The translations under genes were made by a program, and so were the position numbers. Shown here one piece after another: positions 1 through 64,000 of a stretch of 64,000 nt of DNA. The notes beneath the pieces were generated by a model. It was not told the DNA's origin. It ran no database searches and worked only from the letters and a program-made list of their open reading frames with translations. Source of the stretch: Sneathiella aquimaris (GTDB lineage: Bacteria > Pseudomonadota > Alphaproteobacteria > Sneathiellales > Sneathiellaceae). Numbering within the stretch: position 1 is the stretch's first letter; the number at the start of each line of letters is the position of its first letter. The DNA is taken from positions 1,659,501 through 1,723,500 of the forward strand of contig NZ_CP112881.1 of NCBI RefSeq assembly GCF_026409565.1. The letters are read 5' to 3'.

Positions 1-428
1 ACAGGGATCGCTGTTGCTCGCTCTGGGACGCTGACATGCAGCGCTGTTGGCGCGAGTGATTTAACATCCTTTTGCAGAATACTGACCCGGATGGAGGTGT
101 GGCCCCTTGCAGTTTTCATGGAATAAGGCAGGCTTGAGATGTCGACATTCTCACCAGAAGGGGTCGTTGCAGAAAGCTGTATCGGGGCACTGTCATGAAA
201 ATAGTAGTGCGTTCCGATTTGCGGGGAGGCCCGATGTTCCTGCAAGCAAATGGCCGTGAGTTCTGCCGTGCATTCCCCTTTCTCACAATAGAGGGGAACG
301 GGAATATCCGTTGAGGCAACAGCAAGGATTTGTGGTGCGCCATAAGCCGGTGTTGCCATGAATGCAGCACCTGACAGAATTGATATCAGGGCAATGAGGC
401 GCAGTGAAGAGGGGGCGTGATGCATCAT
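1..428 (-). CDS. Secreted hypothetical protein, 3' end outside the window
   Basis: The frame is open from an ATG at 428-426, with a second ATG directly after it, to the window edge (142 codons visible). GGAG lies about 8 nt upstream of the start. The product begins with a hydrophobic signal peptide, residues about 9-30, with a plausible cleavage site after TPAYG. The following segment carries three cysteines (about residues 48, 53 and 61), which fits an exported, possibly disulfide-containing periplasmic protein. I recognise no family. The gene points away from the small rightward frame at 608, so both could start from the AT-rich 430-600 stretch. Export is inferred from the signal peptide; function is unknown. 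Confidence 0.6.
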   Translation of the reverse strand, partial: MMHHAPSSLRLIALISILSGAAFMATPAYGAPQILAVASTDIPVPLYCEKGECTAELTAICLQEHRASPQIGTHYYFHDSAPIQLSATTPSGENVDISSLPYSMKTARGHTSIRVSILQKDVKSLAPTALHVSVPERATAIP

Positions 429-607
429 CTTTACTCTCCAGTTTTTTCTATTATATAAGAGTATTCTTATCTTGCGATTGCGTCAAGCGTGGCGGTTTTA
501 CTGTAAATAGGGAAAAAAGACTTGTGGATTACATTCAATAAACCTTATGGTAGAATAAGAGAATATGTATAATCTAGGCGATACCCGTCATTGGGAAGGG
601 GAACGAT

Positions 608-829
608 CTGCCGTATAAAATTATAATACTGGCCACACAACTGATTGCTGCTGTATTTGGCCTTCTATTTTTTTGGGGCTATGTCGAACTGCAAAACGCC
701 GTTATCTGTGAACGTGTAGGGGTGTCGCTGTGTGTTATGGCGGCGTCTCTGCAAATATATTTTGCGCTGTCGATGATCGTTATTGGCTGTTTCTTTTTGT
801 TCTTGTTCAAGGCATATAAAACCGATTAG
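608..829 (+). CDS. Possible small two-helix membrane protein with CTG start
   Basis: An open frame of 73 codons encodes two strongly hydrophobic helices (about residues 4-22 and 41-65) separated by a short loop with a cysteine, and ends in a basic tail, KAYKTD. No ATG, GTG or TTG lies between the upstream in-frame stop (575-577) and the first helix. CTG at 608 is preceded by AGGGGA at 597-602, ideal ribosome-binding-site spacing, so a CTG start is the best guess. The hydrophobicity pattern is seen in the sequence; that it is translated is inferred. It could also be a chance frame. Confidence 0.4.
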   Translation: MPYKIIILATQLIAAVFGLLFFWGYVELQNAVICERVGVSLCVMAASLQIYFALSMIVIGCFFLFLFKAYKTD

Positions 830-886
830 CGTGACATATTATGAGGTCTGGCAAGCCAGATTAAGCCAGCTTGCCAGACAGGAGTG

Positions 887-1441
887 CTACTCCGGAATCG
901 GTTCAATCAATAAATCCCGTTGCTTATATGGAAAATATCCGAATCTCTGATACAGGGGCAGCGCCTTCGGGTGGTCCATTGTGCAGGTGTTGACTGTGAT
1001 GCTGCTGGGGTTACGAAGCCAAGCGTGCTGGATCGCCCAATCCAAAAAGTAGGGGCCGAGTTTCATTCCGATAAATTCGGGCATAATACCAAAATAGGCA
1101 AGGTCTACCGCATCGGGGAAGGCCTTATAATTCAGTTCCGCATAACCAGCAGGAACTCCTCTTACATACAGAACAAAGACTTCCGTCTCTTTGCTTTCGA
1201 GAACTTCCTTCAGTTCTGCATCAGATAGCTTTTTCCGGTCGATCCAACCCCAGTCTCTTCCGACCGCATCATATAGAAAGCGATAGAAGGAGACCGTTGG
1301 TTTTTCCGCTTTCAGTATGGAATGCGGAATGGCAGGTTTAGGGATTGCCTGAGGGACTGGTTTATCGGTCATCTTCAGATATGTTATGGTCAGGGGCCAA
1401 AGACCGTCCTGATTTTCTTCTGGTTTACGTTGCAGGACCAT
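887..1441 (-). CDS. GNAT-family N-acetyltransferase
   Basis: This 184-aa protein has a GNAT fold: a central strand VDLAYFGIMPEF, then the acetyl-CoA-binding turn (GMKLGPYFLDWAI), then the late motif HPKALPLYQRFGY. Members move an acetyl group from acetyl-CoA to an amine; the substrate here cannot be read. The ATG overlaps the stop of the upstream sulfurtransferase gene by one base (TAATG), so the two are translationally coupled and probably share an mRNA. The first 35 residues are poorly conserved linker; a start at the later ATG (about residue 24) is possible. Confidence 0.85.
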   Translation of the reverse strand: MVLQRKPEENQDGLWPLTITYLKMTDKPVPQAIPKPAIPHSILKAEKPTVSFYRFLYDAVGRDWGWIDRKKLSDAELKEVLESKETEVFVLYVRGVPAGYAELNYKAFPDAVDLAYFGIMPEFIGMKLGPYFLDWAIQHAWLRNPSSITVNTCTMDHPKALPLYQRFGYFPYKQRDLLIEPIPE

Positions 1442-2298
1442 TATTTTTCCCCGACTGATAATGGCATATCAGTATCCAGTCCCCATTCGGTCCAGGAGCC
1501 ATCATAAACCGAGACCCGTCGATGACCGATCATATGCAGGCCAAACGCCAGGACGCAGGCCGTGATACCAGATCCGCAACTTGTAATAACCGGTGCCTTT
1601 GGGTCAATGCCGACTTTTTCAAACTCGACCTCCAACGCGTCACTATTTTTTAAGGTCCCGTCATCGCTAATAAGTTGATTGAACGGCAGGTTCTTCGAAT
1701 TGGGGATATGTCCGCCTCGCAAACCTTCACGCGGTTCTTCTTCCGCACCGGAAAAACGACCGGCGGATCGTGCATCGAGAACCTGCTCTTTCGCGGTTTC
1801 AAGGTTTTTACGAACCTGCGCTTTTTCGCGAACCATCAAACTGTTAAAACGAGACGTGAAGTGACGTTCAGCCGGATGACTTGGCAGATCACTTGTTTCA
1901 CGGCCTTCGGCCAACCATTTTTTCATCCCGCCATCCAGGATCGCCACATCCTCATGGCCAAACAACCGGATCATCCACCAGGCACGGGCAGCGCTGCGAA
2001 TGCCTGAACCATCATATACAATTATTCTGTTGCCGTCCCCGAGGCCCAACCTTCTCATGCGGCTGGAGAATTTTTCAGGAGAGGGGATCATATGGGGAAG
2101 GGGGTTATCAGTATCGGAAATTTCGTCAATGTCAAAAAACACGGCGCCAGGAATATGAGCGGCCTCGAATTCTGCTTTTGGATCCCTGTTCTCTGCAGGC
2201 AGGTACCAAGAAGCATCGACAATACGGATATCCGGTGCATTGATATGTTGGCTCAGCCATTCAGTAGAGACGAGGGAAGTTGGATTGGCGTATGGCAT
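1441..2298 (-). CDS. sseA: 3-mercaptopyruvate sulfurtransferase (rhodanese family)
   Basis: The 285-aa protein has two rhodanese domains. The N-terminal one, residues about 10-130, is catalytically inactive (DGSGIRSAARAWWM). The C-terminal one carries the active-site loop CGSGITA with the persulfide cysteine at about C241. This loop is typical of mercaptopyruvate sulfurtransferase rather than thiosulfate sulfurtransferase. It transfers sulfur from 3-mercaptopyruvate to thiophilic acceptors in the cytosol. It lies in a leftward group with cysteine synthase and a tRNA-editing protein, so a link to cysteine and sulfur metabolism is reasonable. The GNAT gene downstream overlaps it by one base. 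Confidence 0.92.
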   Translation of the reverse strand: MPYANPTSLVSTEWLSQHINAPDIRIVDASWYLPAENRDPKAEFEAAHIPGAVFFDIDEISDTDNPLPHMIPSPEKFSSRMRRLGLGDGNRIIVYDGSGIRSAARAWWMIRLFGHEDVAILDGGMKKWLAEGRETSDLPSHPAERHFTSRFNSLMVREKAQVRKNLETAKEQVLDARSAGRFSGAEEEPREGLRGGHIPNSKNLPFNQLISDDGTLKNSDALEVEFEKVGIDPKAPVITSCGSGITACVLAFGLHMIGHRRVSVYDGSWTEWGLDTDMPLSVGEK

Positions 2299-2326
2299 AG
2301 TAATTCTCTGTTTTAAAGCGCGTTGA

Positions 2327-3040
2327 TTATTCGGCGAAAATCAGGGATACCCTGCGATTTTGCCGTCCCTTTTTTTCGATTTTCCGGACTTTTACAGCCC
2401 CGATTTCCTGTGTGTTCTTTACGTGCGTTCCGCCGCATGGCTGAAGATCCATATCGGCGATCTTGATCAACCTTACTTTTCCACTGCCGCGCGGAGGCTG
2501 AACCGATAACGTTTTGACGAGTTCGGGATTTGCATCCAGTTCCTCATCGGTGATCCAATCAAAGGTAACCGGCTCATTTTTGTTGATGAGAGCATTCAGC
2601 TTTTCCGTCAGGTCTTCTTTATCCAGTGAGGCTTCCGGAAGATCAAAATCAAGCCGGCCCTTTCCATCGGAAATCTGCCCCCCGGTTACCGGATAGGGCA
2701 TAACCGCAGATAAAATATGAAGACATGTATGCATACGCATCAGTCGGTAGCGGACATCCCAGTTAATCTCCGCTGTGACGGTGGCTCCTGGCTCAGGTAG
2801 GGGCTGACCTTCTGCGGGGACGTGGACAATTTGATCCGGGCTGTCCCCTTTTACTGTTGTTGCAATTTCAATGCGGGATCCATCTGCCAAGATCAGTGCG
2901 CCGCAATCACCCTGCTGGCCACCGCCAGTAGGGTAAAAAACAGTTTGATCCAGTATAATGCCGCCTTTTTCATTTATTTGGACGACGGTGGCGTCGCAGG
3001 TTTTTTGGTAGGCGTCTTCGCGAAAAAGCGGCACTGTCAT
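2327..3040 (-). CDS. Alanyl-tRNA editing protein (AlaX family)
   Basis: This 237-aa protein matches the free-standing editing domain related to the AlaRS/ThrRS second additional domain. It has a zinc-binding HxxxH at H104/H108 (RMHTCLHIL) and the distal motif CGGTH (C202/H206). Such proteins hydrolyse Ser or Gly mischarged on tRNA-Ala in trans. An N-terminal strand region (YPTGGGQQGD, about 37-46) is the usual AlaX-M/L glycine-rich motif. It is 17 bp downstream of cysteine synthase on the same strand and probably co-transcribed. The length fits the AlaX-M/L class and no motif is missing. Confidence 0.92.
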   Translation of the reverse strand: MTVPLFREDAYQKTCDATVVQINEKGGIILDQTVFYPTGGGQQGDCGALILADGSRIEIATTVKGDSPDQIVHVPAEGQPLPEPGATVTAEINWDVRYRLMRMHTCLHILSAVMPYPVTGGQISDGKGRLDFDLPEASLDKEDLTEKLNALINKNEPVTFDWITDEELDANPELVKTLSVQPPRGSGKVRLIKIADMDLQPCGGTHVKNTQEIGAVKVRKIEKKGRQNRRVSLIFAE

Positions 3041-3057
3041 TAATACTTACTCCTGTT

Positions 3058-4071
3058 TTATTTGGCGCTGCCCTCCAGCCAGGGAGCGACAGGCAGATTA
3101 TTCTTTCGTAGCATATCAACGTCCATCAGCTTACTAAAGTATTTTTGAGCCGTATCGCACAGTATCGTAACAATCGTATGGCCAGGCCCCATTTCCCTCG
3201 CCATCCGAATGGCTCCCGCGACGTTGATGCCTGATGAAATGCCTAATTGCAGACCTTCATGAATATTGAGATCATACAGGACGTTCAGCGCTTCAACATC
3301 GTCAATCTGATAAGGCATGTCGACGGTTAGGCCTTCAAGATTGGCGGTTATTCTGCCTTGCCCGATGCCTTCAGAGATGGAGCTTCCCTCGGCTTTTAAT
3401 TCCCCGTTTTTGTAATAGTTGAAAAGCGCGGCACCCAAGGGATCAGCAATGCCGATTTTGACGTCTTTTTTACGCTCCCGCAGGGCATCTGCTATGCCAG
3501 CCAGCGTGCCACCACTGCCGACCGCACAAATGAAGCCGTCAATCTTTCCGTCCAGCTGGCTAAATATTTCGGGGCCGGTTGTTTCAAAATGACCTTGCTT
3601 GTTCGCCACATTATCAAACTGATTGGCCCATATTGCGCCGTTGGGCTCTGTTTTGGCGATTTCTTCTGCCAGTCTACCCGAATATTTTACGTAATTGTCC
3701 GGGTCCTTGTACGGCTTCGCTGGCACAAGGCGTAGATCAGCACCACAATAGGAAAGCAGGGCCTTCTTTTCGTCGGTCTGGGTTTCTGGCATAACAATAA
3801 TGGTTCGATACCCACGGGCATTGGCGACAAGGGCCAGGCCGATGCCTGTGTTTCCCGCTGTGCCTTCCACAATGACACCGCCCGGTTTCAATTTGCCGGA
3901 TCTTTCTGCATCCAGAATAATTGCAAGAGCCGCGCGGTCTTTTACGGACCCTCCTGGATTCAGGAATTCAGCTTTACCATAAATTTCACAGCCCGTTGCT
4001 TCAGACGCTGCTGTAAGGCGGATAAGAGGCGTATTGCCAATACTGTCTACAAAGTTTTTGCGAAGGGTCAT
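3058..4071 (-). CDS. cysK: Cysteine synthase A (O-acetylserine sulfhydrylase)
   Basis: A PLP-dependent fold-type II enzyme of 337 aa that makes L-cysteine from O-acetylserine and sulfide. The PLP lysine is K44 in NPGGSVKDRAAL. The phosphate-binding glycine loop is GSGGT, the substrate loop GTAGNTGIGLAL, and SSGINVAGA is at the C-terminal side. It is slightly longer than the enterobacterial enzyme (about 323 aa), with an extended C-terminal tail, as often in alphaproteobacteria. It is the first gene of the leftward group cysK-alaX-sseA-GNAT. No riboswitch or clear operator is seen in the 4072-4250 leader. Confidence 0.93.
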   Translation of the reverse strand: MTLRKNFVDSIGNTPLIRLTAASEATGCEIYGKAEFLNPGGSVKDRAALAIILDAERSGKLKPGGVIVEGTAGNTGIGLALVANARGYRTIIVMPETQTDEKKALLSYCGADLRLVPAKPYKDPDNYVKYSGRLAEEIAKTEPNGAIWANQFDNVANKQGHFETTGPEIFSQLDGKIDGFICAVGSGGTLAGIADALRERKKDVKIGIADPLGAALFNYYKNGELKAEGSSISEGIGQGRITANLEGLTVDMPYQIDDVEALNVLYDLNIHEGLQLGISSGINVAGAIRMAREMGPGHTIVTILCDTAQKYFSKLMDVDMLRKNNLPVAPWLEGSAK

Positions 4072-4281
4072 GATACTTTTCTGTGATTTGTTTTAAATAA
4101 CTATTTATTACTGTTATTTATTACTTATCCCGAATTACTTCAAGGGCAATCAGATAAATCCAATATTTGCTCTGGTTTTAAATGCCTCGGTTTCGGGCAG
4201 GGGAAGAGGGTGTGATTAGGCGCGGGCGTTCAAATTGAAGCCGAAAACCATCAGATTTCAACGGGGAAAATGGAACGATCC

Positions 4282-4863
4282 TCAGGATTGTTGGTACTTG
4301 GCGATGATAAGGGCTTCTGCGTGGCGGCAGGATTGATCGGCCGGAGGATGGCTCGCCACGGCAACAGCTTGCGCTGTCTTAATATTTTCATTTGTCGGGT
4401 ATATTTTTTTGAACCGATCGTTTGTGTCTGGCTGGCAATCGCATTCAAATACGCAAATATGAAGGACGATTTGCGGTGCGGTTAGCTGCGTTTCTTCCAG
4501 CGCAAACTTCTCAACACCCGGAAAAGTGGAATGCCGGGGAAGGGTTATCGTATAGTGCCTGGAGCTCGGCCATAAGTCGTAGATATTTTCCAGTTTCACA
4601 AAGTGCCCTACAACTTTGATTGTCTCCGTACGGGGCGTGTCCTGAAGGTACTGAGTTGGTTTTTCCTTCTGGATATTCTCCAAAATAATACTGCTGTCGA
4701 GTTCGAGAAAAGCCGATAATGTGGGTATCTCATGAGCCTGAATTTTTCGTTTTCCCTGAATAATGTCCGTTATTCTAGGGCCCGGAAGGCCGAGCCTTAT
4801 CGCTAAATCCCCTTTTTTCTTGTTCAGAAATTTGAGTCTTTGCGCAATCCAAAGTCGTTTCAT
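4282..4863 (-). CDS. XRE-type helix-turn-helix regulator, degenerate repressor-like
   Basis: The start is ATG 4863-4861. Residues about 5-55 form a helix-turn-helix (LAIRLGLPGPRITDIIQGKR) of the Cro/CI type. The middle, IKVVGHFVKLENIYDLWPSS, resembles the first strand of S24/LexA-like phage repressor domains. However, the rest lacks a recognisable Ser/Lys dyad and looks worn or frame-disturbed. The gene points away from the phage-like cassette and faces it across a 350-bp control region with an inverted repeat and a rightward promoter. It is therefore a good candidate for the regulator of that cassette. Function is inferred from position and the HTH only. Confidence 0.7.
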   Translation of the reverse strand: MKRLWIAQRLKFLNKKKGDLAIRLGLPGPRITDIIQGKRKIQAHEIPTLSAFLELDSSIILENIQKEKPTQYLQDTPRTETIKVVGHFVKLENIYDLWPSSRHYTITLPRHSTFPGVEKFALEETQLTAPQIVLHICVFECDCQPDTNDRFKKIYPTNENIKTAQAVAVASHPPADQSCRHAEALIIAKYQQS

Positions 4864-4898
4864 GGTGTGTCTCAATCAACAGGTGCTATTAGTCTAAA

Positions 4899-4915
4899 TT
4901 TACAATAAACGTAAA
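4899..4915. promoter_or_regulatory. Inverted repeat TTTAC-N7-GTAAA, candidate operator
   Basis: A perfect 5-bp inverted repeat with a 7-bp spacer, 36 bp upstream of the XRE gene start and 5 bp before the -35-like hexamer at 4921. Its placement would let a dimeric HTH protein act on both directions. Only the symmetry and position support it. Confidence 0.35.
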
Positions 4916-4920
4916 AATTA

Positions 4921-4949
4921 TTGACGATGAGTTTTGCCTTATATATCCT
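4921..4949 (+). promoter_or_regulatory. Sigma70-like promoter toward phage-like cassette
   Basis: The -35-like TTGACG (4921-4926) is followed after 17 bp by TATCCT (4944-4949), with TATATC overlapping at 4942. The match to consensus is five of six for the -35 and four of six for the -10. It would drive the gene at 5212 with a leader of about 260 nt. Confidence 0.4.
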
Positions 4950-5211
4950 ATTAGTGGAATAGTACTTTCTATTAAAACTATGTATGTGAGAAAATTTCTC
5001 CTTTTGCGGGTTTATCTTTGGTTGTTTAAGTCAGTTTTTTATGTTGGTAGATTGGCAGATTATTGCACGAGACTCCAATTTTTCTACAAAAAGTAGAGTT
5101 GTACAGCCAAAGGGTATTACTCAATTCACCTGTTCCAGGGGTGATAAGGGATCAGAGGGAATTTTAGTTCAATGTTTATTGCTTGATATGGTTTGACTAG
5201 ATTTTGGGGGA

Positions 5212-5766
5212 ATGAAAATCGTGACAAAAAGTAAAGTGGGAACCTGTAAAGAGTATTTATCGGGTGTAACTTCAAGGGTCATTTCGGCGTCACCCGTTAA
5301 ATATGCGGCAAATGACAATATTTCGGACAAGGAAATTGCGGAATGTTTGCGTCGTAATCAAATGCCTCACGGCCAAAAAAGAATGCGGCGGCAAGATAAA
5401 AGGCTTTGGGAAGCAATGACCGATTGCCAGTTTAGGTCGGCCCAGCAGCTTTATTATGGCTTTCAAATGCTTGTGTCCGGTATTGGGTATAGAACCCAGG
5501 TGTTTGATACTCTTCCAAAAGGGAAATTGTATATACCAGATACACGATCAGATCTGATTGATCGATTTACTGCATGGGCCAAAGAAGCCCGATGTGAGGA
5601 TATATCAGTGGGCGACATTCTGGATATTCTGGCATTTGGCCATAGCTGCCGTGATGTCGACAGACTGAAAGCGCGGCGTAAAGGGTATGCAAAGGTGAAC
5701 TTGATTGCAGGTCTGGATCTGTTCGCCGGTTTAGTAGAAATCAATTATAAAGAGAATAGTTGTTGA
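5212..5766 (+). CDS. Phage-associated hypothetical protein
   Basis: A 184-aa basic protein, the first rightward gene of the cassette, separated from the terminase genes by a promoter and terminator. No family is recognised. A middle segment is rich in Arg/Lys (QKRMRRQDKRLW), and the last third is helical with DRLKARRKGYAKVNLIAGLDLFAG split by charges; the total looks like a DNA- or RNA-binding helical protein. It contains an AANDN tract near residue 38, also seen at the far end of the cassette. ATG 5212 sits only 2 nt after GGGGGA; GTG at 5221 has better spacing and may be the real start. A role as late-gene regulator is a guess from position. Confidence 0.6.
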   Translation: MKIVTKSKVGTCKEYLSGVTSRVISASPVKYAANDNISDKEIAECLRRNQMPHGQKRMRRQDKRLWEAMTDCQFRSAQQLYYGFQMLVSGIGYRTQVFDTLPKGKLYIPDTRSDLIDRFTAWAKEARCEDISVGDILDILAFGHSCRDVDRLKARRKGYAKVNLIAGLDLFAGLVEINYKENSC

Positions 5767-5791
5767 CAGGCCGGGGTCTTTTCTGTACTAT
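5763..5791 (+). promoter_or_regulatory. Strong sigma70-like promoter before terminase genes
   Basis: A perfect -35 TTGACA at 5763-5768, a 17-bp spacer and TACTAT at 5786-5791, with TATATT overlapping at 5789-5794. It overlaps the stop codon of the preceding gene. Transcription would begin near 5798-5800, only 12-15 bp before a terminator-like hairpin at 5812. Confidence 0.6.
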
Positions 5792-5811
5792 ATTATTCAA
5801 CGTCGAAAATT

Positions 5812-5847
5812 GGGTCCACAGCTATCACAAGCTGAGGGCCTTTTTTT
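5812..5847 (+). terminator. Hairpin plus T7 in the late-operon leader
   Basis: The arms GGGTCCACAGCT (5812-5823) and AGCTGAGGGCC (5830-5840) form an imperfect stem with one wobble and one mismatch, followed by seven T (5841-5847). It lies just downstream of the promoter at 5763 and about 125 nt before the small terminase gene, so it can act as an attenuator or as the end of a short leader RNA. Confidence 0.55.
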
Positions 5848-5971
5848 ATGGGAAAAATCCAATTTATACAGGCACTTAAGGTTTAGTCGTTTTTTTTAAG
5901 AAAATCGAACTGAATTTACGTGAAAAAAAATGATGTTGCCGATAAACTTTTAAGTTGAAGGTGGAGGATAT

Positions 5972-6391
5972 ATGACTAAGCGAAAAAATTCGCTTGAATG
6001 GCTCCAGAGAATAATCGAAGAAAGATTGTTTACGAATAACTGGACGCGAACTGTTTTGGAAAAGTTGGAACACTCGACCGATAAAAAAACAGTCCTTTCT
6101 TCTTTAAGCAGCGTTTTCAACAAACGAGAATATGAAAAAGTCCGCCAGTTTCTGGCGGACTTTTTTGCTGGTGAAATTGTCGATATTGCGGATGGCGCTG
6201 AAGTGGACAAGGAAGACGACACGCCGCCGCAATCGATCGCAAAGGCGAAACTTCGGATCGAAACCAGGAAATGGTTGATGGAACATCTGTCACCCGAAAG
6301 ATATGGAAATTCTAAACCACAAAAAACCGCAGATGCAGTCCGCTCATTTTTTAAAGCGAAGGTCTATTTACCCGACAATGGCAGAGATTAA
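5972..6391 (+). CDS. terS: Phage terminase small subunit
   Basis: A 139-aa protein with an N-terminal helical part and the C-terminal signature of small terminases, RKWLMEHLSPERYG, where a conserved tryptophan helix is followed by P-x-x-YG. Small terminases recognise the packaging site and activate the large subunit. GGAGG lies 6 nt upstream of the ATG. The gene overlaps the large terminase start by 14 bp, consistent with coupled translation. The assignment rests on the RYG signature and on position directly before the large subunit. Confidence 0.75.
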   Translation: MTKRKNSLEWLQRIIEERLFTNNWTRTVLEKLEHSTDKKTVLSSLSSVFNKREYEKVRQFLADFFAGEIVDIADGAEVDKEDDTPPQSIAKAKLRIETRKWLMEHLSPERYGNSKPQKTADAVRSFFKAKVYLPDNGRD

Positions 6392-7721
6392 ACCACAACC
6401 AGGGCCACAAGAACGGTTTCTATCCAGCAAAGCGGATATTGCCATTTACGGTGGCGCGGCGGGAGGCGGCAAAAGCTTTGCGCTTCTTCTGGAGCCACTC
6501 AGGCATGTAACAGACCCCTTGTTCAGAGCCGTTTTGTTTCGCAGAACCGGCAAGCAAATAAGAGTGGAAGGGGGACTGTGGGATGCGTCCCGTCAGATAT
6601 ACGGGGCACTGGGGGCGGCTGCAAAAGAAACAGATCTGTTATGGCGTTTTCCAAGCGGTGCAACGATCAGTTGCGGATATATGGAGCATGAAAAAAATCG
6701 ATTTGATTGGCAAGGAACAGAGATAACCTATATCGGCTTCGACGAACTGACCCATTTCAGCCAAAACCAGTTTTTTTACCTGCTGAGCCGCAATCGATCG
6801 ATGGCCGCTATCCGTCCTTATATTCGGGCAACCTGTAATCCGGATGCAGACAGTTGGGTCGCCGGTTTTGTACGTTGGTGGATAGACCCCGAAACGGGTT
6901 ATGCCGACCCGACAAAATCTGGAAAGATCCGTTGGTTCGTCCGGGATGGAAATGATCTTGTTTGGGGGGATTGTCCAGAAGATTTGTTGGTGGATTATCC
7001 CGATCAGGTGCCCAAGTCTGTGACATTTGTTGCAGCGTCTGTTGATGATAATGCCATCCTTATGGCACGGGATGCGGGATATAAATCAAACCTTGCAGCC
7101 CTTGATCGGGTTGAAAGAGAGCGCCTGCTGCACGGTAATTGGAAGATTCGGCCCGCTGCGGGATATTATTTCAAGCGATCCTGGTTTTCGATGACACGAT
7201 CAATCCCAGTGACAGAAGCGTCGGTTCGCGGCTGGGACTTGGCGGCAACGGCTGAAACTGAACGGGAAAGCGGTGACTGGACCGTTGGCGCAAAAGTCAG
7301 CCGCGACACAAATGGCGGGTATATTGTTGAACATGTCGAGCGGTTTAAAGGATCTCCGGCAGAGGTCGAAGCGCGAATAGAAACGCGGGCTAGAGAGGAT
7401 GGCCAACAAGTCCAGATCGCATTACCACAGGATCCCGGTCAGGCTGGCAAGGCCCAAGCCGCCAGTATGGTTCGGCGGTTAAGTGGTTTTCGGGTTCGGG
7501 CAACCGCTGTGACAGGCTCTAAAGTTACCCGGGCGGCCCCGTTTTCAGCGCAAGTGGAAGGGGGAAATGTGCGGTTACTTGAAGGAAATTGGAATGAGAG
7601 TTTTATCAACGAATTGGAAGGCTTTCCGTCTGGTCGGCATGATGATCAGGTGGATGCCGTTGTCGAGGCTTTTAACGCACTAAATTGCCGAAAAATAAAA
7701 CAGCAACAGGAAATGTTTTGA
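6378..7721 (+). CDS. terL: Phage terminase large subunit
   Basis: A packaging ATPase-nuclease of about 447 aa. Walker A is GGAAGGGKS (residues 25-33), Walker B is ITYIGFDE (116-123). The C-terminal RNase H-like nuclease begins at VRGWDLAATAE (about residue 285) and ends with RHDDQVDAVVEAF, its last acidic motif. An upstream ATG at 6303 would add 25 residues unlike the family; ATG 6378, overlapping the end of the small subunit gene, fits better. It stops in a TGATG overlap with the portal gene. Both catalytic centres look intact, so DNA packaging may still be possible. Confidence 0.92.
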   Translation: MAEIKPQPGPQERFLSSKADIAIYGGAAGGGKSFALLLEPLRHVTDPLFRAVLFRRTGKQIRVEGGLWDASRQIYGALGAAAKETDLLWRFPSGATISCGYMEHEKNRFDWQGTEITYIGFDELTHFSQNQFFYLLSRNRSMAAIRPYIRATCNPDADSWVAGFVRWWIDPETGYADPTKSGKIRWFVRDGNDLVWGDCPEDLLVDYPDQVPKSVTFVAASVDDNAILMARDAGYKSNLAALDRVERERLLHGNWKIRPAAGYYFKRSWFSMTRSIPVTEASVRGWDLAATAETERESGDWTVGAKVSRDTNGGYIVEHVERFKGSPAEVEARIETRAREDGQQVQIALPQDPGQAGKAQAASMVRRLSGFRVRATAVTGSKVTRAAPFSAQVEGGNVRLLEGNWNESFINELEGFPSGRHDDQVDAVVEAFNALNCRKIKQQQEMF

Positions 7722-9046
7722 TGAATAATCCATCGACGCCGTCTCCCCGATATCTAGAAATGCATAAGAAATGGGAACTTCCTCTCAGCTTGATGGGGGG
7801 CACGAAGGCCATGCGACATGCAGGTCAGCTTTTTTTGCCGCAGCATCCAGCTGAAAACAGCCGGGTCTATCAGGAGAGAGCAAGAAAAACGGTGCTTCGG
7901 AACTATTTTCGAAAAACCGTTCATAAACTGGTTGGGCAAATATTCGCAAACCCGTTAAAGGCGTCTGCGGATATGCCGGAAGTGATTGCCACCTATCTTA
8001 AAAATGTCGATTTGACAGGTCGCGGATTGAACAGTTTTGCCCAAAGCTGGTTCGAAGATGCCCTTGTTTGCGGGATGAGCCATGCCCTTGTTGATTTTCC
8101 TGTGAACGGGGACGCAACGGGATCAAGAAAAGGAGCTGACAGTAAGGCGCGTCCCTATGCCGTTCATATACCTGCAGCCAGCCTGATTTCGGCGGACTGG
8201 TCGGTGACAGCCACTGGCTACCGCCTCGACAAAATCAGGGTAAAGGAAGAGACCGCAGCCTATAGTGGTCAGGGGTCGGCGTCCGATGTTCAAATAAGAG
8301 AAATAACCCGTGATCATTGGGGGGTGTTCCGACAGGCCAAAGCAGGGCAATGGCAATGTGTGGATGAAGGTCAGAATTCTTTGGGTAAAATTCCCCTGAT
8401 AACCCTGTACACCAACAGGACAGGATTTCTGGAGGCAACGCCCCCGTTAGAAGATCTGGCTTGGCTGAATTTGGAGCATTATCAAATTCGATCTGATCAA
8501 CGTAACGCATTAAACGTCGCCTCTTTTCCGATCCTCGCAGCGTCCGGTTATGATCCAGAAGTTGATGGCCCCATAGAGGTTGGCCCCAATAAGGTACTGA
8601 CAACGTCGGACACGGACGGGAAATATTATTATGTTGAAAGTAGCGGGGCTGCTTTGGAGGCGGGCTCGAGGGAATTGCAGGATCTTGAAAAGGCAATTAA
8701 CCAATTCAGTTTACAGTTTGAAACCGGGCATGTAACGCAGACAGCGACCGGTCGAACACTTGATGCTTTGGAGGCCTTGTCGCCGCTTGTCGCGATGAGC
8801 AACGAGCTGGAAGATGCCCTGAATGCAATGTTGGGCATGTTTGCCGATTGGAAAGGCTTAAATGAAACCGGTTCGATCACGGTGTCCAGACAATCCCTTG
8901 AACGGTCCTATTCTGGCCAGAACCTTCAGGATCTAATTCTTTTATTTGATCGTCAGATCATCGATAGAACCGGGTTGGAGCGGGAGCTCGCGGCCCGTGG
9001 GATTTTGCAAAGTAGTTTGGACTTCAACAGTCACCCGTCTCAATAA
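7721..9046 (+). CDS. Phage portal protein (DUF4055 family)
   Basis: A 441-aa protein. The N-terminal region (YLEMHKKWELPLSLMGGTKAM, about 10-30) and the ensuing Arg-rich helix (RARKTVLRNYFRKTVHKLVG) are typical of DUF4055 portal proteins. It forms the dodecameric ring at the packaging vertex, binding terminase and then the connector. The start ATG shares one base with the terminase stop. The C-terminal part is helical (QDLEKAINQFSLQFETGHVTQ). The family occurs with P22-like coats in many siphoviruses and podoviruses, unlike the HK97-type portal of known gene transfer agents. Confidence 0.85.
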   Translation: MNNPSTPSPRYLEMHKKWELPLSLMGGTKAMRHAGQLFLPQHPAENSRVYQERARKTVLRNYFRKTVHKLVGQIFANPLKASADMPEVIATYLKNVDLTGRGLNSFAQSWFEDALVCGMSHALVDFPVNGDATGSRKGADSKARPYAVHIPAASLISADWSVTATGYRLDKIRVKEETAAYSGQGSASDVQIREITRDHWGVFRQAKAGQWQCVDEGQNSLGKIPLITLYTNRTGFLEATPPLEDLAWLNLEHYQIRSDQRNALNVASFPILAASGYDPEVDGPIEVGPNKVLTTSDTDGKYYYVESSGAALEAGSRELQDLEKAINQFSLQFETGHVTQTATGRTLDALEALSPLVAMSNELEDALNAMLGMFADWKGLNETGSITVSRQSLERSYSGQNLQDLILLFDRQIIDRTGLERELAARGILQSSLDFNSHPSQ

Positions 9047-9067
9047 GAATAATATGCCGTGTTGATC

Positions 9068-9093
9068 AAGCCTCCTTTTCAGGGGGTTTTTTT
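9068..9093 (+). terminator. Hairpin plus T7 between portal and scaffold
   Basis: AAGCCTCC (9068-9075) pairs with GGGGGTTT (9082-9089) around a TTTTCA loop, and seven T run 9087-9093, followed directly by ATG. It lies within a co-directional structural operon, 15 nt before the scaffold start, so it must be read through if both genes share one promoter. Confidence 0.5.
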
Positions 9094-9107
9094 ATGAAAG
9101 GAAACCT

Positions 9108-9710
9108 ATGTTCGATTTTCCATTGCTGATTGAGAGTAAAGATGAAATCCCAACAGAATTTCAGCCTCTTTATGAGCATAAGGACGGAAAGTACCAGCTG
9201 CTATCGGTACTTTCCGACAAACTGACAGGACAACCCGTTTCTTCGGATTTTCTTCAATTGCAGAATGCACAGGAAGAAACCCTGCAGCAGCTTAAGGAAA
9301 AGCAGGCGCAGCTGACAGGGGTCAAAACCCGGTTTCAGCAATATTATGCGGAAAAATCCATTTGCGAAGCACTGGAGCAAGCCAATGGTAGCAGCGCACT
9401 TCTGCTCCCTCATTTGCAAAAACAACTGCGGGTGAAAGAAGAAGGGGAAGACTTGTTGCTTGAGGTCCTTGATCATGAGGGGACTCCGCGTCTGACCGAT
9501 ACTGGGGCGCCATTTCAGTTGCCAGATCTTATCGAAGAAATGAAGGCCTCCTCGCTTTATGAAAAAGCGTTCGAGGAAAAAGGCGTATCAGGAGGGGGAA
9601 TGGTTTCCTCTGGTTCTGCGACGGGATCATTTTCCATCAATCGCCAGGATCAAACTGCTCTGAACTCCCAAATTGAAGCCATTGCCGCAGGAAGAGTGTC
9701 AGTAACCTGA
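9108..9710 (+). CDS. Phage head scaffolding protein
   Basis: A 200-aa acidic protein with a long predicted coiled coil (about residues 60-95, NAQEETLQQLKEKQAQLTG), lying directly before the coat gene. That position and composition are typical of scaffolds, which shape the procapsid and leave before or during packaging. No head maturation protease domain is seen, in contrast to HK97-type cassettes. The start has AAAGGAAACCT before the ATG. Identification rests on position and composition, not on a sequence signature. Confidence 0.65.
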   Translation: MFDFPLLIESKDEIPTEFQPLYEHKDGKYQLLSVLSDKLTGQPVSSDFLQLQNAQEETLQQLKEKQAQLTGVKTRFQQYYAEKSICEALEQANGSSALLLPHLQKQLRVKEEGEDLLLEVLDHEGTPRLTDTGAPFQLPDLIEEMKASSLYEKAFEEKGVSGGGMVSSGSATGSFSINRQDQTALNSQIEAIAAGRVSVT

Positions 9711-9740
9711 TAACCGGCTTTTTATCAGGATTTGTTTTTA
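9706..9740 (+). terminator. Hairpin between scaffold and coat genes
   Basis: CCTGATAA (9706-9713) and TTATCAGG (9722-9729) form a perfect 8-bp stem with an 8-nt loop, followed by the T-rich ATTTGTTTTT. The stem overlaps the scaffold stop codon. It may be a weak terminator or a processing or stability element that sets coat mRNA apart from scaffold mRNA. Confidence 0.4.
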
Positions 9741-9766
9741 CCCAACTTTTATCTTGGAGAAAATAT

Positions 9767-10897
9767 ATGTCTAATGATGTCTCGGCAGTAATGCCAAAAA
9801 TTCTCGCTCGTGGTCTGATGTCTTTGCGGGAACAGGCAATTATGCCCCGACTGGTGAACGGCAATTATAGTGCCTATGCCGCCGAAAAAGGCGATACAAT
9901 TGATGTTCCTATCCCCGCAGACTTAACAGCTGAAAATGTAACACCGGGGAGCACCCAACCCGCACCAACCTCTGTTGCATTGCAAAAAGTCCAGATTGAA
10001 TTGAATAACTGGAAAAAAGCGAACTTTCATTTGACAGATAAGGAAATGATGGAAGTTGACGGACGGGAGAGTTTTTTGCCGATGCAGGCAAGTTCTGCGA
10101 TCCGGGCGCTTGCAAATGCGGTCAATCAGTCAATTCACTCAGAATATAAAGGGGTTTATGGCACCGTCGGTGTGCCAGGGGCAACGCCTTTCGCCTCCAC
10201 GTCCAAGGATGCAACCAATGCCCGGAAACTTCTACTGAAACAGCGGGCACCCAAAGAAAACCGATACGGCGTTCTCAATTTTGATGCGGAAGCAAATGCA
10301 TTGGATCTTGCTGCATTTGCGGATGCGGATAAAGCGGGAGATACGTCGGCAAAGCTGGAAGGTGAAATTGGCCGCAAATATGGGATCAACTGGTATAGCG
10401 ACGATCATGTGGCCCGACATGAAACAGGGGCCAGCGGTACGCCGCTGGTTGTTGCATCTGGGTCAGGGGGAAATCAGTTGGTGCTGGACGGCCTTATTAC
10501 CAAACCTGCGATTGGGGATGTCTTTACGGTCGACGGTGATGAGCAGCAATATGTGGTTCGAAGCGCCACAGACCTGTCAGTTGATGAAAGCACATTGACT
10601 ATCTCACCAGCGCTTAATCCTGGATATTCTGATGGAACTGCGGTGACATTTTTAGCCAGCCATGAAGTCAATCTGGTCTTTAACCGGGACGCCTTTGCTT
10701 TCGCCAATCGACCGCTCGCGCAAAGCAGTGCTGAAAATGGTCTGGGCAATCAGATTATGTCCATGACAGACCCTGAAACCGGGCTGTCTTTGCGATTGGA
10801 AGTAAGCCGTCAATATAAGCAGGTTGTGTGGGAATTTGACATTCTGTGGGGGGTTAAACTTGTACGCCCAGAACTGGCCGTGCGCCTTGCGGGTTAA
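9767..10897 (+). CDS. Major coat protein, P22-like family
   Basis: A 376-aa protein resembling the P22 gp5 coat family. The N-terminal region reads PRLVNGNYSAYAAEKGDTID, typical of the first helix and E-loop. An inserted domain of about 50-60 aa occurs near residues 220-290, and the C-terminal signature is HEVNLVFNRDAFAFANRPL. It would build the icosahedral shell with the scaffold. A strong ribosome-binding site, GGAGAAAATAT, precedes the ATG, fitting high expression. Known Rhodobacter-type gene transfer agents use an HK97-like coat with a protease instead, so this head module has a different origin. Confidence 0.85.
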   Translation: MSNDVSAVMPKILARGLMSLREQAIMPRLVNGNYSAYAAEKGDTIDVPIPADLTAENVTPGSTQPAPTSVALQKVQIELNNWKKANFHLTDKEMMEVDGRESFLPMQASSAIRALANAVNQSIHSEYKGVYGTVGVPGATPFASTSKDATNARKLLLKQRAPKENRYGVLNFDAEANALDLAAFADADKAGDTSAKLEGEIGRKYGINWYSDDHVARHETGASGTPLVVASGSGGNQLVLDGLITKPAIGDVFTVDGDEQQYVVRSATDLSVDESTLTISPALNPGYSDGTAVTFLASHEVNLVFNRDAFAFANRPLAQSSAENGLGNQIMSMTDPETGLSLRLEVSRQYKQVVWEFDILWGVKLVRPELAVRLAG

Positions 10898-10912
10898 TCG
10901 GTAAGGAATAGA

Positions 10913-10943
10913 GGGCGAAAGCAGGTTCTTTCGCCCTTTTTTT
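10913..10943 (+). terminator. Strong hairpin plus T7 after coat gene
   Basis: GGGCGAAAG (10913-10921) and CTTTCGCCC (10928-10936) make a perfect 9-bp stem with a 6-nt loop, followed by seven T (10937-10943) and ATG. This is the best intrinsic terminator in the cassette. Placed after the most abundant product, it could lower expression of all tail genes relative to coat. Confidence 0.7.
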
Positions 10944-10962
10944 ATGGGAAGGGCATTGAAAA

Positions 10963-11436
10963 ATGACATTTATTGTCGAAACAGGAACGGGCATATCCCA
11001 GGCGACGAGCTATCTTTCGCAAGAGGTTGCAGATGCACATTTTACGGCCCTGGGGCTGGCGGAATGGACGCGCGCCAATGACGCGAACAAACGGCGGGCT
11101 CTCATGCAGGCAAGCGCCTATGTCGATGGGTATGTGTATGGCGGCAGTCTATTGAATGTGGCTCAAGGGTTGAGTTGGCCTCGGCAAGGGTCGCATGATC
11201 GGGAAGGGCGGGCTTTAAAGGGGTTGCCACATGCGCTTAGAACGGCGGTTCTGGAAATGGCGGCCCTGTATATTGCGAAACCCCCTGCGGCCCAAGGCGC
11301 TTCCTATATTATCCGGGAAAAAGTCGGTCCCATCGAACTTGCTTATTCAAAAAGCAAGCAGCAGCCCAGTTTTGTGTTTCGGTTGCTCCAGCAAATTGGA
11401 GCACGACCACCGATGAACATGGTGCAAAGGGGATAA
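10963..11436 (+). CDS. Head-tail adaptor (DnaT-like phage protein)
   Basis: A 157-aa protein of the helical adaptor family often annotated as putative DnaT-like ssDNA-binding protein. The features are TGISQATSYLSQEVADAHFT near the N-terminus, an alanine-rich helix (RALMQASAYVDG), WPRQG in the middle and LRTAVLEMAALYIAK. Its place right after the coat gene is that of connector Ad1 (HK97 gp6 or GTA gp6 equivalents), which docks on the portal. The DnaT label is a family name only; a structural role is much more likely. Confidence 0.75.
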   Translation: MTFIVETGTGISQATSYLSQEVADAHFTALGLAEWTRANDANKRRALMQASAYVDGYVYGGSLLNVAQGLSWPRQGSHDREGRALKGLPHALRTAVLEMAALYIAKPPAAQGASYIIREKVGPIELAYSKSKQQPSFVFRLLQQIGARPPMNMVQRG

Positions 11437-11437
11437 A

Positions 11438-11797
11438 ATGGACCAAGATGCAATTCAAAGCGCTATCCGGCGGGTTTTTGAAAATGTTGGAGATGTTGCG
11501 ATCTCGTCGCATTTAGGGGTTCAGGAATTCCCGGTCTATCAACCCGGATTTGAACCTGAACCAACGCTGACTGAATATTCAGTCCGTGTCATTCCCATAA
11601 AAACGCCAGTATTAAAGTCGTTGATTGCCACTGACTTGATCGATGACGAAGGGTATCAGATTGGCTTGATGGAATGCGAAGATGTGGTTCCAAAGAGTGG
11701 GGATCAACTGAGAATCCAGGGCACTGTGTTCAGTATAATCCAGGCCGCTCCTGTTGATCTGAATGCCGATCTTTTATTTGAGGTTTGGTATCGATGA
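11438..11797 (+). CDS. Head-closure / stopper-like protein
   Basis: A 119-aa mainly beta protein (for example LRIQGTVFSIIQAAPVDL, VRVIPIKTP) located one base after the adaptor gene stop. Proteins of this size and position close the capsid after packaging and connect it to the tail (stopper, GTA gp7 equivalent). I recognise no precise signature, so the role is assigned from gene order and beta-rich composition. Confidence 0.6.
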   Translation: MDQDAIQSAIRRVFENVGDVAISSHLGVQEFPVYQPGFEPEPTLTEYSVRVIPIKTPVLKSLIATDLIDDEGYQIGLMECEDVVPKSGDQLRIQGTVFSIIQAAPVDLNADLLFEVWYR

Positions 11798-11837
11798 GCG
11801 TTCAACTTTTATTCGTCGGGGATCGCAGGAGAAATAC

Positions 11838-12227
11838 ATGAGCTATCGAAAAATTCGAGCGGCGCTGGATCAGTCTCTTCAAGACTTTGCCGGGCCCGAG
11901 ATCGTGTTTCCGTCGACTGCCTATAAACCGGCTCATGGACAGGATTTTATCGAGGTTGATTTTAATCCAGGCACTTCAAAGTCGGTCTTTTTAGGTCCGT
12001 CAGTCGATCGGGAATATCGTGGTCAACTTCTGTTATCCATCCGGGCCAGGACAGTTTACGCGGCGATTGAAATTGCAGATCAGCTTCGGGCCCATTTTGC
12101 CTCCGGAACCGTTTTGGCGTTCGAAGATTTAAAGGTCACCGTGGAAAATTCACGGCTTGGTAAAAATCGCGGAGGCGTGAAGTTTGTCGCTCTTCCTCTT
12201 TCTGTCAACTGGCGCAGCTATTTTTAG
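11838..12227 (+). CDS. Tail terminator / completion protein (DUF4128-like)
   Basis: A 129-aa protein starting at ATG 11838, preceded by CAGGAGA with good spacing; an earlier start at 11763 would add unrelated residues and overlap the stopper gene. It has the alpha/beta pattern of tail terminators: MSYRKIRAALDQSLQDF, an exposed loop with PAHGQDFIEV, and the end VKFVALPLSVNWRSYF. Terminators cap the top of the tail tube and join it to the stopper. The family link to DUF4128 is from motif memory and position. Confidence 0.65.
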   Translation: MSYRKIRAALDQSLQDFAGPEIVFPSTAYKPAHGQDFIEVDFNPGTSKSVFLGPSVDREYRGQLLLSIRARTVYAAIEIADQLRAHFASGTVLAFEDLKVTVENSRLGKNRGGVKFVALPLSVNWRSYF

Positions 12228-12235
12228 GAAATCAC

Positions 12236-13141
12236 ATGGTCTATTCAGCACAATCGCAACATGGGATGGCATATATCAAAGAAAGCCTTTATGGCGAAGT
12301 GCCGTCCAGCCCGACAATGACAACCCTTCGACATACGGGATGCAGCCTTGCATTAAACAGGACCTCAATTCAAAGTGATGAAATTCGCCCGGACCGGCAA
12401 ATGGGACATTTTGTGCCGGGGCAGACTTCGATCAGCGGGGATATCGACTTCGAGCTTTGTTATGGTTCGCATGACGATCTTCTGGCCAGTGCATTTTATG
12501 GTGACTGGGTTGGAGATACATTGAAAACGGGAGCGTCGGAGAAAAGCTTCTCCATCGAGCGGATCTTTGGCGATGTCGGGCATTATCAAGTTTTCTCTGG
12601 ATGCGTGGTAGATGAATTTTCGCTGAGCGTGCAACCAGACAGCCTTGTTACTGGACGGTTCTCGATTAAAGGAAAAGAGCTGGCGATTTCAGGAACGCCT
12701 CTTGATGTCGCGCCGATCACTGTCTCCAACCATACCCCGATTGATAGTTTTAAGGGGCAGGTTCTTGAAAATGGTGTTGAACTGGCAATTGCGGCCGGCA
12801 TTGATCTGAAAATCGAAAATAATGTTGAAAGCGTGTTTACACTCAGCGATGAAACATCGATCGGACTTACCGCTGGCCGATCCCGTGTAAGCGGTGAGCT
12901 GACCGCGTATTTTTCAAATGATGCCTTGCTTGATCGGTTTATCCAGAAAACACCCAGCAGTCTAGAGATTGCGTTGGTGGGGGACGGCGGTCGGTATGAA
13001 ATTCACCTTCCAAACATTTTGTATATGGGCGCAGACATGCCGGTTAAAGGGGATGGCGCTGTCATTTTGACCTTACCGTTTGTTGCCCAATATGACGACG
13101 TCGAAGGCACAAATATTAAACTGACAAAAACAGCGATTTAA
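12236..13141 (+). CDS. Tail tube protein
   Basis: A 301-aa beta-rich protein directly before the chaperone gene, the position of the major tail tube subunit. Visible features are YIKESLYGEVPSSPTMTTL at the N-terminus, RPDRQMGHFVPGQTSISGDI, typical of phage tail tube proteins with a repeated-fold layout, and VILTLPFVAQYDD near the C-terminus. Its length, about twice a minimal tube protein, suggests a two-domain tube subunit as in trimeric tubes. AGGAAATC precedes the ATG. There is no sheath gene, so the tail is non-contractile. Confidence 0.8.
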   Translation: MVYSAQSQHGMAYIKESLYGEVPSSPTMTTLRHTGCSLALNRTSIQSDEIRPDRQMGHFVPGQTSISGDIDFELCYGSHDDLLASAFYGDWVGDTLKTGASEKSFSIERIFGDVGHYQVFSGCVVDEFSLSVQPDSLVTGRFSIKGKELAISGTPLDVAPITVSNHTPIDSFKGQVLENGVELAIAAGIDLKIENNVESVFTLSDETSIGLTAGRSRVSGELTAYFSNDALLDRFIQKTPSSLEIALVGDGGRYEIHLPNILYMGADMPVKGDGAVILTLPFVAQYDDVEGTNIKLTKTAI

Positions 13142-13151
13142 GGAGACCTAC

Positions 13152-13550
13152 ATGCTTGCTCACTCCATATCTGATTATGATCTTGCATCTCTGGATTTTT
13201 CAAAACAGGCAGAAACCGCGGCAAGAATGCAGCTTAAACATCCGGTGACCGGGGAGGCCTTGCCCACCTGTATCTGGTTGCAGGGAATTGATGCCCCAGC
13301 CTATCGGGAAACTCTCAGGCGACAGATCGATGAGCAAATTGAACAGGGAAGAGAAGAGCTGAAAGCGTTAGATCTGGAAAATCGCCATCTTCAGCGTCTG
13401 GCTGCCTTAACCGTGAAATGGGAACAGGTGACTTATCACGGTAAGGACATCGTTTTCAGTACGGCCAATGCCGAAAAACTTTATCGGGAACAGGTTTGGA
13501 TCCGCGAGCAGGTGACCCGATTTGTCGAGGATCGTTCTCGTTTTATTTGA
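13152..13550 (+). CDS. Tail assembly chaperone, G-like form
   Basis: A 132-aa protein: GEALPTCIWLQGIDAPAYRE, an acidic helical middle, then LAALTVKWEQVTYHG and STANAEKLYREQVW ending EDRSRFI. This is the layout of siphoviral gpG-type chaperones that coat the tape measure before tube polymerisation. The gene ends in TGA at 13548-13550, but the -1 frame stays open from 13445 to 13870 and encodes a T-like domain (next entry). A longer GT product is therefore expected, as in lambda. Confidence 0.8.
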   Translation: MLAHSISDYDLASLDFSKQAETAARMQLKHPVTGEALPTCIWLQGIDAPAYRETLRRQIDEQIEQGREELKALDLENRHLQRLAALTVKWEQVTYHGKDIVFSTANAEKLYREQVWIREQVTRFVEDRSRFI

Positions 13551-13870
13551 GCCTGACCCGATGCTTGGAAGAATTCTTAATAAGCAAAATTGCCGATGAA
13601 AAAACGGTCAACAAGCATGGGGTCAGGCAGGAGCAGGCTTTGCGTCAGGTGGGCGTCATGTCAAGTTCACACCGGAGGAAATTGCCGAATGCCGCCTGTC
13701 ACTTGTGGGATTGGTTTTTGATCCTGTTGGACATTCAGGCGGCCTCAGAGGGTGGATTATTAAACTGGGTTCCAGTTCTGGAGCCAATTATCGGGTTGTC
13801 TCCCCGGCCTTGGGAGGTGCGCGCGCTTTGGCGCTTATTACTGGTTTGGCGCCTGAACAAAGAAACCTGA
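13547..13870 (+). CDS. T-like extension of the tail chaperone in the -1 frame
   Basis: In the -1 frame relative to the G-like gene, about 107 codons encode a helical domain with the usual chaperone T-domain pattern: LWDWFLILLDIQAASEGG in the middle and IGLSPRPWEVRALWR near the end. The family pattern is W-x-x-F ... P-W-E-x-x-A. It has no ATG start; TTG 13547-13549 overlaps the G-like stop (TTGA). It is thus made either by -1 frameshifting near the run T TTT ATT (13541-13547) or by reinitiation. No canonical X XXY YYZ heptamer is seen in the overlap. The boundary given is the earliest plausible one. Confidence 0.65.
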   Translation: MSLTRCLEEFLISKIADEKTVNKHGVRQEQALRQVGVMSSSHRRKLPNAACHLWDWFLILLDIQAASEGGLLNWVPVLEPIIGLSPRPWEVRALWRLLLVWRLNKET

Positions 13871-13883
13871 AGGAACATACGAC

Positions 13884-13906
13884 AACGGCTTTGCGGCCGT
13901 TTTTTT
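13884..13906 (+). terminator. Hairpin plus T7 before tape measure gene
   Basis: AACGGC and GCCGTT arms around TTTGCG, followed by seven T ending at 13906 and then GTGGGG. It lies 14 nt before the tape measure ATG inside a co-directional operon. Confidence 0.5.
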
Positions 13907-13919
13907 GTGGGGAATTGAA

Positions 13920-14621
13920 ATGGAAACAGACTTGTCGGAATTGGAAATCGAGGTGGAGACTGCGCAAGTTGACCAGGCAATACAGCGTCTGGATGAATTG
14001 CATAAAAAGAGCCTGGAAGTTGAAAAGTCTGTTCGCGGCCTTTCTTTTGGCAAAAGCTTGGGATCCCTTGAGGGGCTGTTTGGTTCGGGTGGCGGAGCCA
14101 GCCCAAAACTGGCTGGATCATTGGATTTTCTGTGGCTTCAGGGATCTAAAGTTGCAACTGATCTAAACCGGACGTTTGGCGCAGCTTTTGATGATTTTAT
14201 TGTGAAGGGTAAAGATGCAGAAGCCGTTCTTAAGGGGATGGAAAAAAATCTTCTCCGTTTGGGCACCCAGTATTTTACGGGAAAAAGCGGCAACCAGGGT
14301 CTGTTTTCATCGCTGTCGTCTTTTGCAGGTAACTTCCTGACAGATATATTTCCCGGTTTTGCGTCTGGCGGGTCATTCTCAGTCGGCGGTGCTGCCGGGA
14401 AAGACAGAAATTTGGTCGGGATGCGATTAACCCGCGGTGAGACAGTCACAATAAAAACGCCAGCGCAACAGAAACAGGAGCCACTGAAAGACAGCGGCGG
14501 CGCTGTTTCAATAAACTTCCAGATACAGACCCCGGATGCCGATAGTTTCAGGCGATCGCAGGCGCAAATTCAAACGGCGGCCTTGACACAGGCCCAACGT
14601 CTTTTAAAGCGAAACGGATAA
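13920..14621 (+). CDS. Very short tape measure protein (GTA-type)
   Basis: The start is ATG 13920, preceded by GGGGA; a TTG at 13905 is less likely. The 233-aa protein has an N-terminal coiled coil (VETAQVDQAIQRLDELHKKS), a hydrophobic central part (FDDFIVKGKDAEAVLKGM), then the glycine-rich FASGGSFSVGGAAGKDRNLV with RLTRGETVTIKTP, which is the C-terminal signature of gene-transfer-agent tape measures. Siphoviral tape measures usually exceed 600 aa; the Rhodobacter GTA protein is also only about 220 aa. A tail of about 30-50 nm is predicted at about 1.5 angstrom per residue. This is inference. Confidence 0.85.
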   Translation: METDLSELEIEVETAQVDQAIQRLDELHKKSLEVEKSVRGLSFGKSLGSLEGLFGSGGGASPKLAGSLDFLWLQGSKVATDLNRTFGAAFDDFIVKGKDAEAVLKGMEKNLLRLGTQYFTGKSGNQGLFSSLSSFAGNFLTDIFPGFASGGSFSVGGAAGKDRNLVGMRLTRGETVTIKTPAQQKQEPLKDSGGAVSINFQIQTPDADSFRRSQAQIQTAALTQAQRLLKRNG

Positions 14622-14624
14622 GAT

Positions 14625-15233
14625 ATGAGCTTTCATGAAATTAGATTGCCAACCCGGATTTCCTATGGGGCCGTGGGTGGACCGCGTTTTTCAACCACCA
14701 TACAGCTTCTCAACTCCGGTCATGAGCAGCGAAACATCAATTGGTCCGTAGCACGCCGGGAATACACGGTTGATATAAGCCCAAGCCGGGCCAATGAATG
14801 GGAGGCGCTGCTTTCTTTTTTTCATGCCCGGCGCGGCCGAGCCTATGGTTTCCGGCTAAAGGATTTTTCTGACTACAAAATTCGGAATGAAAAAATAGCC
14901 TTAGCGGATGGTGTTTCAAGCCGCTTCCAAGTTCAAAAAAATTATCAGGATAGTGATGGTTTCGCGCCGGGATTTATCCGCATCATCAACAAAATCGTAC
15001 CCGGAAGTGTGACTGTTTTTTTGGATGGGGTCGCGCAGTTTGGGAACTGGACGATCAACGACAATACCGGCTCCGTAGAATTTAATTCACCCCCCGCAGA
15101 GGGGACGGAAGTTTCAGTGAACTGCGAGTTCGATGTGCCTGTTCGGTTTGATACGGACCTGATGGAGGCCAGTATTCCCGGGCCTGATATTCATCAATGG
15201 CAAAGCGTGAAAATGATTGAGATACGCCAATGA
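14625..15233 (+). CDS. Distal tail protein, DUF2460 / GTA gp12-like
   Basis: A 202-aa protein with the DUF2460 signature: FHEIRLPTRISYGAVGGP at the N-terminus, SGHEQRNINWSVARREYT, and FFHARRGRAYGFRLKDFSDY. The family forms the distal tail ring that joins tube and hub. In gene transfer agents this is gp12. It overlaps the next gene by four bases (ATGA). The sequence appears intact, with a typical C-terminal EASIPGPDIHQWQSVKMIEI. Confidence 0.93.
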   Translation: MSFHEIRLPTRISYGAVGGPRFSTTIQLLNSGHEQRNINWSVARREYTVDISPSRANEWEALLSFFHARRGRAYGFRLKDFSDYKIRNEKIALADGVSSRFQVQKNYQDSDGFAPGFIRIINKIVPGSVTVFLDGVAQFGNWTINDNTGSVEFNSPPAEGTEVSVNCEFDVPVRFDTDLMEASIPGPDIHQWQSVKMIEIRQ

Positions 15234-16078
15234 AGAATTTGTCGAATGAAGTTTTATTGCATATAAAACAAGAAGTTACGTCAATTTCCTCATTTTTGGT
15301 GATAGATCGAAAAGACGGTGTTTCTTTTCGGTTTACAGACCATGATCAGGATGTCCACATCGCAGGCGAACGATATATTTCGGCAGAAGGGTTTGATCGA
15401 TCGGCGCTGAAAGGAAGCAGCGCCAGTGATACGGATGACCTTGAAATTACCGGTATCCTGAGCAGCGAATACCTTCAGGAAGAAGAGTTAAAGGCCGGAC
15501 TGTTCGATTATGCCGAAATAAGATATTTCCTTGCAAATTGGCAGGCTCCTGAACAGGGGTTAATCCCTTTGCGAAAAGGGTGGTTGGGCGAGGTCCGCTG
15601 GTCTGAAGGGCTGTTTACAGCTGAAATACGCGGGCTTACTGATGCCTTGAAGCGCCAGATCGGAAAAATTTATGCGCCAGAATGTCAGGCCGATTTCTGC
15701 GATGCTGCATGTCAGTTGGACCCATTTCTGTTTCGGCATACTGATACAGTTGCGGAAATCAAGAACACTAATGAAGTTATTTTAACCGGTTATCAGGGGG
15801 ATGTAGAGGCACTGTCGGGAGGCATATTGTCTTTTGTTACCGGATTAAACGCAGGCGGTCATTTTGAAATTGATGCCTGGGATCCAGTAACAAAAACACT
15901 GACCCTTTTTCTGCCGCTGCCTTTTAAAGCAGAGAGTGGGGATACGGTTTTTCTGGTTGAAGGCTGCGATAAACGCTTTGCCACCTGCCGGGACAGATTT
16001 GAAAATCAATTGAATTTCAGGGGCTTTCCCTCAGTCCCTGGAACGGACAGTCTGGCAGGACCAACCAATGGATCATAA
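15230..16078 (+). CDS. Tail hub protein, DUF2163 / phage BR0599 family (GTA gp13-like)
   Basis: A 282-aa protein of the DUF2163 family, with ISSFLVIDRKDGVSFRFTDHD near the N-terminus split by the usual GFDRSALKGSSAS stretch, and GCDKRFATC RDRFENQLNFRG in the C-terminal domain. Cysteines at about 152, 157, 161, 246 and 253 follow the pattern that in lambda gpL binds a 4Fe-4S cluster. Hub proteins of this class connect the distal ring to the tip. The start overlaps the distal tail gene by four bases; the end overlaps the peptidase gene by 11 bp. Confidence 0.92.
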   Translation: MKNLSNEVLLHIKQEVTSISSFLVIDRKDGVSFRFTDHDQDVHIAGERYISAEGFDRSALKGSSASDTDDLEITGILSSEYLQEEELKAGLFDYAEIRYFLANWQAPEQGLIPLRKGWLGEVRWSEGLFTAEIRGLTDALKRQIGKIYAPECQADFCDAACQLDPFLFRHTDTVAEIKNTNEVILTGYQGDVEALSGGILSFVTGLNAGGHFEIDAWDPVTKTLTLFLPLPFKAESGDTVFLVEGCDKRFATCRDRFENQLNFRGFPSVPGTDSLAGPTNGS

Positions 16079-16487
16079 TTCGCAGCTGATTGAAACAGCC
16101 CGGAAATGGATTGGCGTTCGTTGGGTTCATCAAGGACGTAGCCGGCAACAGGGGGTGGACTGTGTCGGGCTTTGTCATTGCGTTGCAACAGAATGCGGGA
16201 TCAGTGTGCCCGATATTCAGGGATATTCACGCCGACAGGATGGTAGCGCTTTAATGGCGTTATTGAATACGTCCTTGGCGTCGATCCCCGTCCGCGCGGC
16301 AGGGGTGGGAGATATCGCTGTCTTTAAGGATATGGGCTACCCGGTTCATATGGGGATCCTATCCTGCCAGTCCGGTACAGCCACCGTAATTCATGCCCAT
16401 GCAAGGCGGCGTCAGGTTCTGGAAGAAGCGCTTGCACCATACGGCCAACCATTTGCCTGTTTTCGTATTTTAAAGGGAGAAAAATAA
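16068..16487 (+). CDS. Tail-associated NlpC/P60 cell-wall peptidase (GTA gp14-like)
   Basis: A 139-aa protein with the NlpC/P60 catalytic motif GVDCVGL (C32), histidine H94 in VHMGIL and a third polar site near H109-H111 (IHAHA). These enzymes cut peptide stems of peptidoglycan to let the tail penetrate. In gene transfer agents gp14 occupies this place. All three catalytic positions seem present. The gene overlaps both neighbours: its stop shares its last base with the tail-tip start (TAATG). Confidence 0.9.
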   Translation: MDHNSQLIETARKWIGVRWVHQGRSRQQGVDCVGLCHCVATECGISVPDIQGYSRRQDGSALMALLNTSLASIPVRAAGVGDIAVFKDMGYPVHMGILSCQSGTATVIHAHARRRQVLEEALAPYGQPFACFRILKGEK

Positions 16488-19400
16488 TGGCGACATTGGC
16501 GTTAAGTGTGGCGGGCGCTGGCTTAGGTTCAGTGACCGGGGTCGGCGCGGGAGCAGGCTGGCAACTGGGCTCGGCACTCGGGCAGATATTTTTTCCTGAT
16601 CAGAAAAAGCAGGGCCCAAGCCTGACAGACCTTAAGTTTTCAGGAGCCTCCTATGGCGCATCTATACCCACAGTGTTTGGAACTATGCGGCTTGGGGGAA
16701 ACCTGATCTGGGCCGGACCTTTGGAAAGCCGGTCATCGGCTCAAGAATATGGCGGTAAAGGGGGGCTGGGAGGCGAGACCAAGTCTTCTTCGGGATATAA
16801 ATACTATGCCAGTTTTGCCATCGGTCTGGCACAAGGGCCTGTTGGGGAAGTGTTAAAAATCTGGGCGGATGGGACCGTCATTTTTGACATGACAGCAGCT
16901 GGTTCAATTCGGGCACCGGGGGTTTCATTTCGCTTTTACAAGGGGAGTGAAGACCAGATACCCGATGGCATCATTGTCAGTGAAGAAGGAATTGCAAATA
17001 CACCGGCCTACCGGGGTGTTGCGTATCTGGTATTTGATAGCCTTCCGTTGGAGGCTTATGGCAACCGAATTCCCAATATTGAAGTTTTGATGAGTATGGA
17101 AGGGGTTCATCATTTTCCGCTGGAGGAAGGGGCGGTTGTCTCAATCGATGCATCCTCCCTTTCCTACGATCCGATCCGCGAAACAGTTTACACATACGAA
17201 GTTACAGGCGGTGTCGACCGTTTTCGAAAAATCGAAGGGCAAAGCCTTGTGGTACAGGCGAGCGCCGAAATTGGAACTGAATTTCCGCGATTGGCCACCA
17301 GCACAACGGGATTGTCTCGTGATCGGAATGGCAATTTCTGGATTGGGTCAGGCTTCGCCTTGTTACCCGGTCGTCGTCTGTCCGTCTTTAGCGGTCAAGG
17401 GTTTACAGAAGTTGGAACAACCGAATTGCCCGGGCATATCGGTGCAGTCAGCTGGTCTACGGATGTGTTGGCACCATCGAACGGCAGTCTGTTCCAAGTG
17501 GCAGGCTCTCAACAATCAGGTCAGGTTGTGCTGTTTGATCAGCATTTGGACGTCATCGATTTTCACACTGTGGAGAGTCCGGTCTGTACGGGGGGTGTCA
17601 CGGATCAATTTGAGACAGCGTGGGTAGCAATGTCGGGCAATATTTCGGCGTTTCCCTTTGAAGACCTTCAAATTTGCAGCATGCGTTTGAACACAGCCCC
17701 TTCGGAAACTGGCACTGTCTATAACGGTGATTTTCAGGTTCATACAATACCGTCAGCCGCGCTGACGCCCGCGGGTGGAGGCGGCAGCGAAACAAACAAC
17801 GTGACCCGGTTGGTGGCAATACTGGAAAAACGCAGGGAACTGGTTTTTCAAAATGACGAACGCCTCTTTAAATGGTCGATGGATACGAAAAATGTGACGG
17901 TTGTCAGGGACAGTAACTCTCTGGGGCTGTTATCGCTTAATAACACGACCAATGAAGACGAGCTGGTATATCTTCATGGCGGCCAATGGCTGGTTTATCT
18001 CGATGCAGAAACGCTTGAGGAAACGGAGCGAGTTGATCTTTTAGCCTTCGACGGCGTCGCCGATTTCAGCAATTATATTTACGATGCGCAAACGGATAGT
18101 GTTTTGCTGTTCGCAACGTCAGCACCTGTGCGCAGGCTGTTTCTCCGCCGCCGGTACGGTAAGGACGCCGTTCTTTCGGAGATGGTTCAAAACCTGGGAA
18201 AAATGGCAGGACTTCTTCCAGAAGATATCGACATTTCAAAACTTTCGGGGTCTATTCCCGGATATATTCTGAACCGCAATATGACAGTTCAAAATGCGCT
18301 GGAACCCCTGATGGTTGCTGGTGATTTTGATCTGTGTGAAAGTGGGTATCAGCTACAATTTGTCCCCAGAGATACGGGCCCTCAGCATAATCTTTTTCTC
18401 GAAGAATGTTTGTCCCCGGTATCGGATGAGCGCCTTCAGGAAAGTGAATTGCCGGGTACGATTTCCATCAACTATATGGCGGCCGATAATGGCTATCAGC
18501 TAGGGGCTCATCAAGCGAAACGAAGCTTTGCCCCGTATTCAACAATGTTTGGGCGAAATGCTGTCAATCATGATCTCCCAATGGCTTTGACGGCACCGCT
18601 CGCAAAAGCAACCTGCCGTCGGATCCTATATTCTGCCTGGACAGAGCGTCAGCAGTTTTCTGTTGCCTTGCCGACGCGCTACCTTGCCCTTGATCCAACC
18701 GATCTTTTATCAATTTCCACGCCGAAAGGAGAGATGAAAGGGCGCGTTGTTCAAGCGGATTTTGGCGCTGATCTTTCCCATCAGGTCAAAGGCGTCGCGG
18801 TGGGCGGGGCACCTTCTGGAAAATCAACACTTGCGGATACGGGCAGCGGGTATCAACCGATGTCAATCTCTCGCCCAAGTTCGGCAGAGCTGTTCGTCCT
18901 TGATATTCCCTTGCTGCGGGATGAGGACGCGACGGGAGGAAGCGGAAGCAGGTATTATTTTGCGGCGGACGGAAACACGACCCGTTGGCAGGGAGCGGCC
19001 TTGTTTCGCAGTGATGAAAGTGGCACGGCATTTTACCAACGGGGCAGTGTACAAAATGAACCGGCTTGGGGAATTGCCACAAGTGTGCTTGAGCCGACAC
19101 AAAATCCCTGGCAGACAGATTATAAAAATTCCGTAGTGATAAACATGTTGAACGGTGAAGACCGGCTAGAAGAAGTGACGCGGGATTTATTGCTCAGCGG
19201 GGCGAATGCCATGCTATTGGGGCAGGAGATTATCCAGTTCCAATCTGTAGCGCTTCAACCTGACGGGAGGTATTTGCTCAGCAACCTATTGAGGGGGCGC
19301 AGGGGAACTGAAGGGGCGATGCAGGCGCACAGAGTGGGCGACGTCGGAATTCTTCTTCAACCTGAAATCCTTGGGCGCGATATTGCACCACTCTCCATGC

Positions 19401-19819
19401 TTGAAACTACCTTGCAGTTCAAGGCCGTCGGGGCGGGCCAACTGACCGAAGATGTCCGGCCTTCCTTCAAGAAGCTTACAGGAAATGACTTGAAGCCTTA
19501 TGCGCCGGTTCATTTTTCAGCAGTTCGATCGGTTTCTGGAATAACTTTTCAATGGCAACGACGGACGCGGATCGGCGGCGGCGCGCTGAGCGGTAATGTC
19601 CCCCTTTCTGAGGCCTATGAAGCCTATGAAATCGAAGTGTCATCTGCGGGGAAAACGGTGTCCAGATTTATTCGAGATGCGACCACCTTCGATTATTCGC
19701 TGGCGGCTTTCAACGATGATTTCAATCAGGTGCTGTCAGAGATCCCTCAAATAGATGTCACAATTTTTCAATTATCTGAAGCCGTTGGACGCGGCTTTCC
19801 AGCAAAGGAGACCTTTTAA
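16487..19819 (+). CDS. Large tail-tip protein (GTA gp15-like) with propeller-like insertion
   Basis: An 1110-aa protein. Residues 1-210 match the N-terminal part of GTA gp15/rcc01698-type tips: glycine-rich start, ASYGASIPTVFGTMRLGGN, YASFAIGLAQGPVGEV. Residues about 220-545 do not resemble the usual GTA TIM-barrel; they read like repeated beta blades (DRNGNFWIGSGFALLPG, GQVVLFDQHLDVIDF, LVYLHGGQWLVYLDAETL), suggesting a beta-propeller. Residues about 550-1110 return to a gpJ-like tip region (PGYILNRNMTVQNALEPLM; FGRNAVNHDLPMALTAPLAK; LLRGRRGTEGAMQAH). It would sit at the distal tail and contact the host envelope. The propeller call is pattern-based. Confidence 0.88.
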   Translation: MATLALSVAGAGLGSVTGVGAGAGWQLGSALGQIFFPDQKKQGPSLTDLKFSGASYGASIPTVFGTMRLGGNLIWAGPLESRSSAQEYGGKGGLGGETKSSSGYKYYASFAIGLAQGPVGEVLKIWADGTVIFDMTAAGSIRAPGVSFRFYKGSEDQIPDGIIVSEEGIANTPAYRGVAYLVFDSLPLEAYGNRIPNIEVLMSMEGVHHFPLEEGAVVSIDASSLSYDPIRETVYTYEVTGGVDRFRKIEGQSLVVQASAEIGTEFPRLATSTTGLSRDRNGNFWIGSGFALLPGRRLSVFSGQGFTEVGTTELPGHIGAVSWSTDVLAPSNGSLFQVAGSQQSGQVVLFDQHLDVIDFHTVESPVCTGGVTDQFETAWVAMSGNISAFPFEDLQICSMRLNTAPSETGTVYNGDFQVHTIPSAALTPAGGGGSETNNVTRLVAILEKRRELVFQNDERLFKWSMDTKNVTVVRDSNSLGLLSLNNTTNEDELVYLHGGQWLVYLDAETLEETERVDLLAFDGVADFSNYIYDAQTDSVLLFATSAPVRRLFLRRRYGKDAVLSEMVQNLGKMAGLLPEDIDISKLSGSIPGYILNRNMTVQNALEPLMVAGDFDLCESGYQLQFVPRDTGPQHNLFLEECLSPVSDERLQESELPGTISINYMAADNGYQLGAHQAKRSFAPYSTMFGRNAVNHDLPMALTAPLAKATCRRILYSAWTERQQFSVALPTRYLALDPTDLLSISTPKGEMKGRVVQADFGADLSHQVKGVAVGGAPSGKSTLADTGSGYQPMSISRPSSAELFVLDIPLLRDEDATGGSGSRYYFAADGNTTRWQGAALFRSDESGTAFYQRGSVQNEPAWGIATSVLEPTQNPWQTDYKNSVVINMLNGEDRLEEVTRDLLLSGANAMLLGQEIIQFQSVALQPDGRYLLSNLLRGRRGTEGAMQAHRVGDVGILLQPEILGRDIAPLSMLETTLQFKAVGAGQLTEDVRPSFKKLTGNDLKPYAPVHFSAVRSVSGITFQWQRRTRIGGGALSGNVPLSEAYEAYEIEVSSAGKTVSRFIRDATTFDYSLAAFNDDFNQVLSEIPQIDVTIFQLSEAVGRGFPAKETF

Positions 19820-20632
19820 ATGGGAGCGTTAAACCTGCCGCAAATTGCGGAAAATCAAGCGGCGGCCTACATAACGTCCAATGATGCTGACAGTCTACTG
19901 GAAAAAGCGTTGTGCAATGCCGGCGCGGGACTGGATGCAGGCGGCGGAGACATCAGTGTGTCAGAGCAAGTTTTCAGGGAAAGTTGGTTTCATACGATTA
20001 CGGGAGCTGCAACGGGAGGTTTTTCAGTAACCCTTCCCGCTGTTGCCCGCCCCTTTATGATGTCTAACGCGACCGGTGAGGATGCCACGCTAGTGACAAC
20101 CGGTAACAGTCTTGTTTTGCCATCGGGCGAGACACGCCTGTTCTATACGGACGGCAGCCAACTGTATCTACCCAGTGATACAACCGGCCTTGCAGGTGGG
20201 GCCATTGCTTTTGCGTCTGCTCTCGTTTCTCTTTCGGCAGACGTATCAGTGCCAACGGCCACGAATACCATCCTGAACTGGGATATTGAAAATCACGATC
20301 TTGATGGTCTTCATGATCCCGTGGTGGATACGAGCCGATTTACGGTGCCCGTGGGAATAAGCCGTGTAATTCTGAGTGCTCAGGTCCGCTGGGACACAAA
20401 TACAAGCGGCACCCGGGAAATAAAATTCTACAAGAACGGTAGCAGTGCTTATGCCGGCAGGGTTTTCCTTCGCAGAAATGCGTATTCCGAACTGCTTTTG
20501 AATGTGGTTTCCCCCCCGTTGAACGTGACAAATGGTGACTATTTCGAAGTGGCTGTTTGGCAAAATTCCGGGGGCACAAGGCAAATACAACAACATGACA
20601 GTACATGGTTTTCAATCCAAGCATATGCGTAG
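19820..20632 (+). CDS. Tail fibre / receptor-binding protein
   Basis: A 270-aa protein directly after the tip gene (adjacent codons). The N-terminal 60 residues (LNLPQIAENQAAAYITSNDA) resemble the attachment region common in alphaproteobacterial phage fibres (DUF2793-like). Residues about 150-270 look like a C1q/TNF-like jelly roll (SRFTVPVGISRVILSAQVRW, NGDYFEVAVWQNSG). It likely determines host receptor binding. The domain names are from pattern memory; a search would be needed to fix them. Confidence 0.7.
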   Translation: MGALNLPQIAENQAAAYITSNDADSLLEKALCNAGAGLDAGGGDISVSEQVFRESWFHTITGAATGGFSVTLPAVARPFMMSNATGEDATLVTTGNSLVLPSGETRLFYTDGSQLYLPSDTTGLAGGAIAFASALVSLSADVSVPTATNTILNWDIENHDLDGLHDPVVDTSRFTVPVGISRVILSAQVRWDTNTSGTREIKFYKNGSSAYAGRVFLRRNAYSELLLNVVSPPLNVTNGDYFEVAVWQNSGGTRQIQQHDSTWFSIQAYA

Positions 20633-20663
20633 CAGGCATTCACCTTCAAGTGTGGGAAAAGTT

Positions 20664-20882
20664 ATGGAAAAACTAGAGAATGAAATCGGAACCATGAGGG
20701 TCCGAATTGAAAATTTACATTTGGGTATGGTGGAGTTGCGCGAGGACGTGAAAGCCTTGAGCGGGCAGGTCAGTATGGGGCGTGGGGCTTTGAAGTTTGT
20801 TGGCCTCACAGGCACCGTCATCGTTGCGTTAATTACATTCATTGCCTGGTTGGGGCAAACCTTCAAACCATTTGGCATGTAA
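20664..20882 (+). CDS. Small coiled-coil and single-helix membrane protein, XhlA-like
   Basis: A 72-aa protein with an N-terminal amphipathic coiled coil (LENEIGTMRVRIENLHLGMV) and one membrane helix, residues about 46-65 (GLTGTVIVALITFIAWLG). This is the layout of haemolysin XhlA-like phage proteins that assist holins at the membrane. GTGGGAAAAG precedes ATG 20664; an in-frame ATG at 20625 would overlap the fibre gene. Its location in the lysis position supports a role in particle release. Confidence 0.65.
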   Translation: MEKLENEIGTMRVRIENLHLGMVELREDVKALSGQVSMGRGALKFVGLTGTVIVALITFIAWLGQTFKPFGM

Positions 20883-20912
20883 ACGAAAAGTTTTCTTCCG
20901 AGGAGAAGTGAT

Positions 20913-21116
20913 TTGGATAATCTGGATATGTTGAATTTAGACAGCGGGCTTTTATTGCAGGCGTTCAATGGTCTGTCTTTTATCGTTGTTGTAGCGACCT
21001 TTATTACGTCTTTTACGCCGTCCCGATCAGATGATCTGGTGGTTGATAAGGCCTTGTCTATCTTGAATATTCTGGCAGGGAATGTGGGCCTCAACCGAAA
21101 CGCGGATGATAAATGA
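20913..21116 (+). CDS. Small membrane protein, holin-like
   Basis: A 67-aa protein. TTG 20913 is preceded by AGGAGA at 20901-20906 and is favoured over ATG 20928. One hydrophobic helix (about residues 18-34, FNGLSFIVVVATFITSF) is followed by a conserved-looking tail, TPSRSDDLVVDKALSILNIL, seen in small phage membrane proteins beside lysis genes. It ends in an ATGA overlap with the lipase gene, so both are translationally coupled. Holin function is inferred from size, helix and context. Confidence 0.55.
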   Translation: MDNLDMLNLDSGLLLQAFNGLSFIVVVATFITSFTPSRSDDLVVDKALSILNILAGNVGLNRNADDK

Positions 21117-21745
21117 GAGCCATCGAGGCTGCGCAATGCGCAGAAATTGCCTATCGCGTGAACGGGAAGGGGCCGGCCGCCCAATTGGGGTATCAATATA
21201 AACAAATCAGGGCCAACTGTTTACGGGGTTGGATTGGTCATAAAGAGGGCAAGACAGTTGTCGCGATAAGGGGTACGGTTTTTCCGAAAAATGGTCGGTC
21301 GACGCTGGAAGAGAACTTATTGACCGATCTGGTTCACTGGTGCGGACCCGGAAAAGTCCATGAGGGCTTTTATCGATTGTTATGGCGCCTTTTGCGGCCG
21401 ATCAAACAGCATTTGATTGTTGGCAACAGATTGTATTTTACAGGGCATTCGATGGGGGCCGCCCTTGCGGTCTTGGCCGCGAGTGTGATCGGTGCCGATC
21501 GGGTTTTTGTTTTCGGCTGTCCCCGTATTGGTGATCAGGAGTTTGCGCAGGAGATTAATCGCACGCTCAGGGTTACCCGTTACGAAAACCGATGTGATCT
21601 TGTCACGCGCCTTCCAATTAAAGGCGCCTTAAAACATCCGAGTGGCCGAACAGGCCTTTATAAACCCGTGGGTCGGGTGGTGAAAATGTCTGCCTTTGGG
21701 CATTCGATGAAGGCCTATATCAACGGCCTTCAGATGAGAGCGTAA
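21113..21745 (+). CDS. Class-3 lipase-like alpha/beta hydrolase
   Basis: A 210-aa protein with the lipase class-3 nucleophile elbow GHSMGA (S113), the acid in NRCDLVTRLP (D162) and histidine H197 in FGHSMKAY, a complete Ser-Asp-His triad in family order. VFGCPRIGDQEFA matches the strand after the nucleophile. There is no signal peptide or membrane helix, so it would act in the cytoplasm or reach the membrane after holin action. It occupies the endolysin position of the cassette, where no peptidoglycan hydrolase is present. It might hydrolyse membrane lipids during release, or be a cargo gene. Confidence 0.85.
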   Translation: MRAIEAAQCAEIAYRVNGKGPAAQLGYQYKQIRANCLRGWIGHKEGKTVVAIRGTVFPKNGRSTLEENLLTDLVHWCGPGKVHEGFYRLLWRLLRPIKQHLIVGNRLYFTGHSMGAALAVLAASVIGADRVFVFGCPRIGDQEFAQEINRTLRVTRYENRCDLVTRLPIKGALKHPSGRTGLYKPVGRVVKMSAFGHSMKAYINGLQMRA

Positions 21746-21781
21746 AAGTACCGATTGTTTCAAAATTAAAAGAGGTAACAA

Positions 21782-22096
21782 ATGATAAAAAAAGGACCTG
21801 TTCACAGTATCCATGAAATGTTTGACGAGGATGCTGCGGTCGCCAGCGGTGCATTTTCCATACCAGCGAACGATAACTTTCCCCTTCATTTGGTCGATGC
21901 GGAGCAAGAGCCGGCAAATGACAATGTAACAGCACTGGAAAGTCAAAGTCTTCTTGCCCAGACAGGTATTACCCCTGTCTTTGAAGAGAGTGAACTTGAT
22001 CTTGGCGAAGATCGGTTTTACGACGGGCAAACGATCAGAGAACTTGATTTCTCACAAGAGGGATCCGGTGCCCGGGGCTTTTTGTCAGAGGTGTAA
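21782..22096 (+). CDS. Acidic hypothetical protein with ANDN motifs
   Basis: A 104-aa acidic, low-complexity protein, the last rightward gene of the cassette, with AGAGGTAAC before the ATG. It has two PANDN tracts (IPANDNFPL and EPANDNVTAL) separated by about 20 residues, and a DGQTIRELDF segment near the end. No family is recognised. It looks disordered and may be an adaptor or regulator; the same ANDN tract appears in the first gene of the cassette. Confidence 0.6.
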   Translation: MIKKGPVHSIHEMFDEDAAVASGAFSIPANDNFPLHLVDAEQEPANDNVTALESQSLLAQTGITPVFEESELDLGEDRFYDGQTIRELDFSQEGSGARGFLSEV

Positions 22097-22123
22097 AATC
22101 GGTTCGGTTTTGCGATTGGTGAA

Positions 22124-22453
22124 CTAGTCGCAAAGCCGCTCCAGCATGCCTTGAACCTGCATGTCGGGCACTTCATTGGCCACGCCATCAAATGTAATGG
22201 TGTTTCCATTAACGACCCCTTCAAGGGTAACATTCAGCTTATCCATACCAAAGACAGATGCGGTTGTTAGATCATGTGTATGGCGATCTGTCTTAAGCGT
22301 TGCTGAAAATGTCTCGCCGTCCAGACGATAGTTTCCCACATAATAGAGGGCGCCGTTTCCACCTCTCAGGTGACCGTCTCTCAAGACAAACACTGCGGAA
22401 CCTGAACCAAAAGGGGTTTGAAATTGGGCTTTATACAGACCATTCATACGCAT
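22124..22453 (-). CDS. GrlR-family regulatory-type protein
   Basis: A 109-aa beta-rich protein with the GrlR family pattern: NGLYKAQFQTPFGSGSAVFV at the N-terminus, DGHLRGGNGALYYVGNYRLD, and HTHDLTTASVFGMDKLNVTL. GrlR was described as a negative regulator of type III secretion in enteropathogens, but the family is widespread and mostly unstudied. AGGAAGT precedes the ATG. It is convergent with the last cassette gene, 28 bp away, and no type III secretion genes are in this window, so its role here is unknown. Confidence 0.75.
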   Translation of the reverse strand: MRMNGLYKAQFQTPFGSGSAVFVLRDGHLRGGNGALYYVGNYRLDGETFSATLKTDRHTHDLTTASVFGMDKLNVTLEGVVNGNTITFDGVANEVPDMQVQGMLERLCD

Positions 22454-22624
22454 ACTTCCTTAATGTAGATATTAGTAATTTTAGGGAGATTTTATGAAAA
22501 AAGAATGAAAACAAGATTTTTTGTTTGGTGACTTACCCCACAAAAGGTTGCTGTTGTTTGGCGCTATAGTGGCGCACTTTTTTAGAATCCTATCCAAAAG
22601 GATCGCTCGATAATCAGGTGTGCC

Positions 22625-22951
22625 ATGCCTACAGTTGCCGTAACGAATGATCAGATAATTGAATTGTTCTTTGATATGCTCGATGGGGACGAGAGCCTCA
22701 CTCCGGCAACGCCACCATCTGTTGGAAAACAAATGAGCCGGACTGAGAAATGGCAATTTACTTTGCCCGCCCTGTATGACATCGCCTGTCAGGAATACCC
22801 TGATTTTTCGGCCCTCGATTATTCAAAGTTTCGGCAACTGGTTATCGAAAGCCCAGTAAATGAATATCTGGAAGATGCCGGATGGCAGATTGTGCTTCAA
22901 AAAGACAATCTTGAAACAGACCAAAATATTTACTGTCTTACTCGGCTATAA
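22625..22951 (+). CDS. Hypothetical protein
   Basis: A 108-aa protein with no recognised family. The N-terminus (VAVTNDQIIELFFDMLDGDE) is helical and acidic, and a later region reads WQFTLPALYDIACQEYPDF, FRQLVIESPVNEYLEDAGW. The composition looks like a real soluble protein and the frame is free of overlap. It is followed by a terminator-like inverted repeat. Function cannot be assigned. Confidence 0.5.
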   Translation: MPTVAVTNDQIIELFFDMLDGDESLTPATPPSVGKQMSRTEKWQFTLPALYDIACQEYPDFSALDYSKFRQLVIESPVNEYLEDAGWQIVLQKDNLETDQNIYCLTRL

Positions 22952-23011
22952 ATATTGCGTTGCTGACACGGGTTATTGCTTAGGTCAGGGATCGAAAAGA
23001 CAGCAGAATCA

Positions 23012-23043
23012 AAAACGGCCGAGAATGTATTCTCGGCCGTTTT
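23012..23043. terminator. Perfect 15-bp inverted repeat, bidirectional terminator
   Basis: Arms at 23012-23026 and 23029-23043 (AAAACGGCCGAGAAT and its complement) with a 2-nt loop; A-run on one side, T-run on the other. It would end the hypothetical gene at 22951 on the right strand and tRNA-Asn on the left strand. Confidence 0.75.
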
Positions 23044-23047
23044 GAAT

Positions 23048-23123
23048 TGGCTCCCCGAGCAGGACTCGAACCTGCGACAGGCTGATTAACAGTCAGCTGC
23101 TCTACCAACTGAGCTATCGGGGA
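23048..23123 (-). tRNA. tRNA-Asn (GTT)
   Basis: A 76-nt cloverleaf reading leftward, starting TCCCCGATAGCTCAGTTGG and ending in an encoded CCA at 23050-23048. The anticodon loop CTGTTAA gives GTT. The T-arm has GGTTCGAGTCC. The acceptor stem TCCCCGA pairs with TCGGGGA. The 3' end faces the phage-like element, 950 bp away. Confidence 0.97.
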
Positions 23124-23296
23124 TCAGTTGACCCGATGTGATCGGGTTCGCGGCTTATAGCAATTGCAGATTAGCCTGCCAAGCCCTGATTTTCATTTTT
23201 TTTCAAAAAAAAACAAAATTGCCTGAAAACTGCCAAATTCCAGCGGATATTTTTACAGAAGAAGGGTGATTTAATTCTGCCCGCCAGGAAACAGCT

Positions 23297-23482
23297 TTAT
23301 TGGTGCATGCTGTTTATTTTTTTATCTGTATTGTATTGGCTTAACGCGTATACAGCCCAAATAGCAGCCGGGATCCAGCCAATGAGCGTTGCCTGAAGAA
23401 TAAGGCAAAAAATACCCTGAAAGGGGCGTCCGATTGTAAAGAACACAAGAAAAGGTAAAAGTATCGCAATTATCAAGCGCAT
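23297..23482 (-). CDS. YqaE/Pmp3-family membrane peptide
   Basis: A 61-aa protein with two membrane helices (about residues 3-18 and 26-47) and the family pattern of a proline in the first helix (ILLPFLVFF), a short loop and a second helix (TLIGWIPAAIWAVY). Pmp3-like peptides are found across bacteria and plants and are linked with membrane potential and salt stress. TAGGAGAC lies upstream of the ATG. A monocistronic small gene. Confidence 0.8.
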   Translation of the reverse strand: MRLIIAILLPFLVFFTIGRPFQGIFCLILQATLIGWIPAAIWAVYALSQYNTDKKINSMHQ

Positions 23483-23594
23483 TATAGAAGTCTCCTAGTC
23501 GACAAAGTATTTGAACCAAATTCCAGTTCAATGTCTTAATAAGGATAGTTGTGAAGTAAAGCTACTACCAGAATAAAAAGAAGAACTTGGAAAT

Positions 23595-25025
23595 ATGGTG
23601 AAAAAGGAAACGGCTCTGGCCGCGCTGGAACAGGAATTTCAGACCGCCCTGACTTTTATGAATCAGCCGGCGAAAAATTGGGTTCATCAACGCCTTGCAC
23701 CAGATGGCAAAAAAGCGTTGGATGTGGCGATTATTGGTGCAGGGGCTTCGGGACTGTCTGTCGCATTTGCGCTTAAGCGGGAAGGGGTGCGGAATATTGC
23801 AGTTTTTGATCAAAATCCGCGTGGGGAAGAAGGGCCATGGGTCACAACTGCCCGGATGCGAACGCTTCGCTCTCCCAAGCATCTTACAGGCCCGCATCAA
23901 GGGATTGCGTCATTAACATTCCGGGCTTGGTATCGTGCCGTTTATGGCGAAGAGGCTTGGGAAAAACTGGACAAAATCCCCCGTGAAATATGGATGGCGT
24001 ATTTGTGCTGGTATCGAAAAATTACCGCACCTTTCGTGCAGAATGACATTTGCCTGAAAAGCCTGAAGTCGGAGGGCGACTTCTGGCATCTTTTATTGGA
24101 TAGCGAAAACGGAAGCCGGCTACAATATGCCCGTCACGTGGTACTGGCGACCGGCCGGGCAGCCTCTGGTGGTGTTGCGTTACCGCCTGTGGCAGATGCC
24201 ATCCCAGCCTCCCTGCGTGCCCATACAGAAGATCAAATTGACTTTCGCCAATTGAAAGGGGCGCGGATCCTCGTGGTGGGAGGGGCGGCTTCTGCCGTCG
24301 ATGCCGCTGCAACGGCTTTGGAGAACGGCGCAGCCCAAGTGGATATGCTAGTCCGGTCTCCTGAATTGCCAACTCTGAACAAGTTTAAATATATCGTTTA
24401 TCCTGGCTTTATGCGCGGGTTTCACAAACTGCCAGCCGACAAGAAGTGGGCCTTTTTAAAAGAAGGCTTTGATGCAAAGGTTGCCGCGCCGCGAGATTCT
24501 ATGCTCCGCCTCAAAGCGCATGAGAATTTTAACCTGTATCTCGGCGCCGGACTGATTTCAGCATCCTGTTCAGAGAAGAACCTAACGCTAACAACTCAGC
24601 GGGGGCAGTTCACCGGAGATTTCGTCATATTTGGAACCGGTTATGCGATGGATCTTCAAAAACAGCCCGAGCTGGCGTCTTTAGCCGCGGACATTCGATT
24701 GTGGAAGGATGAATTTCAGCCACCGTCCGGCGGCGAGGATGATCCGCTTCTAACCTATCCGTTTTTAGGGGACGGCTTTCAGTTTCTGCCAAAGTATGAG
24801 GGCGAAAATTGTTCTGGGCTGGACCGGCTTCACCTGTTCAACGCGGCCACAACAATGAGCCATGCCCCTGTCAGCAGTGATATTCCAGGAACAAATATCG
24901 GGACGGAACGCCTTGTGGATCATCTGATTGGTCGGTTGTTCTGTGATAACGCCGAGGCACATCTGGAAGAAATGCAGAACTATGCGGAACCTGAATTGCT
25001 GGGAGATGAGTGGATCGAACGTTGA
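23595..25025 (+). CDS. FAD/NAD(P)-binding oxidoreductase, monooxygenase-like
   Basis: A 476-aa flavoprotein. The first dinucleotide-binding motif is VAIIGAGASGLSVAFAL (GxGxxG at residues 48-53), and a second Rossmann motif, ILVVGGAASAVDAAATA, lies near residue 220, for NADPH. Between them RMRTLRSPKHLTGPH is typical of the flavin-containing monooxygenase superfamily that includes Baeyer-Villiger and N-hydroxylating enzymes. Near the C-terminus FGTGYAMDLQ matches the fifth-strand FAD motif. The substrate is unknown. The gene lies alone between two leftward tRNA genes and ends 5 bp from tRNA-Cys. Confidence 0.82.
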   Translation: MVKKETALAALEQEFQTALTFMNQPAKNWVHQRLAPDGKKALDVAIIGAGASGLSVAFALKREGVRNIAVFDQNPRGEEGPWVTTARMRTLRSPKHLTGPHQGIASLTFRAWYRAVYGEEAWEKLDKIPREIWMAYLCWYRKITAPFVQNDICLKSLKSEGDFWHLLLDSENGSRLQYARHVVLATGRAASGGVALPPVADAIPASLRAHTEDQIDFRQLKGARILVVGGAASAVDAAATALENGAAQVDMLVRSPELPTLNKFKYIVYPGFMRGFHKLPADKKWAFLKEGFDAKVAAPRDSMLRLKAHENFNLYLGAGLISASCSEKNLTLTTQRGQFTGDFVIFGTGYAMDLQKQPELASLAADIRLWKDEFQPPSGGEDDPLLTYPFLGDGFQFLPKYEGENCSGLDRLHLFNAATTMSHAPVSSDIPGTNIGTERLVDHLIGRLFCDNAEAHLEEMQNYAEPELLGDEWIER

Positions 25026-25029
25026 TAAT

Positions 25030-25103
25030 TGGAGGCCTGGACCGGAATCGAACCGGTGTTCACGGATTTGCAATCCGCTGCGTAGCCACTCCGCCACCAG
25101 GCC
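25030..25103 (-). tRNA. tRNA-Cys (GCA)
   Basis: A 74-nt cloverleaf reading leftward, starting GGCCTGGTGGCGGAGTGGC and ending with an encoded CCA at 25032-25030. The anticodon loop ATTGCAAA gives GCA. The T-arm contains GGTTCGATTCC. The acceptor stem GGCCTGG pairs with CCAGGCC. Confidence 0.96.
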
Positions 25104-25621
25104 TCACTTTCAGGAGGCTATCCCTGAAAAGTCATGGCGTTTTAAGTCTTTATCCCGTAGCTGTCAACAAGTGAATTACGCTGAAAATCATAAAAACTGC
25201 GGTGTAATTTTATTAGTTTACCGTTTGGTTTACAGTTTTGTCTTTCGCGATCCGCCTACAGGATTACCAAAAGCCAGCAAAAAATGATTGGGCCAATACT
25301 TCTCAGCATCTCGATCGCCGGTCTTGATCACTGGTCTGGATTGTTAGTAAACCGCTATTGCAACAGACGATTTCTGTCGTCGGATGGGTCTTCCTCGATA
25401 GGGGCACGTCTCGGGGTTTGCAGGCATCGTTTTGTGAGGGGTGCTGACGAAAATATCACGAATGCGCGCCTGTTTGCTAAAAACGAAAGGCAAAGGGCGC
25501 TTCTTTCTTGATTTTGCGCAGGAAATTTAAGTATAAACGCCGCGAACCAGTATGGCTCCAGTTAAACCAATGTCATACGATCCGGTCTGATGCAGAGTAT
25601 AGGAATAACGGGAAATTCAAT
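25104..25621. other. Gap without a supported gene
   Basis: A 518-bp stretch between tRNA-Cys and the methyltransferase gene. Short open frames occur on the plus strand but none has a family pattern or a good ribosome-binding site. It must hold the tRNA promoter (right of 25103, reading left) and the promoter for the gene at 25622, which I cannot pin down. I see no repeats or strong hairpins. Confidence 0.5.
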
Positions 25622-26275
25622 ATGACTGAAATTTACGCCGAAGCACGTGAGAGTATGGTGCTCAGTCAACTTCGCCCAAACAATGTGACCAGTGACAGTG
25701 TGGCCGAGGCCATGAACACGGTACCGCGAGAAGAATTTGTCCCCAAAGCCTTGCGAGGTGTTGCCTATCTGGACGAAGATTTGCAGGTGACGGATGACCG
25801 GTATTTGATTGAACCTCGGGTCTTTGGACGCATGCTTCAGGCAGCAGACATAAAGAAAAGCGACGTCGCGCTGGATATCGCCTGTGGCACTGGATATTCA
25901 TCAGCCGTTATTGGTCAGCTTGCACAGGCGGTCGTTGCGATTGATACAGATGCAGAACTTGTTGAAAAGGCATCCCAGACGCTCTCTGCGCTGGAAGTTG
26001 ACAATGTGGCCGTTGTTGAAGGCGCGTTGGAGGCTGGAAATGCGAAACAGGGACCGTATAATGTGATTCACATTAACGGAGCCATTGAAACCGTTCCAAT
26101 GAGCCTGATCGATCAGCTAGCCGATGGTGGCCGACTGATTTGTGTCATTGGCGTCAATCCAGGCGTTGCTACCCTGTATACTAAGTTAGGGGACGATGTT
26201 CGTGCCAAAGCATTGTTTAATGCCGCTGTACCCGAGCTGGGGAGCTTGAAATCCGAAGCAACGTTTAGTTTCTAA
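25622..26275 (+). CDS. Pcm-like methyltransferase lacking the canonical active-site serine
   Basis: A 217-aa protein starting at ATG 25622. The N-terminal region (MNTVPREEFVPKALRGVAYLD) and the SAM motif DIACGTGYSSAVIGQLA place it in the protein-L-isoaspartate O-methyltransferase family. The canonical stretch GQTISQP, whose Ser binds the isoaspartyl substrate, is here DDRYLIEPRV. SAM binding looks kept but the substrate may differ. It lies 195 bp upstream of the tolC-like gene, on the same strand. A canonical copy exists at 59208, so this is a divergent paralogue. Confidence 0.82.
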   Translation: MTEIYAEARESMVLSQLRPNNVTSDSVAEAMNTVPREEFVPKALRGVAYLDEDLQVTDDRYLIEPRVFGRMLQAADIKKSDVALDIACGTGYSSAVIGQLAQAVVAIDTDAELVEKASQTLSALEVDNVAVVEGALEAGNAKQGPYNVIHINGAIETVPMSLIDQLADGGRLICVIGVNPGVATLYTKLGDDVRAKALFNAAVPELGSLKSEATFSF

Positions 26276-26470
26276 GGAGACTGCGGTATGATGCCGGTCA
26301 CACTTTGCTGTATTTTGTCTGTAAAGTGTTTGTGAGTAGGGTGTGAACCGGTAGAAAACAGATATCCAGTGATGTGGGGGGCTGGATTAAAGTTTACGGG
26401 TGCTGTCCTTCACAAAAACACATATAGTTAAATCAGAATGCTGACTTAACCACCAAAAAGGGCATAGGGA

Positions 26471-27835
26471 ATGAAAAAAGCGATCGTTACGGTAACCTCG
26501 GTTCTGGCGATGTCCATGTTCAGTTCAATGGTGAATGCCGAAACTCTGCAAGAAGCACTTGCTTTGACCTATAGCTCCAATCCAACATTGCAGGCGCAAC
26601 GCGCCAGTGTACGGGGAACCGATGAAGGTGTAGCTCAAGCGCTTTCAGGATGGCGTCCGACGGTCACCGTGGTGGGGGAAGCGGGTGCTGAATATAGTAA
26701 AACGTCAACCACCTCTGCACCTGGAGGGGACCGGACCTATAACCCAAGCTCAGTCGCGGTTACTGTTTCTCAGCCAATTTATACGGGTGGCCAGACTGTC
26801 GCAAATACTGCCGCGGCAGAGGCGAGCGTGAAAGCCGCACGGTCTAACCTTGATTCCGTAGAGCAATCAGTCTTCCAATCTGCGGTCCGTGCTTATGTAA
26901 ATGTTGTCCGTGATCAGGCCGTTGTCGATCTTAACCGGAATAACGTCGAGGTTCTGGAGCGTCAGCGTGAAGCCGCACAGGATCGGTTCGATGTTGGTGA
27001 AATCACTCGAACAGATGTTGCTCAGGCCGAAGCCCGTTTGGCCGGTGCACGCTCAGACCTCGTCGGGGCAATTGGTAACCTGAAGGTGAGTGAGGCCAAT
27101 TACGAACGGATTGTCGGACAAAAACCGGGCAAGCTAGAGAATCCGTCATTGCCCGATAACTTTCCTGAATCAATCGACGCGGCCCTTGAAATGGGTATGA
27201 ATAACAACCCGGATATTCAGGCTGCAAAATATAACGAAGAAAGTTCAAAGCACAGCATTCGGGCGACGTCCGGTCAACTGCTGCCTACCTTGTCGTTGAC
27301 GGGGTCATTGGCGCATTCAGATGACCAGTCTTCAGAATCCCAATGGTCAGAAAGTGGTTCTTTGACAGCCCGGCTGACGGTGCCGCTATATCAGTCTGGT
27401 TCTGTTTACAGTCAGGTGCGTCAGGCACGTCAGTTAAACAATCAACGCAGGATCGAAATCGAATCTGCGGTACGGGAAGTCCGCGAAGCGGTTACGCGTT
27501 CCTGGGAACAGCTGGAATCAGCGCGGGCGCAGATAACATCTAATGAAGAACAGGTGCGCGCCAATACGATTGCGCTGGAAGGTGTTAATCAGGAAGCCCA
27601 GGTCGGATCCCGGACAACATTGGATGTTTTGGACGCCGAGCAGGAGCTGCTTGTCAGCCAGGTGAATCTTGTCACGTCACGACGGGATGTCAGTATTGCT
27701 GTCTATGACGTGTTGGCTGCGGTTGGTAATCTGGGAGCCCGCGAGTTGGGACTAAATGTTGAACTGTACGATCCAGAAGCCAATTATAAACGGGTTCGCA
27801 ACAAATGGACCGGTACTGACGGTGGTCTGGACTAG
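26471..27835 (+). CDS. tolC: TolC-family outer membrane efflux/secretion protein
   Basis: A 454-aa protein with a signal peptide (residues 1-23, cleavage after VNA), then two OEP repeats (about 30-220 and 235-435). Landmarks are SNPTLQAQRASVRGTDEGVAQ split by family-typical AQALSGWRPTV, QPIYTGGQTVANTAAAEASV, and the second repeat with VPLYQSGSVYSQVRQA. The trimeric product forms an outer-membrane channel and periplasmic tunnel for type I secretion and drug efflux. GGCATAGGGA precedes the ATG. No adaptor or ABC pump lies beside it, so it may serve several systems. Confidence 0.92.
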   Translation: MKKAIVTVTSVLAMSMFSSMVNAETLQEALALTYSSNPTLQAQRASVRGTDEGVAQALSGWRPTVTVVGEAGAEYSKTSTTSAPGGDRTYNPSSVAVTVSQPIYTGGQTVANTAAAEASVKAARSNLDSVEQSVFQSAVRAYVNVVRDQAVVDLNRNNVEVLERQREAAQDRFDVGEITRTDVAQAEARLAGARSDLVGAIGNLKVSEANYERIVGQKPGKLENPSLPDNFPESIDAALEMGMNNNPDIQAAKYNEESSKHSIRATSGQLLPTLSLTGSLAHSDDQSSESQWSESGSLTARLTVPLYQSGSVYSQVRQARQLNNQRRIEIESAVREVREAVTRSWEQLESARAQITSNEEQVRANTIALEGVNQEAQVGSRTTLDVLDAEQELLVSQVNLVTSRRDVSIAVYDVLAAVGNLGARELGLNVELYDPEANYKRVRNKWTGTDGGLD

Positions 27836-27966
27836 GGCGAATAGCACCCACTTTTTAAGCATTCATTAAGTATATGGTACGAAAGTGTTTATGGAGACTG
27901 GCCTTTTATGTCATTCTTAGATAAGTTTCGAACTTAATACTTAAATAGTCGTTGGTGATTTGCACG

Positions 27967-28644
27967 ATGAGTGATCCGAAAGCAGAACAAGAACCGACCA
28001 TGGAGGAAATCCTTGCCTCCATTCGTCGTATTATTTCCGAAGATGGCGATGAAGAAGAAGCCGCTGAAACCGAAGAGGTTTCTGAGGAAGTAGCTGCTGA
28101 ACCAGCGATGGAAGCAGAACCTGCCCCTGAACCAGAACCAGAACCCGAGCCTGAAGTTGAGGACGATGTCCTCGAGCTTACAGATGAGATCGATGATGAT
28201 GGTGAAGTTCTTGTAATGGATGAAGAGTTGGTGGTTGAAGAGCCAGAACCTGAGCCAGAACCAGAACCTGAACCTGAGCCGGAACCAGAACCCGAGCCAG
28301 AGCCAGAGCCAGAACCCGAGCCAGAGCCAGAGCCAGAACCAGAGCCAGTTTTTGAGCCAGAAGAACTGCCTGCAAAAAGCGCAATGGACGCTAAACTTGA
28401 CAGCCTGCTCGAAGAGCCAGTTGTCGCAGCTGCGACCAGTTCATTCGCTAGTCTCGCCGGTGCTGTCTCTTCGTCGCGCGGTATGCCGATGGGCAATGGC
28501 CACGCTACCCTTGAAGAACTTGTCCGCGATTTATTGCGTCCTATGCTGAAAGAATGGCTGGATGAACATCTGGCAAGCATCGTACAGCGTATTGTGGAAC
28601 GCGAAGTGAGCAAGCTCGCAGACCGTGCGGACGATAGCGAATAG
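27967..28644 (+). CDS. popZ: PopZ-like polar organizing protein (DUF2497)
   Basis: A 225-aa protein starting at ATG 27967. The N-terminal motif [15 protein letters not shown] is the DUF2497/PopZ short helix that binds client proteins. The middle is a long acidic, proline-rich disordered tract with 18 Glu-Pro units (residues 92-127), and the C-terminal helices ([40 protein letters not shown]) drive oligomerisation. In Caulobacter PopZ forms the polar microdomain that anchors ParB and centromere. The tolC-popZ-valS neighbourhood is common in alphaproteobacteria. Length is similar to or slightly above the Caulobacter protein. Confidence 0.9.
28240..28347 (+). repeat. (GARCCN)18 hexanucleotide repeat in popZ
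   Basis: Eighteen consecutive Glu-Pro codon pairs, mostly GAGCCA, GAACCA, GAACCT and GAACCC, in one uninterrupted 108-bp tract. In-frame unit gain or loss would change the length of the disordered linker without breaking the frame. Confidence 0.9.
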
Positions 28645-28752
28645 GTTCTTGTCCGTGGCTGCGAGCCGACTATACTGGGATTAAGTCCCGGGGGCCATTT
28701 GGTGGCTTTTCACCCGATTTTTTGATATATGATAATAAAGAGAGTGTCAGCG

Positions 28753-31416
28753 ATGCTTGACAAATCTTATCGGCCGCAAGAGGTCGAAGGAAAGCTCTAT
28801 TCCCGATGGATGGAGCAAGGCGCATTTGCATGTGGTCGAAATGATAGTGAAGATGCCTTCACAATTGTTATTCCGCCGCCGAATGTGACCGGTAACCTGC
28901 ATATGGGCCATGCGCTCAATAATACCCTTCAGGATATACTTGTTCGATTTGAACGGATGCGCGGGAAAGATGTGCTGTGGCAGCCCGGTACCGATCATGC
29001 TGGTATTGCAACCCAGATGGTTGTCGAACGCCAGCTCGCAGAGCAGGGCATTACCCGACATGATCTTGGTCGCGAAAAGTTCATTGAAAAGATCTGGGAG
29101 TGGAAAGAGAAATCCGGCGGATCCATTATTGGTCAGTTACACCGTTTAGGGGCTTCCTGTGACTGGAACCGGGAACGCTTTACAATGGATGAAGGTCTTT
29201 CCAAAGCCGTTCGGAAAGTGTTCGTCCAGCTTTACAAGGAAAACCTGATTTATCGGGACAAGCGCCTTGTAAACTGGGATCCGAAGTTTCACACGGCGAT
29301 TTCTGACCTGGAAGTTGAACAAAAAGAAGTCAACAGCCATATGTGGCACTTCAATTACCCGATTGAAGGCGGGGACGGCCGGTTTATTACCGTTGCAACC
29401 ACCCGTCCGGAAACAATGCTCGGCGATACAGGAATTGCCGTTCACCCTGATGATGATCGGTATAAAGAACTGGTCGGGAAATACGTTATTCTACCAATTG
29501 TTGGTCGGCGTATTCCGATTGTTGCGGATGAGTATGCGGACCCGGAACAGGGATCCGGTGCTGTTAAAATAACGCCTGCGCACGATTTTAATGATTTTGA
29601 GGTCGGCAAGCGGGCGGGGTTGGATGTCATTAATATTCTGGACGAAAATGCCTGTCTGAACGACACGGTTCCAGAAAAATACCGTGGGATGGACCGCTTT
29701 GCGGCCCGCAAGGAAATTGTTGCGGAAATTGAAGCCCTCGGTCTGTTGAATAAAATTGAAGATCACACACATATGGTTCCTTATGGCGACCGTTCTGGAG
29801 TTGTGATCGAGCCTTATCTAACGGATCAGTGGTTTGCCGATGCTGCTACATTGGCGCAGCCCGCTATTCGGGCCGTGGAAAGTGGTCAGACCAAGTTTGT
29901 TCCGTCAAAATGGACAAACACCTATTATGACTGGATGCGGAATATCCAACCTTGGTGTATTTCCCGGCAGTTATGGTGGGGTCACCGTATTCCGGCCTGG
30001 TTCGGTCCTGATGGCAAGATTTTCGTTGAGGAAACAGAAGAAGAAGCCTTTGCCGCGGCGGAAGCGCATTATGGCAAACGCGAAGAACTAACGCAGGACA
30101 ACGACGTTCTGGATACCTGGTTTTCGTCGGCTCTGTGGCCTTTTTCAACACTTGGCTGGCCGGATAAAACACCTGAACTGGATAAATATTACCAGACGGA
30201 TGTCTTGATCACGGGCTTTGATATTATTTTCTTCTGGGTTGCCAGAATGATGATGATGGGACTACATTTCATGGATGAAGTCCCACCTTTCCATACCGTC
30301 TACATTCATGCCTTGGTTCGTGATGAGCATGGTGCCAAGATGTCAAAATCCAAGGGGAATGTTGTTGATCCACTGGACCTTGTAGATAAATATGGTGCGG
30401 ACGCCCTTCGGTTCTTTTTGTCTGCCAGCGCGGCTCAGGGGCGGGATGTCCGTCTATCTGAACAGCGGGTGGAAGGATATCGGAATTTTACGACAAAACT
30501 TTGGAACGCTGCTCGTTTCTGCGAAATGAACGAATGCGCAGTGCCAGAAGGGTTTGACCCTTTCACAGCGGAGCAGCCAGTTAATCGCTGGATCATTGGT
30601 GAAGTTGCCAAATGTGAAGCAGCTGTTCGGGAAGCCCTTGAAGGCAAACGGGACGGTTATCGTTTCAATGACGCATCAAACGCGGTTTATTCCTTTACAT
30701 GGAATGTTTTCTGCGACTGGTATCTTGAGTTTGCAAAAATTCCATTCCAAGGCGATGACGAAGCGGCGAAGGCTGAAACAAAGGCGACGGCAGCGTGGGT
30801 TCTGGATGAAATTCTGAAAATTCTGCATCCGTTTATGCCTTTTATTACCGAAGAACTTTGGCTGACATTAGGGGCCAAACGGGATGCGGATTTGGTTGTT
30901 TCGGATTGGCCGGTTTATCCTGATACGGCAATTGATGAAAATGCCGATGCAGAGATGGTCTGGGTTCAGGACCTGATCAGCGGTATTCGTGCCGTTCGCA
31001 GTGAAATGAACGTTCCTGCCGGGGCGAAAATTCCGATGATCTTCAATGACGGCAGTGAAGCCCACAAGACCCGGCTTGAAAATCATTGGAATGTGATTTC
31101 AAGAATGGCGCGGCTCGAAAGCAAGGCGATCGACGTTGCTTTGCCAAAAGGTTCCCTGCAATTTGTTCATGATGGTGCAACCGTTGGTTTGGCGCTTGCG
31201 GGTGCGATGGATCTGGATGCTGAGAAAGCCCGTCTGGACAAGGAAATCGGTAAGCTGAACGGTTACATTACCGGTTTGAACAAAAAACTCGGCAATGAGA
31301 AATTTGTCAGTGGTGCGCCCGAACATGTTGTGGCGGCGGAAAAAGAAAAACTTGCTGAAGCGGATGTGAAAATGGCGAAGCTGAAAGACGCAGCTGAGCG
31401 ATTGAGCGAACTTTAA
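28753..31416 (+). CDS. valS: Valyl-tRNA synthetase
   Basis: A class Ia synthetase of about 887 aa, charging tRNA-Val. The HIGH motif is PPPNVTGNLHMGHALN (about residues 40-55), the KMSKS loop is GAKMSKSKGNVVDP, and the CP1 editing domain with TTRPETMLGDTGIAVHP is present, so mischarged threonine can be removed. A C-terminal coiled coil (LDKEIGKLNGYITGLNKKLG) contacts tRNA. MLDKSYRP at 28753 matches the family start better than the ATG at 28729. It is downstream of popZ by 108 bp and followed by a terminator. Confidence 0.96.
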   Translation: MLDKSYRPQEVEGKLYSRWMEQGAFACGRNDSEDAFTIVIPPPNVTGNLHMGHALNNTLQDILVRFERMRGKDVLWQPGTDHAGIATQMVVERQLAEQGITRHDLGREKFIEKIWEWKEKSGGSIIGQLHRLGASCDWNRERFTMDEGLSKAVRKVFVQLYKENLIYRDKRLVNWDPKFHTAISDLEVEQKEVNSHMWHFNYPIEGGDGRFITVATTRPETMLGDTGIAVHPDDDRYKELVGKYVILPIVGRRIPIVADEYADPEQGSGAVKITPAHDFNDFEVGKRAGLDVINILDENACLNDTVPEKYRGMDRFAARKEIVAEIEALGLLNKIEDHTHMVPYGDRSGVVIEPYLTDQWFADAATLAQPAIRAVESGQTKFVPSKWTNTYYDWMRNIQPWCISRQLWWGHRIPAWFGPDGKIFVEETEEEAFAAAEAHYGKREELTQDNDVLDTWFSSALWPFSTLGWPDKTPELDKYYQTDVLITGFDIIFFWVARMMMMGLHFMDEVPPFHTVYIHALVRDEHGAKMSKSKGNVVDPLDLVDKYGADALRFFLSASAAQGRDVRLSEQRVEGYRNFTTKLWNAARFCEMNECAVPEGFDPFTAEQPVNRWIIGEVAKCEAAVREALEGKRDGYRFNDASNAVYSFTWNVFCDWYLEFAKIPFQGDDEAAKAETKATAAWVLDEILKILHPFMPFITEELWLTLGAKRDADLVVSDWPVYPDTAIDENADAEMVWVQDLISGIRAVRSEMNVPAGAKIPMIFNDGSEAHKTRLENHWNVISRMARLESKAIDVALPKGSLQFVHDGATVGLALAGAMDLDAEKARLDKEIGKLNGYITGLNKKLGNEKFVSGAPEHVVAAEKEKLAEADVKMAKLKDAAERLSEL

Positions 31417-31434
31417 GGCGTTTTAAAATAAATG

Positions 31435-31462
31435 AAAAAGCGGCTTTCGGGTCGCTTTTTTT
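31435..31462 (+). terminator. Rho-independent terminator after valS
   Basis: AAAAAGCG (31435-31442) pairs with CGCTTTTT (31453-31460), extended inward by GC/GT, followed by T to 31462 and then ATGG. It ends the valS transcript 68 bp before the MFS gene. Confidence 0.75.
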
Positions 31463-31529
31463 ATGGCTTTTTACGGCCATCTATAATGAGACGGTTTGTC
31501 TCCGTTATCACATTCTTTTCGCTGGTGAA

Positions 31530-32777
31530 ATGACCTTTCATCAGTTAATAGACTGTATGATATCTAACAATTCCTCGCAAACATCAACCAAGTTTTTCAT
31601 GGGCGTACTGATCATCATCAGTATGTGCGGACCGCTTGGAATGAATATTATCCTGCCTTCTATTTCGTCTTTTCAGCTGGTCTTTGAAACTGATTATGCG
31701 ATGTCTCAGCTGACCTTGACGGTTTATCTGGCCGCGATCGCTGTTGGGCAGTTGATTTATGGCCCGCTTTCGGACCGGTTTGGAAGGCGTCCAATTGTCA
31801 TAGCAGGATTATTGATTTTCATCGCCGGAGGTGGGATTTGCATTTTCGCGACCTCTATTGAAATGATGATCGGCGGGCGGATGGTGCAGGCTCTTGGTGG
31901 ATGTGCGGGCATGGTTATGGGGCGGGCAATGGTTCGCGATCGTTTTACCGCAGAGCAGGCGGCCTCCGTCATCGCTTATATGACAATGGCCATTGTTGTC
32001 GCGCCATCATTGGCGCCAATGTTGGGCGGGATCCTGGAAGATCAGGCCGGATGGCGGTCCAGTTTTGCTTTTGTGATTGTGTTTGGTGCTGTCGCTCTGA
32101 TCTTTGCGTTAAAAGGGGCGGATGAAACCCTGTCCCCGAGGAAACGTCATGAAGCCCATTTTGGTGGCTTGTTTCTTTCTTTTTATTATCTTCTGAAAAA
32201 TCGCACCTTTATGTCCTACGCCCTTCAGGTCAGTTTCAGTACGTCTGCCTATTTTACGTTTCTAGGTGGAACGTCCTTCGTGCTGATCGATTTGATGGGC
32301 GGGACCGCGACCGAACTAGGATTTTATTTCGTCTTGGTTTCAGCATTTTATATTTTTGGCAACTATGTCACGGCTCGGCTTACTGACCAGTTGGGCATTT
32401 TCAAATTGATCGTGATTGGAACAGTCATATCATTTTGTGGGCCGCTTCTGATGCTGGTGACTGAGGTGTCTGTGGGCTTGGGCGCGCCTGCATTTTTTGG
32501 ATTTATGTGTCTGGTAGCGCTTGGAAATGGTCTTTGCATCGCGACAGGCGTGACCGGGGCCATTAGTGCTGATCCCGAAAGGGTAGGGGCGGCAGCCGGT
32601 CTTGCCGGGTCTATGCAAATTGGATTCGGCGCTGTCGGGACTTTTGTCGTGGGCCTATTGTTATCCTACTACGAAACAACACCACTTCCGCTGATACTGG
32701 TTGTTGGTATCTGTTGCATCGCGGCCTTTTTATCCCTGATGCTGGGGCGGAGTAAGGTTGCAACTGAAAGTTCGTGA
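31530..32777 (+). CDS. MFS multidrug exporter, Bcr/CflA type
   Basis: A 415-aa protein with 12 predicted membrane helices. The motif-A loop is GPLSDRFGRRP between helices 2 and 3, and the Bcr/CflA N-terminus (GPLGMNIILPSISSFQ) fits the drug:H+ antiporter 12-TM subgroup. The family exports bicyclomycin, chloramphenicol and related small molecules; the substrate here is not known. A downstream ATG at 31557 could be the start instead. The gene appears monocistronic. Confidence 0.88.
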   Translation: MTFHQLIDCMISNNSSQTSTKFFMGVLIIISMCGPLGMNIILPSISSFQLVFETDYAMSQLTLTVYLAAIAVGQLIYGPLSDRFGRRPIVIAGLLIFIAGGGICIFATSIEMMIGGRMVQALGGCAGMVMGRAMVRDRFTAEQAASVIAYMTMAIVVAPSLAPMLGGILEDQAGWRSSFAFVIVFGAVALIFALKGADETLSPRKRHEAHFGGLFLSFYYLLKNRTFMSYALQVSFSTSAYFTFLGGTSFVLIDLMGGTATELGFYFVLVSAFYIFGNYVTARLTDQLGIFKLIVIGTVISFCGPLLMLVTEVSVGLGAPAFFGFMCLVALGNGLCIATGVTGAISADPERVGAAAGLAGSMQIGFGAVGTFVVGLLLSYYETTPLPLILVVGICCIAAFLSLMLGRSKVATESS

Positions 32778-32861
32778 CAGGCGGGCGTTTTTTGCCTTTA
32801 CGCTCTGGCGATAATTTCCAATACTCTTCCCAACAAAAGAATAAACAGGGAGAATTGGGAA

Positions 32862-34421
32862 ATGTCTATTTCTCAACTATTAACGCGGGCCGTTCAGGCA
32901 AAAAGTACGGAAATTGCGACTATCTGTGCGGATCGTGCACGAAGTTACGCTGAATTTTCAGAGCGGGTGCAAAAATTCGCGGGCGGTTTAAGGTCGTTGG
33001 GTATTAGCGAGGGGCAGCGGGTTGCCATACTGGCGCATAATTCCGATCGATATCTGGAATTTTATTATGCCACTCCTTGGGCGGGGGGTGTTTTCGTTCC
33101 GGTAAATACGCGCCTGGCCGTGCCAGAATTTGCTTATTGGCTGAACGATTCTGGTTCTGAAATCCTTCTTGTTGATGATGCTTTCGCAGGCATTGTTGAT
33201 GAACTGAAAGATCAGGTGCCGGAACTTCGGGAGGTCATTTATATCGGTGATGGGACGACCCCGGATGGGATGCTCAACTACGAAGTCCTGGTAGCAGAAT
33301 CTGCGCCGGTCGAAGATGCCGGGCGCGGTGGCGATGATTTGGCGGGTCTGTTTTACACGGGCGGGACGACTGGCGTATCCAAGGGTGTGATGCTTAGTCA
33401 CCGGAATTTTGTTGTGAATACCCTGAACGCTATGCCCTGCTTTAATTTTAAAGAAGGCAGCCGTTGGCTTCATGTTGCGCCAATGTTCCATATCGCCGAC
33501 GGTTGTGCGGTTTTTGGGGCCACTATGGGATTGTCTACCCATGTTTTTATTCCGGGCTTTACGCCACAAGGGACAATGCAGGCCGTGCAGGACCATAAAG
33601 TCACGAACACGCTTCTGGTGCCGACAATGGTCAATATGCTCGTAAATGATCCGTCTCTTGAAAACTACGACATGAGTAGCCTGAAAGATATCGTTTACGG
33701 CGCTTCTCCGATGCCGGAGGCAGTGATTGTAAAGGCCTTGGACGTCTTGCCAGAGGCTGGCTTCACCCATGCCTATGGTCAGACAGAATGTGCCCCGTTA
33801 GTGACGTATACAGGGCCGGAATACCACGTGGTTGAGGGGCCTAATGCCGGTCGGTTTAAATCGGCGGGCCGGGCTGTTTACGCGGTAGAGGTTAAAATAC
33901 TGGACGAGGCTGACCGTGAAGTTCCTTTGGGTACGGTGGGCGAGGTTTGTGTACGCGGTGATAACGTGATGCTGGGATACTGGAACAAGCCAGAGCAGAC
34001 GGCCGAGGCCAAACGAAACGGTTGGATGCATACCGGTGATGGCGGATATATGGATGAGCAGGGTTTTGTTTATATTGTAGACCGTGTCAAAGACATGATC
34101 ATTTCCGGGGGCGAAAATGTTTATTCTGCTGAAGTGGAAAATGCATTGTATCAGCATCCGGCTGTGGCCGAATGCGCGGTCATTGGCATTCCTCATGAAA
34201 AATGGGGCGAGCAGGTACATGCTGTTGTGCGACTTCACGAGCCGGAGGCAGTCCAGGCGCAGGAGATCATCGATTTTTCCCACACTCTGATTGCAGGTTT
34301 TAAATGTCCACGCAGTGTCGATTTTGTAACCGATGCCTTACCGCTTTCGGGTGCTGGTAAAATCCTGAAAAATGTTATCCGTAAACCATACTGGCAAGGT
34401 CAGGATAAATCGGTTAGCTAA
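32862..34421 (+). CDS. Acyl-CoA synthetase (AMP-forming)
   Basis: A 519-aa ANL-superfamily enzyme. The P-loop-like AMP motif is GLFYTGGTTGVSKGVMLSH (about residues 160-180), followed by YGQTECAP (A5), GWMHTGDGGYMDEQGF (A7) and DRVKDMIISGGENVYSAEVE (A8), and the C-terminal catalytic lysine region LPLSGAGKILKNVIR (A10). It activates a carboxylic acid to acyl-AMP and then acyl-CoA; chain length cannot be read, but the sequence resembles medium/long-chain fatty acid ligases. CAGGGAGAATTGGGAA lies before the ATG. Confidence 0.93.
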   Translation: MSISQLLTRAVQAKSTEIATICADRARSYAEFSERVQKFAGGLRSLGISEGQRVAILAHNSDRYLEFYYATPWAGGVFVPVNTRLAVPEFAYWLNDSGSEILLVDDAFAGIVDELKDQVPELREVIYIGDGTTPDGMLNYEVLVAESAPVEDAGRGGDDLAGLFYTGGTTGVSKGVMLSHRNFVVNTLNAMPCFNFKEGSRWLHVAPMFHIADGCAVFGATMGLSTHVFIPGFTPQGTMQAVQDHKVTNTLLVPTMVNMLVNDPSLENYDMSSLKDIVYGASPMPEAVIVKALDVLPEAGFTHAYGQTECAPLVTYTGPEYHVVEGPNAGRFKSAGRAVYAVEVKILDEADREVPLGTVGEVCVRGDNVMLGYWNKPEQTAEAKRNGWMHTGDGGYMDEQGFVYIVDRVKDMIISGGENVYSAEVENALYQHPAVAECAVIGIPHEKWGEQVHAVVRLHEPEAVQAQEIIDFSHTLIAGFKCPRSVDFVTDALPLSGAGKILKNVIRKPYWQGQDKSVS

Positions 34422-34957
34422 AAACGTCTTTCCCGCCGTCATATTCAGGAGGAGAGGGGGGCTTCATTCGGCGCCCTTTTCCTCCCTGCGGCCTTCGCTG
34501 CGCTATCTCTGAAAAGCTGGTGTGTAAATGCTGGAGTGATTCGACTTTAACCTGTTTTCTATGTGAAAAATTGTCCAGATGTCACACTATTATGGTTAAT
34601 AGAAATCCCATTATGGTTAATAAAGCAGCCTTAATCAGCGCTTTTTTGCTTTTGTTTGTGCAACCGAGCCAAAAATCAAAAAATTTTGAATGTTAACGAT
34701 AAATTAACACTTTGCAGGCTTGTGCGAACTTTTCGAAAAAATATAATATTTTTTAAGTAGAATTTGGCGTGCAAAAATTCTCCACGGACCCACATAGGGT
34801 TGACGTTTATTTCGTCGTTTTTTTTTGCTCTTTAGACAGCCCGTCTTGAGTCATTCGCTGCATTTTTTGTTTCACGTAGTAGGTATGTATTCGTTTGTTT
34901 AGGGGTTAACAACGGACGAAGGCTTTGTGCGGTCTTGTCCTTTCTAGGGGTATTGAT
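34422..34957. promoter_or_regulatory. Long AT-rich upstream region of the sorting-signal gene
   Basis: A 536-bp gene-free stretch. From about 34560 it is very AT-rich and contains a 13-bp direct repeat (34589-34601, 34610-34622), the inverted pair TGTTAA/TTAACA near 34690-34710 and another GGTTAACAAC near 34905. Such GTTAA-rich clusters look like binding sites of a regulator acting on the gene at 34958. No promoter fits consensus well. The first 100 bp hold only imperfect GC-rich hairpins. Confidence 0.4.
34589..34622 (+). repeat. 13-bp direct repeat ATTATGGTTAATA spaced by 21 bp
   Basis: Two identical copies at 34589-34601 and 34610-34622. The centre-to-centre distance of 21 bp is two helical turns, which would place two bound proteins on the same face of DNA. 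It lies about 340 bp upstream of the exported protein gene at 34958. Confidence 0.55.
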
Positions 34958-35602
34958 ATGGTAAGAAAAACAGTAATCTCGCTTTTAGCGGGTGCTGCTG
35001 CATTATTTTCCGTTACGGCGGCTCATGCGGTTAGCACTTTTGACTTTACATCTGGAACGTCCAGCTGGACTTCAGGTGCATTAAGCTATTCTGAAGATGG
35101 TATTGGTTTGGACGTGAGTGCGGGTCGATATACAGGGGGAAATGTAGTCGATAGCGGGTATATCCGCCAATATAATTCAAGTGGTTTGGCAGTTTACAGC
35201 AGCACATTACTTGATAATCACGAAATCGACGGCTGGAACCACGACGATGTTGCGGTTTTCAGTTTTTCCCAAGATGTTTTCCTGACGAGTGTCAGTTTCA
35301 ATTACAACTCATCAGATGATCAGTTTGCCTATTTCTTTGATACAGACAATGACGGTACGCTGGAATTGATTAATGCTTCTTTGGATGCGAACCCAACGGA
35401 TACCTATACATTTGCCGGGTTGCTGCTTCAGGCAGGCGATCTGTTTGGTATCGGCGCCATTGGGTATAATGATGATTTTAAAATCGCAAGCGTAACAGTG
35501 TCCGCAGTTCCTTTGCCACCTGCAATGGCGCTTTTCGGCGCGGCTATGGTCGGTTTGGGCTGGTTGTCCCGGCGCCGTAAATCAAATATGAAAGCTGAGT
35601 GA
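34958..35602 (+). CDS. Exported protein with VPLPA-type C-terminal sorting signal
   Basis: A 214-aa protein starting at ATG 34958 with AGGGG seven bases upstream. A signal peptide covers residues 1-24 (cleavage after AHA). The body is rich in Ser, Thr, Asp and Gly with no Lys/Arg clusters, like an extracellular adhesive or matrix protein. The C-terminus has AVPLPPAMALFGAAMVGLGW followed by LSRRRK: a VPLPP motif, one hydrophobic helix and a basic tail, the VPLPA-CTERM/PEP-CTERM class. These are cut and sorted by an exosortase; none is in this window. Often tied to exopolysaccharide or biofilm. Confidence 0.85.
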   Translation: MVRKTVISLLAGAAALFSVTAAHAVSTFDFTSGTSSWTSGALSYSEDGIGLDVSAGRYTGGNVVDSGYIRQYNSSGLAVYSSTLLDNHEIDGWNHDDVAVFSFSQDVFLTSVSFNYNSSDDQFAYFFDTDNDGTLELINASLDANPTDTYTFAGLLLQAGDLFGIGAIGYNDDFKIASVTVSAVPLPPAMALFGAAMVGLGWLSRRRKSNMKAE

Positions 35603-35620
35603 TAGCTGTTAATGCAGAAG

Positions 35621-35648
35621 AAAAAGCCCGCTGACCAGCGGGCTTTTT
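35621..35648. terminator. Bidirectional terminator between convergent genes
   Basis: A perfect 12-bp stem, AAAAAGCCCGCT (35621-35632) with AGCGGGCTTTTT (35637-35648) and a GACC loop, followed by additional T. It separates the rightward sorting-signal gene from the leftward cyclase gene. Confidence 0.88.
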
Positions 35649-35664
35649 TTTTGGGGGGAACGCG

Positions 35665-36612
35665 CTAGTAAAGGGCAACCGGATTAATGATCATCTGTAC
35701 TGTACCGCGGACGCGCGGTTGTCCCAGTACAAACATAAACTCAGTCACGCCGTCTTTCACCAGAGGGCCAGTATTCATGGTTTCCAGCAGATATATGCCG
35801 TTTTCTTTCAATAAAACGACATGCCCCCAGAACGGGCGCCCCTCTTTTTGGGGCGGAACCACATCAACGCCCCAAGTGTCCGCACCGACGGCCATTACGT
35901 TCTGTGCGGCAAGCCATTCCGCAGCGTCTTCAGAGATCCCGGGCTCCGCACTTGCCCAGGCAGTGGGGTCTGACGAAAATTTGGCGTCTGTCCAGCCTGT
36001 ATGAAACAGGACAACATCCCCTTCACTAATTTTAACGCCCTGACTCTTTGCTGCGGCCTGAATATCGGCGGCTGTAAAGAACTTGCCTGCAGGCAGGAAA
36101 GGCATACCAAAATGTTGCGCCATATCAAGAACGATCCCACGCCCCACCATCGGTGGCATATTGTGCGTTCCAAGCTTTTTAAGGCCCGTAATGGCGGCAA
36201 AGTCCTTTTCCTCGTTGCAATTGTAATACATGCCGTTTTGACCCAGATGGCCCAATCCGTCCAGTTGGGATCCAATGCCGAGCCAAAGTTGCATCAGGTC
36301 ATCGTTGTAACTGCCCTCATAGGCAAACAAACGCTGTCCGCCTTGTTGATTTGGCTGCACAACCTGCAGGCTAAGCCCGCGGGGAGGGAAGGCAGGGGTT
36401 TGAGAGTCTATCACAATACCAAGTGGTTGCGTCTTTCCCTGTTTGATCAGTTTCGTGGCTTCCAGAACCCGTTCCGGTGTCACCAGATTGGCAGACCCGA
36501 TTTGATCCTCTTTACCCCACTTGGAAGCTGTGCAGTCCGCTGCGGCGGCTAAGCCGCCCGTTAGCATGGACAGCCCAACTGTTGCGGGGGCAATTGCCTT
36601 TAGAAATTTCAT
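35665..36612 (-). CDS. Secreted cyclase-family hydrolase (kynurenine formamidase-like)
   Basis: A 315-aa protein beginning at ATG 36612, preceded by GGAGGAAATC. A signal peptide ends near residue 24 (LAAAADC). It belongs to the putative cyclase/formamidase family: LDGLGHLGQNG and LGTHNMPPMVGRGIVLDMAQ are the metal-site and following helix, and GDVVLFHTGW is the family strand motif. The usual HxGTHxDxPxH metal motif is altered, with its elements spread over DGLGHLG, so the metal ligands may differ. It would act in the periplasm; the substrate is unknown. Confidence 0.82.
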   Translation of the reverse strand: MKFLKAIAPATVGLSMLTGGLAAAADCTASKWGKEDQIGSANLVTPERVLEATKLIKQGKTQPLGIVIDSQTPAFPPRGLSLQVVQPNQQGGQRLFAYEGSYNDDLMQLWLGIGSQLDGLGHLGQNGMYYNCNEEKDFAAITGLKKLGTHNMPPMVGRGIVLDMAQHFGMPFLPAGKFFTAADIQAAAKSQGVKISEGDVVLFHTGWTDAKFSSDPTAWASAEPGISEDAAEWLAAQNVMAVGADTWGVDVVPPQKEGRPFWGHVVLLKENGIYLLETMNTGPLVKDGVTEFMFVLGQPRVRGTVQMIINPVALY

Positions 36613-36702
36613 GATTTCCTCCATATTATTTTTTTCTTTAGAAGATAAATCTAATGGTTAATTTCAGCCCCCGCAAGAAAGAAACTCTTCAAATACTAGG
36701 TC

Positions 36703-38301
36703 TTAGTTCAGGTCGCATCCCCTGATTTCTACCCGCCGGGGAGGGAGGTGACTGCTTTCACTAATTCCCATTCCCACAGGAAACAACCGATGTTTATCAA
36801 GACCCATTTGTTCAATGAGCTGGCTCACTGATCTGGCGCGTTTTTCCGATATTCTCAGGTTTAAGGCGAGACCACCGGAGGGGTCCGCATACCCTGTTAC
36901 AATCAACGATTTTTCCCGATCAGTTTTGTATCTCGAAACAAGGCGGGATAAGCTTTCGACCAGGCCTGCATTTTCTACATTGTAGGATCCTGAAACGAAC
37001 GGAATGACAAATTCCGGTTTTGTTTCCCAGCAATGCTGCGGAATGGATGAGTTTTTTTGAGAGATACTGAGGTCATTTTGATGGCCGGGTAGTGTGTCCC
37101 GTTGAAGGCTCAGGATTTTAATTTCCTGACTGGTTTTTTTCATAATCTGATCCAAACCAAAAAGGGCTTTATTTGATTGATCAATCTGCCTCTCCAGGCG
37201 TTGAATATTGCGCTCCATGATGGCGACCGACTGGGTGGGCCGCTGATTTTTCTGGTCCGAGTATAATGGTTGAAGGGCGCCCCTCGGCACGGCAAGAGAT
37301 CGACCGCTTTCACCGTTAAAGAACAGGTCAAAACGGGCGGTGGAAGCCAGATGCAGTAACCGAATTTGCCCGTCAATCGCTTTCAGGGTTACCGGTGTAT
37401 AGTGAAACACACGGGTCAGGCCAGTGATAAACTGCCGGGTAAGACTGACATCTGTTTTCTCTGGCGGTACAGATGATGCATTGCCATCCGCCATCCTACA
37501 GTCCTCTTCCAGAATAAGGGCAGGGAATGGAAAGGGGGACGACTGGCGGCTCGAAGGGTCCGCAGAGAGGGAAAGCGCGCAGGCTCTTGCATACAGGGCC
37601 TCACTTCCCGCGTTGTAGGTGGTCCAGGCTGTCACAAGGAAAAGAACGACAAGGGTTGCAAAAAAGCGGTGATTGCCAAGATTTCGAAAGATGAGAAATT
37701 GTTGAAACAGGGTTCTGGATGCTTTTACCGGGCGCGCAATTTCAATCGGTTTTGATTTGTCCTTCAGGTTGAATAGCGAGCGGGCAAAGGCTTCACGTCT
37801 TTCGCTCATGCTATTCAGATGCCAACGATTGCGCGCGGGAAACCGAACCACAAGCATGACAAGGCTGTTCAGAAAAAAGACAGCGATACTAAGACCGATC
37901 AACTTCAGTCGTTCCGTGACAGAAAGGGCATCTGACATGGTGGCTTTAATCATCTGATAAACCAGTAGAAGACTGAATAGCACAAACAGCAGGGTGCAGT
38001 ATCCTACCCAAAGAATTATAAGAGACAGTGTTGTCAGGCCCCCGAACCGAAGCATATTCAGGAATAAGTCCTCAATGCCTGCGAATGTCAGGTAATTGAT
38101 ATCGAAGATGCTAAAAATGGCCGTGTTGAACACCAATCCGAAAAAAAAGAAATACCCGGCCAACGCGGATAATAGAAGGGGGATCAGAAGTGTTAGATTG
38201 TGGCTGTGATTGACCCTCATATGGATGTCGCAGAAAAGCTCTCCGTTAAGCGAACGATTGCGGCATCGGTATCCGGTGCGTGTTCTACCCTGACATTGCA
38301 T
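36703..38301 (-). CDS. Membrane protein with N-terminal Cys/His finger and C-terminal OmpA domain
   Basis: A 532-aa protein. Residues 3-28 read C-x-G-x-T-x-x-G-x-x-C ... C-x-x-H (CQGRTRTGYRCRNRS, FCDIHM), a small zinc-finger-like motif known from phage and short bacterial proteins. Four membrane helices follow in about residues 33-165 and one more near 215-230. A periplasmic part has a coiled coil (VAIMERNIQRLERQIDQSNK) and an OmpA-like peptidoglycan-binding domain, residues about 430-530 (LIVTGYADPSGGLALNLRIS, KRARSVSQLIEQMGL). It thus links a cytoplasmic metal finger to the cell wall. Unusual combination; function unknown. Confidence 0.8.
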   Translation of the reverse strand: MQCQGRTRTGYRCRNRSLNGELFCDIHMRVNHSHNLTLLIPLLLSALAGYFFFFGLVFNTAIFSIFDINYLTFAGIEDLFLNMLRFGGLTTLSLIILWVGYCTLLFVLFSLLLVYQMIKATMSDALSVTERLKLIGLSIAVFFLNSLVMLVVRFPARNRWHLNSMSERREAFARSLFNLKDKSKPIEIARPVKASRTLFQQFLIFRNLGNHRFFATLVVLFLVTAWTTYNAGSEALYARACALSLSADPSSRQSSPFPFPALILEEDCRMADGNASSVPPEKTDVSLTRQFITGLTRVFHYTPVTLKAIDGQIRLLHLASTARFDLFFNGESGRSLAVPRGALQPLYSDQKNQRPTQSVAIMERNIQRLERQIDQSNKALFGLDQIMKKTSQEIKILSLQRDTLPGHQNDLSISQKNSSIPQHCWETKPEFVIPFVSGSYNVENAGLVESLSRLVSRYKTDREKSLIVTGYADPSGGLALNLRISEKRARSVSQLIEQMGLDKHRLFPVGMGISESSHLPPRRVEIRGCDLN

Positions 38302-38496
38302 CGTGAAATCCTTACTGACTAAATACGGCTACTTTTCTTTCAGATAGTGATTGCGTCAAGAAATACAAGCATAGGTTGTTTTCGATTATTTTGAGTGGCC
38401 ATACAGGGCGGTTCAGTTGAGTTATCTACTTGCTCTGTTTTGGGGAACGCGTTAGGTAAGGTGTATGAGTTAGCGGATCTGGCCGAAGGAAAAATA

Positions 38497-40350
38497 ATGC
38501 CCCAATATAGATCAAAGACGTCCACACAGGGACGCAACATGGCGGGTGCACGTGCGTTATGGCGTGCCACTGGAATGAAGGATAACGACTTTGAAAAGCC
38601 GATTATTGCAATTTCCAACTCATTCACACAGTTTGTGCCGGGCCATGTGCATCTGAAAGACCTTGGCCAGATGGTTGCCCGTGAAATTGAAAAATGCGGG
38701 GGCGTTGCCAAAGAGTTTAACACGATCGCAGTGGATGATGGGATCGCGATGGGGCACGACGGAATGCTGTATAGTTTGCCGTCCCGTGAGATTATTGCGG
38801 ACAGCGTCGAATATATGGTGAACGCCCATTGCGCGGACGCGTTGGTCTGTATTTCCAATTGTGACAAGATCACGCCCGGTATGTTAATGGCCGCGATGCG
38901 CTTGAATATCCCTGTTGTGTTTGTCTCTGGCGGACCAATGGAAGCGGGCAAGGGAATGGCCGATGGCAAGGAAGTGGGACTGGACCTGATCGATGCGATG
39001 ATCCAGGCCGGTAATCCTGAGATTTCTGACGAGCAAGTTGCAGAGGTTGAGCGTTCTGCCTGCCCAACATGCGGATCTTGTTCGGGTATGTTTACAGCCA
39101 ATTCAATGAATTGCCTGACGGAAGCGCTTGGCCTTGCATTGCCCGGAAATGGAAGCCTGCTGGCGACCCATAGCGACAGAAAACAGCTTTTCCTGGATGC
39201 GGCCAGAACAATCGTGAATGTGACACGTCGCCATTATGAGATGGAAGAGCCCGGTTTGTTGCCACGGGACATCGCCTGCTTTAAGGCGTTTGAAAATGCA
39301 ATGACCCTGGATATTGCCATGGGCGGGTCCACCAACACTGTATTGCATCTATTGGCCGCCGCTCAGGAAGGCGAGATAGACTTTACAATGGAAGATATTG
39401 ATCGCCTAAGCCGCGGGGTTCCGCATTTGTGTAAAGTCGCTCCCAGCACGCAAGATTATCATATGGAAGATGTTCACAGAGCCGGCGGTATTATGGCCAT
39501 TTTGGGTGAGTTGAACCGGGCGGGCCTTTTGCATGCCGAGCTACCGACGGTGCATAGTGCAACGATGGGTGAAGCACTCGATTTGTGGGATGTGAAAACA
39601 ACGCGCAGCAATACGGTTCAGGAATTTTATCGTGCGGGTCCGGGCGGTGTTCGAACAACAGAAGCCTTTAGTCAATCCAAACGGTATCCTGATCTGGATA
39701 CAGACCGTGAAAATGGTTGTATCCGAACGAAGGAAAATGCCTTTAGTCAGGATGGTGGTCTTGCTGTTCTGTATGGCAACATCGCACATGAAGGCTGTAT
39801 CGTTAAAACAGCGGGTGTGGATGAAAGTATCCTGAAATTCTCAGGGCCAGCCCGCATTTTTGAAAGTCAGGATAGCGCGGTTCAAGCCATTCTAGGGGAT
39901 CAGATCAAAGAAGGCGATGTGGTCGTTATCTTATACGAAGGTCCAAAAGGCGGTCCCGGTATGCAGGAAATGCTCTATCCGACCTCTTACCTTAAATCGA
40001 AAGGGCTGGGTAAAGCCTGTGCTTTGCTGACGGATGGTCGTTTTTCTGGAGGTACATCCGGCCTGTCCATTGGTCATGCATCTCCAGAGGCGGCGGAGGG
40101 AGGCAATATCGGTCTGGTGGAAGAAGGGGATACAATCGAAATCGATATTCCAAACCGGACGATCAACCTTGCGATTTCAGATGCCGATATGGATGCGCGC
40201 CGCGCTAAAATGGAGGCTAAGGGCCCAGCTGCGTGGAAACCAACGGAAAAAAGAAGCCGGGTTGTTTCGACGGCCTTGCGTGCCTATGCAGCGTTGACAA
40301 CCAGTGCGGCCCGCGGTGCCGTTCGCGATGTTGGACAGGTTGAGAAATAA
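38497..40350 (+). CDS. ilvD: Dihydroxy-acid dehydratase
   Basis: A 617-aa enzyme of branched-chain amino acid synthesis that dehydrates 2,3-dihydroxy acids to 2-keto acids. It starts at ATG 38497 ([12 protein letters not shown]) with GAAGGA upstream. Iron-sulfur ligands are in [12 protein letters not shown] and [17 protein letters not shown]; the C-terminal catalytic region has [17 protein letters not shown]. The length fits the long, 4Fe-4S, bacterial form (E. coli IlvD is 616 aa). The region 38302-38496 has no visible leader peptide or attenuator. It is terminated by a strong hairpin. Confidence 0.97.
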
Positions 40351-40374
40351 CGGTTGATCCACAGAGGATAATCG

Positions 40375-40406
40375 AAAAAAGCCCTCCCTTTTGAGAGGGC
40401 TTTTTT
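40375..40406. terminator. Bidirectional terminator after ilvD
   Basis: A perfect 12-bp stem, AAAAAAGCCCTC (40375-40386) and GAGGGCTTTTTT (40395-40406), with an 8-nt loop. It serves ilvD and the leftward membrane protein gene. Confidence 0.88.
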
Positions 40407-40428
40407 ATGCGGTTAACGGAGGGTCTGT

Positions 40429-41181
40429 TTAAGCTGTAGGATCAAGGTTTTGGAGGCTTTCTTCGTCCCGCTCAGGGGATAACCCAATAACCCGTTTATA
40501 TAAAAATGAGGCAGAACTTGTTGAAATTGCAAGGAGCAGGGGGATTATCAGAAGATTAGTCAGAATGAAGATTATGACCTTTAAGGCCGCTGGCGTAAAA
40601 ATCATGCTCAATAACTTCAGCACAAAGAAAGCGCTCAGACCTAGAACTGTTCCAATGAGGGCGAGTAAAACCAAGGCAATGATGAAGGAAAGGATCAGTT
40701 TTACACCCTTATTCAGGAAAAGCCTGATCTGGATTGGTTGATCCAGGGCAATTGCCGGATAAATGAAAATGACCGTTACAAGAATGGGCACGAGCAGGAG
40801 TAAAAACAAGGGAAGGCCAATTTCAAGCGGAAAGATCTTTCCTATTCCGGCCGCCAGGCTGGTCATACCAAGCGTAAATATCACAGACAGAGCGCCGAAT
40901 TTAAACTCTCGTTTTCCCAGCCTGTAATTAAACCACTTCTTCTGTCGTTCGGATTGCAGCACAGAGTAGCGATGCCAGGCAACTGCAAACATTGCATAGA
41001 TAAAGGGCTGCAAAAGATTACCTGTCAATATCATCCAACCACCCAGCCAACCCTGTAACCAGGCAACGATGGAGACCAGGAACAAAATAGGGATGACATG
41101 AAAAATGCAATCCAGGAAATGTGCAAAGACAAACTTGGCTGCATCATAAACACAGCGCGTCACACTCAGGTAATTTGTCAT
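40429..41181 (-). CDS. Six-helix membrane protein, unknown
   Basis: A 250-aa integral membrane protein with about six hydrophobic segments (about residues 25-45, 52-70, 97-117, 120-145, 160-190, 195-220). It resembles generic bacterial membrane proteins sometimes related to the YIP1 or DUF4013 groups; I cannot assign a family. The C-terminal tail is acidic and soluble. The gene is single and convergent with ilvD. Confidence 0.75.
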   Translation of the reverse strand: MTNYLSVTRCVYDAAKFVFAHFLDCIFHVIPILFLVSIVAWLQGWLGGWMILTGNLLQPFIYAMFAVAWHRYSVLQSERQKKWFNYRLGKREFKFGALSVIFTLGMTSLAAGIGKIFPLEIGLPLFLLLLVPILVTVIFIYPAIALDQPIQIRLFLNKGVKLILSFIIALVLLALIGTVLGLSAFFVLKLLSMIFTPAALKVIIFILTNLLIIPLLLAISTSSASFLYKRVIGLSPERDEESLQNLDPTA

Positions 41182-41358
41182 TTATTCCCATACCCCAAAC
41201 AATATTTTCTTTACGTACTATAGGTATCCCTCTGGCCTTTAACAATAAGAGACATTGGCAACGCAAAGGCTGTGTGCGGGCGGGCTGGCCTGTATGGCGG
41301 ATACACTTAACCGCCCACTAAACGGCGATGGCAAGATGACATTTATTTAGTGATCATA

Positions 41359-41378
41359 ATATTATATTATATTATATT
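41359..41378 (+). repeat. (ATATT)4 pentanucleotide tract in a promoter region
   Basis: Four exact ATATT units, flanked by further AT-rich sequence, ending 34 bp upstream of the ATG at 41413. This is where a -10 box or spacer would lie, so unit loss or gain could alter transcription. Confidence 0.85.
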
Positions 41379-41412
41379 CATATAACGATGAAATCGGGCG
41401 GAAGGACATTTA

Positions 41413-41970
41413 ATGTTTAATAAAGATCAATTTATTGAAGATTGCAAAAGCGCGGCAGAGGAAGGGCAGGTTGCAGTAAGGGCCGTTGTGGAGCAGGCGG
41501 TTTCTGATCCTGCAGCAATTATGCGGGAATTGGGCACACCGGAGAAGGCCGGGATTGAACCGATTTATCACTCTGACAGTCTGACCATCATAAATTTGGT
41601 TTGGCCGCCTTATATGAGTGTGCCGCCACATAATCACAAAATGTATGCAATCATCGGGTTATATGCTGGTCGGGAGGACAACGCGTTTTGGCGAAAAAAA
41701 GACCGCGAAATCGAAATCGTGAGCGGAAAATCCATCGGTGTGGGAGAAGCGGTAACACTTGGCCGTGATATTATTCATTCCGTGCTTAATCCAATTAACA
41801 AGAAAACAGCGGCCATTCACGTGTATGGCGGCGATTTTATGTCCCCTTTTAACGACCGCACACAGTGGGATTCAGAAACGCTAAAGCCGGCTCCGTGGGA
41901 TCGCAATGAGGTTCAGGAGCGCTTTGCTGAGTTTGGCCAGCGATATGATCAATGGGCGACACGGGCTTGA
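41413..41970 (+). CDS. Cupin-fold protein, cysteine dioxygenase-like
   Basis: A 185-aa protein with the metal-binding cupin motif of the cysteine-dioxygenase superfamily: VPPHNHKMYAIIGLYAGRED (about residues 73-92), where the H-x-H pair and later H (about H121, DIIHSVLNP; H136, AIHVYGGDF) form a three-His site. The usual cysteine cross-link partner is not obvious. Members oxidise small thiols such as cysteine or 3-mercaptopropionate, but the substrate here is unknown. GAAGGAC precedes the ATG. Confidence 0.78.
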   Translation: MFNKDQFIEDCKSAAEEGQVAVRAVVEQAVSDPAAIMRELGTPEKAGIEPIYHSDSLTIINLVWPPYMSVPPHNHKMYAIIGLYAGREDNAFWRKKDREIEIVSGKSIGVGEAVTLGRDIIHSVLNPINKKTAAIHVYGGDFMSPFNDRTQWDSETLKPAPWDRNEVQERFAEFGQRYDQWATRA

Positions 41971-42009
41971 TCAACGGCGGTTGCTTATGAAGCGGATGAG
42001 CTGCATCCT

Positions 42010-42366
42010 TCAGGTAAGGCCGAGTTCACGTTGTTTTGCCTTGGTCAGTTTGTTGGAAATAATTTTCCATGCCTCTTCAATATAGACTTTTATATCGTCG
42101 TCCGACATGCAGCCGGGATCTGTCAGTTGAACCCATTTCGCGCGCGCGAGATAGGGGGCAGGAATGATACCCTCTTGTTCAATCAAAATGGAATAAGATA
42201 AGTCTTTGCATTTAAATGAGATTTTTTGGTTTTCTCCGGGGCCCCAGTGGGAGCAGATGGCGAAGATCTTCCCGCCAACTTTCCAGACACTTGCATTTCC
42301 CCACTGTATGACATTTGTAGTGGCGGATAGCTGGCTGCAAAAAAGATCGAATTCGTCGCGTGTCAT
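42010..42366 (-). CDS. MmcQ/YjbR-family DNA-binding-fold protein
   Basis: A 118-aa protein with the MmcQ/YjbR pattern: an N-terminal helix (MTRDEFDLFCSQLSATTNVI), WGNASVWKVGGKIFAIC on the first strands and WVQLTDPGCMSDDDIKVYIE near the end. The family has a CyaY-like double-wing fold often called DNA-binding, without a proven biochemical role. Its ATG overlaps the stop of the GNAT gene (ATGA), so both belong to one transcript. Confidence 0.88.
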   Translation of the reverse strand: MTRDEFDLFCSQLSATTNVIQWGNASVWKVGGKIFAICSHWGPGENQKISFKCKDLSYSILIEQEGIIPAPYLARAKWVQLTDPGCMSDDDIKVYIEEAWKIISNKLTKAKQRELGLT

Positions 42367-42839
42367 ACTGTTCCTTTTCTTAGCATCACGATACTTGTTG
42401 CCCGGTTGTAACCAGCATGCGAGTTTTCTCCGGTTTTTGTAAAGCCCAGGCGTGAGAATAATGCCTGATTTTCGGTGAGTTCAATTCGGACTTCCAATTC
42501 AATGTCTGGTTTCCCGGCTTGCTGGGCAAATTCAATACAGGCCGTAATCAGCATGGAACCGATCCCCTTTCCTTGAAGATCTGGATCGACAGCCAATTTT
42601 CCAAGATAGAAATTTGTTGCCTCTTCTTTCAAGAAAACGCATCCGACCAGTCGGCTCTCTTCGAATGCGATAAACAGTGTCTCTGTTCGGGACTTTGCCT
42701 CAAGACTTTCAGCTGTCAGCCTGTGCATTGAGGAGGGAGGGTCAATACGGGTTGCCATATAGGCATAAGATTTTTGTATTAAGGTCAGCAAGTCTTGCCA
42801 GCGATTAAAATCATCTGTGCGTATTGATACGGAAATCAT
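42363..42839 (-). CDS. GNAT-family N-acetyltransferase
   Basis: A 158-aa acetyltransferase. The acetyl-CoA pyrophosphate loop is DPDLQGKGIGSMLITACIEF (Q/R-x-x-G-x-G, residues about 92-104), preceded by LGKLAVDP, followed by ELTENQALFSRLGFTKTGE. The substrate is unknown. It is upstream of and coupled to the MmcQ/YjbR gene. No odd features. Confidence 0.88.
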   Translation of the reverse strand: MISVSIRTDDFNRWQDLLTLIQKSYAYMATRIDPPSSMHRLTAESLEAKSRTETLFIAFEESRLVGCVFLKEEATNFYLGKLAVDPDLQGKGIGSMLITACIEFAQQAGKPDIELEVRIELTENQALFSRLGFTKTGENSHAGYNRATSIVMLRKGTV

Positions 42840-42904
42840 TAAAAAGGCCCCGATTATATCACAGCCGAGAGTTTAGCGAGGTAGTTTATTGAACGCAATA
42901 AGGG

Positions 42905-43438
42905 TTAAAGGCCGGGCCGATAATTGAGGGAATTGGTCGAGTTGGAAGCAACCTCTTTTTCAAGATCCTCATCTGTTTGACTGACATAATCAACAAAGGA
43001 CAGTATTTTGTTTACGGTCTCACCATCGTTGGAAATGGGGCAGCTTACGGTATGAACTTTCAAGAATTCTTTGTGCGGTCCGACATAAGGGATTTCGCTG
43101 AAATTAGCAGTTTTGGTGACCACGATTTTTTCAAACGCCTCCCAGATTTTACTACCTGGTTCGCGACCGGGAAAGTTCCGCCAGTTTCGTCGCATGCTAT
43201 TGCTATTGCTACGTTCCAGAATATTCTCACCCGTAATCATCTCAACAAAATCAAGTGGATCCCGAAGGACATGAGTGACGATTGCAGATGGGAGCAGGGG
43301 TTTGAATTGTGCCGGATCAATGTCTGACCAACGGGGCATTTCCCTATCGCCTCTACAAGACATCCAGTAATTGTAACCTTGGCTTACAATTTCAGATATT
43401 TGACTGGAACTGGACGTCAGCAACATATTAAAGACCAT
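42905..43438 (-). CDS. PAS-domain protein (PAS_5 type)
   Basis: A 177-aa protein with one PAS-like domain, residues about 25-155, of the alphaproteobacterial PAS_5 kind: GYNYWMSCRGDREMPRWSDI at the start, then PSAIVTHVLRDPLDFVEMIT and GENILERSN. No output domain is attached. It lies immediately downstream of the histidine kinase gene (82 bp, same strand), so it may feed a signal to it. This is inference from position. Confidence 0.82.
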   Translation of the reverse strand: MVFNMLLTSSSSQISEIVSQGYNYWMSCRGDREMPRWSDIDPAQFKPLLPSAIVTHVLRDPLDFVEMITGENILERSNSNSMRRNWRNFPGREPGSKIWEAFEKIVVTKTANFSEIPYVGPHKEFLKVHTVSCPISNDGETVNKILSFVDYVSQTDEDLEKEVASNSTNSLNYRPGL

Positions 43439-43520
43439 AACAACAGGATATATAAGGCCTCTAATATAAATTTATTCTGAATAAAAAGGAATATTTTTTT
43501 GGTCTATATGGACTATTCGG

Positions 43521-45161
43521 TCAGGATACGAGTATTTTAGTTCTACTGGCTGGGAAAACAACGGAGGCTGTTGTTCCCTTGTTGATTTCGCTTTTTAGTA
43601 GAAATTGTCCGCCATGTGCTTCCGTCAATAACCTCACAAGGCTCAGACCCAGACCTGTTCCCTGATGATTTCGGTTGTATGACGATTGAACCTGCCCAAA
43701 TTGTGTTTGCACGTGTTTTAGGTCTTTTTTGGCTATTCCGATGCCGTTGTCCAGAACGTTGATGGAGATAGATTTGTCGTCACAAATTTCGATTTGTACT
43801 TTGATCCTGCCTTTTGAATCGGTAAATTTGACAGAATTGGACAAAAGGTTCGCTATGATTTGTTTAATCCGAGTAGGATCCCCAATAATTATAGGCAGGT
43901 CTTTAGGGATATCCGTTTCCAGTTGTATTTCTCGGTTTTTTGCATCGACAGAAACCATCTGAAGACATGACTTTACAACTGATTTCAGGTCTAGATCCTG
44001 TTCTAACAAATTGATTTGGTTGGCTTCGATTTTTGCAACATCGAGAATATCGTTGATCACCTGAAGCAAGTGCGTGCCGGCAGAATTGATGTCACCCGCA
44101 TATTCAGCTCGTTTTTCCTTTTCGAGCATGGTGTAATCGTCCATCATCAGAAGCTCTGAAAAGCCAATAATAGCATTTAAAGGTGTTCGGAGTTCGTGGC
44201 TCATATTTGCAAGAAACTGCGATTTGGACTGGCTGGCTTTTTCAGCGACCTCTTTGGCGGCTTTCAGTTCTGATGTTCTGGCTTCTACCCGTTCTTCGAG
44301 GATCTCATTGTTATGCCGCAAAATATTTTCAGCATGGGTTTGTTCCGTAACGTCAGTGTAACAGATAACTAACCCGTCGGTTGTCGGTTGGGCCGTTATT
44401 TTAATGTGGCGGTCATCTTTCCGATGGCGAATTGTCGTAAAGGGAACTGCTGACTGGGCAATCTCCATGTATTTTTCGACTTGCTCGGATTGGTCGCCAA
44501 CCCCGTATTCTCCGCTTTGGGCATTATATTCGAAAAATTTTCGGATTGGTGTGCCGGGAACGTTGAGCGAATTGGGATAGTTTAGAAGTTTGATGAAATT
44601 GTCATTACAAGCAACAAGCCGGAGATCTTTATCAAACAGCGCTAAACCAGTTTCTACACTGGTCATGATTGTTTCCAGTGCTGTGGCCTTTTCAGACAGC
44701 TCCTGTTCACGAACGGCCAATTGCTGGGTTCGTTGCTGAACCCGAAAGTCCAGGATCTCGTTGGCATTTTCCAATGCTTTACGAGAATTTGAAATTTCCG
44801 TGATGTCAGTATAAGTCGAGATCATACCGCCATTGGGAAGCGGTGATCCATCAATTTGCAGGACCAGACCGTCCGGGCGTGTGCGCTCAAAAGAGTGGGG
44901 TACCATCAGCCGGCACAAATCTATCCGTTCCTGAACCAGATCTTCAATATCGCCCGGTCCATATTCACCCCGTTTTGCATTATATCTGAAGATATCGCCT
45001 ATCGGAACACCGGGGATACCAAGATAGCGCGGAAGTTCGAGTAATTCACAAAACCGTTCATTGCTGAACGCAACCCTTAATTCTGAGCAAATGACAAGAA
45101 CGCCTTGATCCAAATAACCAAAACATGTCAGTGCGAGATTTTCATCCCAGTTACTAGTCAC
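43521..45161 (-). CDS. PAS-containing sensor histidine kinase
   Basis: A 546-aa cytoplasmic kinase with GTG start (45161); no membrane helix is seen. There are two PAS-7-like domains (about residues 8-125 and 155-280), each followed by a coiled coil with RVQQRTQQLAVREQEL and ERVEARTSELKAAKEVAE. The HisKA motif is MSHELRTPLNAIIGF with phosphoacceptor H322; the ATPase boxes are SNSVKFTDSKG (N), LDNGIGIAKKDL (G1) and GTGLGLSLV (G2). No receiver domain or adjacent response regulator is present, so it is an orphan kinase in this window. Confidence 0.93.
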   Translation of the reverse strand: MTSNWDENLALTCFGYLDQGVLVICSELRVAFSNERFCELLELPRYLGIPGVPIGDIFRYNAKRGEYGPGDIEDLVQERIDLCRLMVPHSFERTRPDGLVLQIDGSPLPNGGMISTYTDITEISNSRKALENANEILDFRVQQRTQQLAVREQELSEKATALETIMTSVETGLALFDKDLRLVACNDNFIKLLNYPNSLNVPGTPIRKFFEYNAQSGEYGVGDQSEQVEKYMEIAQSAVPFTTIRHRKDDRHIKITAQPTTDGLVICYTDVTEQTHAENILRHNNEILEERVEARTSELKAAKEVAEKASQSKSQFLANMSHELRTPLNAIIGFSELLMMDDYTMLEKEKRAEYAGDINSAGTHLLQVINDILDVAKIEANQINLLEQDLDLKSVVKSCLQMVSVDAKNREIQLETDIPKDLPIIIGDPTRIKQIIANLLSNSVKFTDSKGRIKVQIEICDDKSISINVLDNGIGIAKKDLKHVQTQFGQVQSSYNRNHQGTGLGLSLVRLLTEAHGGQFLLKSEINKGTTASVVFPASRTKILVS

Positions 45162-45195
45162 TTAATTTACGCCCCAGACTGAATTAGATTTACGT

Positions 45196-45208
45196 CCTGT
45201 AATACAGG
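45196..45208. promoter_or_regulatory. Palindrome CCTGTAATACAGG upstream of the kinase gene
   Basis: A perfect 6-1-6 inverted repeat 35 bp upstream of the kinase start, beside two TTATCCTA direct repeats at about 45221-45237. It looks like an operator for a dimeric regulator; the regulator is unknown. Confidence 0.4.
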
Positions 45209-45284
45209 TTATTGTTATGTTTATCCTATTTTATCCTAACTATTTACTAATGGTCAGTTAAAAATCCAAATAAATGTCATAACG

Positions 45285-46055
45285 TCAATTCGTCGATAAT
45301 TCTATCCAGATCGGGGTGTGATCGGAGGGTCTTTCCTTCCCGCGAGGACCTTTGGAAATACCAACATTTTTAAGCCTGTCAGTGGCTTCTGCGGAAAGAA
45401 GCAGGTGGTCAATCCGGATACCATTGTCTTTTTGCCAGGCACCGCGTTGATAATCCCAGTAGGTATAATTAACATCACGTGTCCAGGTCCGGAACGCATC
45501 GGCATATCCCATATTCAGAAGATGCCTGAAGCGCGCACGGCTTTCCGGTTGGGTCAGGGCATCCCCCTCCCACGCTTTGGGGTCGTAGCAATCTTCATCT
45601 TGCGGGATGATGTTATAATCGCCGGCAAGCACAACAGGCTCCTCCCACGACAATAACGTATTGGCACGGGCAATCAGGCGGTCCATCCATTCAAGTTTAT
45701 AAGGGAATTTTTCAGTATCGACCGGATTTCCGTTCGGTAGATATATGGAGGCGACCCGTACGCCATTGATTGTGGCTTCAATATATCTGGATTGCTCGTC
45801 AGCATCGTTTCCCGGAAGGCCACGCATCACGTCTTCGATCGGAAATTTGGAAAGAATTGCAACGCCGTTATAGGTTTTTTGCCCATGGGTTTCGATATTG
45901 TATCCCAGTTCAGCAACCTCTTCGCGAGGAAACATCTCGTCGATTGCCTTAAGTTCCTGAAGGCAGACAACATCAGGGGCTTCATCCTGCAGGTAATCAA
46001 CCAGACGGGGCAGGCGTGCTTTAACTGAATTGATGTTCCAACTGGCGATTTTCAT
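45285..46055 (-). CDS. xthA: Exodeoxyribonuclease III / AP endonuclease
   Basis: A 256-aa enzyme of the EEP superfamily. Motifs are MKIASWNINSVKARLPRL (catalytic Asn), CLQELKAIDEMFP (Glu, metal), LAGDYNIIPQDEDCYDP (Asp-x-Asn) and RIDHLLLS, PSDHTPIWIEL (C-terminal Asp-His). It incises at abasic sites and removes 3' blocks during base excision repair. It is downstream of erpA on the same strand, 90 bp apart, a pairing common in alphaproteobacteria. Confidence 0.96.
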   Translation of the reverse strand: MKIASWNINSVKARLPRLVDYLQDEAPDVVCLQELKAIDEMFPREEVAELGYNIETHGQKTYNGVAILSKFPIEDVMRGLPGNDADEQSRYIEATINGVRVASIYLPNGNPVDTEKFPYKLEWMDRLIARANTLLSWEEPVVLAGDYNIIPQDEDCYDPKAWEGDALTQPESRARFRHLLNMGYADAFRTWTRDVNYTYWDYQRGAWQKDNGIRIDHLLLSAEATDRLKNVGISKGPRGKERPSDHTPIWIELSTN

Positions 46056-46144
46056 TAGGCGGTCCCATTTATATCAAAAAAGCAAATTCTGCCGTTATTG
46101 ATGACGGCTTTTAGCGATGAATGCAAATTGATATTGTGGACTTC

Positions 46145-46495
46145 TTAAACCGAGAAAGAAGACCCGCAGGAACAGGACGCCGTTGCATTGGGGTTTTTGA
46201 TTTGGAAAGAGGCACCGATCAGGTCACTGACATAATCAATTTCGGCCCCTGCAAGATATAGCAGGGAGACACTATCCACCAGAAGGGTCGCGCCTTGATT
46301 TTCGACAACCACGTCATCCGGATTTTTTGTGTCTTCCAGGTCAAAGCTATACTGAAAACCTGAGCATCCGCCTCCATCGACGGCAACCCGGAGCATGTTT
46401 TTTTCAGATTTCATTTCGTCGACAATAGCATTGATCCGCAATGCCGCGCTATCGGACAATTTGACGGGCGGTTCAGTTGTTTGTGGTGCAAACAT
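46145..46495 (-). CDS. erpA: Iron-sulfur cluster insertion protein, A-type carrier
   Basis: A 116-aa A-type carrier with the three conserved cysteines: GGCSGFQYSFD (first) and CSCGSSF at the end (second and third). It transfers Fe-S clusters to apo-proteins. The start is ATG 46495, with GGAAGC upstream; an earlier TTG start is less likely. In alphaproteobacteria a dGTPase gene (dgt) and argS usually follow on the opposite strand; here the divergent neighbour is the ArgS-like gene and dgt is absent. Confidence 0.92.
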   Translation of the reverse strand: MFAPQTTEPPVKLSDSAALRINAIVDEMKSEKNMLRVAVDGGGCSGFQYSFDLEDTKNPDDVVVENQGATLLVDSVSLLYLAGAEIDYVSDLIGASFQIKNPNATASCSCGSSFSV

Positions 46496-46632
46496 TAATA
46501 TTGCTTCCAAAATAAAGTGACAGACAACGATTTTTACATCTTAGTTGTATCAGGTTTGGACCCTGACCTCTAATCATGTATTAATCCTGATTGGATTTGT
46601 CAATCGTAACACATTTGCGCAGAATTGGGAAT

Positions 46633-47676
46633 ATGAGCGAAAACCACACGTCGTCTATCCGTCGCATCCTGGAAACGGTATTTTTAAAGCTGATTTCAGA
46701 CGGTAAAATGGAACCGGACCGTTTAGCTGATCTCAAGCTTCGCCCGCCGTCAAATGAGGGTTTCGGTGATTTATGCAGCAATTGTCTTATGCTTTTTGCA
46801 CAGGAAGAAGACCTTAAGGGGGAGGACCATGCCGCCTTGTTCATCGAACCACTTAAAGGGCTTACTTTTGTTCAGTCGGTTGATGTTGCGTCAAATGGTT
46901 ATTTGAACATCACGATTAAGCCGAGCTACTGGTTCGACCGCGTAGTGGGCCTGTTAAATGATTTCAAGGCGTTCGAACTAAGTGCCGCGACGACCCTGAA
47001 GGGTCGGCATCAGAAGGTAGAGGTTCCGCAAAATTCAGAGGGTCTTACCAACGCGCGTCGGGTCTGGAATGCTGAGGCCCTTGGGCAACTGGCCGTCAAG
47101 CTGGACTGTCAGCTAGTGACAGTCCCGGGTCAGGAGTCGCAGCAGGCAGGATTTCCGGCGCAAGCGGCGATCGCAAAATGCGGATTGGCCCGAACCAGAC
47201 TGGCCGTGCTTTCTAACGCGCCAGATTTTTCCGTCAATTTCAGCCCTGTATTGGCGATTGATGCCAGTTACGATAATCCGGTTTTTAGTCTGCCCTATGC
47301 CCATGCCCGAATTCGATCCATGCTGGCCCGGGTAGAGAAGGTTTCTGCAGACGGTCAGTTGCTTCATCCCATTTCTGACAGTTCCTTTGAACTGAACCAA
47401 CGACACGAAAAACAAATATTGAAAATGGTCTGTGATTGGCCGGACATTGCTGTTCAAACGTGGGAAAAAAGAGATATGCTCCATCTGTTCTCTTTCCTGC
47501 AGGACCTAACCCTGCTATTTTTTGCACTGGTTGAAAAGGAAAGACCACAATCCACTGATTATTTGATGGAAACGGAGAAGGGCGGAGGCCGCCAATTGTT
47601 GTTCCGGGCCGTTGACCGATTGATCTGTGAAGGGCTGGGCCTTGTTGATTTCGACATCTTAGAGGAGTTTGTCTAG
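46633..47676 (+). CDS. ArgS-like protein without catalytic core
   Basis: A 347-aa protein in the place where argS lies in this conserved block. Residues about 1-100 match the N-terminal additional domain of arginyl-tRNA synthetase (RPPSNEGFGDLCSNCLMLFA; VDVASNGYLNITI). Residues 215-347 match the anticodon-binding domain (NPVFSLPYAHARIRSM; MLHLFSFLQDLTLLFFALVE; ICEGLGLV). The 260-aa region of a normal synthetase between them is reduced to about 115 aa; KVEVPQNSEGLTNARRV stands where the HIGH signature (SPNPTGPLHVGH) would be. It cannot make Arg-tRNA by itself. The frame is intact and start ATG 46633 has GGGA upstream. A retained paralogue or a tRNA-binding adaptor is likely. Confidence 0.82.
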   Translation: MSENHTSSIRRILETVFLKLISDGKMEPDRLADLKLRPPSNEGFGDLCSNCLMLFAQEEDLKGEDHAALFIEPLKGLTFVQSVDVASNGYLNITIKPSYWFDRVVGLLNDFKAFELSAATTLKGRHQKVEVPQNSEGLTNARRVWNAEALGQLAVKLDCQLVTVPGQESQQAGFPAQAAIAKCGLARTRLAVLSNAPDFSVNFSPVLAIDASYDNPVFSLPYAHARIRSMLARVEKVSADGQLLHPISDSSFELNQRHEKQILKMVCDWPDIAVQTWEKRDMLHLFSFLQDLTLLFFALVEKERPQSTDYLMETEKGGGRQLLFRAVDRLICEGLGLVDFDILEEFV

Positions 47677-48711
47677 GTGAGTGATAACTATAATTTTGAC
47701 GATGACGATGATGCTTTTTACGACGACGAGGATATTCCCTCATTTAACCGCTGGAAGCTGATCGGCGGCGCGCTGACGGTTGTGATTGTCGTCGGTTTTG
47801 GCATCGGAATCTGGTACGCTTATGACCAGGGTGTCAAAAAAGGAGTGCAACTGGCCCCACCTATCGTTACCGCGGATACCTCACCTGTAAAAACCATCCC
47901 CGAAGATAAAGGGGGAATGGATATTCCGCATCAGGATAAGAAGGTTTTTAGTGTTCTGGAAAATGAAAAAGAAGAAGAAAAGGTGGAGACCCTGATGTCA
48001 CCGCCAGAGAGCGCTATTCCAGAGCCTGCCCCGGTTGATATTTCCGAAAGCGAGACTGAAAGTGCAGAAGCCAAAGCGGATAAACAGTCTGAGACATTAA
48101 TGTCGAAAGCAGAGATTGCTCAGAAACAAGCTGAAGAGGCAGCGGCTCTTGCTGCGGCTCAGGCCTCCAAGGCGGCAACAGAGCTAAAGAAAAAACTAAA
48201 CGAGTCGGTGGCGGCAGTAGACGCGCCCAAGACGACAGACAATACGGCACCGGCTGCGAATACCAGCAAAGCAATGGAGGCACCAAAATCGGTGACCGAT
48301 GCCAAGGTCGCTGACGTCCCAGAATTAGACACTGCTAAAGAGGTGGCGAAAGCCCCTGTTGTGAAAGAGGCCCCGAAGCCCACCAAACCAGAGCCAGAGC
48401 CAGAAGCAAAAACGGCCGTCGCTGAGAAACCTGAACCGGCTAAGGAACTGCGCCCGGAAGACATTGAATTTCGTGTTCAGTTAGGGGCGTTTCGATCGAC
48501 CGATGCGGCTGAAATAGCCTGGCAGCGTTTCCAGAAAGCCCATGAAGGACTTTTGCGAGGGATCCCGCATCGGGTTCAGGAAGCAGAGGTTAAAGGAAAA
48601 GGTCTGTTCTATAGACTGCAGGTAGGCGCCTTTGCTGACAAAGCATCTGCTGGTAAATTATGTGCGGATCTCAAGGCAGAAAAGCAGGACTGTCTCGTTG
48701 CAAAGAACTGA
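47677..48711 (+). CDS. SPOR-domain membrane protein
   Basis: A 344-aa protein starting at GTG 47677, directly after the ArgS-like stop, with GAGGAG upstream. There is an acidic cytoplasmic head (FDDDDDAFYDDEDIPSF), one membrane helix (residues about 27-50), a long Ala/Lys/Glu/Pro-rich linker (residues 70-255) and a C-terminal SPOR domain, residues about 263-340 (FRVQLGAFRSTDAAEIAWQR; FYRLQVGAFADKASAGKLC). SPOR domains bind denuded glycan strands at the division site. In alphaproteobacteria this gene normally follows argS. Confidence 0.93.
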   Translation: MSDNYNFDDDDDAFYDDEDIPSFNRWKLIGGALTVVIVVGFGIGIWYAYDQGVKKGVQLAPPIVTADTSPVKTIPEDKGGMDIPHQDKKVFSVLENEKEEEKVETLMSPPESAIPEPAPVDISESETESAEAKADKQSETLMSKAEIAQKQAEEAAALAAAQASKAATELKKKLNESVAAVDAPKTTDNTAPAANTSKAMEAPKSVTDAKVADVPELDTAKEVAKAPVVKEAPKPTKPEPEPEAKTAVAEKPEPAKELRPEDIEFRVQLGAFRSTDAAEIAWQRFQKAHEGLLRGIPHRVQEAEVKGKGLFYRLQVGAFADKASAGKLCADLKAEKQDCLVAKN

Positions 48712-48712
48712 T

Positions 48713-49738
48713 ATGAAAGATGTGAAGTCGGTCATTTTTTCATGTGAAGGGCTCGTTCTCACGGCTCAGGAAAAGGAATTTTTTGCAAGCGAGAAACCGC
48801 TTGGTTTTATTCTATTTGCCAGAAACATAGACAATCCGGAACAGGTTCGGGCCCTTGTCAACGCCCTGCGAGCGTCTGTCGGTCGGGCAGACGCGCCGGT
48901 TCTGTTGGATCAGGAGGGAGGCCGGGTTCAACGGTTGCGTTCTCCGCACTGGTTTGAAGCACCTGCGTTCGGATTGTTGGGGCAGTTGTATGATTTGGAT
49001 GCAGCAAAAGGAATAGAGGCGTGCCGGCTGGCAACGGCCCTTATTTGTGACGATTTGAACGGGGTCGGCATCACTGTTGATTGTTCTCCCTGTCTTGATC
49101 TGGCGTTACCCGTCACCTCTTCGGTTATTGGGGACCGGTCGTTTCACGCGGATCCGAATATCGTTGCAAAGCTTGGTGCGGTCGTGGCTTTGGAATTTAT
49201 CGAAAATGGTATCATTCCAGTCATAAAACATATACCCGGTCATGGGCGCGGAACCGTCGACAGCCACTTGGAGTTACCTGTGGTGGATGCAGGGATAGAA
49301 GAACTGGTATCCACTGATTTCGCCCCTTTCAAACAATTGGGACATAGTCCCTGGGGGATGACGGCGCATATCGTTTTCAAGCAGATCGATCCAGAACGGC
49401 CCGCTACGCAATCTGCAAAAGTGGTCACTGACATTATTCGAAATCAAATCGGGTTTGACGGGCTTCTTCTGACGGATGACCTGAATATGAACGCGCTGGA
49501 CGGTCCTTTGGAAAAACGGGCGGAACGGGCGCTGGAAGCGGGCGTGGATGTGGTGTTACATTGTTCAGGCAAGCTGGACGAAATGAAGTCAGTGGCGCAG
49601 GCTTGCGGTCCCCTGCAAGACGCGTCTCTGAAACGGTATCACGCGGCGCAATCAATGATCCAGCCTCCTCCCCAAGACACGTTCTCATCATCACAGATGA
49701 AGGCGCGACTGGATCATCTTTTAGAGTTGGTAAACTAA
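48713..49738 (+). CDS. nagZ: Beta-N-acetylhexosaminidase
   Basis: A 341-aa glycoside hydrolase family 3 enzyme starting at ATG 48713 just after the SPOR stop. The catalytic His-containing loop is KHIPGHGRGTVDSHLELP and the nucleophile Asp is in DDLNMNALDG. It removes GlcNAc from anhydro-muropeptides during peptidoglycan recycling in the cytosol. Substrate-binding DQEGGRVQRL is present. Length and motifs are usual. Confidence 0.95.
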   Translation: MKDVKSVIFSCEGLVLTAQEKEFFASEKPLGFILFARNIDNPEQVRALVNALRASVGRADAPVLLDQEGGRVQRLRSPHWFEAPAFGLLGQLYDLDAAKGIEACRLATALICDDLNGVGITVDCSPCLDLALPVTSSVIGDRSFHADPNIVAKLGAVVALEFIENGIIPVIKHIPGHGRGTVDSHLELPVVDAGIEELVSTDFAPFKQLGHSPWGMTAHIVFKQIDPERPATQSAKVVTDIIRNQIGFDGLLLTDDLNMNALDGPLEKRAERALEAGVDVVLHCSGKLDEMKSVAQACGPLQDASLKRYHAAQSMIQPPPQDTFSSSQMKARLDHLLELVN

Positions 49739-49741
49739 TTT

Positions 49742-50428
49742 ATGAATATTGAAGCGATTTTGTATCAGGTCTCCGTCTGGTTGATCCCTGCTCTGCTGGC
49801 GATAACGTTGCACGAGGCCGGACACGCCTTTGCAGCCTGGAAATTGGGGGACGGGACGGCAAAAGCAATGGGTCGGGTAACCCTTAACCCTTTTAAGCAT
49901 ATTGATCCCGTTGGTACTGTGTTAATCCCCGGAATGCTGCTTTTATTGAAGGCCCCCTTTCTGTTTGGCTATGCGAAACCTGTTCCGGTTAATTTCCGTG
50001 CCTTGAATAAGCCTCGGCGGGATATGGTTCTGGTTGCATTGGCCGGTCCGGGTATGAACTTCGTGCTTGCCTTCCTCTTTGCCTTATCCATTCACCTGTT
50101 GCCCTTATTGCCGGATGATGTTGCACTTTGGGTGATCGAAAATCAGCGAAATGGCATCGTCTTGAATGTGGTCTTGGGCGTTTTTAACCTGCTGCCCATT
50201 CCGCCGCTTGATGGCGGGCGGGTAGCGGTTGGCATTCTTCCAAATTTTCTTGCCATTCCTTTGGCACGATTGGAACGGTTCGGCTTTTTGATTTTAATCG
50301 GGTTGATTATTCTTCTGCCAATGGTCAGTAGAAGTTTGGGCATGGAATTTAACCCAATTGGCTGGGTGATGAGCGGTCCGATTTCATTTGTTGTGTCCGC
50401 AATTGCCAAGTTGGCTGGTCTCGGCTAA
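49742..50428 (+). CDS. Site-2 protease family membrane metallopeptidase (M50)
   Basis: A 228-aa integral membrane protein. The zinc motif is ITLHEAGHAFAAW (HExGH, residues about 24-28) in the first helix and NLLPIPPLDGGRVA supplies the third ligand (LDG) in the later one, with about four to five helices. Rhomboid/RseP-like site-2 proteases cleave substrates within the membrane. No PDZ domain is present, as in the minimal YwhC-like group. It stands between nagZ and scpA, a common alphaproteobacterial arrangement. Confidence 0.93.
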   Translation: MNIEAILYQVSVWLIPALLAITLHEAGHAFAAWKLGDGTAKAMGRVTLNPFKHIDPVGTVLIPGMLLLLKAPFLFGYAKPVPVNFRALNKPRRDMVLVALAGPGMNFVLAFLFALSIHLLPLLPDDVALWVIENQRNGIVLNVVLGVFNLLPIPPLDGGRVAVGILPNFLAIPLARLERFGFLILIGLIILLPMVSRSLGMEFNPIGWVMSGPISFVVSAIAKLAGLG

Positions 50429-50458
50429 GGTTTTTTATCAGAGCAGATTAGAGGGCTC

Positions 50459-51268
50459 ATGAAAAAACCGCAGGGATTATTCGATAAAGGATCAGAATTT
50501 CAGGAGGATGAGCGGCCGGACCGCCCAACCAACGCCCTTGTCGTCGATTTGGAAGGGTATGAAGGACCGCTGGATGTTTTGCTGGTTCTGGCGCGAGACC
50601 AGAAAGTGGATTTGCTGAAAATCTCTATTCTGGAACTAGCGGAACAGTATCTGGCGTTTATTGAGGAGCTGCAAAAGTTACGGCTGGAAATTGCTGCCGA
50701 CTATCTAGTAATGGCAGCATGGCTCGCGTTTTTGAAATCCCGTTTGCTTATTCCGCAAGAAGATGAAGAAGGCCCGAGCGGCGCGGAGATGGCTGAAAGG
50801 CTTGCTTTTCAACTGAAGAAACTTGAGGCCATGCGGGGCGCGGCCGAAAAACTGATCAATGGGACTTTGACGGGCCGGGATAGGATGAAGCGGATGCAGG
50901 CTGAAGGGGTCACTGTTATTCGTCATTCCAAATATGATTGTAGTCTGATGGAACTGTTGCAAGCCTATGCCGCCCATGAAGACCGAAAGGGCATTCGAAA
51001 TCCATTGAGACTGATGCGGGATACGGTTTTTACCGTTGAAGCTGCCCTTGAAAGATTGGAACGAATGCTGGGAACCCTGCCTGAATGGACAGAGTTAAAA
51101 GCCTATTTACCTGAAGGGTTGAAAGACCCGTTTGCGCTGCGCTCGGCAGAAGCATCAACCCTGTTGGCCAGTTTGCAAATGGTCAAGGAAGGGTATCTTG
51201 AATTACAGCAATCTGAAACCTTTGGCCCCATTCGGGTCCGTTCGAGAAAAGAGGGGAGGGATGAATGA
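50459..51268 (+). CDS. scpA: Segregation and condensation protein A
   Basis: A 269-aa kleisin with the N-terminal motif LEGYEGPLDVLLVLARDQKV that binds Smc, helical middle (DLLKISILELAEQYLAFIEE) and C-terminal winged helix. Together with ScpB and Smc it forms the condensin complex that organises the chromosome. It overlaps scpB by four bases (ATGA). Confidence 0.95.
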   Translation: MKKPQGLFDKGSEFQEDERPDRPTNALVVDLEGYEGPLDVLLVLARDQKVDLLKISILELAEQYLAFIEELQKLRLEIAADYLVMAAWLAFLKSRLLIPQEDEEGPSGAEMAERLAFQLKKLEAMRGAAEKLINGTLTGRDRMKRMQAEGVTVIRHSKYDCSLMELLQAYAAHEDRKGIRNPLRLMRDTVFTVEAALERLERMLGTLPEWTELKAYLPEGLKDPFALRSAEASTLLASLQMVKEGYLELQQSETFGPIRVRSRKEGRDE

Positions 51269-51867
51269 GTGTAAATCCAGATCATGTCCGCATGGCAGAA
51301 GCGCTTCTTTTCGCGGCTAAGGCACCGTTAAGTGAAGTGGATATTGCCGCTCGTTTGCCTGAAGATGCCGATATCATGGGCGTATTGGAGGTTATTCAGC
51401 GGCACTATGAACATAAAGGATTTAACCTGGTAAAAGTTGCCGGGAAATGGACGTTCCTGACCGCTTCTGATTTGTCCTGGTTATTGCAGGATGAGAAAGA
51501 AAAAACCCGTAAATTAAGCCGGGCCGCGTTAGAAACGTTGGCCATTATTGCGTATCATCAACCGATTACAAGAAGTGAAATCGAAGAAATTCGGGGTGTT
51601 GGCCTTAGCCGCGGCGTAATGGATGTTTTGTTTGACGCAGGCTGGATCCGCCCGCGCGGGCGCCGCCGCACTCCGGGAAAACCGGTTACGTATGGTATTA
51701 CAGAAGAATTCCTGATCCATTTCGGTTTGGACGACATACGCGATCTGCCCGGCTTCGATGAGTTGCGGGCGGCTGGATTGCTCACGACAGAGCCTTCCGG
51801 GCTGTTTGACGACCTTGTGGGGGGAGAGAGCGAGCCCCGCCGTGACATTGAGGAAGAGGAGGATTAA
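51265..51867 (+). CDS. scpB: Segregation and condensation protein B
   Basis: A 200-aa protein with two winged-helix domains: MAEALLFAAKAPLSEVDIA near the N-terminus, ALETLAIIAYHQPITRSEIE and IRGVGLSRGVMDVLFDAGWI in the second, and GRRRTPGKPVTYGITEEFL. It dimerises and regulates the ScpA-Smc complex. Overlaps with scpA and, by four bases at its end, the convergent Nudix gene. Confidence 0.96.
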   Translation: MSVNPDHVRMAEALLFAAKAPLSEVDIAARLPEDADIMGVLEVIQRHYEHKGFNLVKVAGKWTFLTASDLSWLLQDEKEKTRKLSRAALETLAIIAYHQPITRSEIEEIRGVGLSRGVMDVLFDAGWIRPRGRRRTPGKPVTYGITEEFLIHFGLDDIRDLPGFDELRAAGLLTTEPSGLFDDLVGGESEPRRDIEEEED

Positions 51868-52271
51868 TCCACCGGGGTCGGGTTCAGAGTTTGCCGGGTT
51901 GCCTCGGTCAGTTGGTTCGGCAGGGCCGACAGGTCAAACCATTTAAGTTCCGCAATGGCTTCGGGTTCCTTGATCAGCGGGGTGCCCGCCTGTATGGATG
52001 CGTGGTAAACCGGGGCAAGCCAGTGTTCCCGGTTCTGTGTGTCGATAAATTCCACGAGATGAGCAAGGCCCCTTACTTCTATACGAAGGCCAAGTTCTTC
52101 TTTGATTTCACGGATCGTGGCCTGTTTGGTTGTCTCACCGAAATCAACCTTACCACCCGGAAATCCCCAAGAACCAGCTTCAGGATCCCGGCGCCGCTTA
52201 ACCAGAAGGACTTTCTTGTTTATATCCTGAATATAGGCACCGCAACCTACTCTGGGCTCGTTCTGCTGCAT
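51864..52271 (-). CDS. Nudix hydrolase
   Basis: A 135-aa protein with a complete Nudix box, GGKVDFGETTKQATIREIKE followed by ELG, residues about 39-61 (G-x5-E-x7-R-E-x-x-E-E). It hydrolyses a nucleoside diphosphate linked compound; WGFPGG before the box and LVKRRRD are general. Resembles MutT-like ADP-ribose or 8-oxo-dGTP class enzymes; substrate unknown. Leftward insertion into an otherwise rightward block. Confidence 0.92.
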   Translation of the reverse strand: MQQNEPRVGCGAYIQDINKKVLLVKRRRDPEAGSWGFPGGKVDFGETTKQATIREIKEELGLRIEVRGLAHLVEFIDTQNREHWLAPVYHASIQAGTPLIKEPEAIAELKWFDLSALPNQLTEATRQTLNPTPVD

Positions 52272-52477
52272 GCTGTATCTCCACTATTCTCCGAGCATAC
52301 GACCAATCTGTCCATTTCGTGACGATAGGGGTATCAGATGGATTGTGGCAATTCAAAAAGATTTTTTATCCTCCAACAGTGACGAATTGTCGCCTCTGCG
52401 ACTGATTATTATTTACAGAACGGGCCGGGGGGCTTATTCAGGGCTTATCATGAAACTGGTATAAGAGAGCGTATAGT

Positions 52478-54193
52478 TTGGCCTTAGCCGATCAGCCATA
52501 TAGTTTATCGTCTGATAAAGGGCGCCGTCTGCCGTGGGGCCGTTGGTCCAGTGCGGCCTTTTCCATGCTGGTTGCGGCTCTTGTCTCAATCCCTGTCGTG
52601 GTCATTTTTGGCTTCTTATTCGTACCTTTTGACGATATTTGGGGCCATTTGGCTTCGACGGTTCTTCCTGTTTATCTGATGAATACCGTCATTCTGGCCT
52701 TAGGTGTTGCGGTGCTGGTGTTAAGTATTGGCGTTTCGACAGCCTGGCTGGTGACCATGTATGATTTTCCGGCGCGAAAACTGTTCAGCTGGGCTCTGTT
52801 CCTCCCACTGGCAATGCCCGCCTATATTATCGCGTACACCTATACTGGAATGTTTGATTTTGCCGGTCCCGTTCAAAGCTTCATGCGCGACGTGTTTGAC
52901 TGGGGACGGCAGGATTACTGGTTTCCACCTGTCAGAAGTATTGGTGGGGCAATTCTTATGTTGGGGCTTGTTCTATACCCTTATGTGTATCTTGTCGCCC
53001 GCGCCGCGTTTCTGGAACAATCCATTTGTGCACTAGAAGTCGGGCGTACGTTGGGCAAAGGACCGATAGCTCTGTTCTTCAAAATCGCCTTGCCCCTTGC
53101 CCGGCCTGCCATCGTTACGGGGTTGGCGTTGGCATTGATGGAAACGCTGAGTGATTTTGGGACAGTTCAATATTTTGCGGTTGATACCTTTACCACCGGA
53201 ATATACCGCACCTGGCTTGGGATGGGCGAAGCACCGGCGGCGGCCCAACTGGCGGCAATGCTAATGGGCTTTGTCTTTTTGCTGGTTGTTCTGGAACGGG
53301 TAAATCGGGGAAAGAAAAAATACTTCCAAACAACAGGGCGGTATCAGGAAATACGCCGCAAGGGTTTAACCGGCGGAAAGCGGATAACGGCCTTCATTGT
53401 TTGTTTCATGCCGATCTTTTTCGGATTTCTGTTACCGTCAGGCTGGCTTCTCAATGCAAGCCTTTCTTTTCCGGAAAGCATTTTGAATTCGCATTTTCCT
53501 GTTTTGGCAGGAAGCAGTATTATTGTTGCTGCGCTGGCAAGTGTCGCCGCGCTTGTGATCTCTATGCTGCTTGTCTATTCAAAACGACAGGGCGGTCCGA
53601 AAAACACAACCTTCATAAAGACGCTGACCGTGCGCATCGCGGCTATGGGATATGCTATTCCCGGGCCTGTTCTGGCTGTTGGTATCCTGATCCCGTTTGG
53701 ATTTGCCGATAATGCCGTGGATGGTTTTTTCCGTAGTCAGTTCGGTATTTCCACTGGCCTGATTTTGAGTGGCACGCTCTTCGCGTTGATGTTTGCCTAT
53801 GTGGTCCGCTTCCTTGCTGTTTCCATGAATACGGTCGAATCCAGTGTTGAAAAGGTAACGCCGAACATGGACCGGGCAGCCCGGACAATGGGGGTTACCG
53901 GTTTACAGGCAATCTGGCGGGTACATGTTCCGATTATTTCTGGAAGCCTAATGACGGCTTTATTACTGGTTTTTGTGGATGTGATGAAGGAGCTGCCAGC
54001 AACCCTGATCATGCGTCCCTTCGGGTTTGAAACGTTGGCTGTCCGCGCGTATGAACTGGCATCGGATGAACGGTTGGCTGAAGCCGCTGGCCCGTCGCTC
54101 GCCATTGTTTTGGTGGGTGTCCTTCCTGTCATTATTTTAAGCCGGGCCATCAGTCGGTCGCGTCCCGGACAGGCCGCTGGGCTGGAAAGTTAA
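52478..54193 (+). CDS. fbpB: Iron(III) ABC transporter permease (FbpB-type, fused)
   Basis: A 571-aa membrane protein with two tandem permease halves. The EAA loops are FLEQSICALEVGRTLGKGPI (around residue 175) and ARTMGVTGLQAIWRVHVPII (around 470). About twelve helices are predicted. FbpB/AfuB proteins are fused dimers that import Fe(III) with FbpA and FbpC. TTG 52478 is the start; the next in-frame ATG lies inside the first helix. No binding protein (FbpA) gene is next to it. Confidence 0.88.
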   Translation: MALADQPYSLSSDKGRRLPWGRWSSAAFSMLVAALVSIPVVVIFGFLFVPFDDIWGHLASTVLPVYLMNTVILALGVAVLVLSIGVSTAWLVTMYDFPARKLFSWALFLPLAMPAYIIAYTYTGMFDFAGPVQSFMRDVFDWGRQDYWFPPVRSIGGAILMLGLVLYPYVYLVARAAFLEQSICALEVGRTLGKGPIALFFKIALPLARPAIVTGLALALMETLSDFGTVQYFAVDTFTTGIYRTWLGMGEAPAAAQLAAMLMGFVFLLVVLERVNRGKKKYFQTTGRYQEIRRKGLTGGKRITAFIVCFMPIFFGFLLPSGWLLNASLSFPESILNSHFPVLAGSSIIVAALASVAALVISMLLVYSKRQGGPKNTTFIKTLTVRIAAMGYAIPGPVLAVGILIPFGFADNAVDGFFRSQFGISTGLILSGTLFALMFAYVVRFLAVSMNTVESSVEKVTPNMDRAARTMGVTGLQAIWRVHVPIISGSLMTALLLVFVDVMKELPATLIMRPFGFETLAVRAYELASDERLAEAAGPSLAIVLVGVLPVIILSRAISRSRPGQAAGLES

Positions 54194-54204
54194 GGTCCTG
54201 ATTT

Positions 54205-55239
54205 ATGAGTAATCTGGTAATCGATAATCTGCAGCACTACAACAATCTGAACTTTTTCGTTCAGATCGAAAAACTTGAAGTGCGTGAAGGGGAAATCGTG
54301 TGTCTCTTGGGGCCTTCAGGGTGCGGTAAATCGACAACGCTACGGCTTGCCGCTGGATTGGAGAAACCGGATCAGGGAAATGTGTTTATCAATGGTACAC
54401 AGGTTGCGGGAGAGGGACTTTTTATTGGCGCCGAAGAGCGCCGGGTTGGACTGGTGTTTCAGGATTACGCCTTGTTTCCTCACCTGACTGTTCAGGACAA
54501 TGTGACTTTTGGTCTGGATGGCATGTCGGCGGCTTCCAAAAAAGCAATTGCCACCCGGATCCTTGAAAAACTGGCTCTTGCGGGATCGGCAGATGATTAC
54601 CCGCATACTCTTTCCGGCGGCGAGCAGCAGCGTGTAGCGCTTGCCCGGGCACTGGCACCCAATCCGAAAATCATCCTGATGGATGAGCCGTTTTCGGGCT
54701 TGGATGTCGTGCTTAGAAATTCTGTACGGGATGAAACGCTTGCATTGTTGAAAGAAAGCGGCGCATCGGTGATGCTTGTAACCCATGATCCGGAAGAAGC
54801 AATGAGAATGGCTGACCGGATCGTCCTGATGAAGAATGGGCGAATAGAACAACAGGGGACACCTGCTGAACTCTACAGTCAGCCAAATAGTGAATTCGTT
54901 GCGTCATTTCTTGGGGACGTAAACAAGGTTTCTGGTCAGGTTAAGGGAGAGGTTGTTCAAACGGGCCTCGGTGATATCCCGCTGGCTGAGGGGCAATCCC
55001 AGAAGGGAATTGTCAGTGTGTATGTTCGCCCTGAGGCAATTCGCCTTGGTCCTGTCACGGATACGGCGCATCCGTCGGCTGTGGTGGGGAGGATCCGAAA
55101 TCTGGGCCCGTTCAGCCTGATCGATCTGGAGTTGGACACAGGGCATTCTGTTGTCGCCCGTGCGGCCAGTATTTTGCGACCTGAAGAGGGGCAGCGATAT
55201 TCTATTTCTCTCGATCTGCGGCAGGTTTTTATTTTTTGA
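54205..55239 (+). CDS. fbpC: Iron(III) ABC transporter ATP-binding protein (FbpC-type)
   Basis: A 344-aa ATPase. Walker A GPSGCGKST (residues 37-45), Q-loop VFQDYALFPH, signature LSGGEQQRVALARAL, Walker B ILMDEPFSGLD, switch His VTHDPEEAM. The C-terminal TOBE-like regulatory part contains VSVYVRPEAIRLG. Gene distance to the permease is 11 bp. The pair powers ferric uptake, by family assignment. Confidence 0.93.
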   Translation: MSNLVIDNLQHYNNLNFFVQIEKLEVREGEIVCLLGPSGCGKSTTLRLAAGLEKPDQGNVFINGTQVAGEGLFIGAEERRVGLVFQDYALFPHLTVQDNVTFGLDGMSAASKKAIATRILEKLALAGSADDYPHTLSGGEQQRVALARALAPNPKIILMDEPFSGLDVVLRNSVRDETLALLKESGASVMLVTHDPEEAMRMADRIVLMKNGRIEQQGTPAELYSQPNSEFVASFLGDVNKVSGQVKGEVVQTGLGDIPLAEGQSQKGIVSVYVRPEAIRLGPVTDTAHPSAVVGRIRNLGPFSLIDLELDTGHSVVARAASILRPEEGQRYSISLDLRQVFIF

Positions 55240-55414
55240 TTTTAAAAGACGTCATTGATTGAAATCCTTTTCAAGGTCACTTTTTCAAATTAGGTATCGT
55301 ATATTCTTTCAATCGCCGCTATATAAGGGATAGGGAGAATGTTTCGCCAGATTAGGTGAACATTGGGAAATTTTTTATTTATGTCGTCTCAAGAATGAGA
55401 TCGGGAGTTACATT

Positions 55415-55639
55415 ATGAGTATTGGTCCTTGGCAAATTATTTTAATCCTTGTCATAGTGCTCATTATCTTTGGCGCTGGTAAGCTACCTCGTGTTGCAGG
55501 AGACCTGGCGAAAGGGATCAAGAATTTCAAAAGCGGAATGAGCGAAGACGAGTCCAAAGAGGAAGCCAAGAAAGAATTGGATTCGACTGAAAGCGCCAAA
55601 ACGGCTTCTGACGAGAAAGACAAGGCAGCACAAAGCTAA
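55415..55639 (+). CDS. tatA: Twin-arginine translocase subunit TatA
   Basis: A 74-aa protein: one membrane helix ([20 protein letters not shown]), the conserved FGAGKLP hinge and an amphipathic helix ([20 protein letters not shown]), then a charged tail. It polymerises to form the protein-conducting element for folded proteins. First gene of tatABC. Confidence 0.95.
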
Positions 55640-55687
55640 GTGCGCGTATCTAACATTTTCAGACTTTTAAAGGCGAGATGGTGAGCC

Positions 55688-56101
55688 ATGTTTGATATTG
55701 GCTGGTCAGAGATGGTATTTGTGGTCGTCATTGCGGTGCTTGTTATTGGCCCCAAGGATTTGCCGCGCTCCATTGCGACCGTCGGAAAATATATCCGCAA
55801 AGCGCGCTCTCTTGCTCGTGATTTTCAGTCCGGTTTGGATGATTTAGCCAAAGAAACCGAATTGGACGAAATCAAGAAGGATATCCAGGGGAGTACCGAT
55901 TTCAACCTGAAAAAACAGGTTGAGGATGCGGTTAACCCCACCGGGAAGTTCGAAGAGATGTTCGATGACATTAAGCCTGAAATAAAGGATACGGAACCTT
56001 TAGAAACAAACGCGGCTCCTGAAACTCCTGCCGGAAACTCTATCGCAGGTGATATCAGTCTAGAAGACGCGCCTTCCTCTCCAGAAACAAAAGTTTCCTG
56101 A
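55688..56101 (+). CDS. tatB: Twin-arginine translocase subunit TatB
   Basis: A 137-aa protein with MFDIGWSEMVFVVVIAVLVI as membrane helix, GPKDLPR hinge (Glu/Gly-Pro typical of TatB) and an extended amphipathic helix to about residue 70, then an acidic disordered tail. It forms the receptor with TatC. Confidence 0.94.
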   Translation: MFDIGWSEMVFVVVIAVLVIGPKDLPRSIATVGKYIRKARSLARDFQSGLDDLAKETELDEIKKDIQGSTDFNLKKQVEDAVNPTGKFEEMFDDIKPEIKDTEPLETNAAPETPAGNSIAGDISLEDAPSSPETKVS

Positions 56102-56105
56102 AATT

Positions 56106-56981
56106 ATGCATTCAGAACAAGAAATTGAAGACAGCAAGGCTCCGTTAATGGAGCATATTGTCGAGTTTAGAAACCGCTTGGTCTACTCGGTTATTACACT
56201 GCTAGTTACCTTTATCCTGTGTTACATCGTCAGTGGTGAGCTGTTTTCATTTCTGGTCCGTCCGCTGGTTGAAGCGATGGGCGACGATATTGAAGGTCGG
56301 CGGATGATTTTTACCGGTCTTCACGAAGCGTTTTTTACCAATATCAAGATTGCCTTCTTCGTTGCTTTATTTGTTTCTTTTCCAATTATCGCGACCCAGA
56401 TCTGGGCGTTCGTGGCACCGGGCCTGTATAAAAACGAAAAGCGTGCTTTCCTGCCGTTTCTGGTTGTTACACCGATCCTGTTTTTTCTAGGTGGGGCGCT
56501 GGCCTATGAAATTGTTATGCCATTGGCCTGGAAATTCCTGCTCAGTTTTGAAACGAGTGGGGATGCGACGATGTATTCTCAGGCGTATGGGGCGCTTATT
56601 TCAGAATTTCCGACACTTCAGCAATATCTGCCTGTCCCGTCGGAGCCGATGGCACTACCAATTCAGGCGGAAACCCGGGTTAGCGAATATCTTAGCCTGT
56701 CCATGAAGTTGATCTTTGCGTTCGGCTTGTGTTTTCAGTTGCCCGTCTTGCTAACCCTGCTTGGCCGTGTCGGAATTGTCTCGTCAGCAGGCCTGAAAGC
56801 AAAGTTCAAATATGCGATCGTTTTCGCCTTTATAGCTGCTGCCGTCCTAACTCCGCCAGATCCATTGTCACAAATCACGTTGGCGATCCCGATCATTCTG
56901 CTTTACGCCTTGTCGATTTTAAGTGTTCGCATGGTGGAGAAAAAGCGGGCTCAGAATGAGGCAGAGGAAGACGACGACTAG
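56106..56981 (+). CDS. tatC: Twin-arginine translocase subunit TatC
   Basis: A 291-aa membrane protein with six helices. The cytoplasmic N-terminus has MEHIVEFRNRLVYS, and the first loop and helix pair contains FTGLHEAFFTNIKIAFFVAL, the Tat signal recognition region; FVAPGLYKNEKRAFLPF follows. The periplasmic loop between helices 3 and 4 is longer than in E. coli, as in other alphaproteobacteria. Last gene of tatABC. Confidence 0.96.
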   Translation: MHSEQEIEDSKAPLMEHIVEFRNRLVYSVITLLVTFILCYIVSGELFSFLVRPLVEAMGDDIEGRRMIFTGLHEAFFTNIKIAFFVALFVSFPIIATQIWAFVAPGLYKNEKRAFLPFLVVTPILFFLGGALAYEIVMPLAWKFLLSFETSGDATMYSQAYGALISEFPTLQQYLPVPSEPMALPIQAETRVSEYLSLSMKLIFAFGLCFQLPVLLTLLGRVGIVSSAGLKAKFKYAIVFAFIAAAVLTPPDPLSQITLAIPIILLYALSILSVRMVEKKRAQNEAEEDDD

Positions 56982-57129
56982 GCGCTCTCTGGCATTTCAG
57001 CAACATTTGTGTTCATACTAATAATTTTATATCAAACGGGTTTCTCGGCTCTGGACTGACAGGGCTGAGGCGCTTATACGTAAGTCTGAACCCTAATTTC
57101 CAATCAGTCCTGTTTCGAATGGCAAGAAG

Positions 57130-58398
57130 ATGCTTGATTTAAAATGGATTCGCGAAAACCCTGAGGCGCTTGATGCTGCCTTGAAACGTCGTAAAGCCGC
57201 CCCCCTTTCTGTTTCAATCCTTGCAATGGATGAAGAGCATCGTCAGTTGCAGACTAAATTGCAGACCAGTCAGGCCCGTCGTAATGAAGCGGCCAAGGAA
57301 ATCGGTAAGGCTAAAGCGGCAGGCGAAGACGCGGACGCAATCATTCGCGAAGTATCCGAGCTCAAAGCATCCGTTCAGGAAATGGAAGCGCAGGAGCGGG
57401 CGCTTGCTGAAAAAATCGAACTCGTTCTCGCAGGTATTCCCAATGTCATGAAAGAGGATGTGCCGGACGGCGAGGATGAAGCTGATAATGTGGAGCTCCG
57501 CAAGGTCGGAACAATTCCTTCTTTTGATTTCAAGCCGAAAGAGCATTACGAGCTGGGTGCTCAGTTGGGCATGATGGATTTCGAAACAGCAGCCAAACTG
57601 TCAGGCAGTCGCTTTGTTGTGACAAGCGGACATATTGCACGGCTGGAGCGCGCACTGGCTGCGTTCATGATCGACGTTCATACGTTGGAAAAAGGGTATT
57701 TGGAAGTATCACCGCCGACGATGGTGCGTGGACACGCTTTGTTTGGCACAGGGCAGCTGCCCAAGTTTGAAGAAGATCTGTATAAACTGGATAACGACAG
57801 TTATATGATCCCAACGGCGGAAGTGCCACTGACCAATCTTGTGCGGGAAAGTATCCTGAACGAAGCGGATTTGCCTAAACGTTTTGCGGCGCATACGCTG
57901 TGTTTCCGGTCTGAGGCGGGCTCAGCTGGCAAGGATACTGCGGGTATGTTGCGTCAACACCAATTTGCCAAAGTTGAGATGGTTTCTGTGACCACGCCAG
58001 AGAAATCAGACGAAGAACACGAACGAATGACTGCCTGTGCAGAAGATATTCTGAAACGTTTGGGTCTTGCATATCGCGTCGTTGTTTTATGCTCTGGAGA
58101 TACAGGATTTGGCGCCCGTAAAACCCATGATATTGAAGTGTGGCTTCCTGGGCAGGATACTTATCGTGAAATCTCCAGTGTATCGACTTGTGGTGATTTT
58201 CAGGCGCGTCGTATGAAAGCACGGTATCGTCCGGAAGGTGAAAAAGGAAACCGCTTTGTTCACACACTGAACGGATCCGGATTGGCGGTCGGTCGTACCC
58301 TGATCGCCGTGATGGAGAATTATCAGCAAGCGGATGGGTCCATCATTGTCCCTGAAGTTCTGCGTCCTTACATGGGCGGGCTTGAAGTAATCCGCTAA
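57130..58398 (+). CDS. serS: Seryl-tRNA synthetase
   Basis: A 422-aa class II synthetase. It has an N-terminal coiled coil (residues about 28-105) that binds the tRNA-Ser long variable arm, motif 2 [20 protein letters not shown] and motif 3 [20 protein letters not shown]. It charges both serine and selenocysteine tRNAs. It follows tatC, the normal alphaproteobacterial order. Confidence 0.97.
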
Positions 58399-58436
58399 AC
58401 AGACTTTGAAACAAACAAGAAAAAGAAGGTGATATT

Positions 58437-59192
58437 TTGCGTATATTATTGAGCAATGACGATGGCTTTTATGCTCCGGGAATGGATGTTCTAAAGAAGA
58501 TTGCCTATTCCCTGTCTGACGATGTTGTTATCGTCGCCCCTGCAAAAGAGCAAAGTGGGGCTTCCCGCTCGCTGACGCTGCATGATCCGCTGCGCCTGAC
58601 TAAATATTCCGAAACTGAATACGCGGTTGAAGGAACTCCGACGGATTGTGTCATGATGGCGCTCAATCATATTTTCCCCGACGATAAGCCAGATTTAATT
58701 CTGTCCGGTGTCAATCGCGGAGCCAATTTGGGGGAGGATGTCCTTTATTCAGGGACTGTTGCCGCCGCCAGTGAAGGGACGCTCTTGGGCGTTCCTGCAA
58801 TTGCGTTGAGCCAATGTATGGGGAATTCCGAAAAAATCCATTGGGAGACCGCAGAAAAACTCGCGCCGGCGATTATCAAGGATCTGCTGAAACTGGATTG
58901 GGGAAACGATGTTCTGATCAATATCAATTTCCCTGCTGTCGCTGCGAAGGAGGTTCAAGGCGTTCAGGTCACACGGCAAGGAAAACGGGATCTGACAAAT
59001 CTTCTTATCGACGCCCGGACGGATGCCCGTGGCCGCGATTATTACTGGCTGGGATACAGACCATCCCTGGGAAGCCCGTCCGAGGGTGAAGACCTTCAGG
59101 CCATTGAGCAGGGAAAAGTCTCGGTAACACCGCTTTGCCTGAACTTGACCAAAGATACATTGGTCTCTGCCCTGCAAAATGCTCTAGACTAG
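58437..59192 (+). CDS. surE: 5'/3'-nucleotidase SurE
   Basis: A 251-aa enzyme beginning at TTG 58437 (MRILLSNDDGFYAPGM), GAAGGTGAT upstream. The metal-binding DD of LSNDDG, S/N of EQSGASRSLT and SGVNRGANLGEDVLYSGTVA are family motifs. It dephosphorylates nucleoside monophosphates and survives with pcm in stationary phase. The pcm gene follows at 15 bp. Confidence 0.95.
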   Translation: MRILLSNDDGFYAPGMDVLKKIAYSLSDDVVIVAPAKEQSGASRSLTLHDPLRLTKYSETEYAVEGTPTDCVMMALNHIFPDDKPDLILSGVNRGANLGEDVLYSGTVAAASEGTLLGVPAIALSQCMGNSEKIHWETAEKLAPAIIKDLLKLDWGNDVLININFPAVAAKEVQGVQVTRQGKRDLTNLLIDARTDARGRDYYWLGYRPSLGSPSEGEDLQAIEQGKVSVTPLCLNLTKDTLVSALQNALD

Positions 59193-59207
59193 GTGGTATA
59201 AGGTCCT

Positions 59208-59855
59208 GTGAACAACAATGCTGCACAGAAAATTCGGCTGATTATGGAGCTTCGGCGCCAAGGGATTAGTGACACCAGTGTTTTGTCGGCAATTGAACGT
59301 GTGCCACGGGAAGAATTTATTCCAAAGACCTTTCGGGATCGGGCGTATGAGAATATCGCCCTTCCTATCCCGAGCGGCCAAACCATCAGCCAGCCCTTTA
59401 TTGTCGCCTACATGACCCAGATGCTTAAGCCCGATCCCAGACGAAAGGTGCTGGAGATTGGGACAGGTTCCGGGTATCAGGCCGCGGTGTTGTCTCATCT
59501 GTGCCGACGTGTTTATTCGCTGGAACGGTTTCGTTCCCTGCAGGTTGAGGCGGTTCGGTTGTTCGAACGGCTGAAACTGATGAACATTACCACCAAACTG
59601 GGGGATGGTTATAAAGGCTGGGTCGAGCAGGCACCCTTCGACCGGATCATTGTAACAGCCGCGGCGACTGAAATTCCGGCTTTGCTGGTAGATCAGTTAA
59701 ATGATGGAGGCATTATGATTTTACCGGTGGGGCCAGAGCCGTCCAGTCAGCAAATTGTCAAGCTGACAAAAGATGCAACCGGTAAGGTTTTGGAAGAAGA
59801 GTTGCTCGCGGTTAGATTCGTGCCGTTAGTTCAAGGGCTTGCTGTAGAAACTTAA
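59208..59855 (+). CDS. pcm: Protein-L-isoaspartate O-methyltransferase
   Basis: A 215-aa enzyme starting at GTG 59208 with AAGGTCCT upstream. It repairs isoaspartyl residues using SAM. VPREEFIPKTFRDRAYEN, IPSGQTISQPFIVAYM (catalytic Ser) and the SAM loop LEIGTGSGYQAAVLS are all present. It contrasts with the divergent copy at 25622, which lacks the TIS motif. Confidence 0.95.
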   Translation: MNNNAAQKIRLIMELRRQGISDTSVLSAIERVPREEFIPKTFRDRAYENIALPIPSGQTISQPFIVAYMTQMLKPDPRRKVLEIGTGSGYQAAVLSHLCRRVYSLERFRSLQVEAVRLFERLKLMNITTKLGDGYKGWVEQAPFDRIIVTAAATEIPALLVDQLNDGGIMILPVGPEPSSQQIVKLTKDATGKVLEEELLAVRFVPLVQGLAVET

Positions 59856-59924
59856 TATATTACAATATATTCTTTATACGTAATTTTGTTGCGATTCGTC
59901 TAAGATTCTCCTATATTACACCGT

Positions 59925-61214
59925 ATGATGGCACAAAAATTCAGTTTTGCATTAAGAATGACCGCCAGCGTTTTGCTGATTGCGGGGGCTTCTGGGTGTG
60001 TCTACGATCTGTATCTCCCGCCGGAGGGGAGCGCGCAAAAGAACGCGAAGTCGAGCTTTCAGGCACAGCGATCCGGGCAAATTCAGCCCGTCAGCAAAAC
60101 TTCCAATTACCCGAACGGATATTATAAAAAACTGGCCTATCAGCTGGTAACGGTTCAGCCGGGCGATACGCTGTCCAAGATCGCCTTACGATACGATATA
60201 CCAACCCCGTCGGTTATCGCGCTGAACAATAGTCAGCCGCCTTATTTAATCCGGGTTGGGCAAAAAATAAAGATCCCGTACTTCCGTATTCATCGGGTGC
60301 GGGGGGGAGAGACCCTATATGCTTTGTCAAAAGTCTACGACGTCTCAGTGGCGGAGCTGATCCATTTCAATCATTTGGAAAAACCCTACATCCTGCGCCC
60401 TGCCATGGCGCTAAGGGTCCCGGAAAGAGACAAAGGGGAGTTGCGGGTTGCGTCTGTTGACGCCAAAACCTGGCCAGTGACACGCGCTGCTTCTCATTAT
60501 GAAAAAGAAGAGATTGTTCTGGTGCGGCCGCAACCGCAAAAGACTAATAAGGATTTAAGCACCAAACAGGTTGTATCTGTGGTCCAGCCTCGTCAAACGA
60601 AGCCGGTACAGGAATATGCCAGCTTATCGGTGAACCCTGTTTCAACGGCCACTGCCGCAGAGTCTAAGCCCAAGCCAGTGTCATTGCCAGAGCCATTGCC
60701 AGAGCCATTGCCAGAGCCGGTGCCGGTTGTTAAATCCGAACCTGTTGAATTGGGCGGTACCGAGATTAAAAAATCTGAACTGCCGCCTCTTCCAAGAAGC
60801 CGCTACAGCATCAAACACCCCCCCAACAGATCAGGTAAGATCTTTATCTGGCCGGTCAAAGGGAAGTTGCTCTCAGGATATGGGCGGAAGAAAAACGGTT
60901 TGCATAACGACGGTATTAATATTCTTGTGGCCGATGGCACACCCGTTCGGGCCGCAGAGAACGGCATTGTTTCCTATGTCGGAAATGAAATGCGGTCCTT
61001 TGGTAATCTGATCCTGATTTCTCATGCGGATGGGTATGTTACGACTTACGGTCATACATCAGAAATACTGGTCAGCAAGGGGGATGTGGTGCGCAAGGGA
61101 GATGTGATCGCCCGCGCAGGTTCAACGGGTGATGTTGAGACAACACAGCTTCATTTTGAAATCCGCAAAGAAGGGACGGCATTAAATCCTGCCGTCCATC
61201 TTGCGTCACGGTAA
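59925..61214 (+). CDS. LysM and M23-domain lipoprotein (NlpD/EnvC-like)
   Basis: A 429-aa lipoprotein. The signal peptide ends in the lipobox LIAGASGC (Cys about 25). Two LysM repeats (LVTVQPGDTLSKIALRYDIP and HRVRGGETLYALSKVYDV) bind peptidoglycan. A Pro-rich linker with a three-fold LPEP repeat leads to an M23 domain (residues about 305-425): KGKLLSGYGRKKNGLHNDGI and TTQLHFEIRKEG. The first zinc site of LytM enzymes, GxHxGxD, reads GLHNDGIN, so His is kept but the following residues differ; the final HFE is HxH-like. NlpD-type activators are often catalytically dead, and the altered site suggests the same here. Confidence 0.9.
   Translation: MMAQKFSFALRMTASVLLIAGASGCVYDLYLPPEGSAQKNAKSSFQAQRSGQIQPVSKTSNYPNGYYKKLAYQLVTVQPGDTLSKIALRYDIPTPSVIALNNSQPPYLIRVGQKIKIPYFRIHRVRGGETLYALSKVYDVSVAELIHFNHLEKPYILRPAMALRVPERDKGELRVASVDAKTWPVTRAASHYEKEEIVLVRPQPQKTNKDLSTKQVVSVVQPRQTKPVQEYASLSVNPVSTATAAESKPKPVSLPEPLPEPLPEPVPVVKSEPVELGGTEIKKSELPPLPRSRYSIKHPPNRSGKIFIWPVKGKLLSGYGRKKNGLHNDGINILVADGTPVRAAENGIVSYVGNEMRSFGNLILISHADGYVTTYGHTSEILVSKGDVVRKGDVIARAGSTGDVETTQLHFEIRKEGTALNPAVHLASR
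60684..60719 (+). repeat. Three 12-bp units encoding LPEP repeats
   Basis: TTGCCAGAGCCA occurs twice and TTGCCAGAGCCG once, head to tail, in frame in the linker of the lipoprotein gene. Units may vary between strains. Confidence 0.8.
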
Positions 61215-62072
61215 TCAGTCCAGCGGCGTTTCTGTCCGGCCTGCCAGATCCTGAACAAACTGCCAGGCGACCCGACCGGATCGGGACCCACGTGTCCGGG
61301 TCCACTCGATAGCCTCTTTTTTCATGTCATCGTCTGAAACCGGGATGTCGTAATGTGCTATATAGCCTCGAATCATTTCAAGATATTCATCTTGTGAGCA
61401 GCTGTGAAAGCCCAGCCATAAGCCAAACCGATCGGACAACGAGACTTTCTCTTCAATCGCCTCGGAGGGCATGACCGCCGTTGCCCGCTCGTTTTCAATC
61501 ATGTCGCGGCGCATCAGATGACGCCGGTTCGAGGTGGCATAAAAAATAACGTTCGCTGGACGGCCTTCCAAGCCGCCATCTAGAACTGTTTTCAGCGACT
61601 TGTACGTGTCGTCATCGCCGTCAAAAGACAAATCATCACAGAATAAAACGCAACGCCGTTCGGTTTTTTGCAGGCTCTGCATCAGCTCTGGCAATGACGG
61701 AATATCTTCCCGGTGTATTTCAACCAGAACCAGAGCATCATCCAGTTGCTGATTGACCAGAGCATGGGAGGCTTTGACAAGCGAACTTTTCCCCATTCCA
61801 CGTGCGCCCCACAGCAAGGCATTGTTGGCAGGCAACCCTTTGGCAAAACGAAGCGTGTTATCCAGAAGGATGTCTTTGACTCTGTCAATGCCATGCAACA
61901 TGGACATGTCGACATAGTTCACCTTAGGTACGGGGCGCAAAACATTTGTTTCGGCTTGCCAGACAAAGGCAGTCCCCTGACTGAGGTCAGGTTCAGGAAG
62001 GGCGGGCGGAGCCAGTCGGTCAAGACTGTCTGCAATACGGGTTAATTGTGTCAGTAAGGCGTCGTTTGTCAT
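61215..62072 (-). CDS. ATP-binding protein, DUF815 family
   Basis: A 285-aa AAA-like ATPase starting at ATG 62072; the ATG at 62174 would add 34 unlike residues. Walker A GARGMGKSS is in NNALLWGARGMGKSSLVKAS, Walker B VLFCDDLSFDGDDD, and the arginine-bearing C-terminal RTRGSRSGRVAWQFVQDLAG. DUF815 proteins are found across alphaproteobacteria, usually near yajC; function is not established. Convergent to the lipoprotein gene, one base from its stop. Confidence 0.92.
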   Translation of the reverse strand: MTNDALLTQLTRIADSLDRLAPPALPEPDLSQGTAFVWQAETNVLRPVPKVNYVDMSMLHGIDRVKDILLDNTLRFAKGLPANNALLWGARGMGKSSLVKASHALVNQQLDDALVLVEIHREDIPSLPELMQSLQKTERRCVLFCDDLSFDGDDDTYKSLKTVLDGGLEGRPANVIFYATSNRRHLMRRDMIENERATAVMPSEAIEEKVSLSDRFGLWLGFHSCSQDEYLEMIRGYIAHYDIPVSDDDMKKEAIEWTRTRGSRSGRVAWQFVQDLAGRTETPLD

Positions 62073-62332
62073 AAGTTCTGATTGAAAAGTTAATGAGGAG
62101 TTCCAATCTATCCCATTAACTGAAAAAGCACAGTAAAAACTGTTTCGCTCTAAATCGGGCGGCTGTCTGGACATGAACAGTCTGGAATAGCGTCAGGAAA
62201 TGAGGCAGGTGGGTATTTTGCTGCTTGCAATGAGGGGCAGGACTACTATAACAGTCGTTCAAATATTTTTGTGTATAGCCGCTGAAATCGGGCTATGCGA
62301 GGCTATAAAAGTCGTTTTAGAGGGTCAAAATT

Positions 62333-62674
62333 ATGAACCAGGAATTAGCGCAGTTTTTGCCGTTGATCCTTATCGGTGTTGTATTCTACTTCTTGCTTAT
62401 CCGTCCGCAGCAAAAGCGGGTGAAAGAACATAAAGCCATGGTAGAAGGCGTTCGCCGCGGTGACAATGTTGTCACTGCTGGAGGCATTATGGGTAAAGTA
62501 ACGAAAGTTCGGGATGACAATGTCGTTCAGATCGAAGTTGCACCTGAAGTGCGGATCGATGTTGTAAAATCTACACTGTCAGAAATTCGCAGTAAATCTG
62601 AGCCTGCCAATACAGCTGCTAAGCCGGCTGAAGAAAAAGAAGGCGGGTTTCTAGGGAAGCTGAAAAAGAAATAA
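62333..62674 (+). CDS. yajC: Sec accessory subunit YajC
   Basis: A 113-aa protein with one membrane helix (FLPLILIGVVFYFLLIRPQQ) followed by KRVKEHKAMVEGVRRGDNVV, VTAGGIMGKVTKV, the typical YajC core, and a charged tail. It associates with SecDF. It is followed by secD. Confidence 0.95.
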   Translation: MNQELAQFLPLILIGVVFYFLLIRPQQKRVKEHKAMVEGVRRGDNVVTAGGIMGKVTKVRDDNVVQIEVAPEVRIDVVKSTLSEIRSKSEPANTAAKPAEEKEGGFLGKLKKK

Positions 62675-62686
62675 CGGATATTTGCG

Positions 62687-64000
62687 ATGATTAGCTTCCC
62701 CAAGTGGAAGACCGCCCTTGTTTTGCTTGTAAGCATTCTGGGGGTGGCCTATACGATTCCTAATTTTATCCCGGCCGAAAAGTTGGTGGACATGCCTGAA
62801 TGGGCGCCGCGCCAACATATTAATCTGGGCTTGGATTTGCAGGGAGGCTCTCATCTGCTCATGCAGGTGGACACCGCAGACGTTAAAGAAAAAATGATGG
62901 AGGGACTGGCGGATTCTGTTCGCGCCAACCTCCGCGGGACCGAACCAAAACTAGGTTTCAGAAACCTGACCGTGAAGAAGAACTCAGTTACGTTCAGTTT
63001 GCGAAATCCAGAAGACCGGGATTTGGTTCGGGAACGGCTGGCGTCCATCTCAAATTTGATGCCAAATGGTCAGCGTAGTCATTTGATCACCGTTGGCGAT
63101 GATGATGTTGTGACGCTAGAGCCTAGTGAGCAGGCCATTGCGGACCGTGTCAGTGCCGTTGTTACTCAATCTATTGAAATTGTCGGACGCCGGGTCAATG
63201 AAACGGGCATTAACGAGCCCACTATTCAGCGGCAAGGTAAGGATCGGATATTGGTCCAGCTTCCAGGTCTTGGTGATCCGCAACGGATCATCGATCTGCT
63301 GGGGCAAACGGCGCAAATGACATTCCATCTTGTGGATGTTTCTGCAAGTGCTGCGGTTGGCCGTCCGCCAGCGGGATCCAAACGTCTTCCTGCAATGGAA
63401 GCCGGTGAGCCGGACTATGTCATTAAGAACCGGGTTATGGTGTCTGGTGAAAATCTTGAAGATGCTCAGGCCACTTTTCAACAGGGACAACCCGTTGTCT
63501 CCATCCGTTTTAACGGTTTGGGCGGCAAGCAGTTCGGTAAAGTAACGTCTGAAAATGTTGGACGGCCTTTTGCCATTGTTCTGGATGGTAAAGTGATTAG
63601 CGCGCCTCGTATTAATGAGCCGATTTTAGGTGGCAGCGCGGTGATCAGTGGTGGCTTCAATATCCAGGGCGCTCAGGATTTGGCCCTGTTGTTACGGGCC
63701 GGTGCTTTGCCCGCTCCGTTGAAAGTGATCGAGCAACGTTCCGTTGGTCCAGACTTGGGTAAAGACTCTATCGAAGCTGGCAAAATTGCCGGTATTATCG
63801 GTATTGTTGGTGTTATCGTTTTCATGATCGTCACATACGGCTTTTTTGGACTTGTGGCCAACATTGCCCTGATCATGAATATGTTCCTGATCGGTGCTTC
63901 ATTGTCTGTATTGGGCGCAACACTGACGCTGCCGGGTATTGCAGGTATTATCCTGACCGTCGGTATGGCTGTGGATGCGAACGTTTTGATTTTTGAACGG
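62687..64000 (+). CDS. secD: Protein translocase subunit SecD, 3' end outside the window
   Basis: The frame runs from ATG 62687, 12 bp after yajC, to the window end (438 codons). The N-terminal membrane helix is KTALVLLVSILGVAYTIPNF, then LGLDLQGGSHLLMQVD (motif D1), the P1 domain (GRRVNETGINEPTIQRQG) and, near the end, LRAGALPAPLKVIEQRSVGP (D4-like) with helices 2-4 starting at about residue 365. SecD works with SecF and the proton motive force to complete preprotein export. The remaining C-terminal helices and secF are beyond the window. Confidence 0.95.
   Translation, partial: MISFPKWKTALVLLVSILGVAYTIPNFIPAEKLVDMPEWAPRQHINLGLDLQGGSHLLMQVDTADVKEKMMEGLADSVRANLRGTEPKLGFRNLTVKKNSVTFSLRNPEDRDLVRERLASISNLMPNGQRSHLITVGDDDVVTLEPSEQAIADRVSAVVTQSIEIVGRRVNETGINEPTIQRQGKDRILVQLPGLGDPQRIIDLLGQTAQMTFHLVDVSASAAVGRPPAGSKRLPAMEAGEPDYVIKNRVMVSGENLEDAQATFQQGQPVVSIRFNGLGGKQFGKVTSENVGRPFAIVLDGKVISAPRINEPILGGSAVISGGFNIQGAQDLALLLRAGALPAPLKVIEQRSVGPDLGKDSIEAGKIAGIIGIVGVIVFMIVTYGFFGLVANIALIMNMFLIGASLSVLGATLTLPGIAGIILTVGMAVDANVLIFER

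Follow-up and report, generated by a model that had tools for sequence, protein, structure and literature searches.

Introduction

In phage lambda, the gene for the Q regulator lies directly upstream of the late promoter, which is also how gene 5212, the gene examined here, stands to the promoter that we describe. RcGTA clusters are vertically conserved, as is the Sneathiella cluster analyzed below, and their head type is one other than the P22-type coat. At the gene transfer agent (GTA) promoter of Caulobacter crescentus, Tran and Le 2024 (PMC11150451) describe GafZ, an element between -10 and -35, and terminator bypass; they also describe a degenerate -35 and a need for GafY and IHF, with a consensus -35 abolishing the need for an activator. 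Literature on this system further describes RogA, a LexA-like repressor that holds gafYZ in Caulobacter, and the naming of DUF6456 for GafA homologues in a GafA paper. In a 2019 survey (PMC6821227), the table row for Sneathiellales closes with 0% as the share of OTUs that have RcGTA-like clusters, under column heads that are partly cut off.

Here we analyze 64,000 nucleotides of Sneathiella aquimaris DNA (contig NZ_CP112881.1, positions 1,659,501 to 1,723,500; hereafter the window), in which a promoter and an intrinsic terminator stand between gene 5212 and a terminase operon. A search of titles and the starts of abstracts, outside which many subscription papers fall, found no published description of this locus.

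Results

A promoter followed at once by a terminator

The leader and its neighboring genes comprise the following features, with conservation counted over 21 aligned Sneathiella loci (rows L001-L021):

4282-4875, - strand: XRE-type HTH protein, read away from gene 5212 (E 8.2e-5 to the transcriptional repressor phrog_1468)
5212-5766, + strand: gene 5212, 184-aa candidate antiterminator gene (homology, profile relation, fold alignment)
5763-5768, + strand: -35 element TTGACA (TTGA in 21/21 rows, TTGACA in 18/21)
5772-5778, + strand: spacer element CGGGGTC, putative site of the 5212 protein (GGG there in 20/21 rows)
5786-5791, + strand: -10 element TACTAT (TANNNT in 21/21 rows)
5798-5803, + strand: -10-like CAACGT at positions -1 to +5, candidate sigma-dependent pause element (CANNNT in 20/21 rows)
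5812-5847, + strand: leader intrinsic terminator, hairpin 5812-5841 plus T-tract (z -4.22, arm co-variation)

A preliminary description of this DNA had reported TTGACA-N17-TACTAT followed by a stem and T7, ending about 125 nt before the small terminase gene, and this arrangement is present as described: the promoter spans 5763-5791, the terminator hairpin (GGGUCC-A-CAGCU-AUCACA-AGCUG-A-GGGCCU) begins 20 bp further on and runs into a tract of seven T (5841-5847). The small terminase reading frame starts at 5972, 124 nt past the last T. The stop codon of gene 5212 falls inside the -35 hexamer, the promoter spacer measures 17 bp, and the predicted start site is A5799. A transcript of 5799-5850 (52 nt) folds at -18.2 kcal/mol (z -4.22), with 0/200 shuffles as good.

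The promoter match on its own is at chance level (5 sites found vs. 4.6 expected from shuffles), and it is because of its conservation across Sneathiella that the module stands above chance. Three strong + strand terminators were found in 5701-22100, compared with 0 to 2 per shuffle (8 shuffles); this count includes the leader hairpin, which a simple terminator scan missed and a second, purpose-made scan recovered. We also scored the module with a sequence model that has the window's own row among its source rows; it gives 42.5 bits at the window leader, with a next best score of 15.2 bits among the matches listed in the same genome. The module site is single in its own genome (1 match at <=2 mismatches, with 2 matches in a reversed control), and an Rfam scan of the whole window returned only two tRNAs. 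The promoter-terminator arrangement in the window is confirmed as real; its conservation is described next.

The module is nearly fixed in geometry across Sneathiella

In 21/21 Sneathiella loci, the promoter-terminator module lies 3' of the gene 5212 homologue, and the leader is kept in 15/15 of the relatives' stretches that we examined. In addition to the elements listed above, CA occupies -1/+1 in 21/21 rows; two of the 21 have 18-bp spacers, and one spacer base was dropped to align their -10. The hairpin stem has its first base at +13 to +16 and its last at +42 to +46 in the 19/21 rows measured (the hairpin finder missed L008 and L010, both of which were scored in the arm-pairing test below), and it folds at -13 kcal/mol or better in 20/21 rows, with a poor hairpin in G018 (-2.6 kcal/mol). 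The CGGGG element is absent in G007. Relative to the stop codon of the gene, the promoter is positioned anywhere from -26 to +28 nt across loci, and the stop codon lies within the -35 hexamer in 4/21 rows, the window among them.

RNAalifold found no base pairs in a MAFFT alignment of the leaders, which does not bring the stems into register, and we therefore compared each hairpin with versions whose arms were swapped between species. The 5' and 3' arms pair with their own partners at a mean of -18.4 kcal/mol, compared with -11.1 kcal/mol when swapped, and 0/400 arm-swap permutations reached the own total. The arms of the leader hairpin thus co-vary.

This geometry bears on whether the hairpin is merely the end of the gene 5212 transcript, placed next to an ordinary late promoter that is constitutive or partly leaky, with antitermination absent. 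The terminator does sit 3' of gene 5212, whose mRNA it would also end; however, the hairpin begins within a 4-nt range (+13 to +16) after the promoter's start site in the 19/21 rows measured, while the distance from promoter to stop codon varies widely, the spacer element and the -10-like sequence are conserved, and extra terminator-like hairpins occur within the operon, all of which makes this reading unlikely. Conservation of +1 to +12 (ATAGTCGGAAAT-like) might alternatively point to the ~50-nt terminated RNA as a functional, trans-acting small RNA, in which a terminator stem follows a conserved 5' tail. Yet conservation extends upstream into spacer and -10 positions, which lie outside the transcript, and in the relatives examined the module precedes the terminase operon, except in G005, where the operon was lost; we accord a small-RNA function hardly any probability.

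We also searched 385 genomes of the class with a leader model (R1) of 22 rows, comprising the 21 Sneathiella rows and L039 from IMG/VR. Strong full-length matches appeared only in the 5 Sneathiella sampled, with all others at <=19 bits among the matches listed.

The operon encodes an apparently domesticated, GTA-like particle cluster with further terminators

Downstream of the leader, the operon comprises:

5972-6391, + strand: small terminase subunit, the operon's first gene (PF20901, E 1.5e-12)
6138-6166, both strands: second intrinsic terminator, inside the small terminase gene (-23.1 kcal/mol; hairpin 6138-6162)
6303-7721, + strand: large terminase subunit (phrog_979, E 1.5e-170)
7685-21745, + strand: rest of the cluster, with portal, scaffold, P22-type coat, tail tube, tape measure, RcGTA-type tail proteins, NlpC/P60 and lipase (family matches, synteny)
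10911-10944, + strand: third intrinsic terminator, directly 3' of the coat gene (terminator scan; hairpin 10911-10938)

The coat protein matches PF11651 (P22_CoatProtein), the tail genes match DUF2460, phiJL001_Gp84_N, NlpC/P60 and Rcc01698_C, and no integrase was recognised among the proteins scanned for families. In 13/15 relatives' stretches, as far as each reaches, the genes follow one another as 5212 - terS - terL - portal - coat - tail, with a few small genes lacking a tblastn match in single relatives. An internal deletion from portal to tail has left the terminases in G001 (L029), and G005 (L027) has lost the structural cluster and retained both the 5212 homologue and the leader. Nine genomes carry a single coat gene apiece, represented by two matched stretches, and the window's genome has one DUF2460 gene. 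The cluster is thus syntenic, at one place and in one copy per genome, as expected of a vertically kept gene transfer agent, with a P22-type coat present instead of the RcGTA-type head module. Because it adjoins cysK in 12/15 relatives examined, it looks like a domesticated, GTA-like element, not an ordinary prophage.

Terminator-like hairpins recur within the cluster. The stretch 6130-6172 folds at -23.1 kcal/mol (z -7.09 on the + strand, z -7.82 on the - strand), and its hairpin at 6138-6166 is perfect and bidirectional, with a counterpart at an equal place in 3/13 relatives (L025, L035, L036); the coat-gene terminator is found at an equal place in 6/13, by the scan's own label. Across the clusters of 13 relatives, we counted 52 terminator-like hairpins, of which 12 are leader hairpins (that of G018 was missed) and 40, many of them weak, lie elsewhere, compared with 1.03 per cluster (range 0 to 3) in 39 shuffled clusters. 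Three places recur: inside terS, between portal and scaffold, and behind the coat gene. The portal-scaffold gap holds a short, G+C-rich terminator-like hairpin in 10/13 relatives (in L036 the scaffold gene was not found), and none was found there in the window itself by the terminator scan of 5701-22100.

The gene 5212 protein is distantly related to GafZ-type proteins

Homologues of gene 5212 occur in 20/23 other Sneathiella genomes and in 0/36 other genomes, one of them from the same family; of the Sneathiella genomes without a match, two are ~65% complete and one is 98% complete in 580 contigs. Searches of Pfam and PHROG gave the gene no family with a meaningful E-value, and its protein found no match in phage records (nor did the L043 and L041 proteins, introduced below), none in IMG/VR as a single query, and only one chance-level match (E 1.1) in a PDB sequence search. 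The family alignment leaves out L022 (G020:C1:6201-6521), a second, weak and distant homologue within one genome, in which a TTGACA overlaps the stop codon and another TTGACA follows shortly 3'.

An AlphaFold2 model, built with 21 homologues, has a mean pLDDT of 78.5, rising above 90 in the C-terminal helices. None of the Foldseek matches to this model was significant. In VIA-align, ranks 1-3 of 449 chains are phage 21 Q (Z 8.2, 8.1 and 7.0 over 98-104 residues, the top alignment covering 104), although a best Z of 7-8 is usual for models without a clear match and higher still for mostly helical ones; the next ranks are mostly sigma region 4 domains (Z <=6.8, mostly over 60-76 residues). Sigma-region-4 folds are also the best matches of a second model, made from a Micavibrio-type homologue, for which phage 21 Q is not among the matches listed, a result that counts neither for nor against it. 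On these models, the fold of the 5212 protein is predicted to be sigma-region-4-like.

We next compared the family with DUF6456 (PF20057), a model that does match in Caulobacter. Its cut-off is reached in 0/24 Sneathiella genomes, and gene 5212 is absent from the 7 sub-threshold matches (E up to 10) in these genomes. Among the weak PF20057 matches in other alphaproteobacteria is a group of shorter proteins, which we take to be phage-type. Against a profile of 16 such phage-type rows, the gene 5212 profile scored a probability of 68.6 (P 4.6e-5, 102 collinear columns), compared with 20.7 (P 0.0011) against canonical DUF6456 (24 rows), while the phage-type and canonical profiles matched each other at 99.7; 0/60 column shuffles reached any of these observed scores. 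The phage-type profile draws on 16 of 22 weak DUF6456-like loci, leaving out L072, L073, L104, L109, L114 and L115 (the last two read like ECF sigma factors) as well as three further matches, and the canonical profile on 24 of 30 strong loci, with L077, L078, L082 and L094 removed to thin the set and L084 (translation out of frame) and L090 (stop) also left out. By profile comparison, then, the 5212 protein is distantly related to DUF6456/GafZ-type proteins, a relation that falls outside PF20057 membership. Separately, loci L096-L113 encode diverse DUF6456-like proteins of about 160-230 aa that are probably phage-borne and may be late-gene regulators of alphaproteobacterial prophages.

A protein residue varies with the spacer element

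The bases after the spacer GGG divide the loci into classes, with TC, GC or TA in 9 rows, AA in 10 and AT in one, and one row without GGG. Residue 157 of the protein sits just ahead of the final helix in the HTH region. It is K in 9/9 TC/GC/TA rows and N in 10/10 AA rows, whereas the AT row has S there and the row that lacks GGG has N. Eight alignment columns separate the two classes, and 157 is the only one fixed in both; among those fixed in the AA class, it is also the only column at which the AT row is unlike both classes. Where GGG is missing, the otherwise invariant residues 123, 147 and 156 are changed, and 147 and 156 lie in the HTH region. The pattern depends on one clade split plus two single rows, and it is broken by the distant phage L043 (N157, spacer GC); because the two classes part only once on the tree, we treat residue 157 as a lead, not as proof. 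We propose that the spacer element is the binding site of the 5212 protein.

A protein at such a site might act on initiation. An HTH-type protein between -35 and -10 could block RNA polymerase, and GafA is described as working via RNA polymerase omega, so that the 5212 protein could be a classical initiation repressor or activator at the spacer, with the terminator providing fixed attenuation. However, an activator should be unnecessary here because the -35 is consensus, just as a consensus -35 made the Caulobacter promoter activator-independent, and the terminator conserved at +13 to +16 would be left with no evident role. We regard control of initiation as very unlikely; with a consensus -35, control would instead rest on termination.

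A short motif recurs outside the genus

Outside Sneathiella, a 35-kb contig (L043) carries a large terminase downstream of a 5212 homologue and, at the stop codon of that gene, TTGACA-AC-CGGGGGC, a possible -10 and a terminator, and another locus (L106) carries TTGACT-TC-CGGGGGC and a terminator behind a DUF6456-like gene. These are the 2 of 30 distant genes with TTGAC[AT]-N2-4-CGGGG close 3' of the gene, where 0.0011 are expected per gene; the motif follows 0/27 canonical DUF6456 genes, and L041 comes close to it, with a gap of 1 nt. IMG/VR scans returned only two already known contigs for L043 and nothing for L106. A homologue of the 5212 protein is also retained in L054 and L056-L062 (labelled Micavibrio or Alphaproteobacteria). 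Behind seven of these Micavibrio-type genes (L054, L056-L058, L060-L062; L059, cut by a contig end, was excluded) no such leader was found, and their target site, if any, should therefore lie elsewhere. Together with the failure of the leader model to reach L043, L041 or L106, this indicates that the shared part consists of the architecture and a short motif.

Discussion

We consider it probable that a cis-encoded, Q-type processive antitermination switch is loaded and gated at this leader. In such a switch, the consensus sigma-70-type promoter would fire without an activator, and, without the 5212 protein, RNA polymerase would get no further than the terminator, 43-49 nt on, yielding only a short RNA. 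The -10-like CANNNT at -1 to +5 would set a promoter-proximal pause, at which the 5212 protein, sigma-region-4-like and bound to the CGGGG-type element between -35 and -10, would load onto the paused polymerase and travel along with it. The modified polymerase would then pass the leader terminator and the later ones across the 16-kb particle operon. With a terminator next to the promoter and the 5212 protein as antiterminator, particle production would come under one switch.

The preliminary description had suggested a lambda-like late operon in which either gene 5212 or the XRE protein controls readthrough. The lambda-like reading is well supported by comparative anatomy, and gene 5212 probably encodes the protein that lets polymerase pass; the spacer element, the -10-like sequence at the start site, the inner terminators and the apparent genus-wide domestication are additions to that description. 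A readthrough role for the XRE protein, on the other hand, is set aside because a tblastn match to it lies beside the locus in only 7/15 relatives' stretches, compared with 15/15 for the leader. Where present, the XRE protein is more likely a repressor of gene 5212, which it may hold as RogA holds gafYZ.

If this reading is correct, it adds a compact, cis-encoded Q-type switch for the alphaproteobacteria, and one gene plus one leader would offer a simple handle for turning on a candidate GTA in a genus for which the 2019 survey of RcGTA-type clusters, in its partly legible table, lists none (PMC6821227). It would also tie GTA regulation to phage late-gene antitermination and make the question of origin directly testable. 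Along these lines, we tentatively suggest, at a little under even confidence, that GafZ-type regulators and the 5212 family are branches of one superfamily of phage late-gene antiterminators. The GTA master switch would therefore descend from a phage Q-like protein, with Sneathiella keeping its ancestral and self-contained version, in which ~650 bp hold the regulator gene, the spacer site, the pause element and the terminator, before a P22-capsid GTA, and with residues 156-157 reading the spacer bases. Our search of titles and abstract starts found no published description of a P22-capsid GTA like the one proposed here for Sneathiella.

Among known systems, we would class the Sneathiella leader, on its sequence, as a variant of Q/GafZ-type antitermination. 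With GafZ, it shares a sigma-factor-like HTH regulator, an element between -10 and -35, terminator bypass (here proposed), an alphaproteobacterial GTA-type cluster, and proteins that are distantly related by profile. It differs in that a single cis-encoded gene stands directly before the operon, the -35 matches the consensus, coding sequence immediately precedes the promoter, the coat is P22-type, and the terminator starts at +13 to +16, whereas that of Caulobacter lies behind the first gene; the Sneathiella protein also falls below the DUF6456 model cut-off. With Q of lambda and phage 21 and with pR', it has in common an element between -35 and -10, an initial-transcribed -10-like sequence and a terminator behind the late promoter (PMC6606751), and the best aligned fold is that of phage 21 Q. 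However, a profile search of PDB sequences detected no sequence relation to phage 21 Q, and the Sneathiella site is CGGGG-type whereas that of phage 21 is a TGAGCA direct repeat. AlpA of Pseudomonas aeruginosa (PMC7969949) likewise has its element between -10 and -35, with an intrinsic terminator ahead of the first gene, a likeness of described architecture, but it controls a lysis programme rather than a particle cluster. Finally, the cluster has the same kinds of tail protein as RcGTA (DUF2460, phiJL001_Gp84_N, NlpC/P60 and Rcc01698_C), but combines them with a P22-type coat and scaffold and with no DUF6456 gene over the cut-off in 24 genomes.
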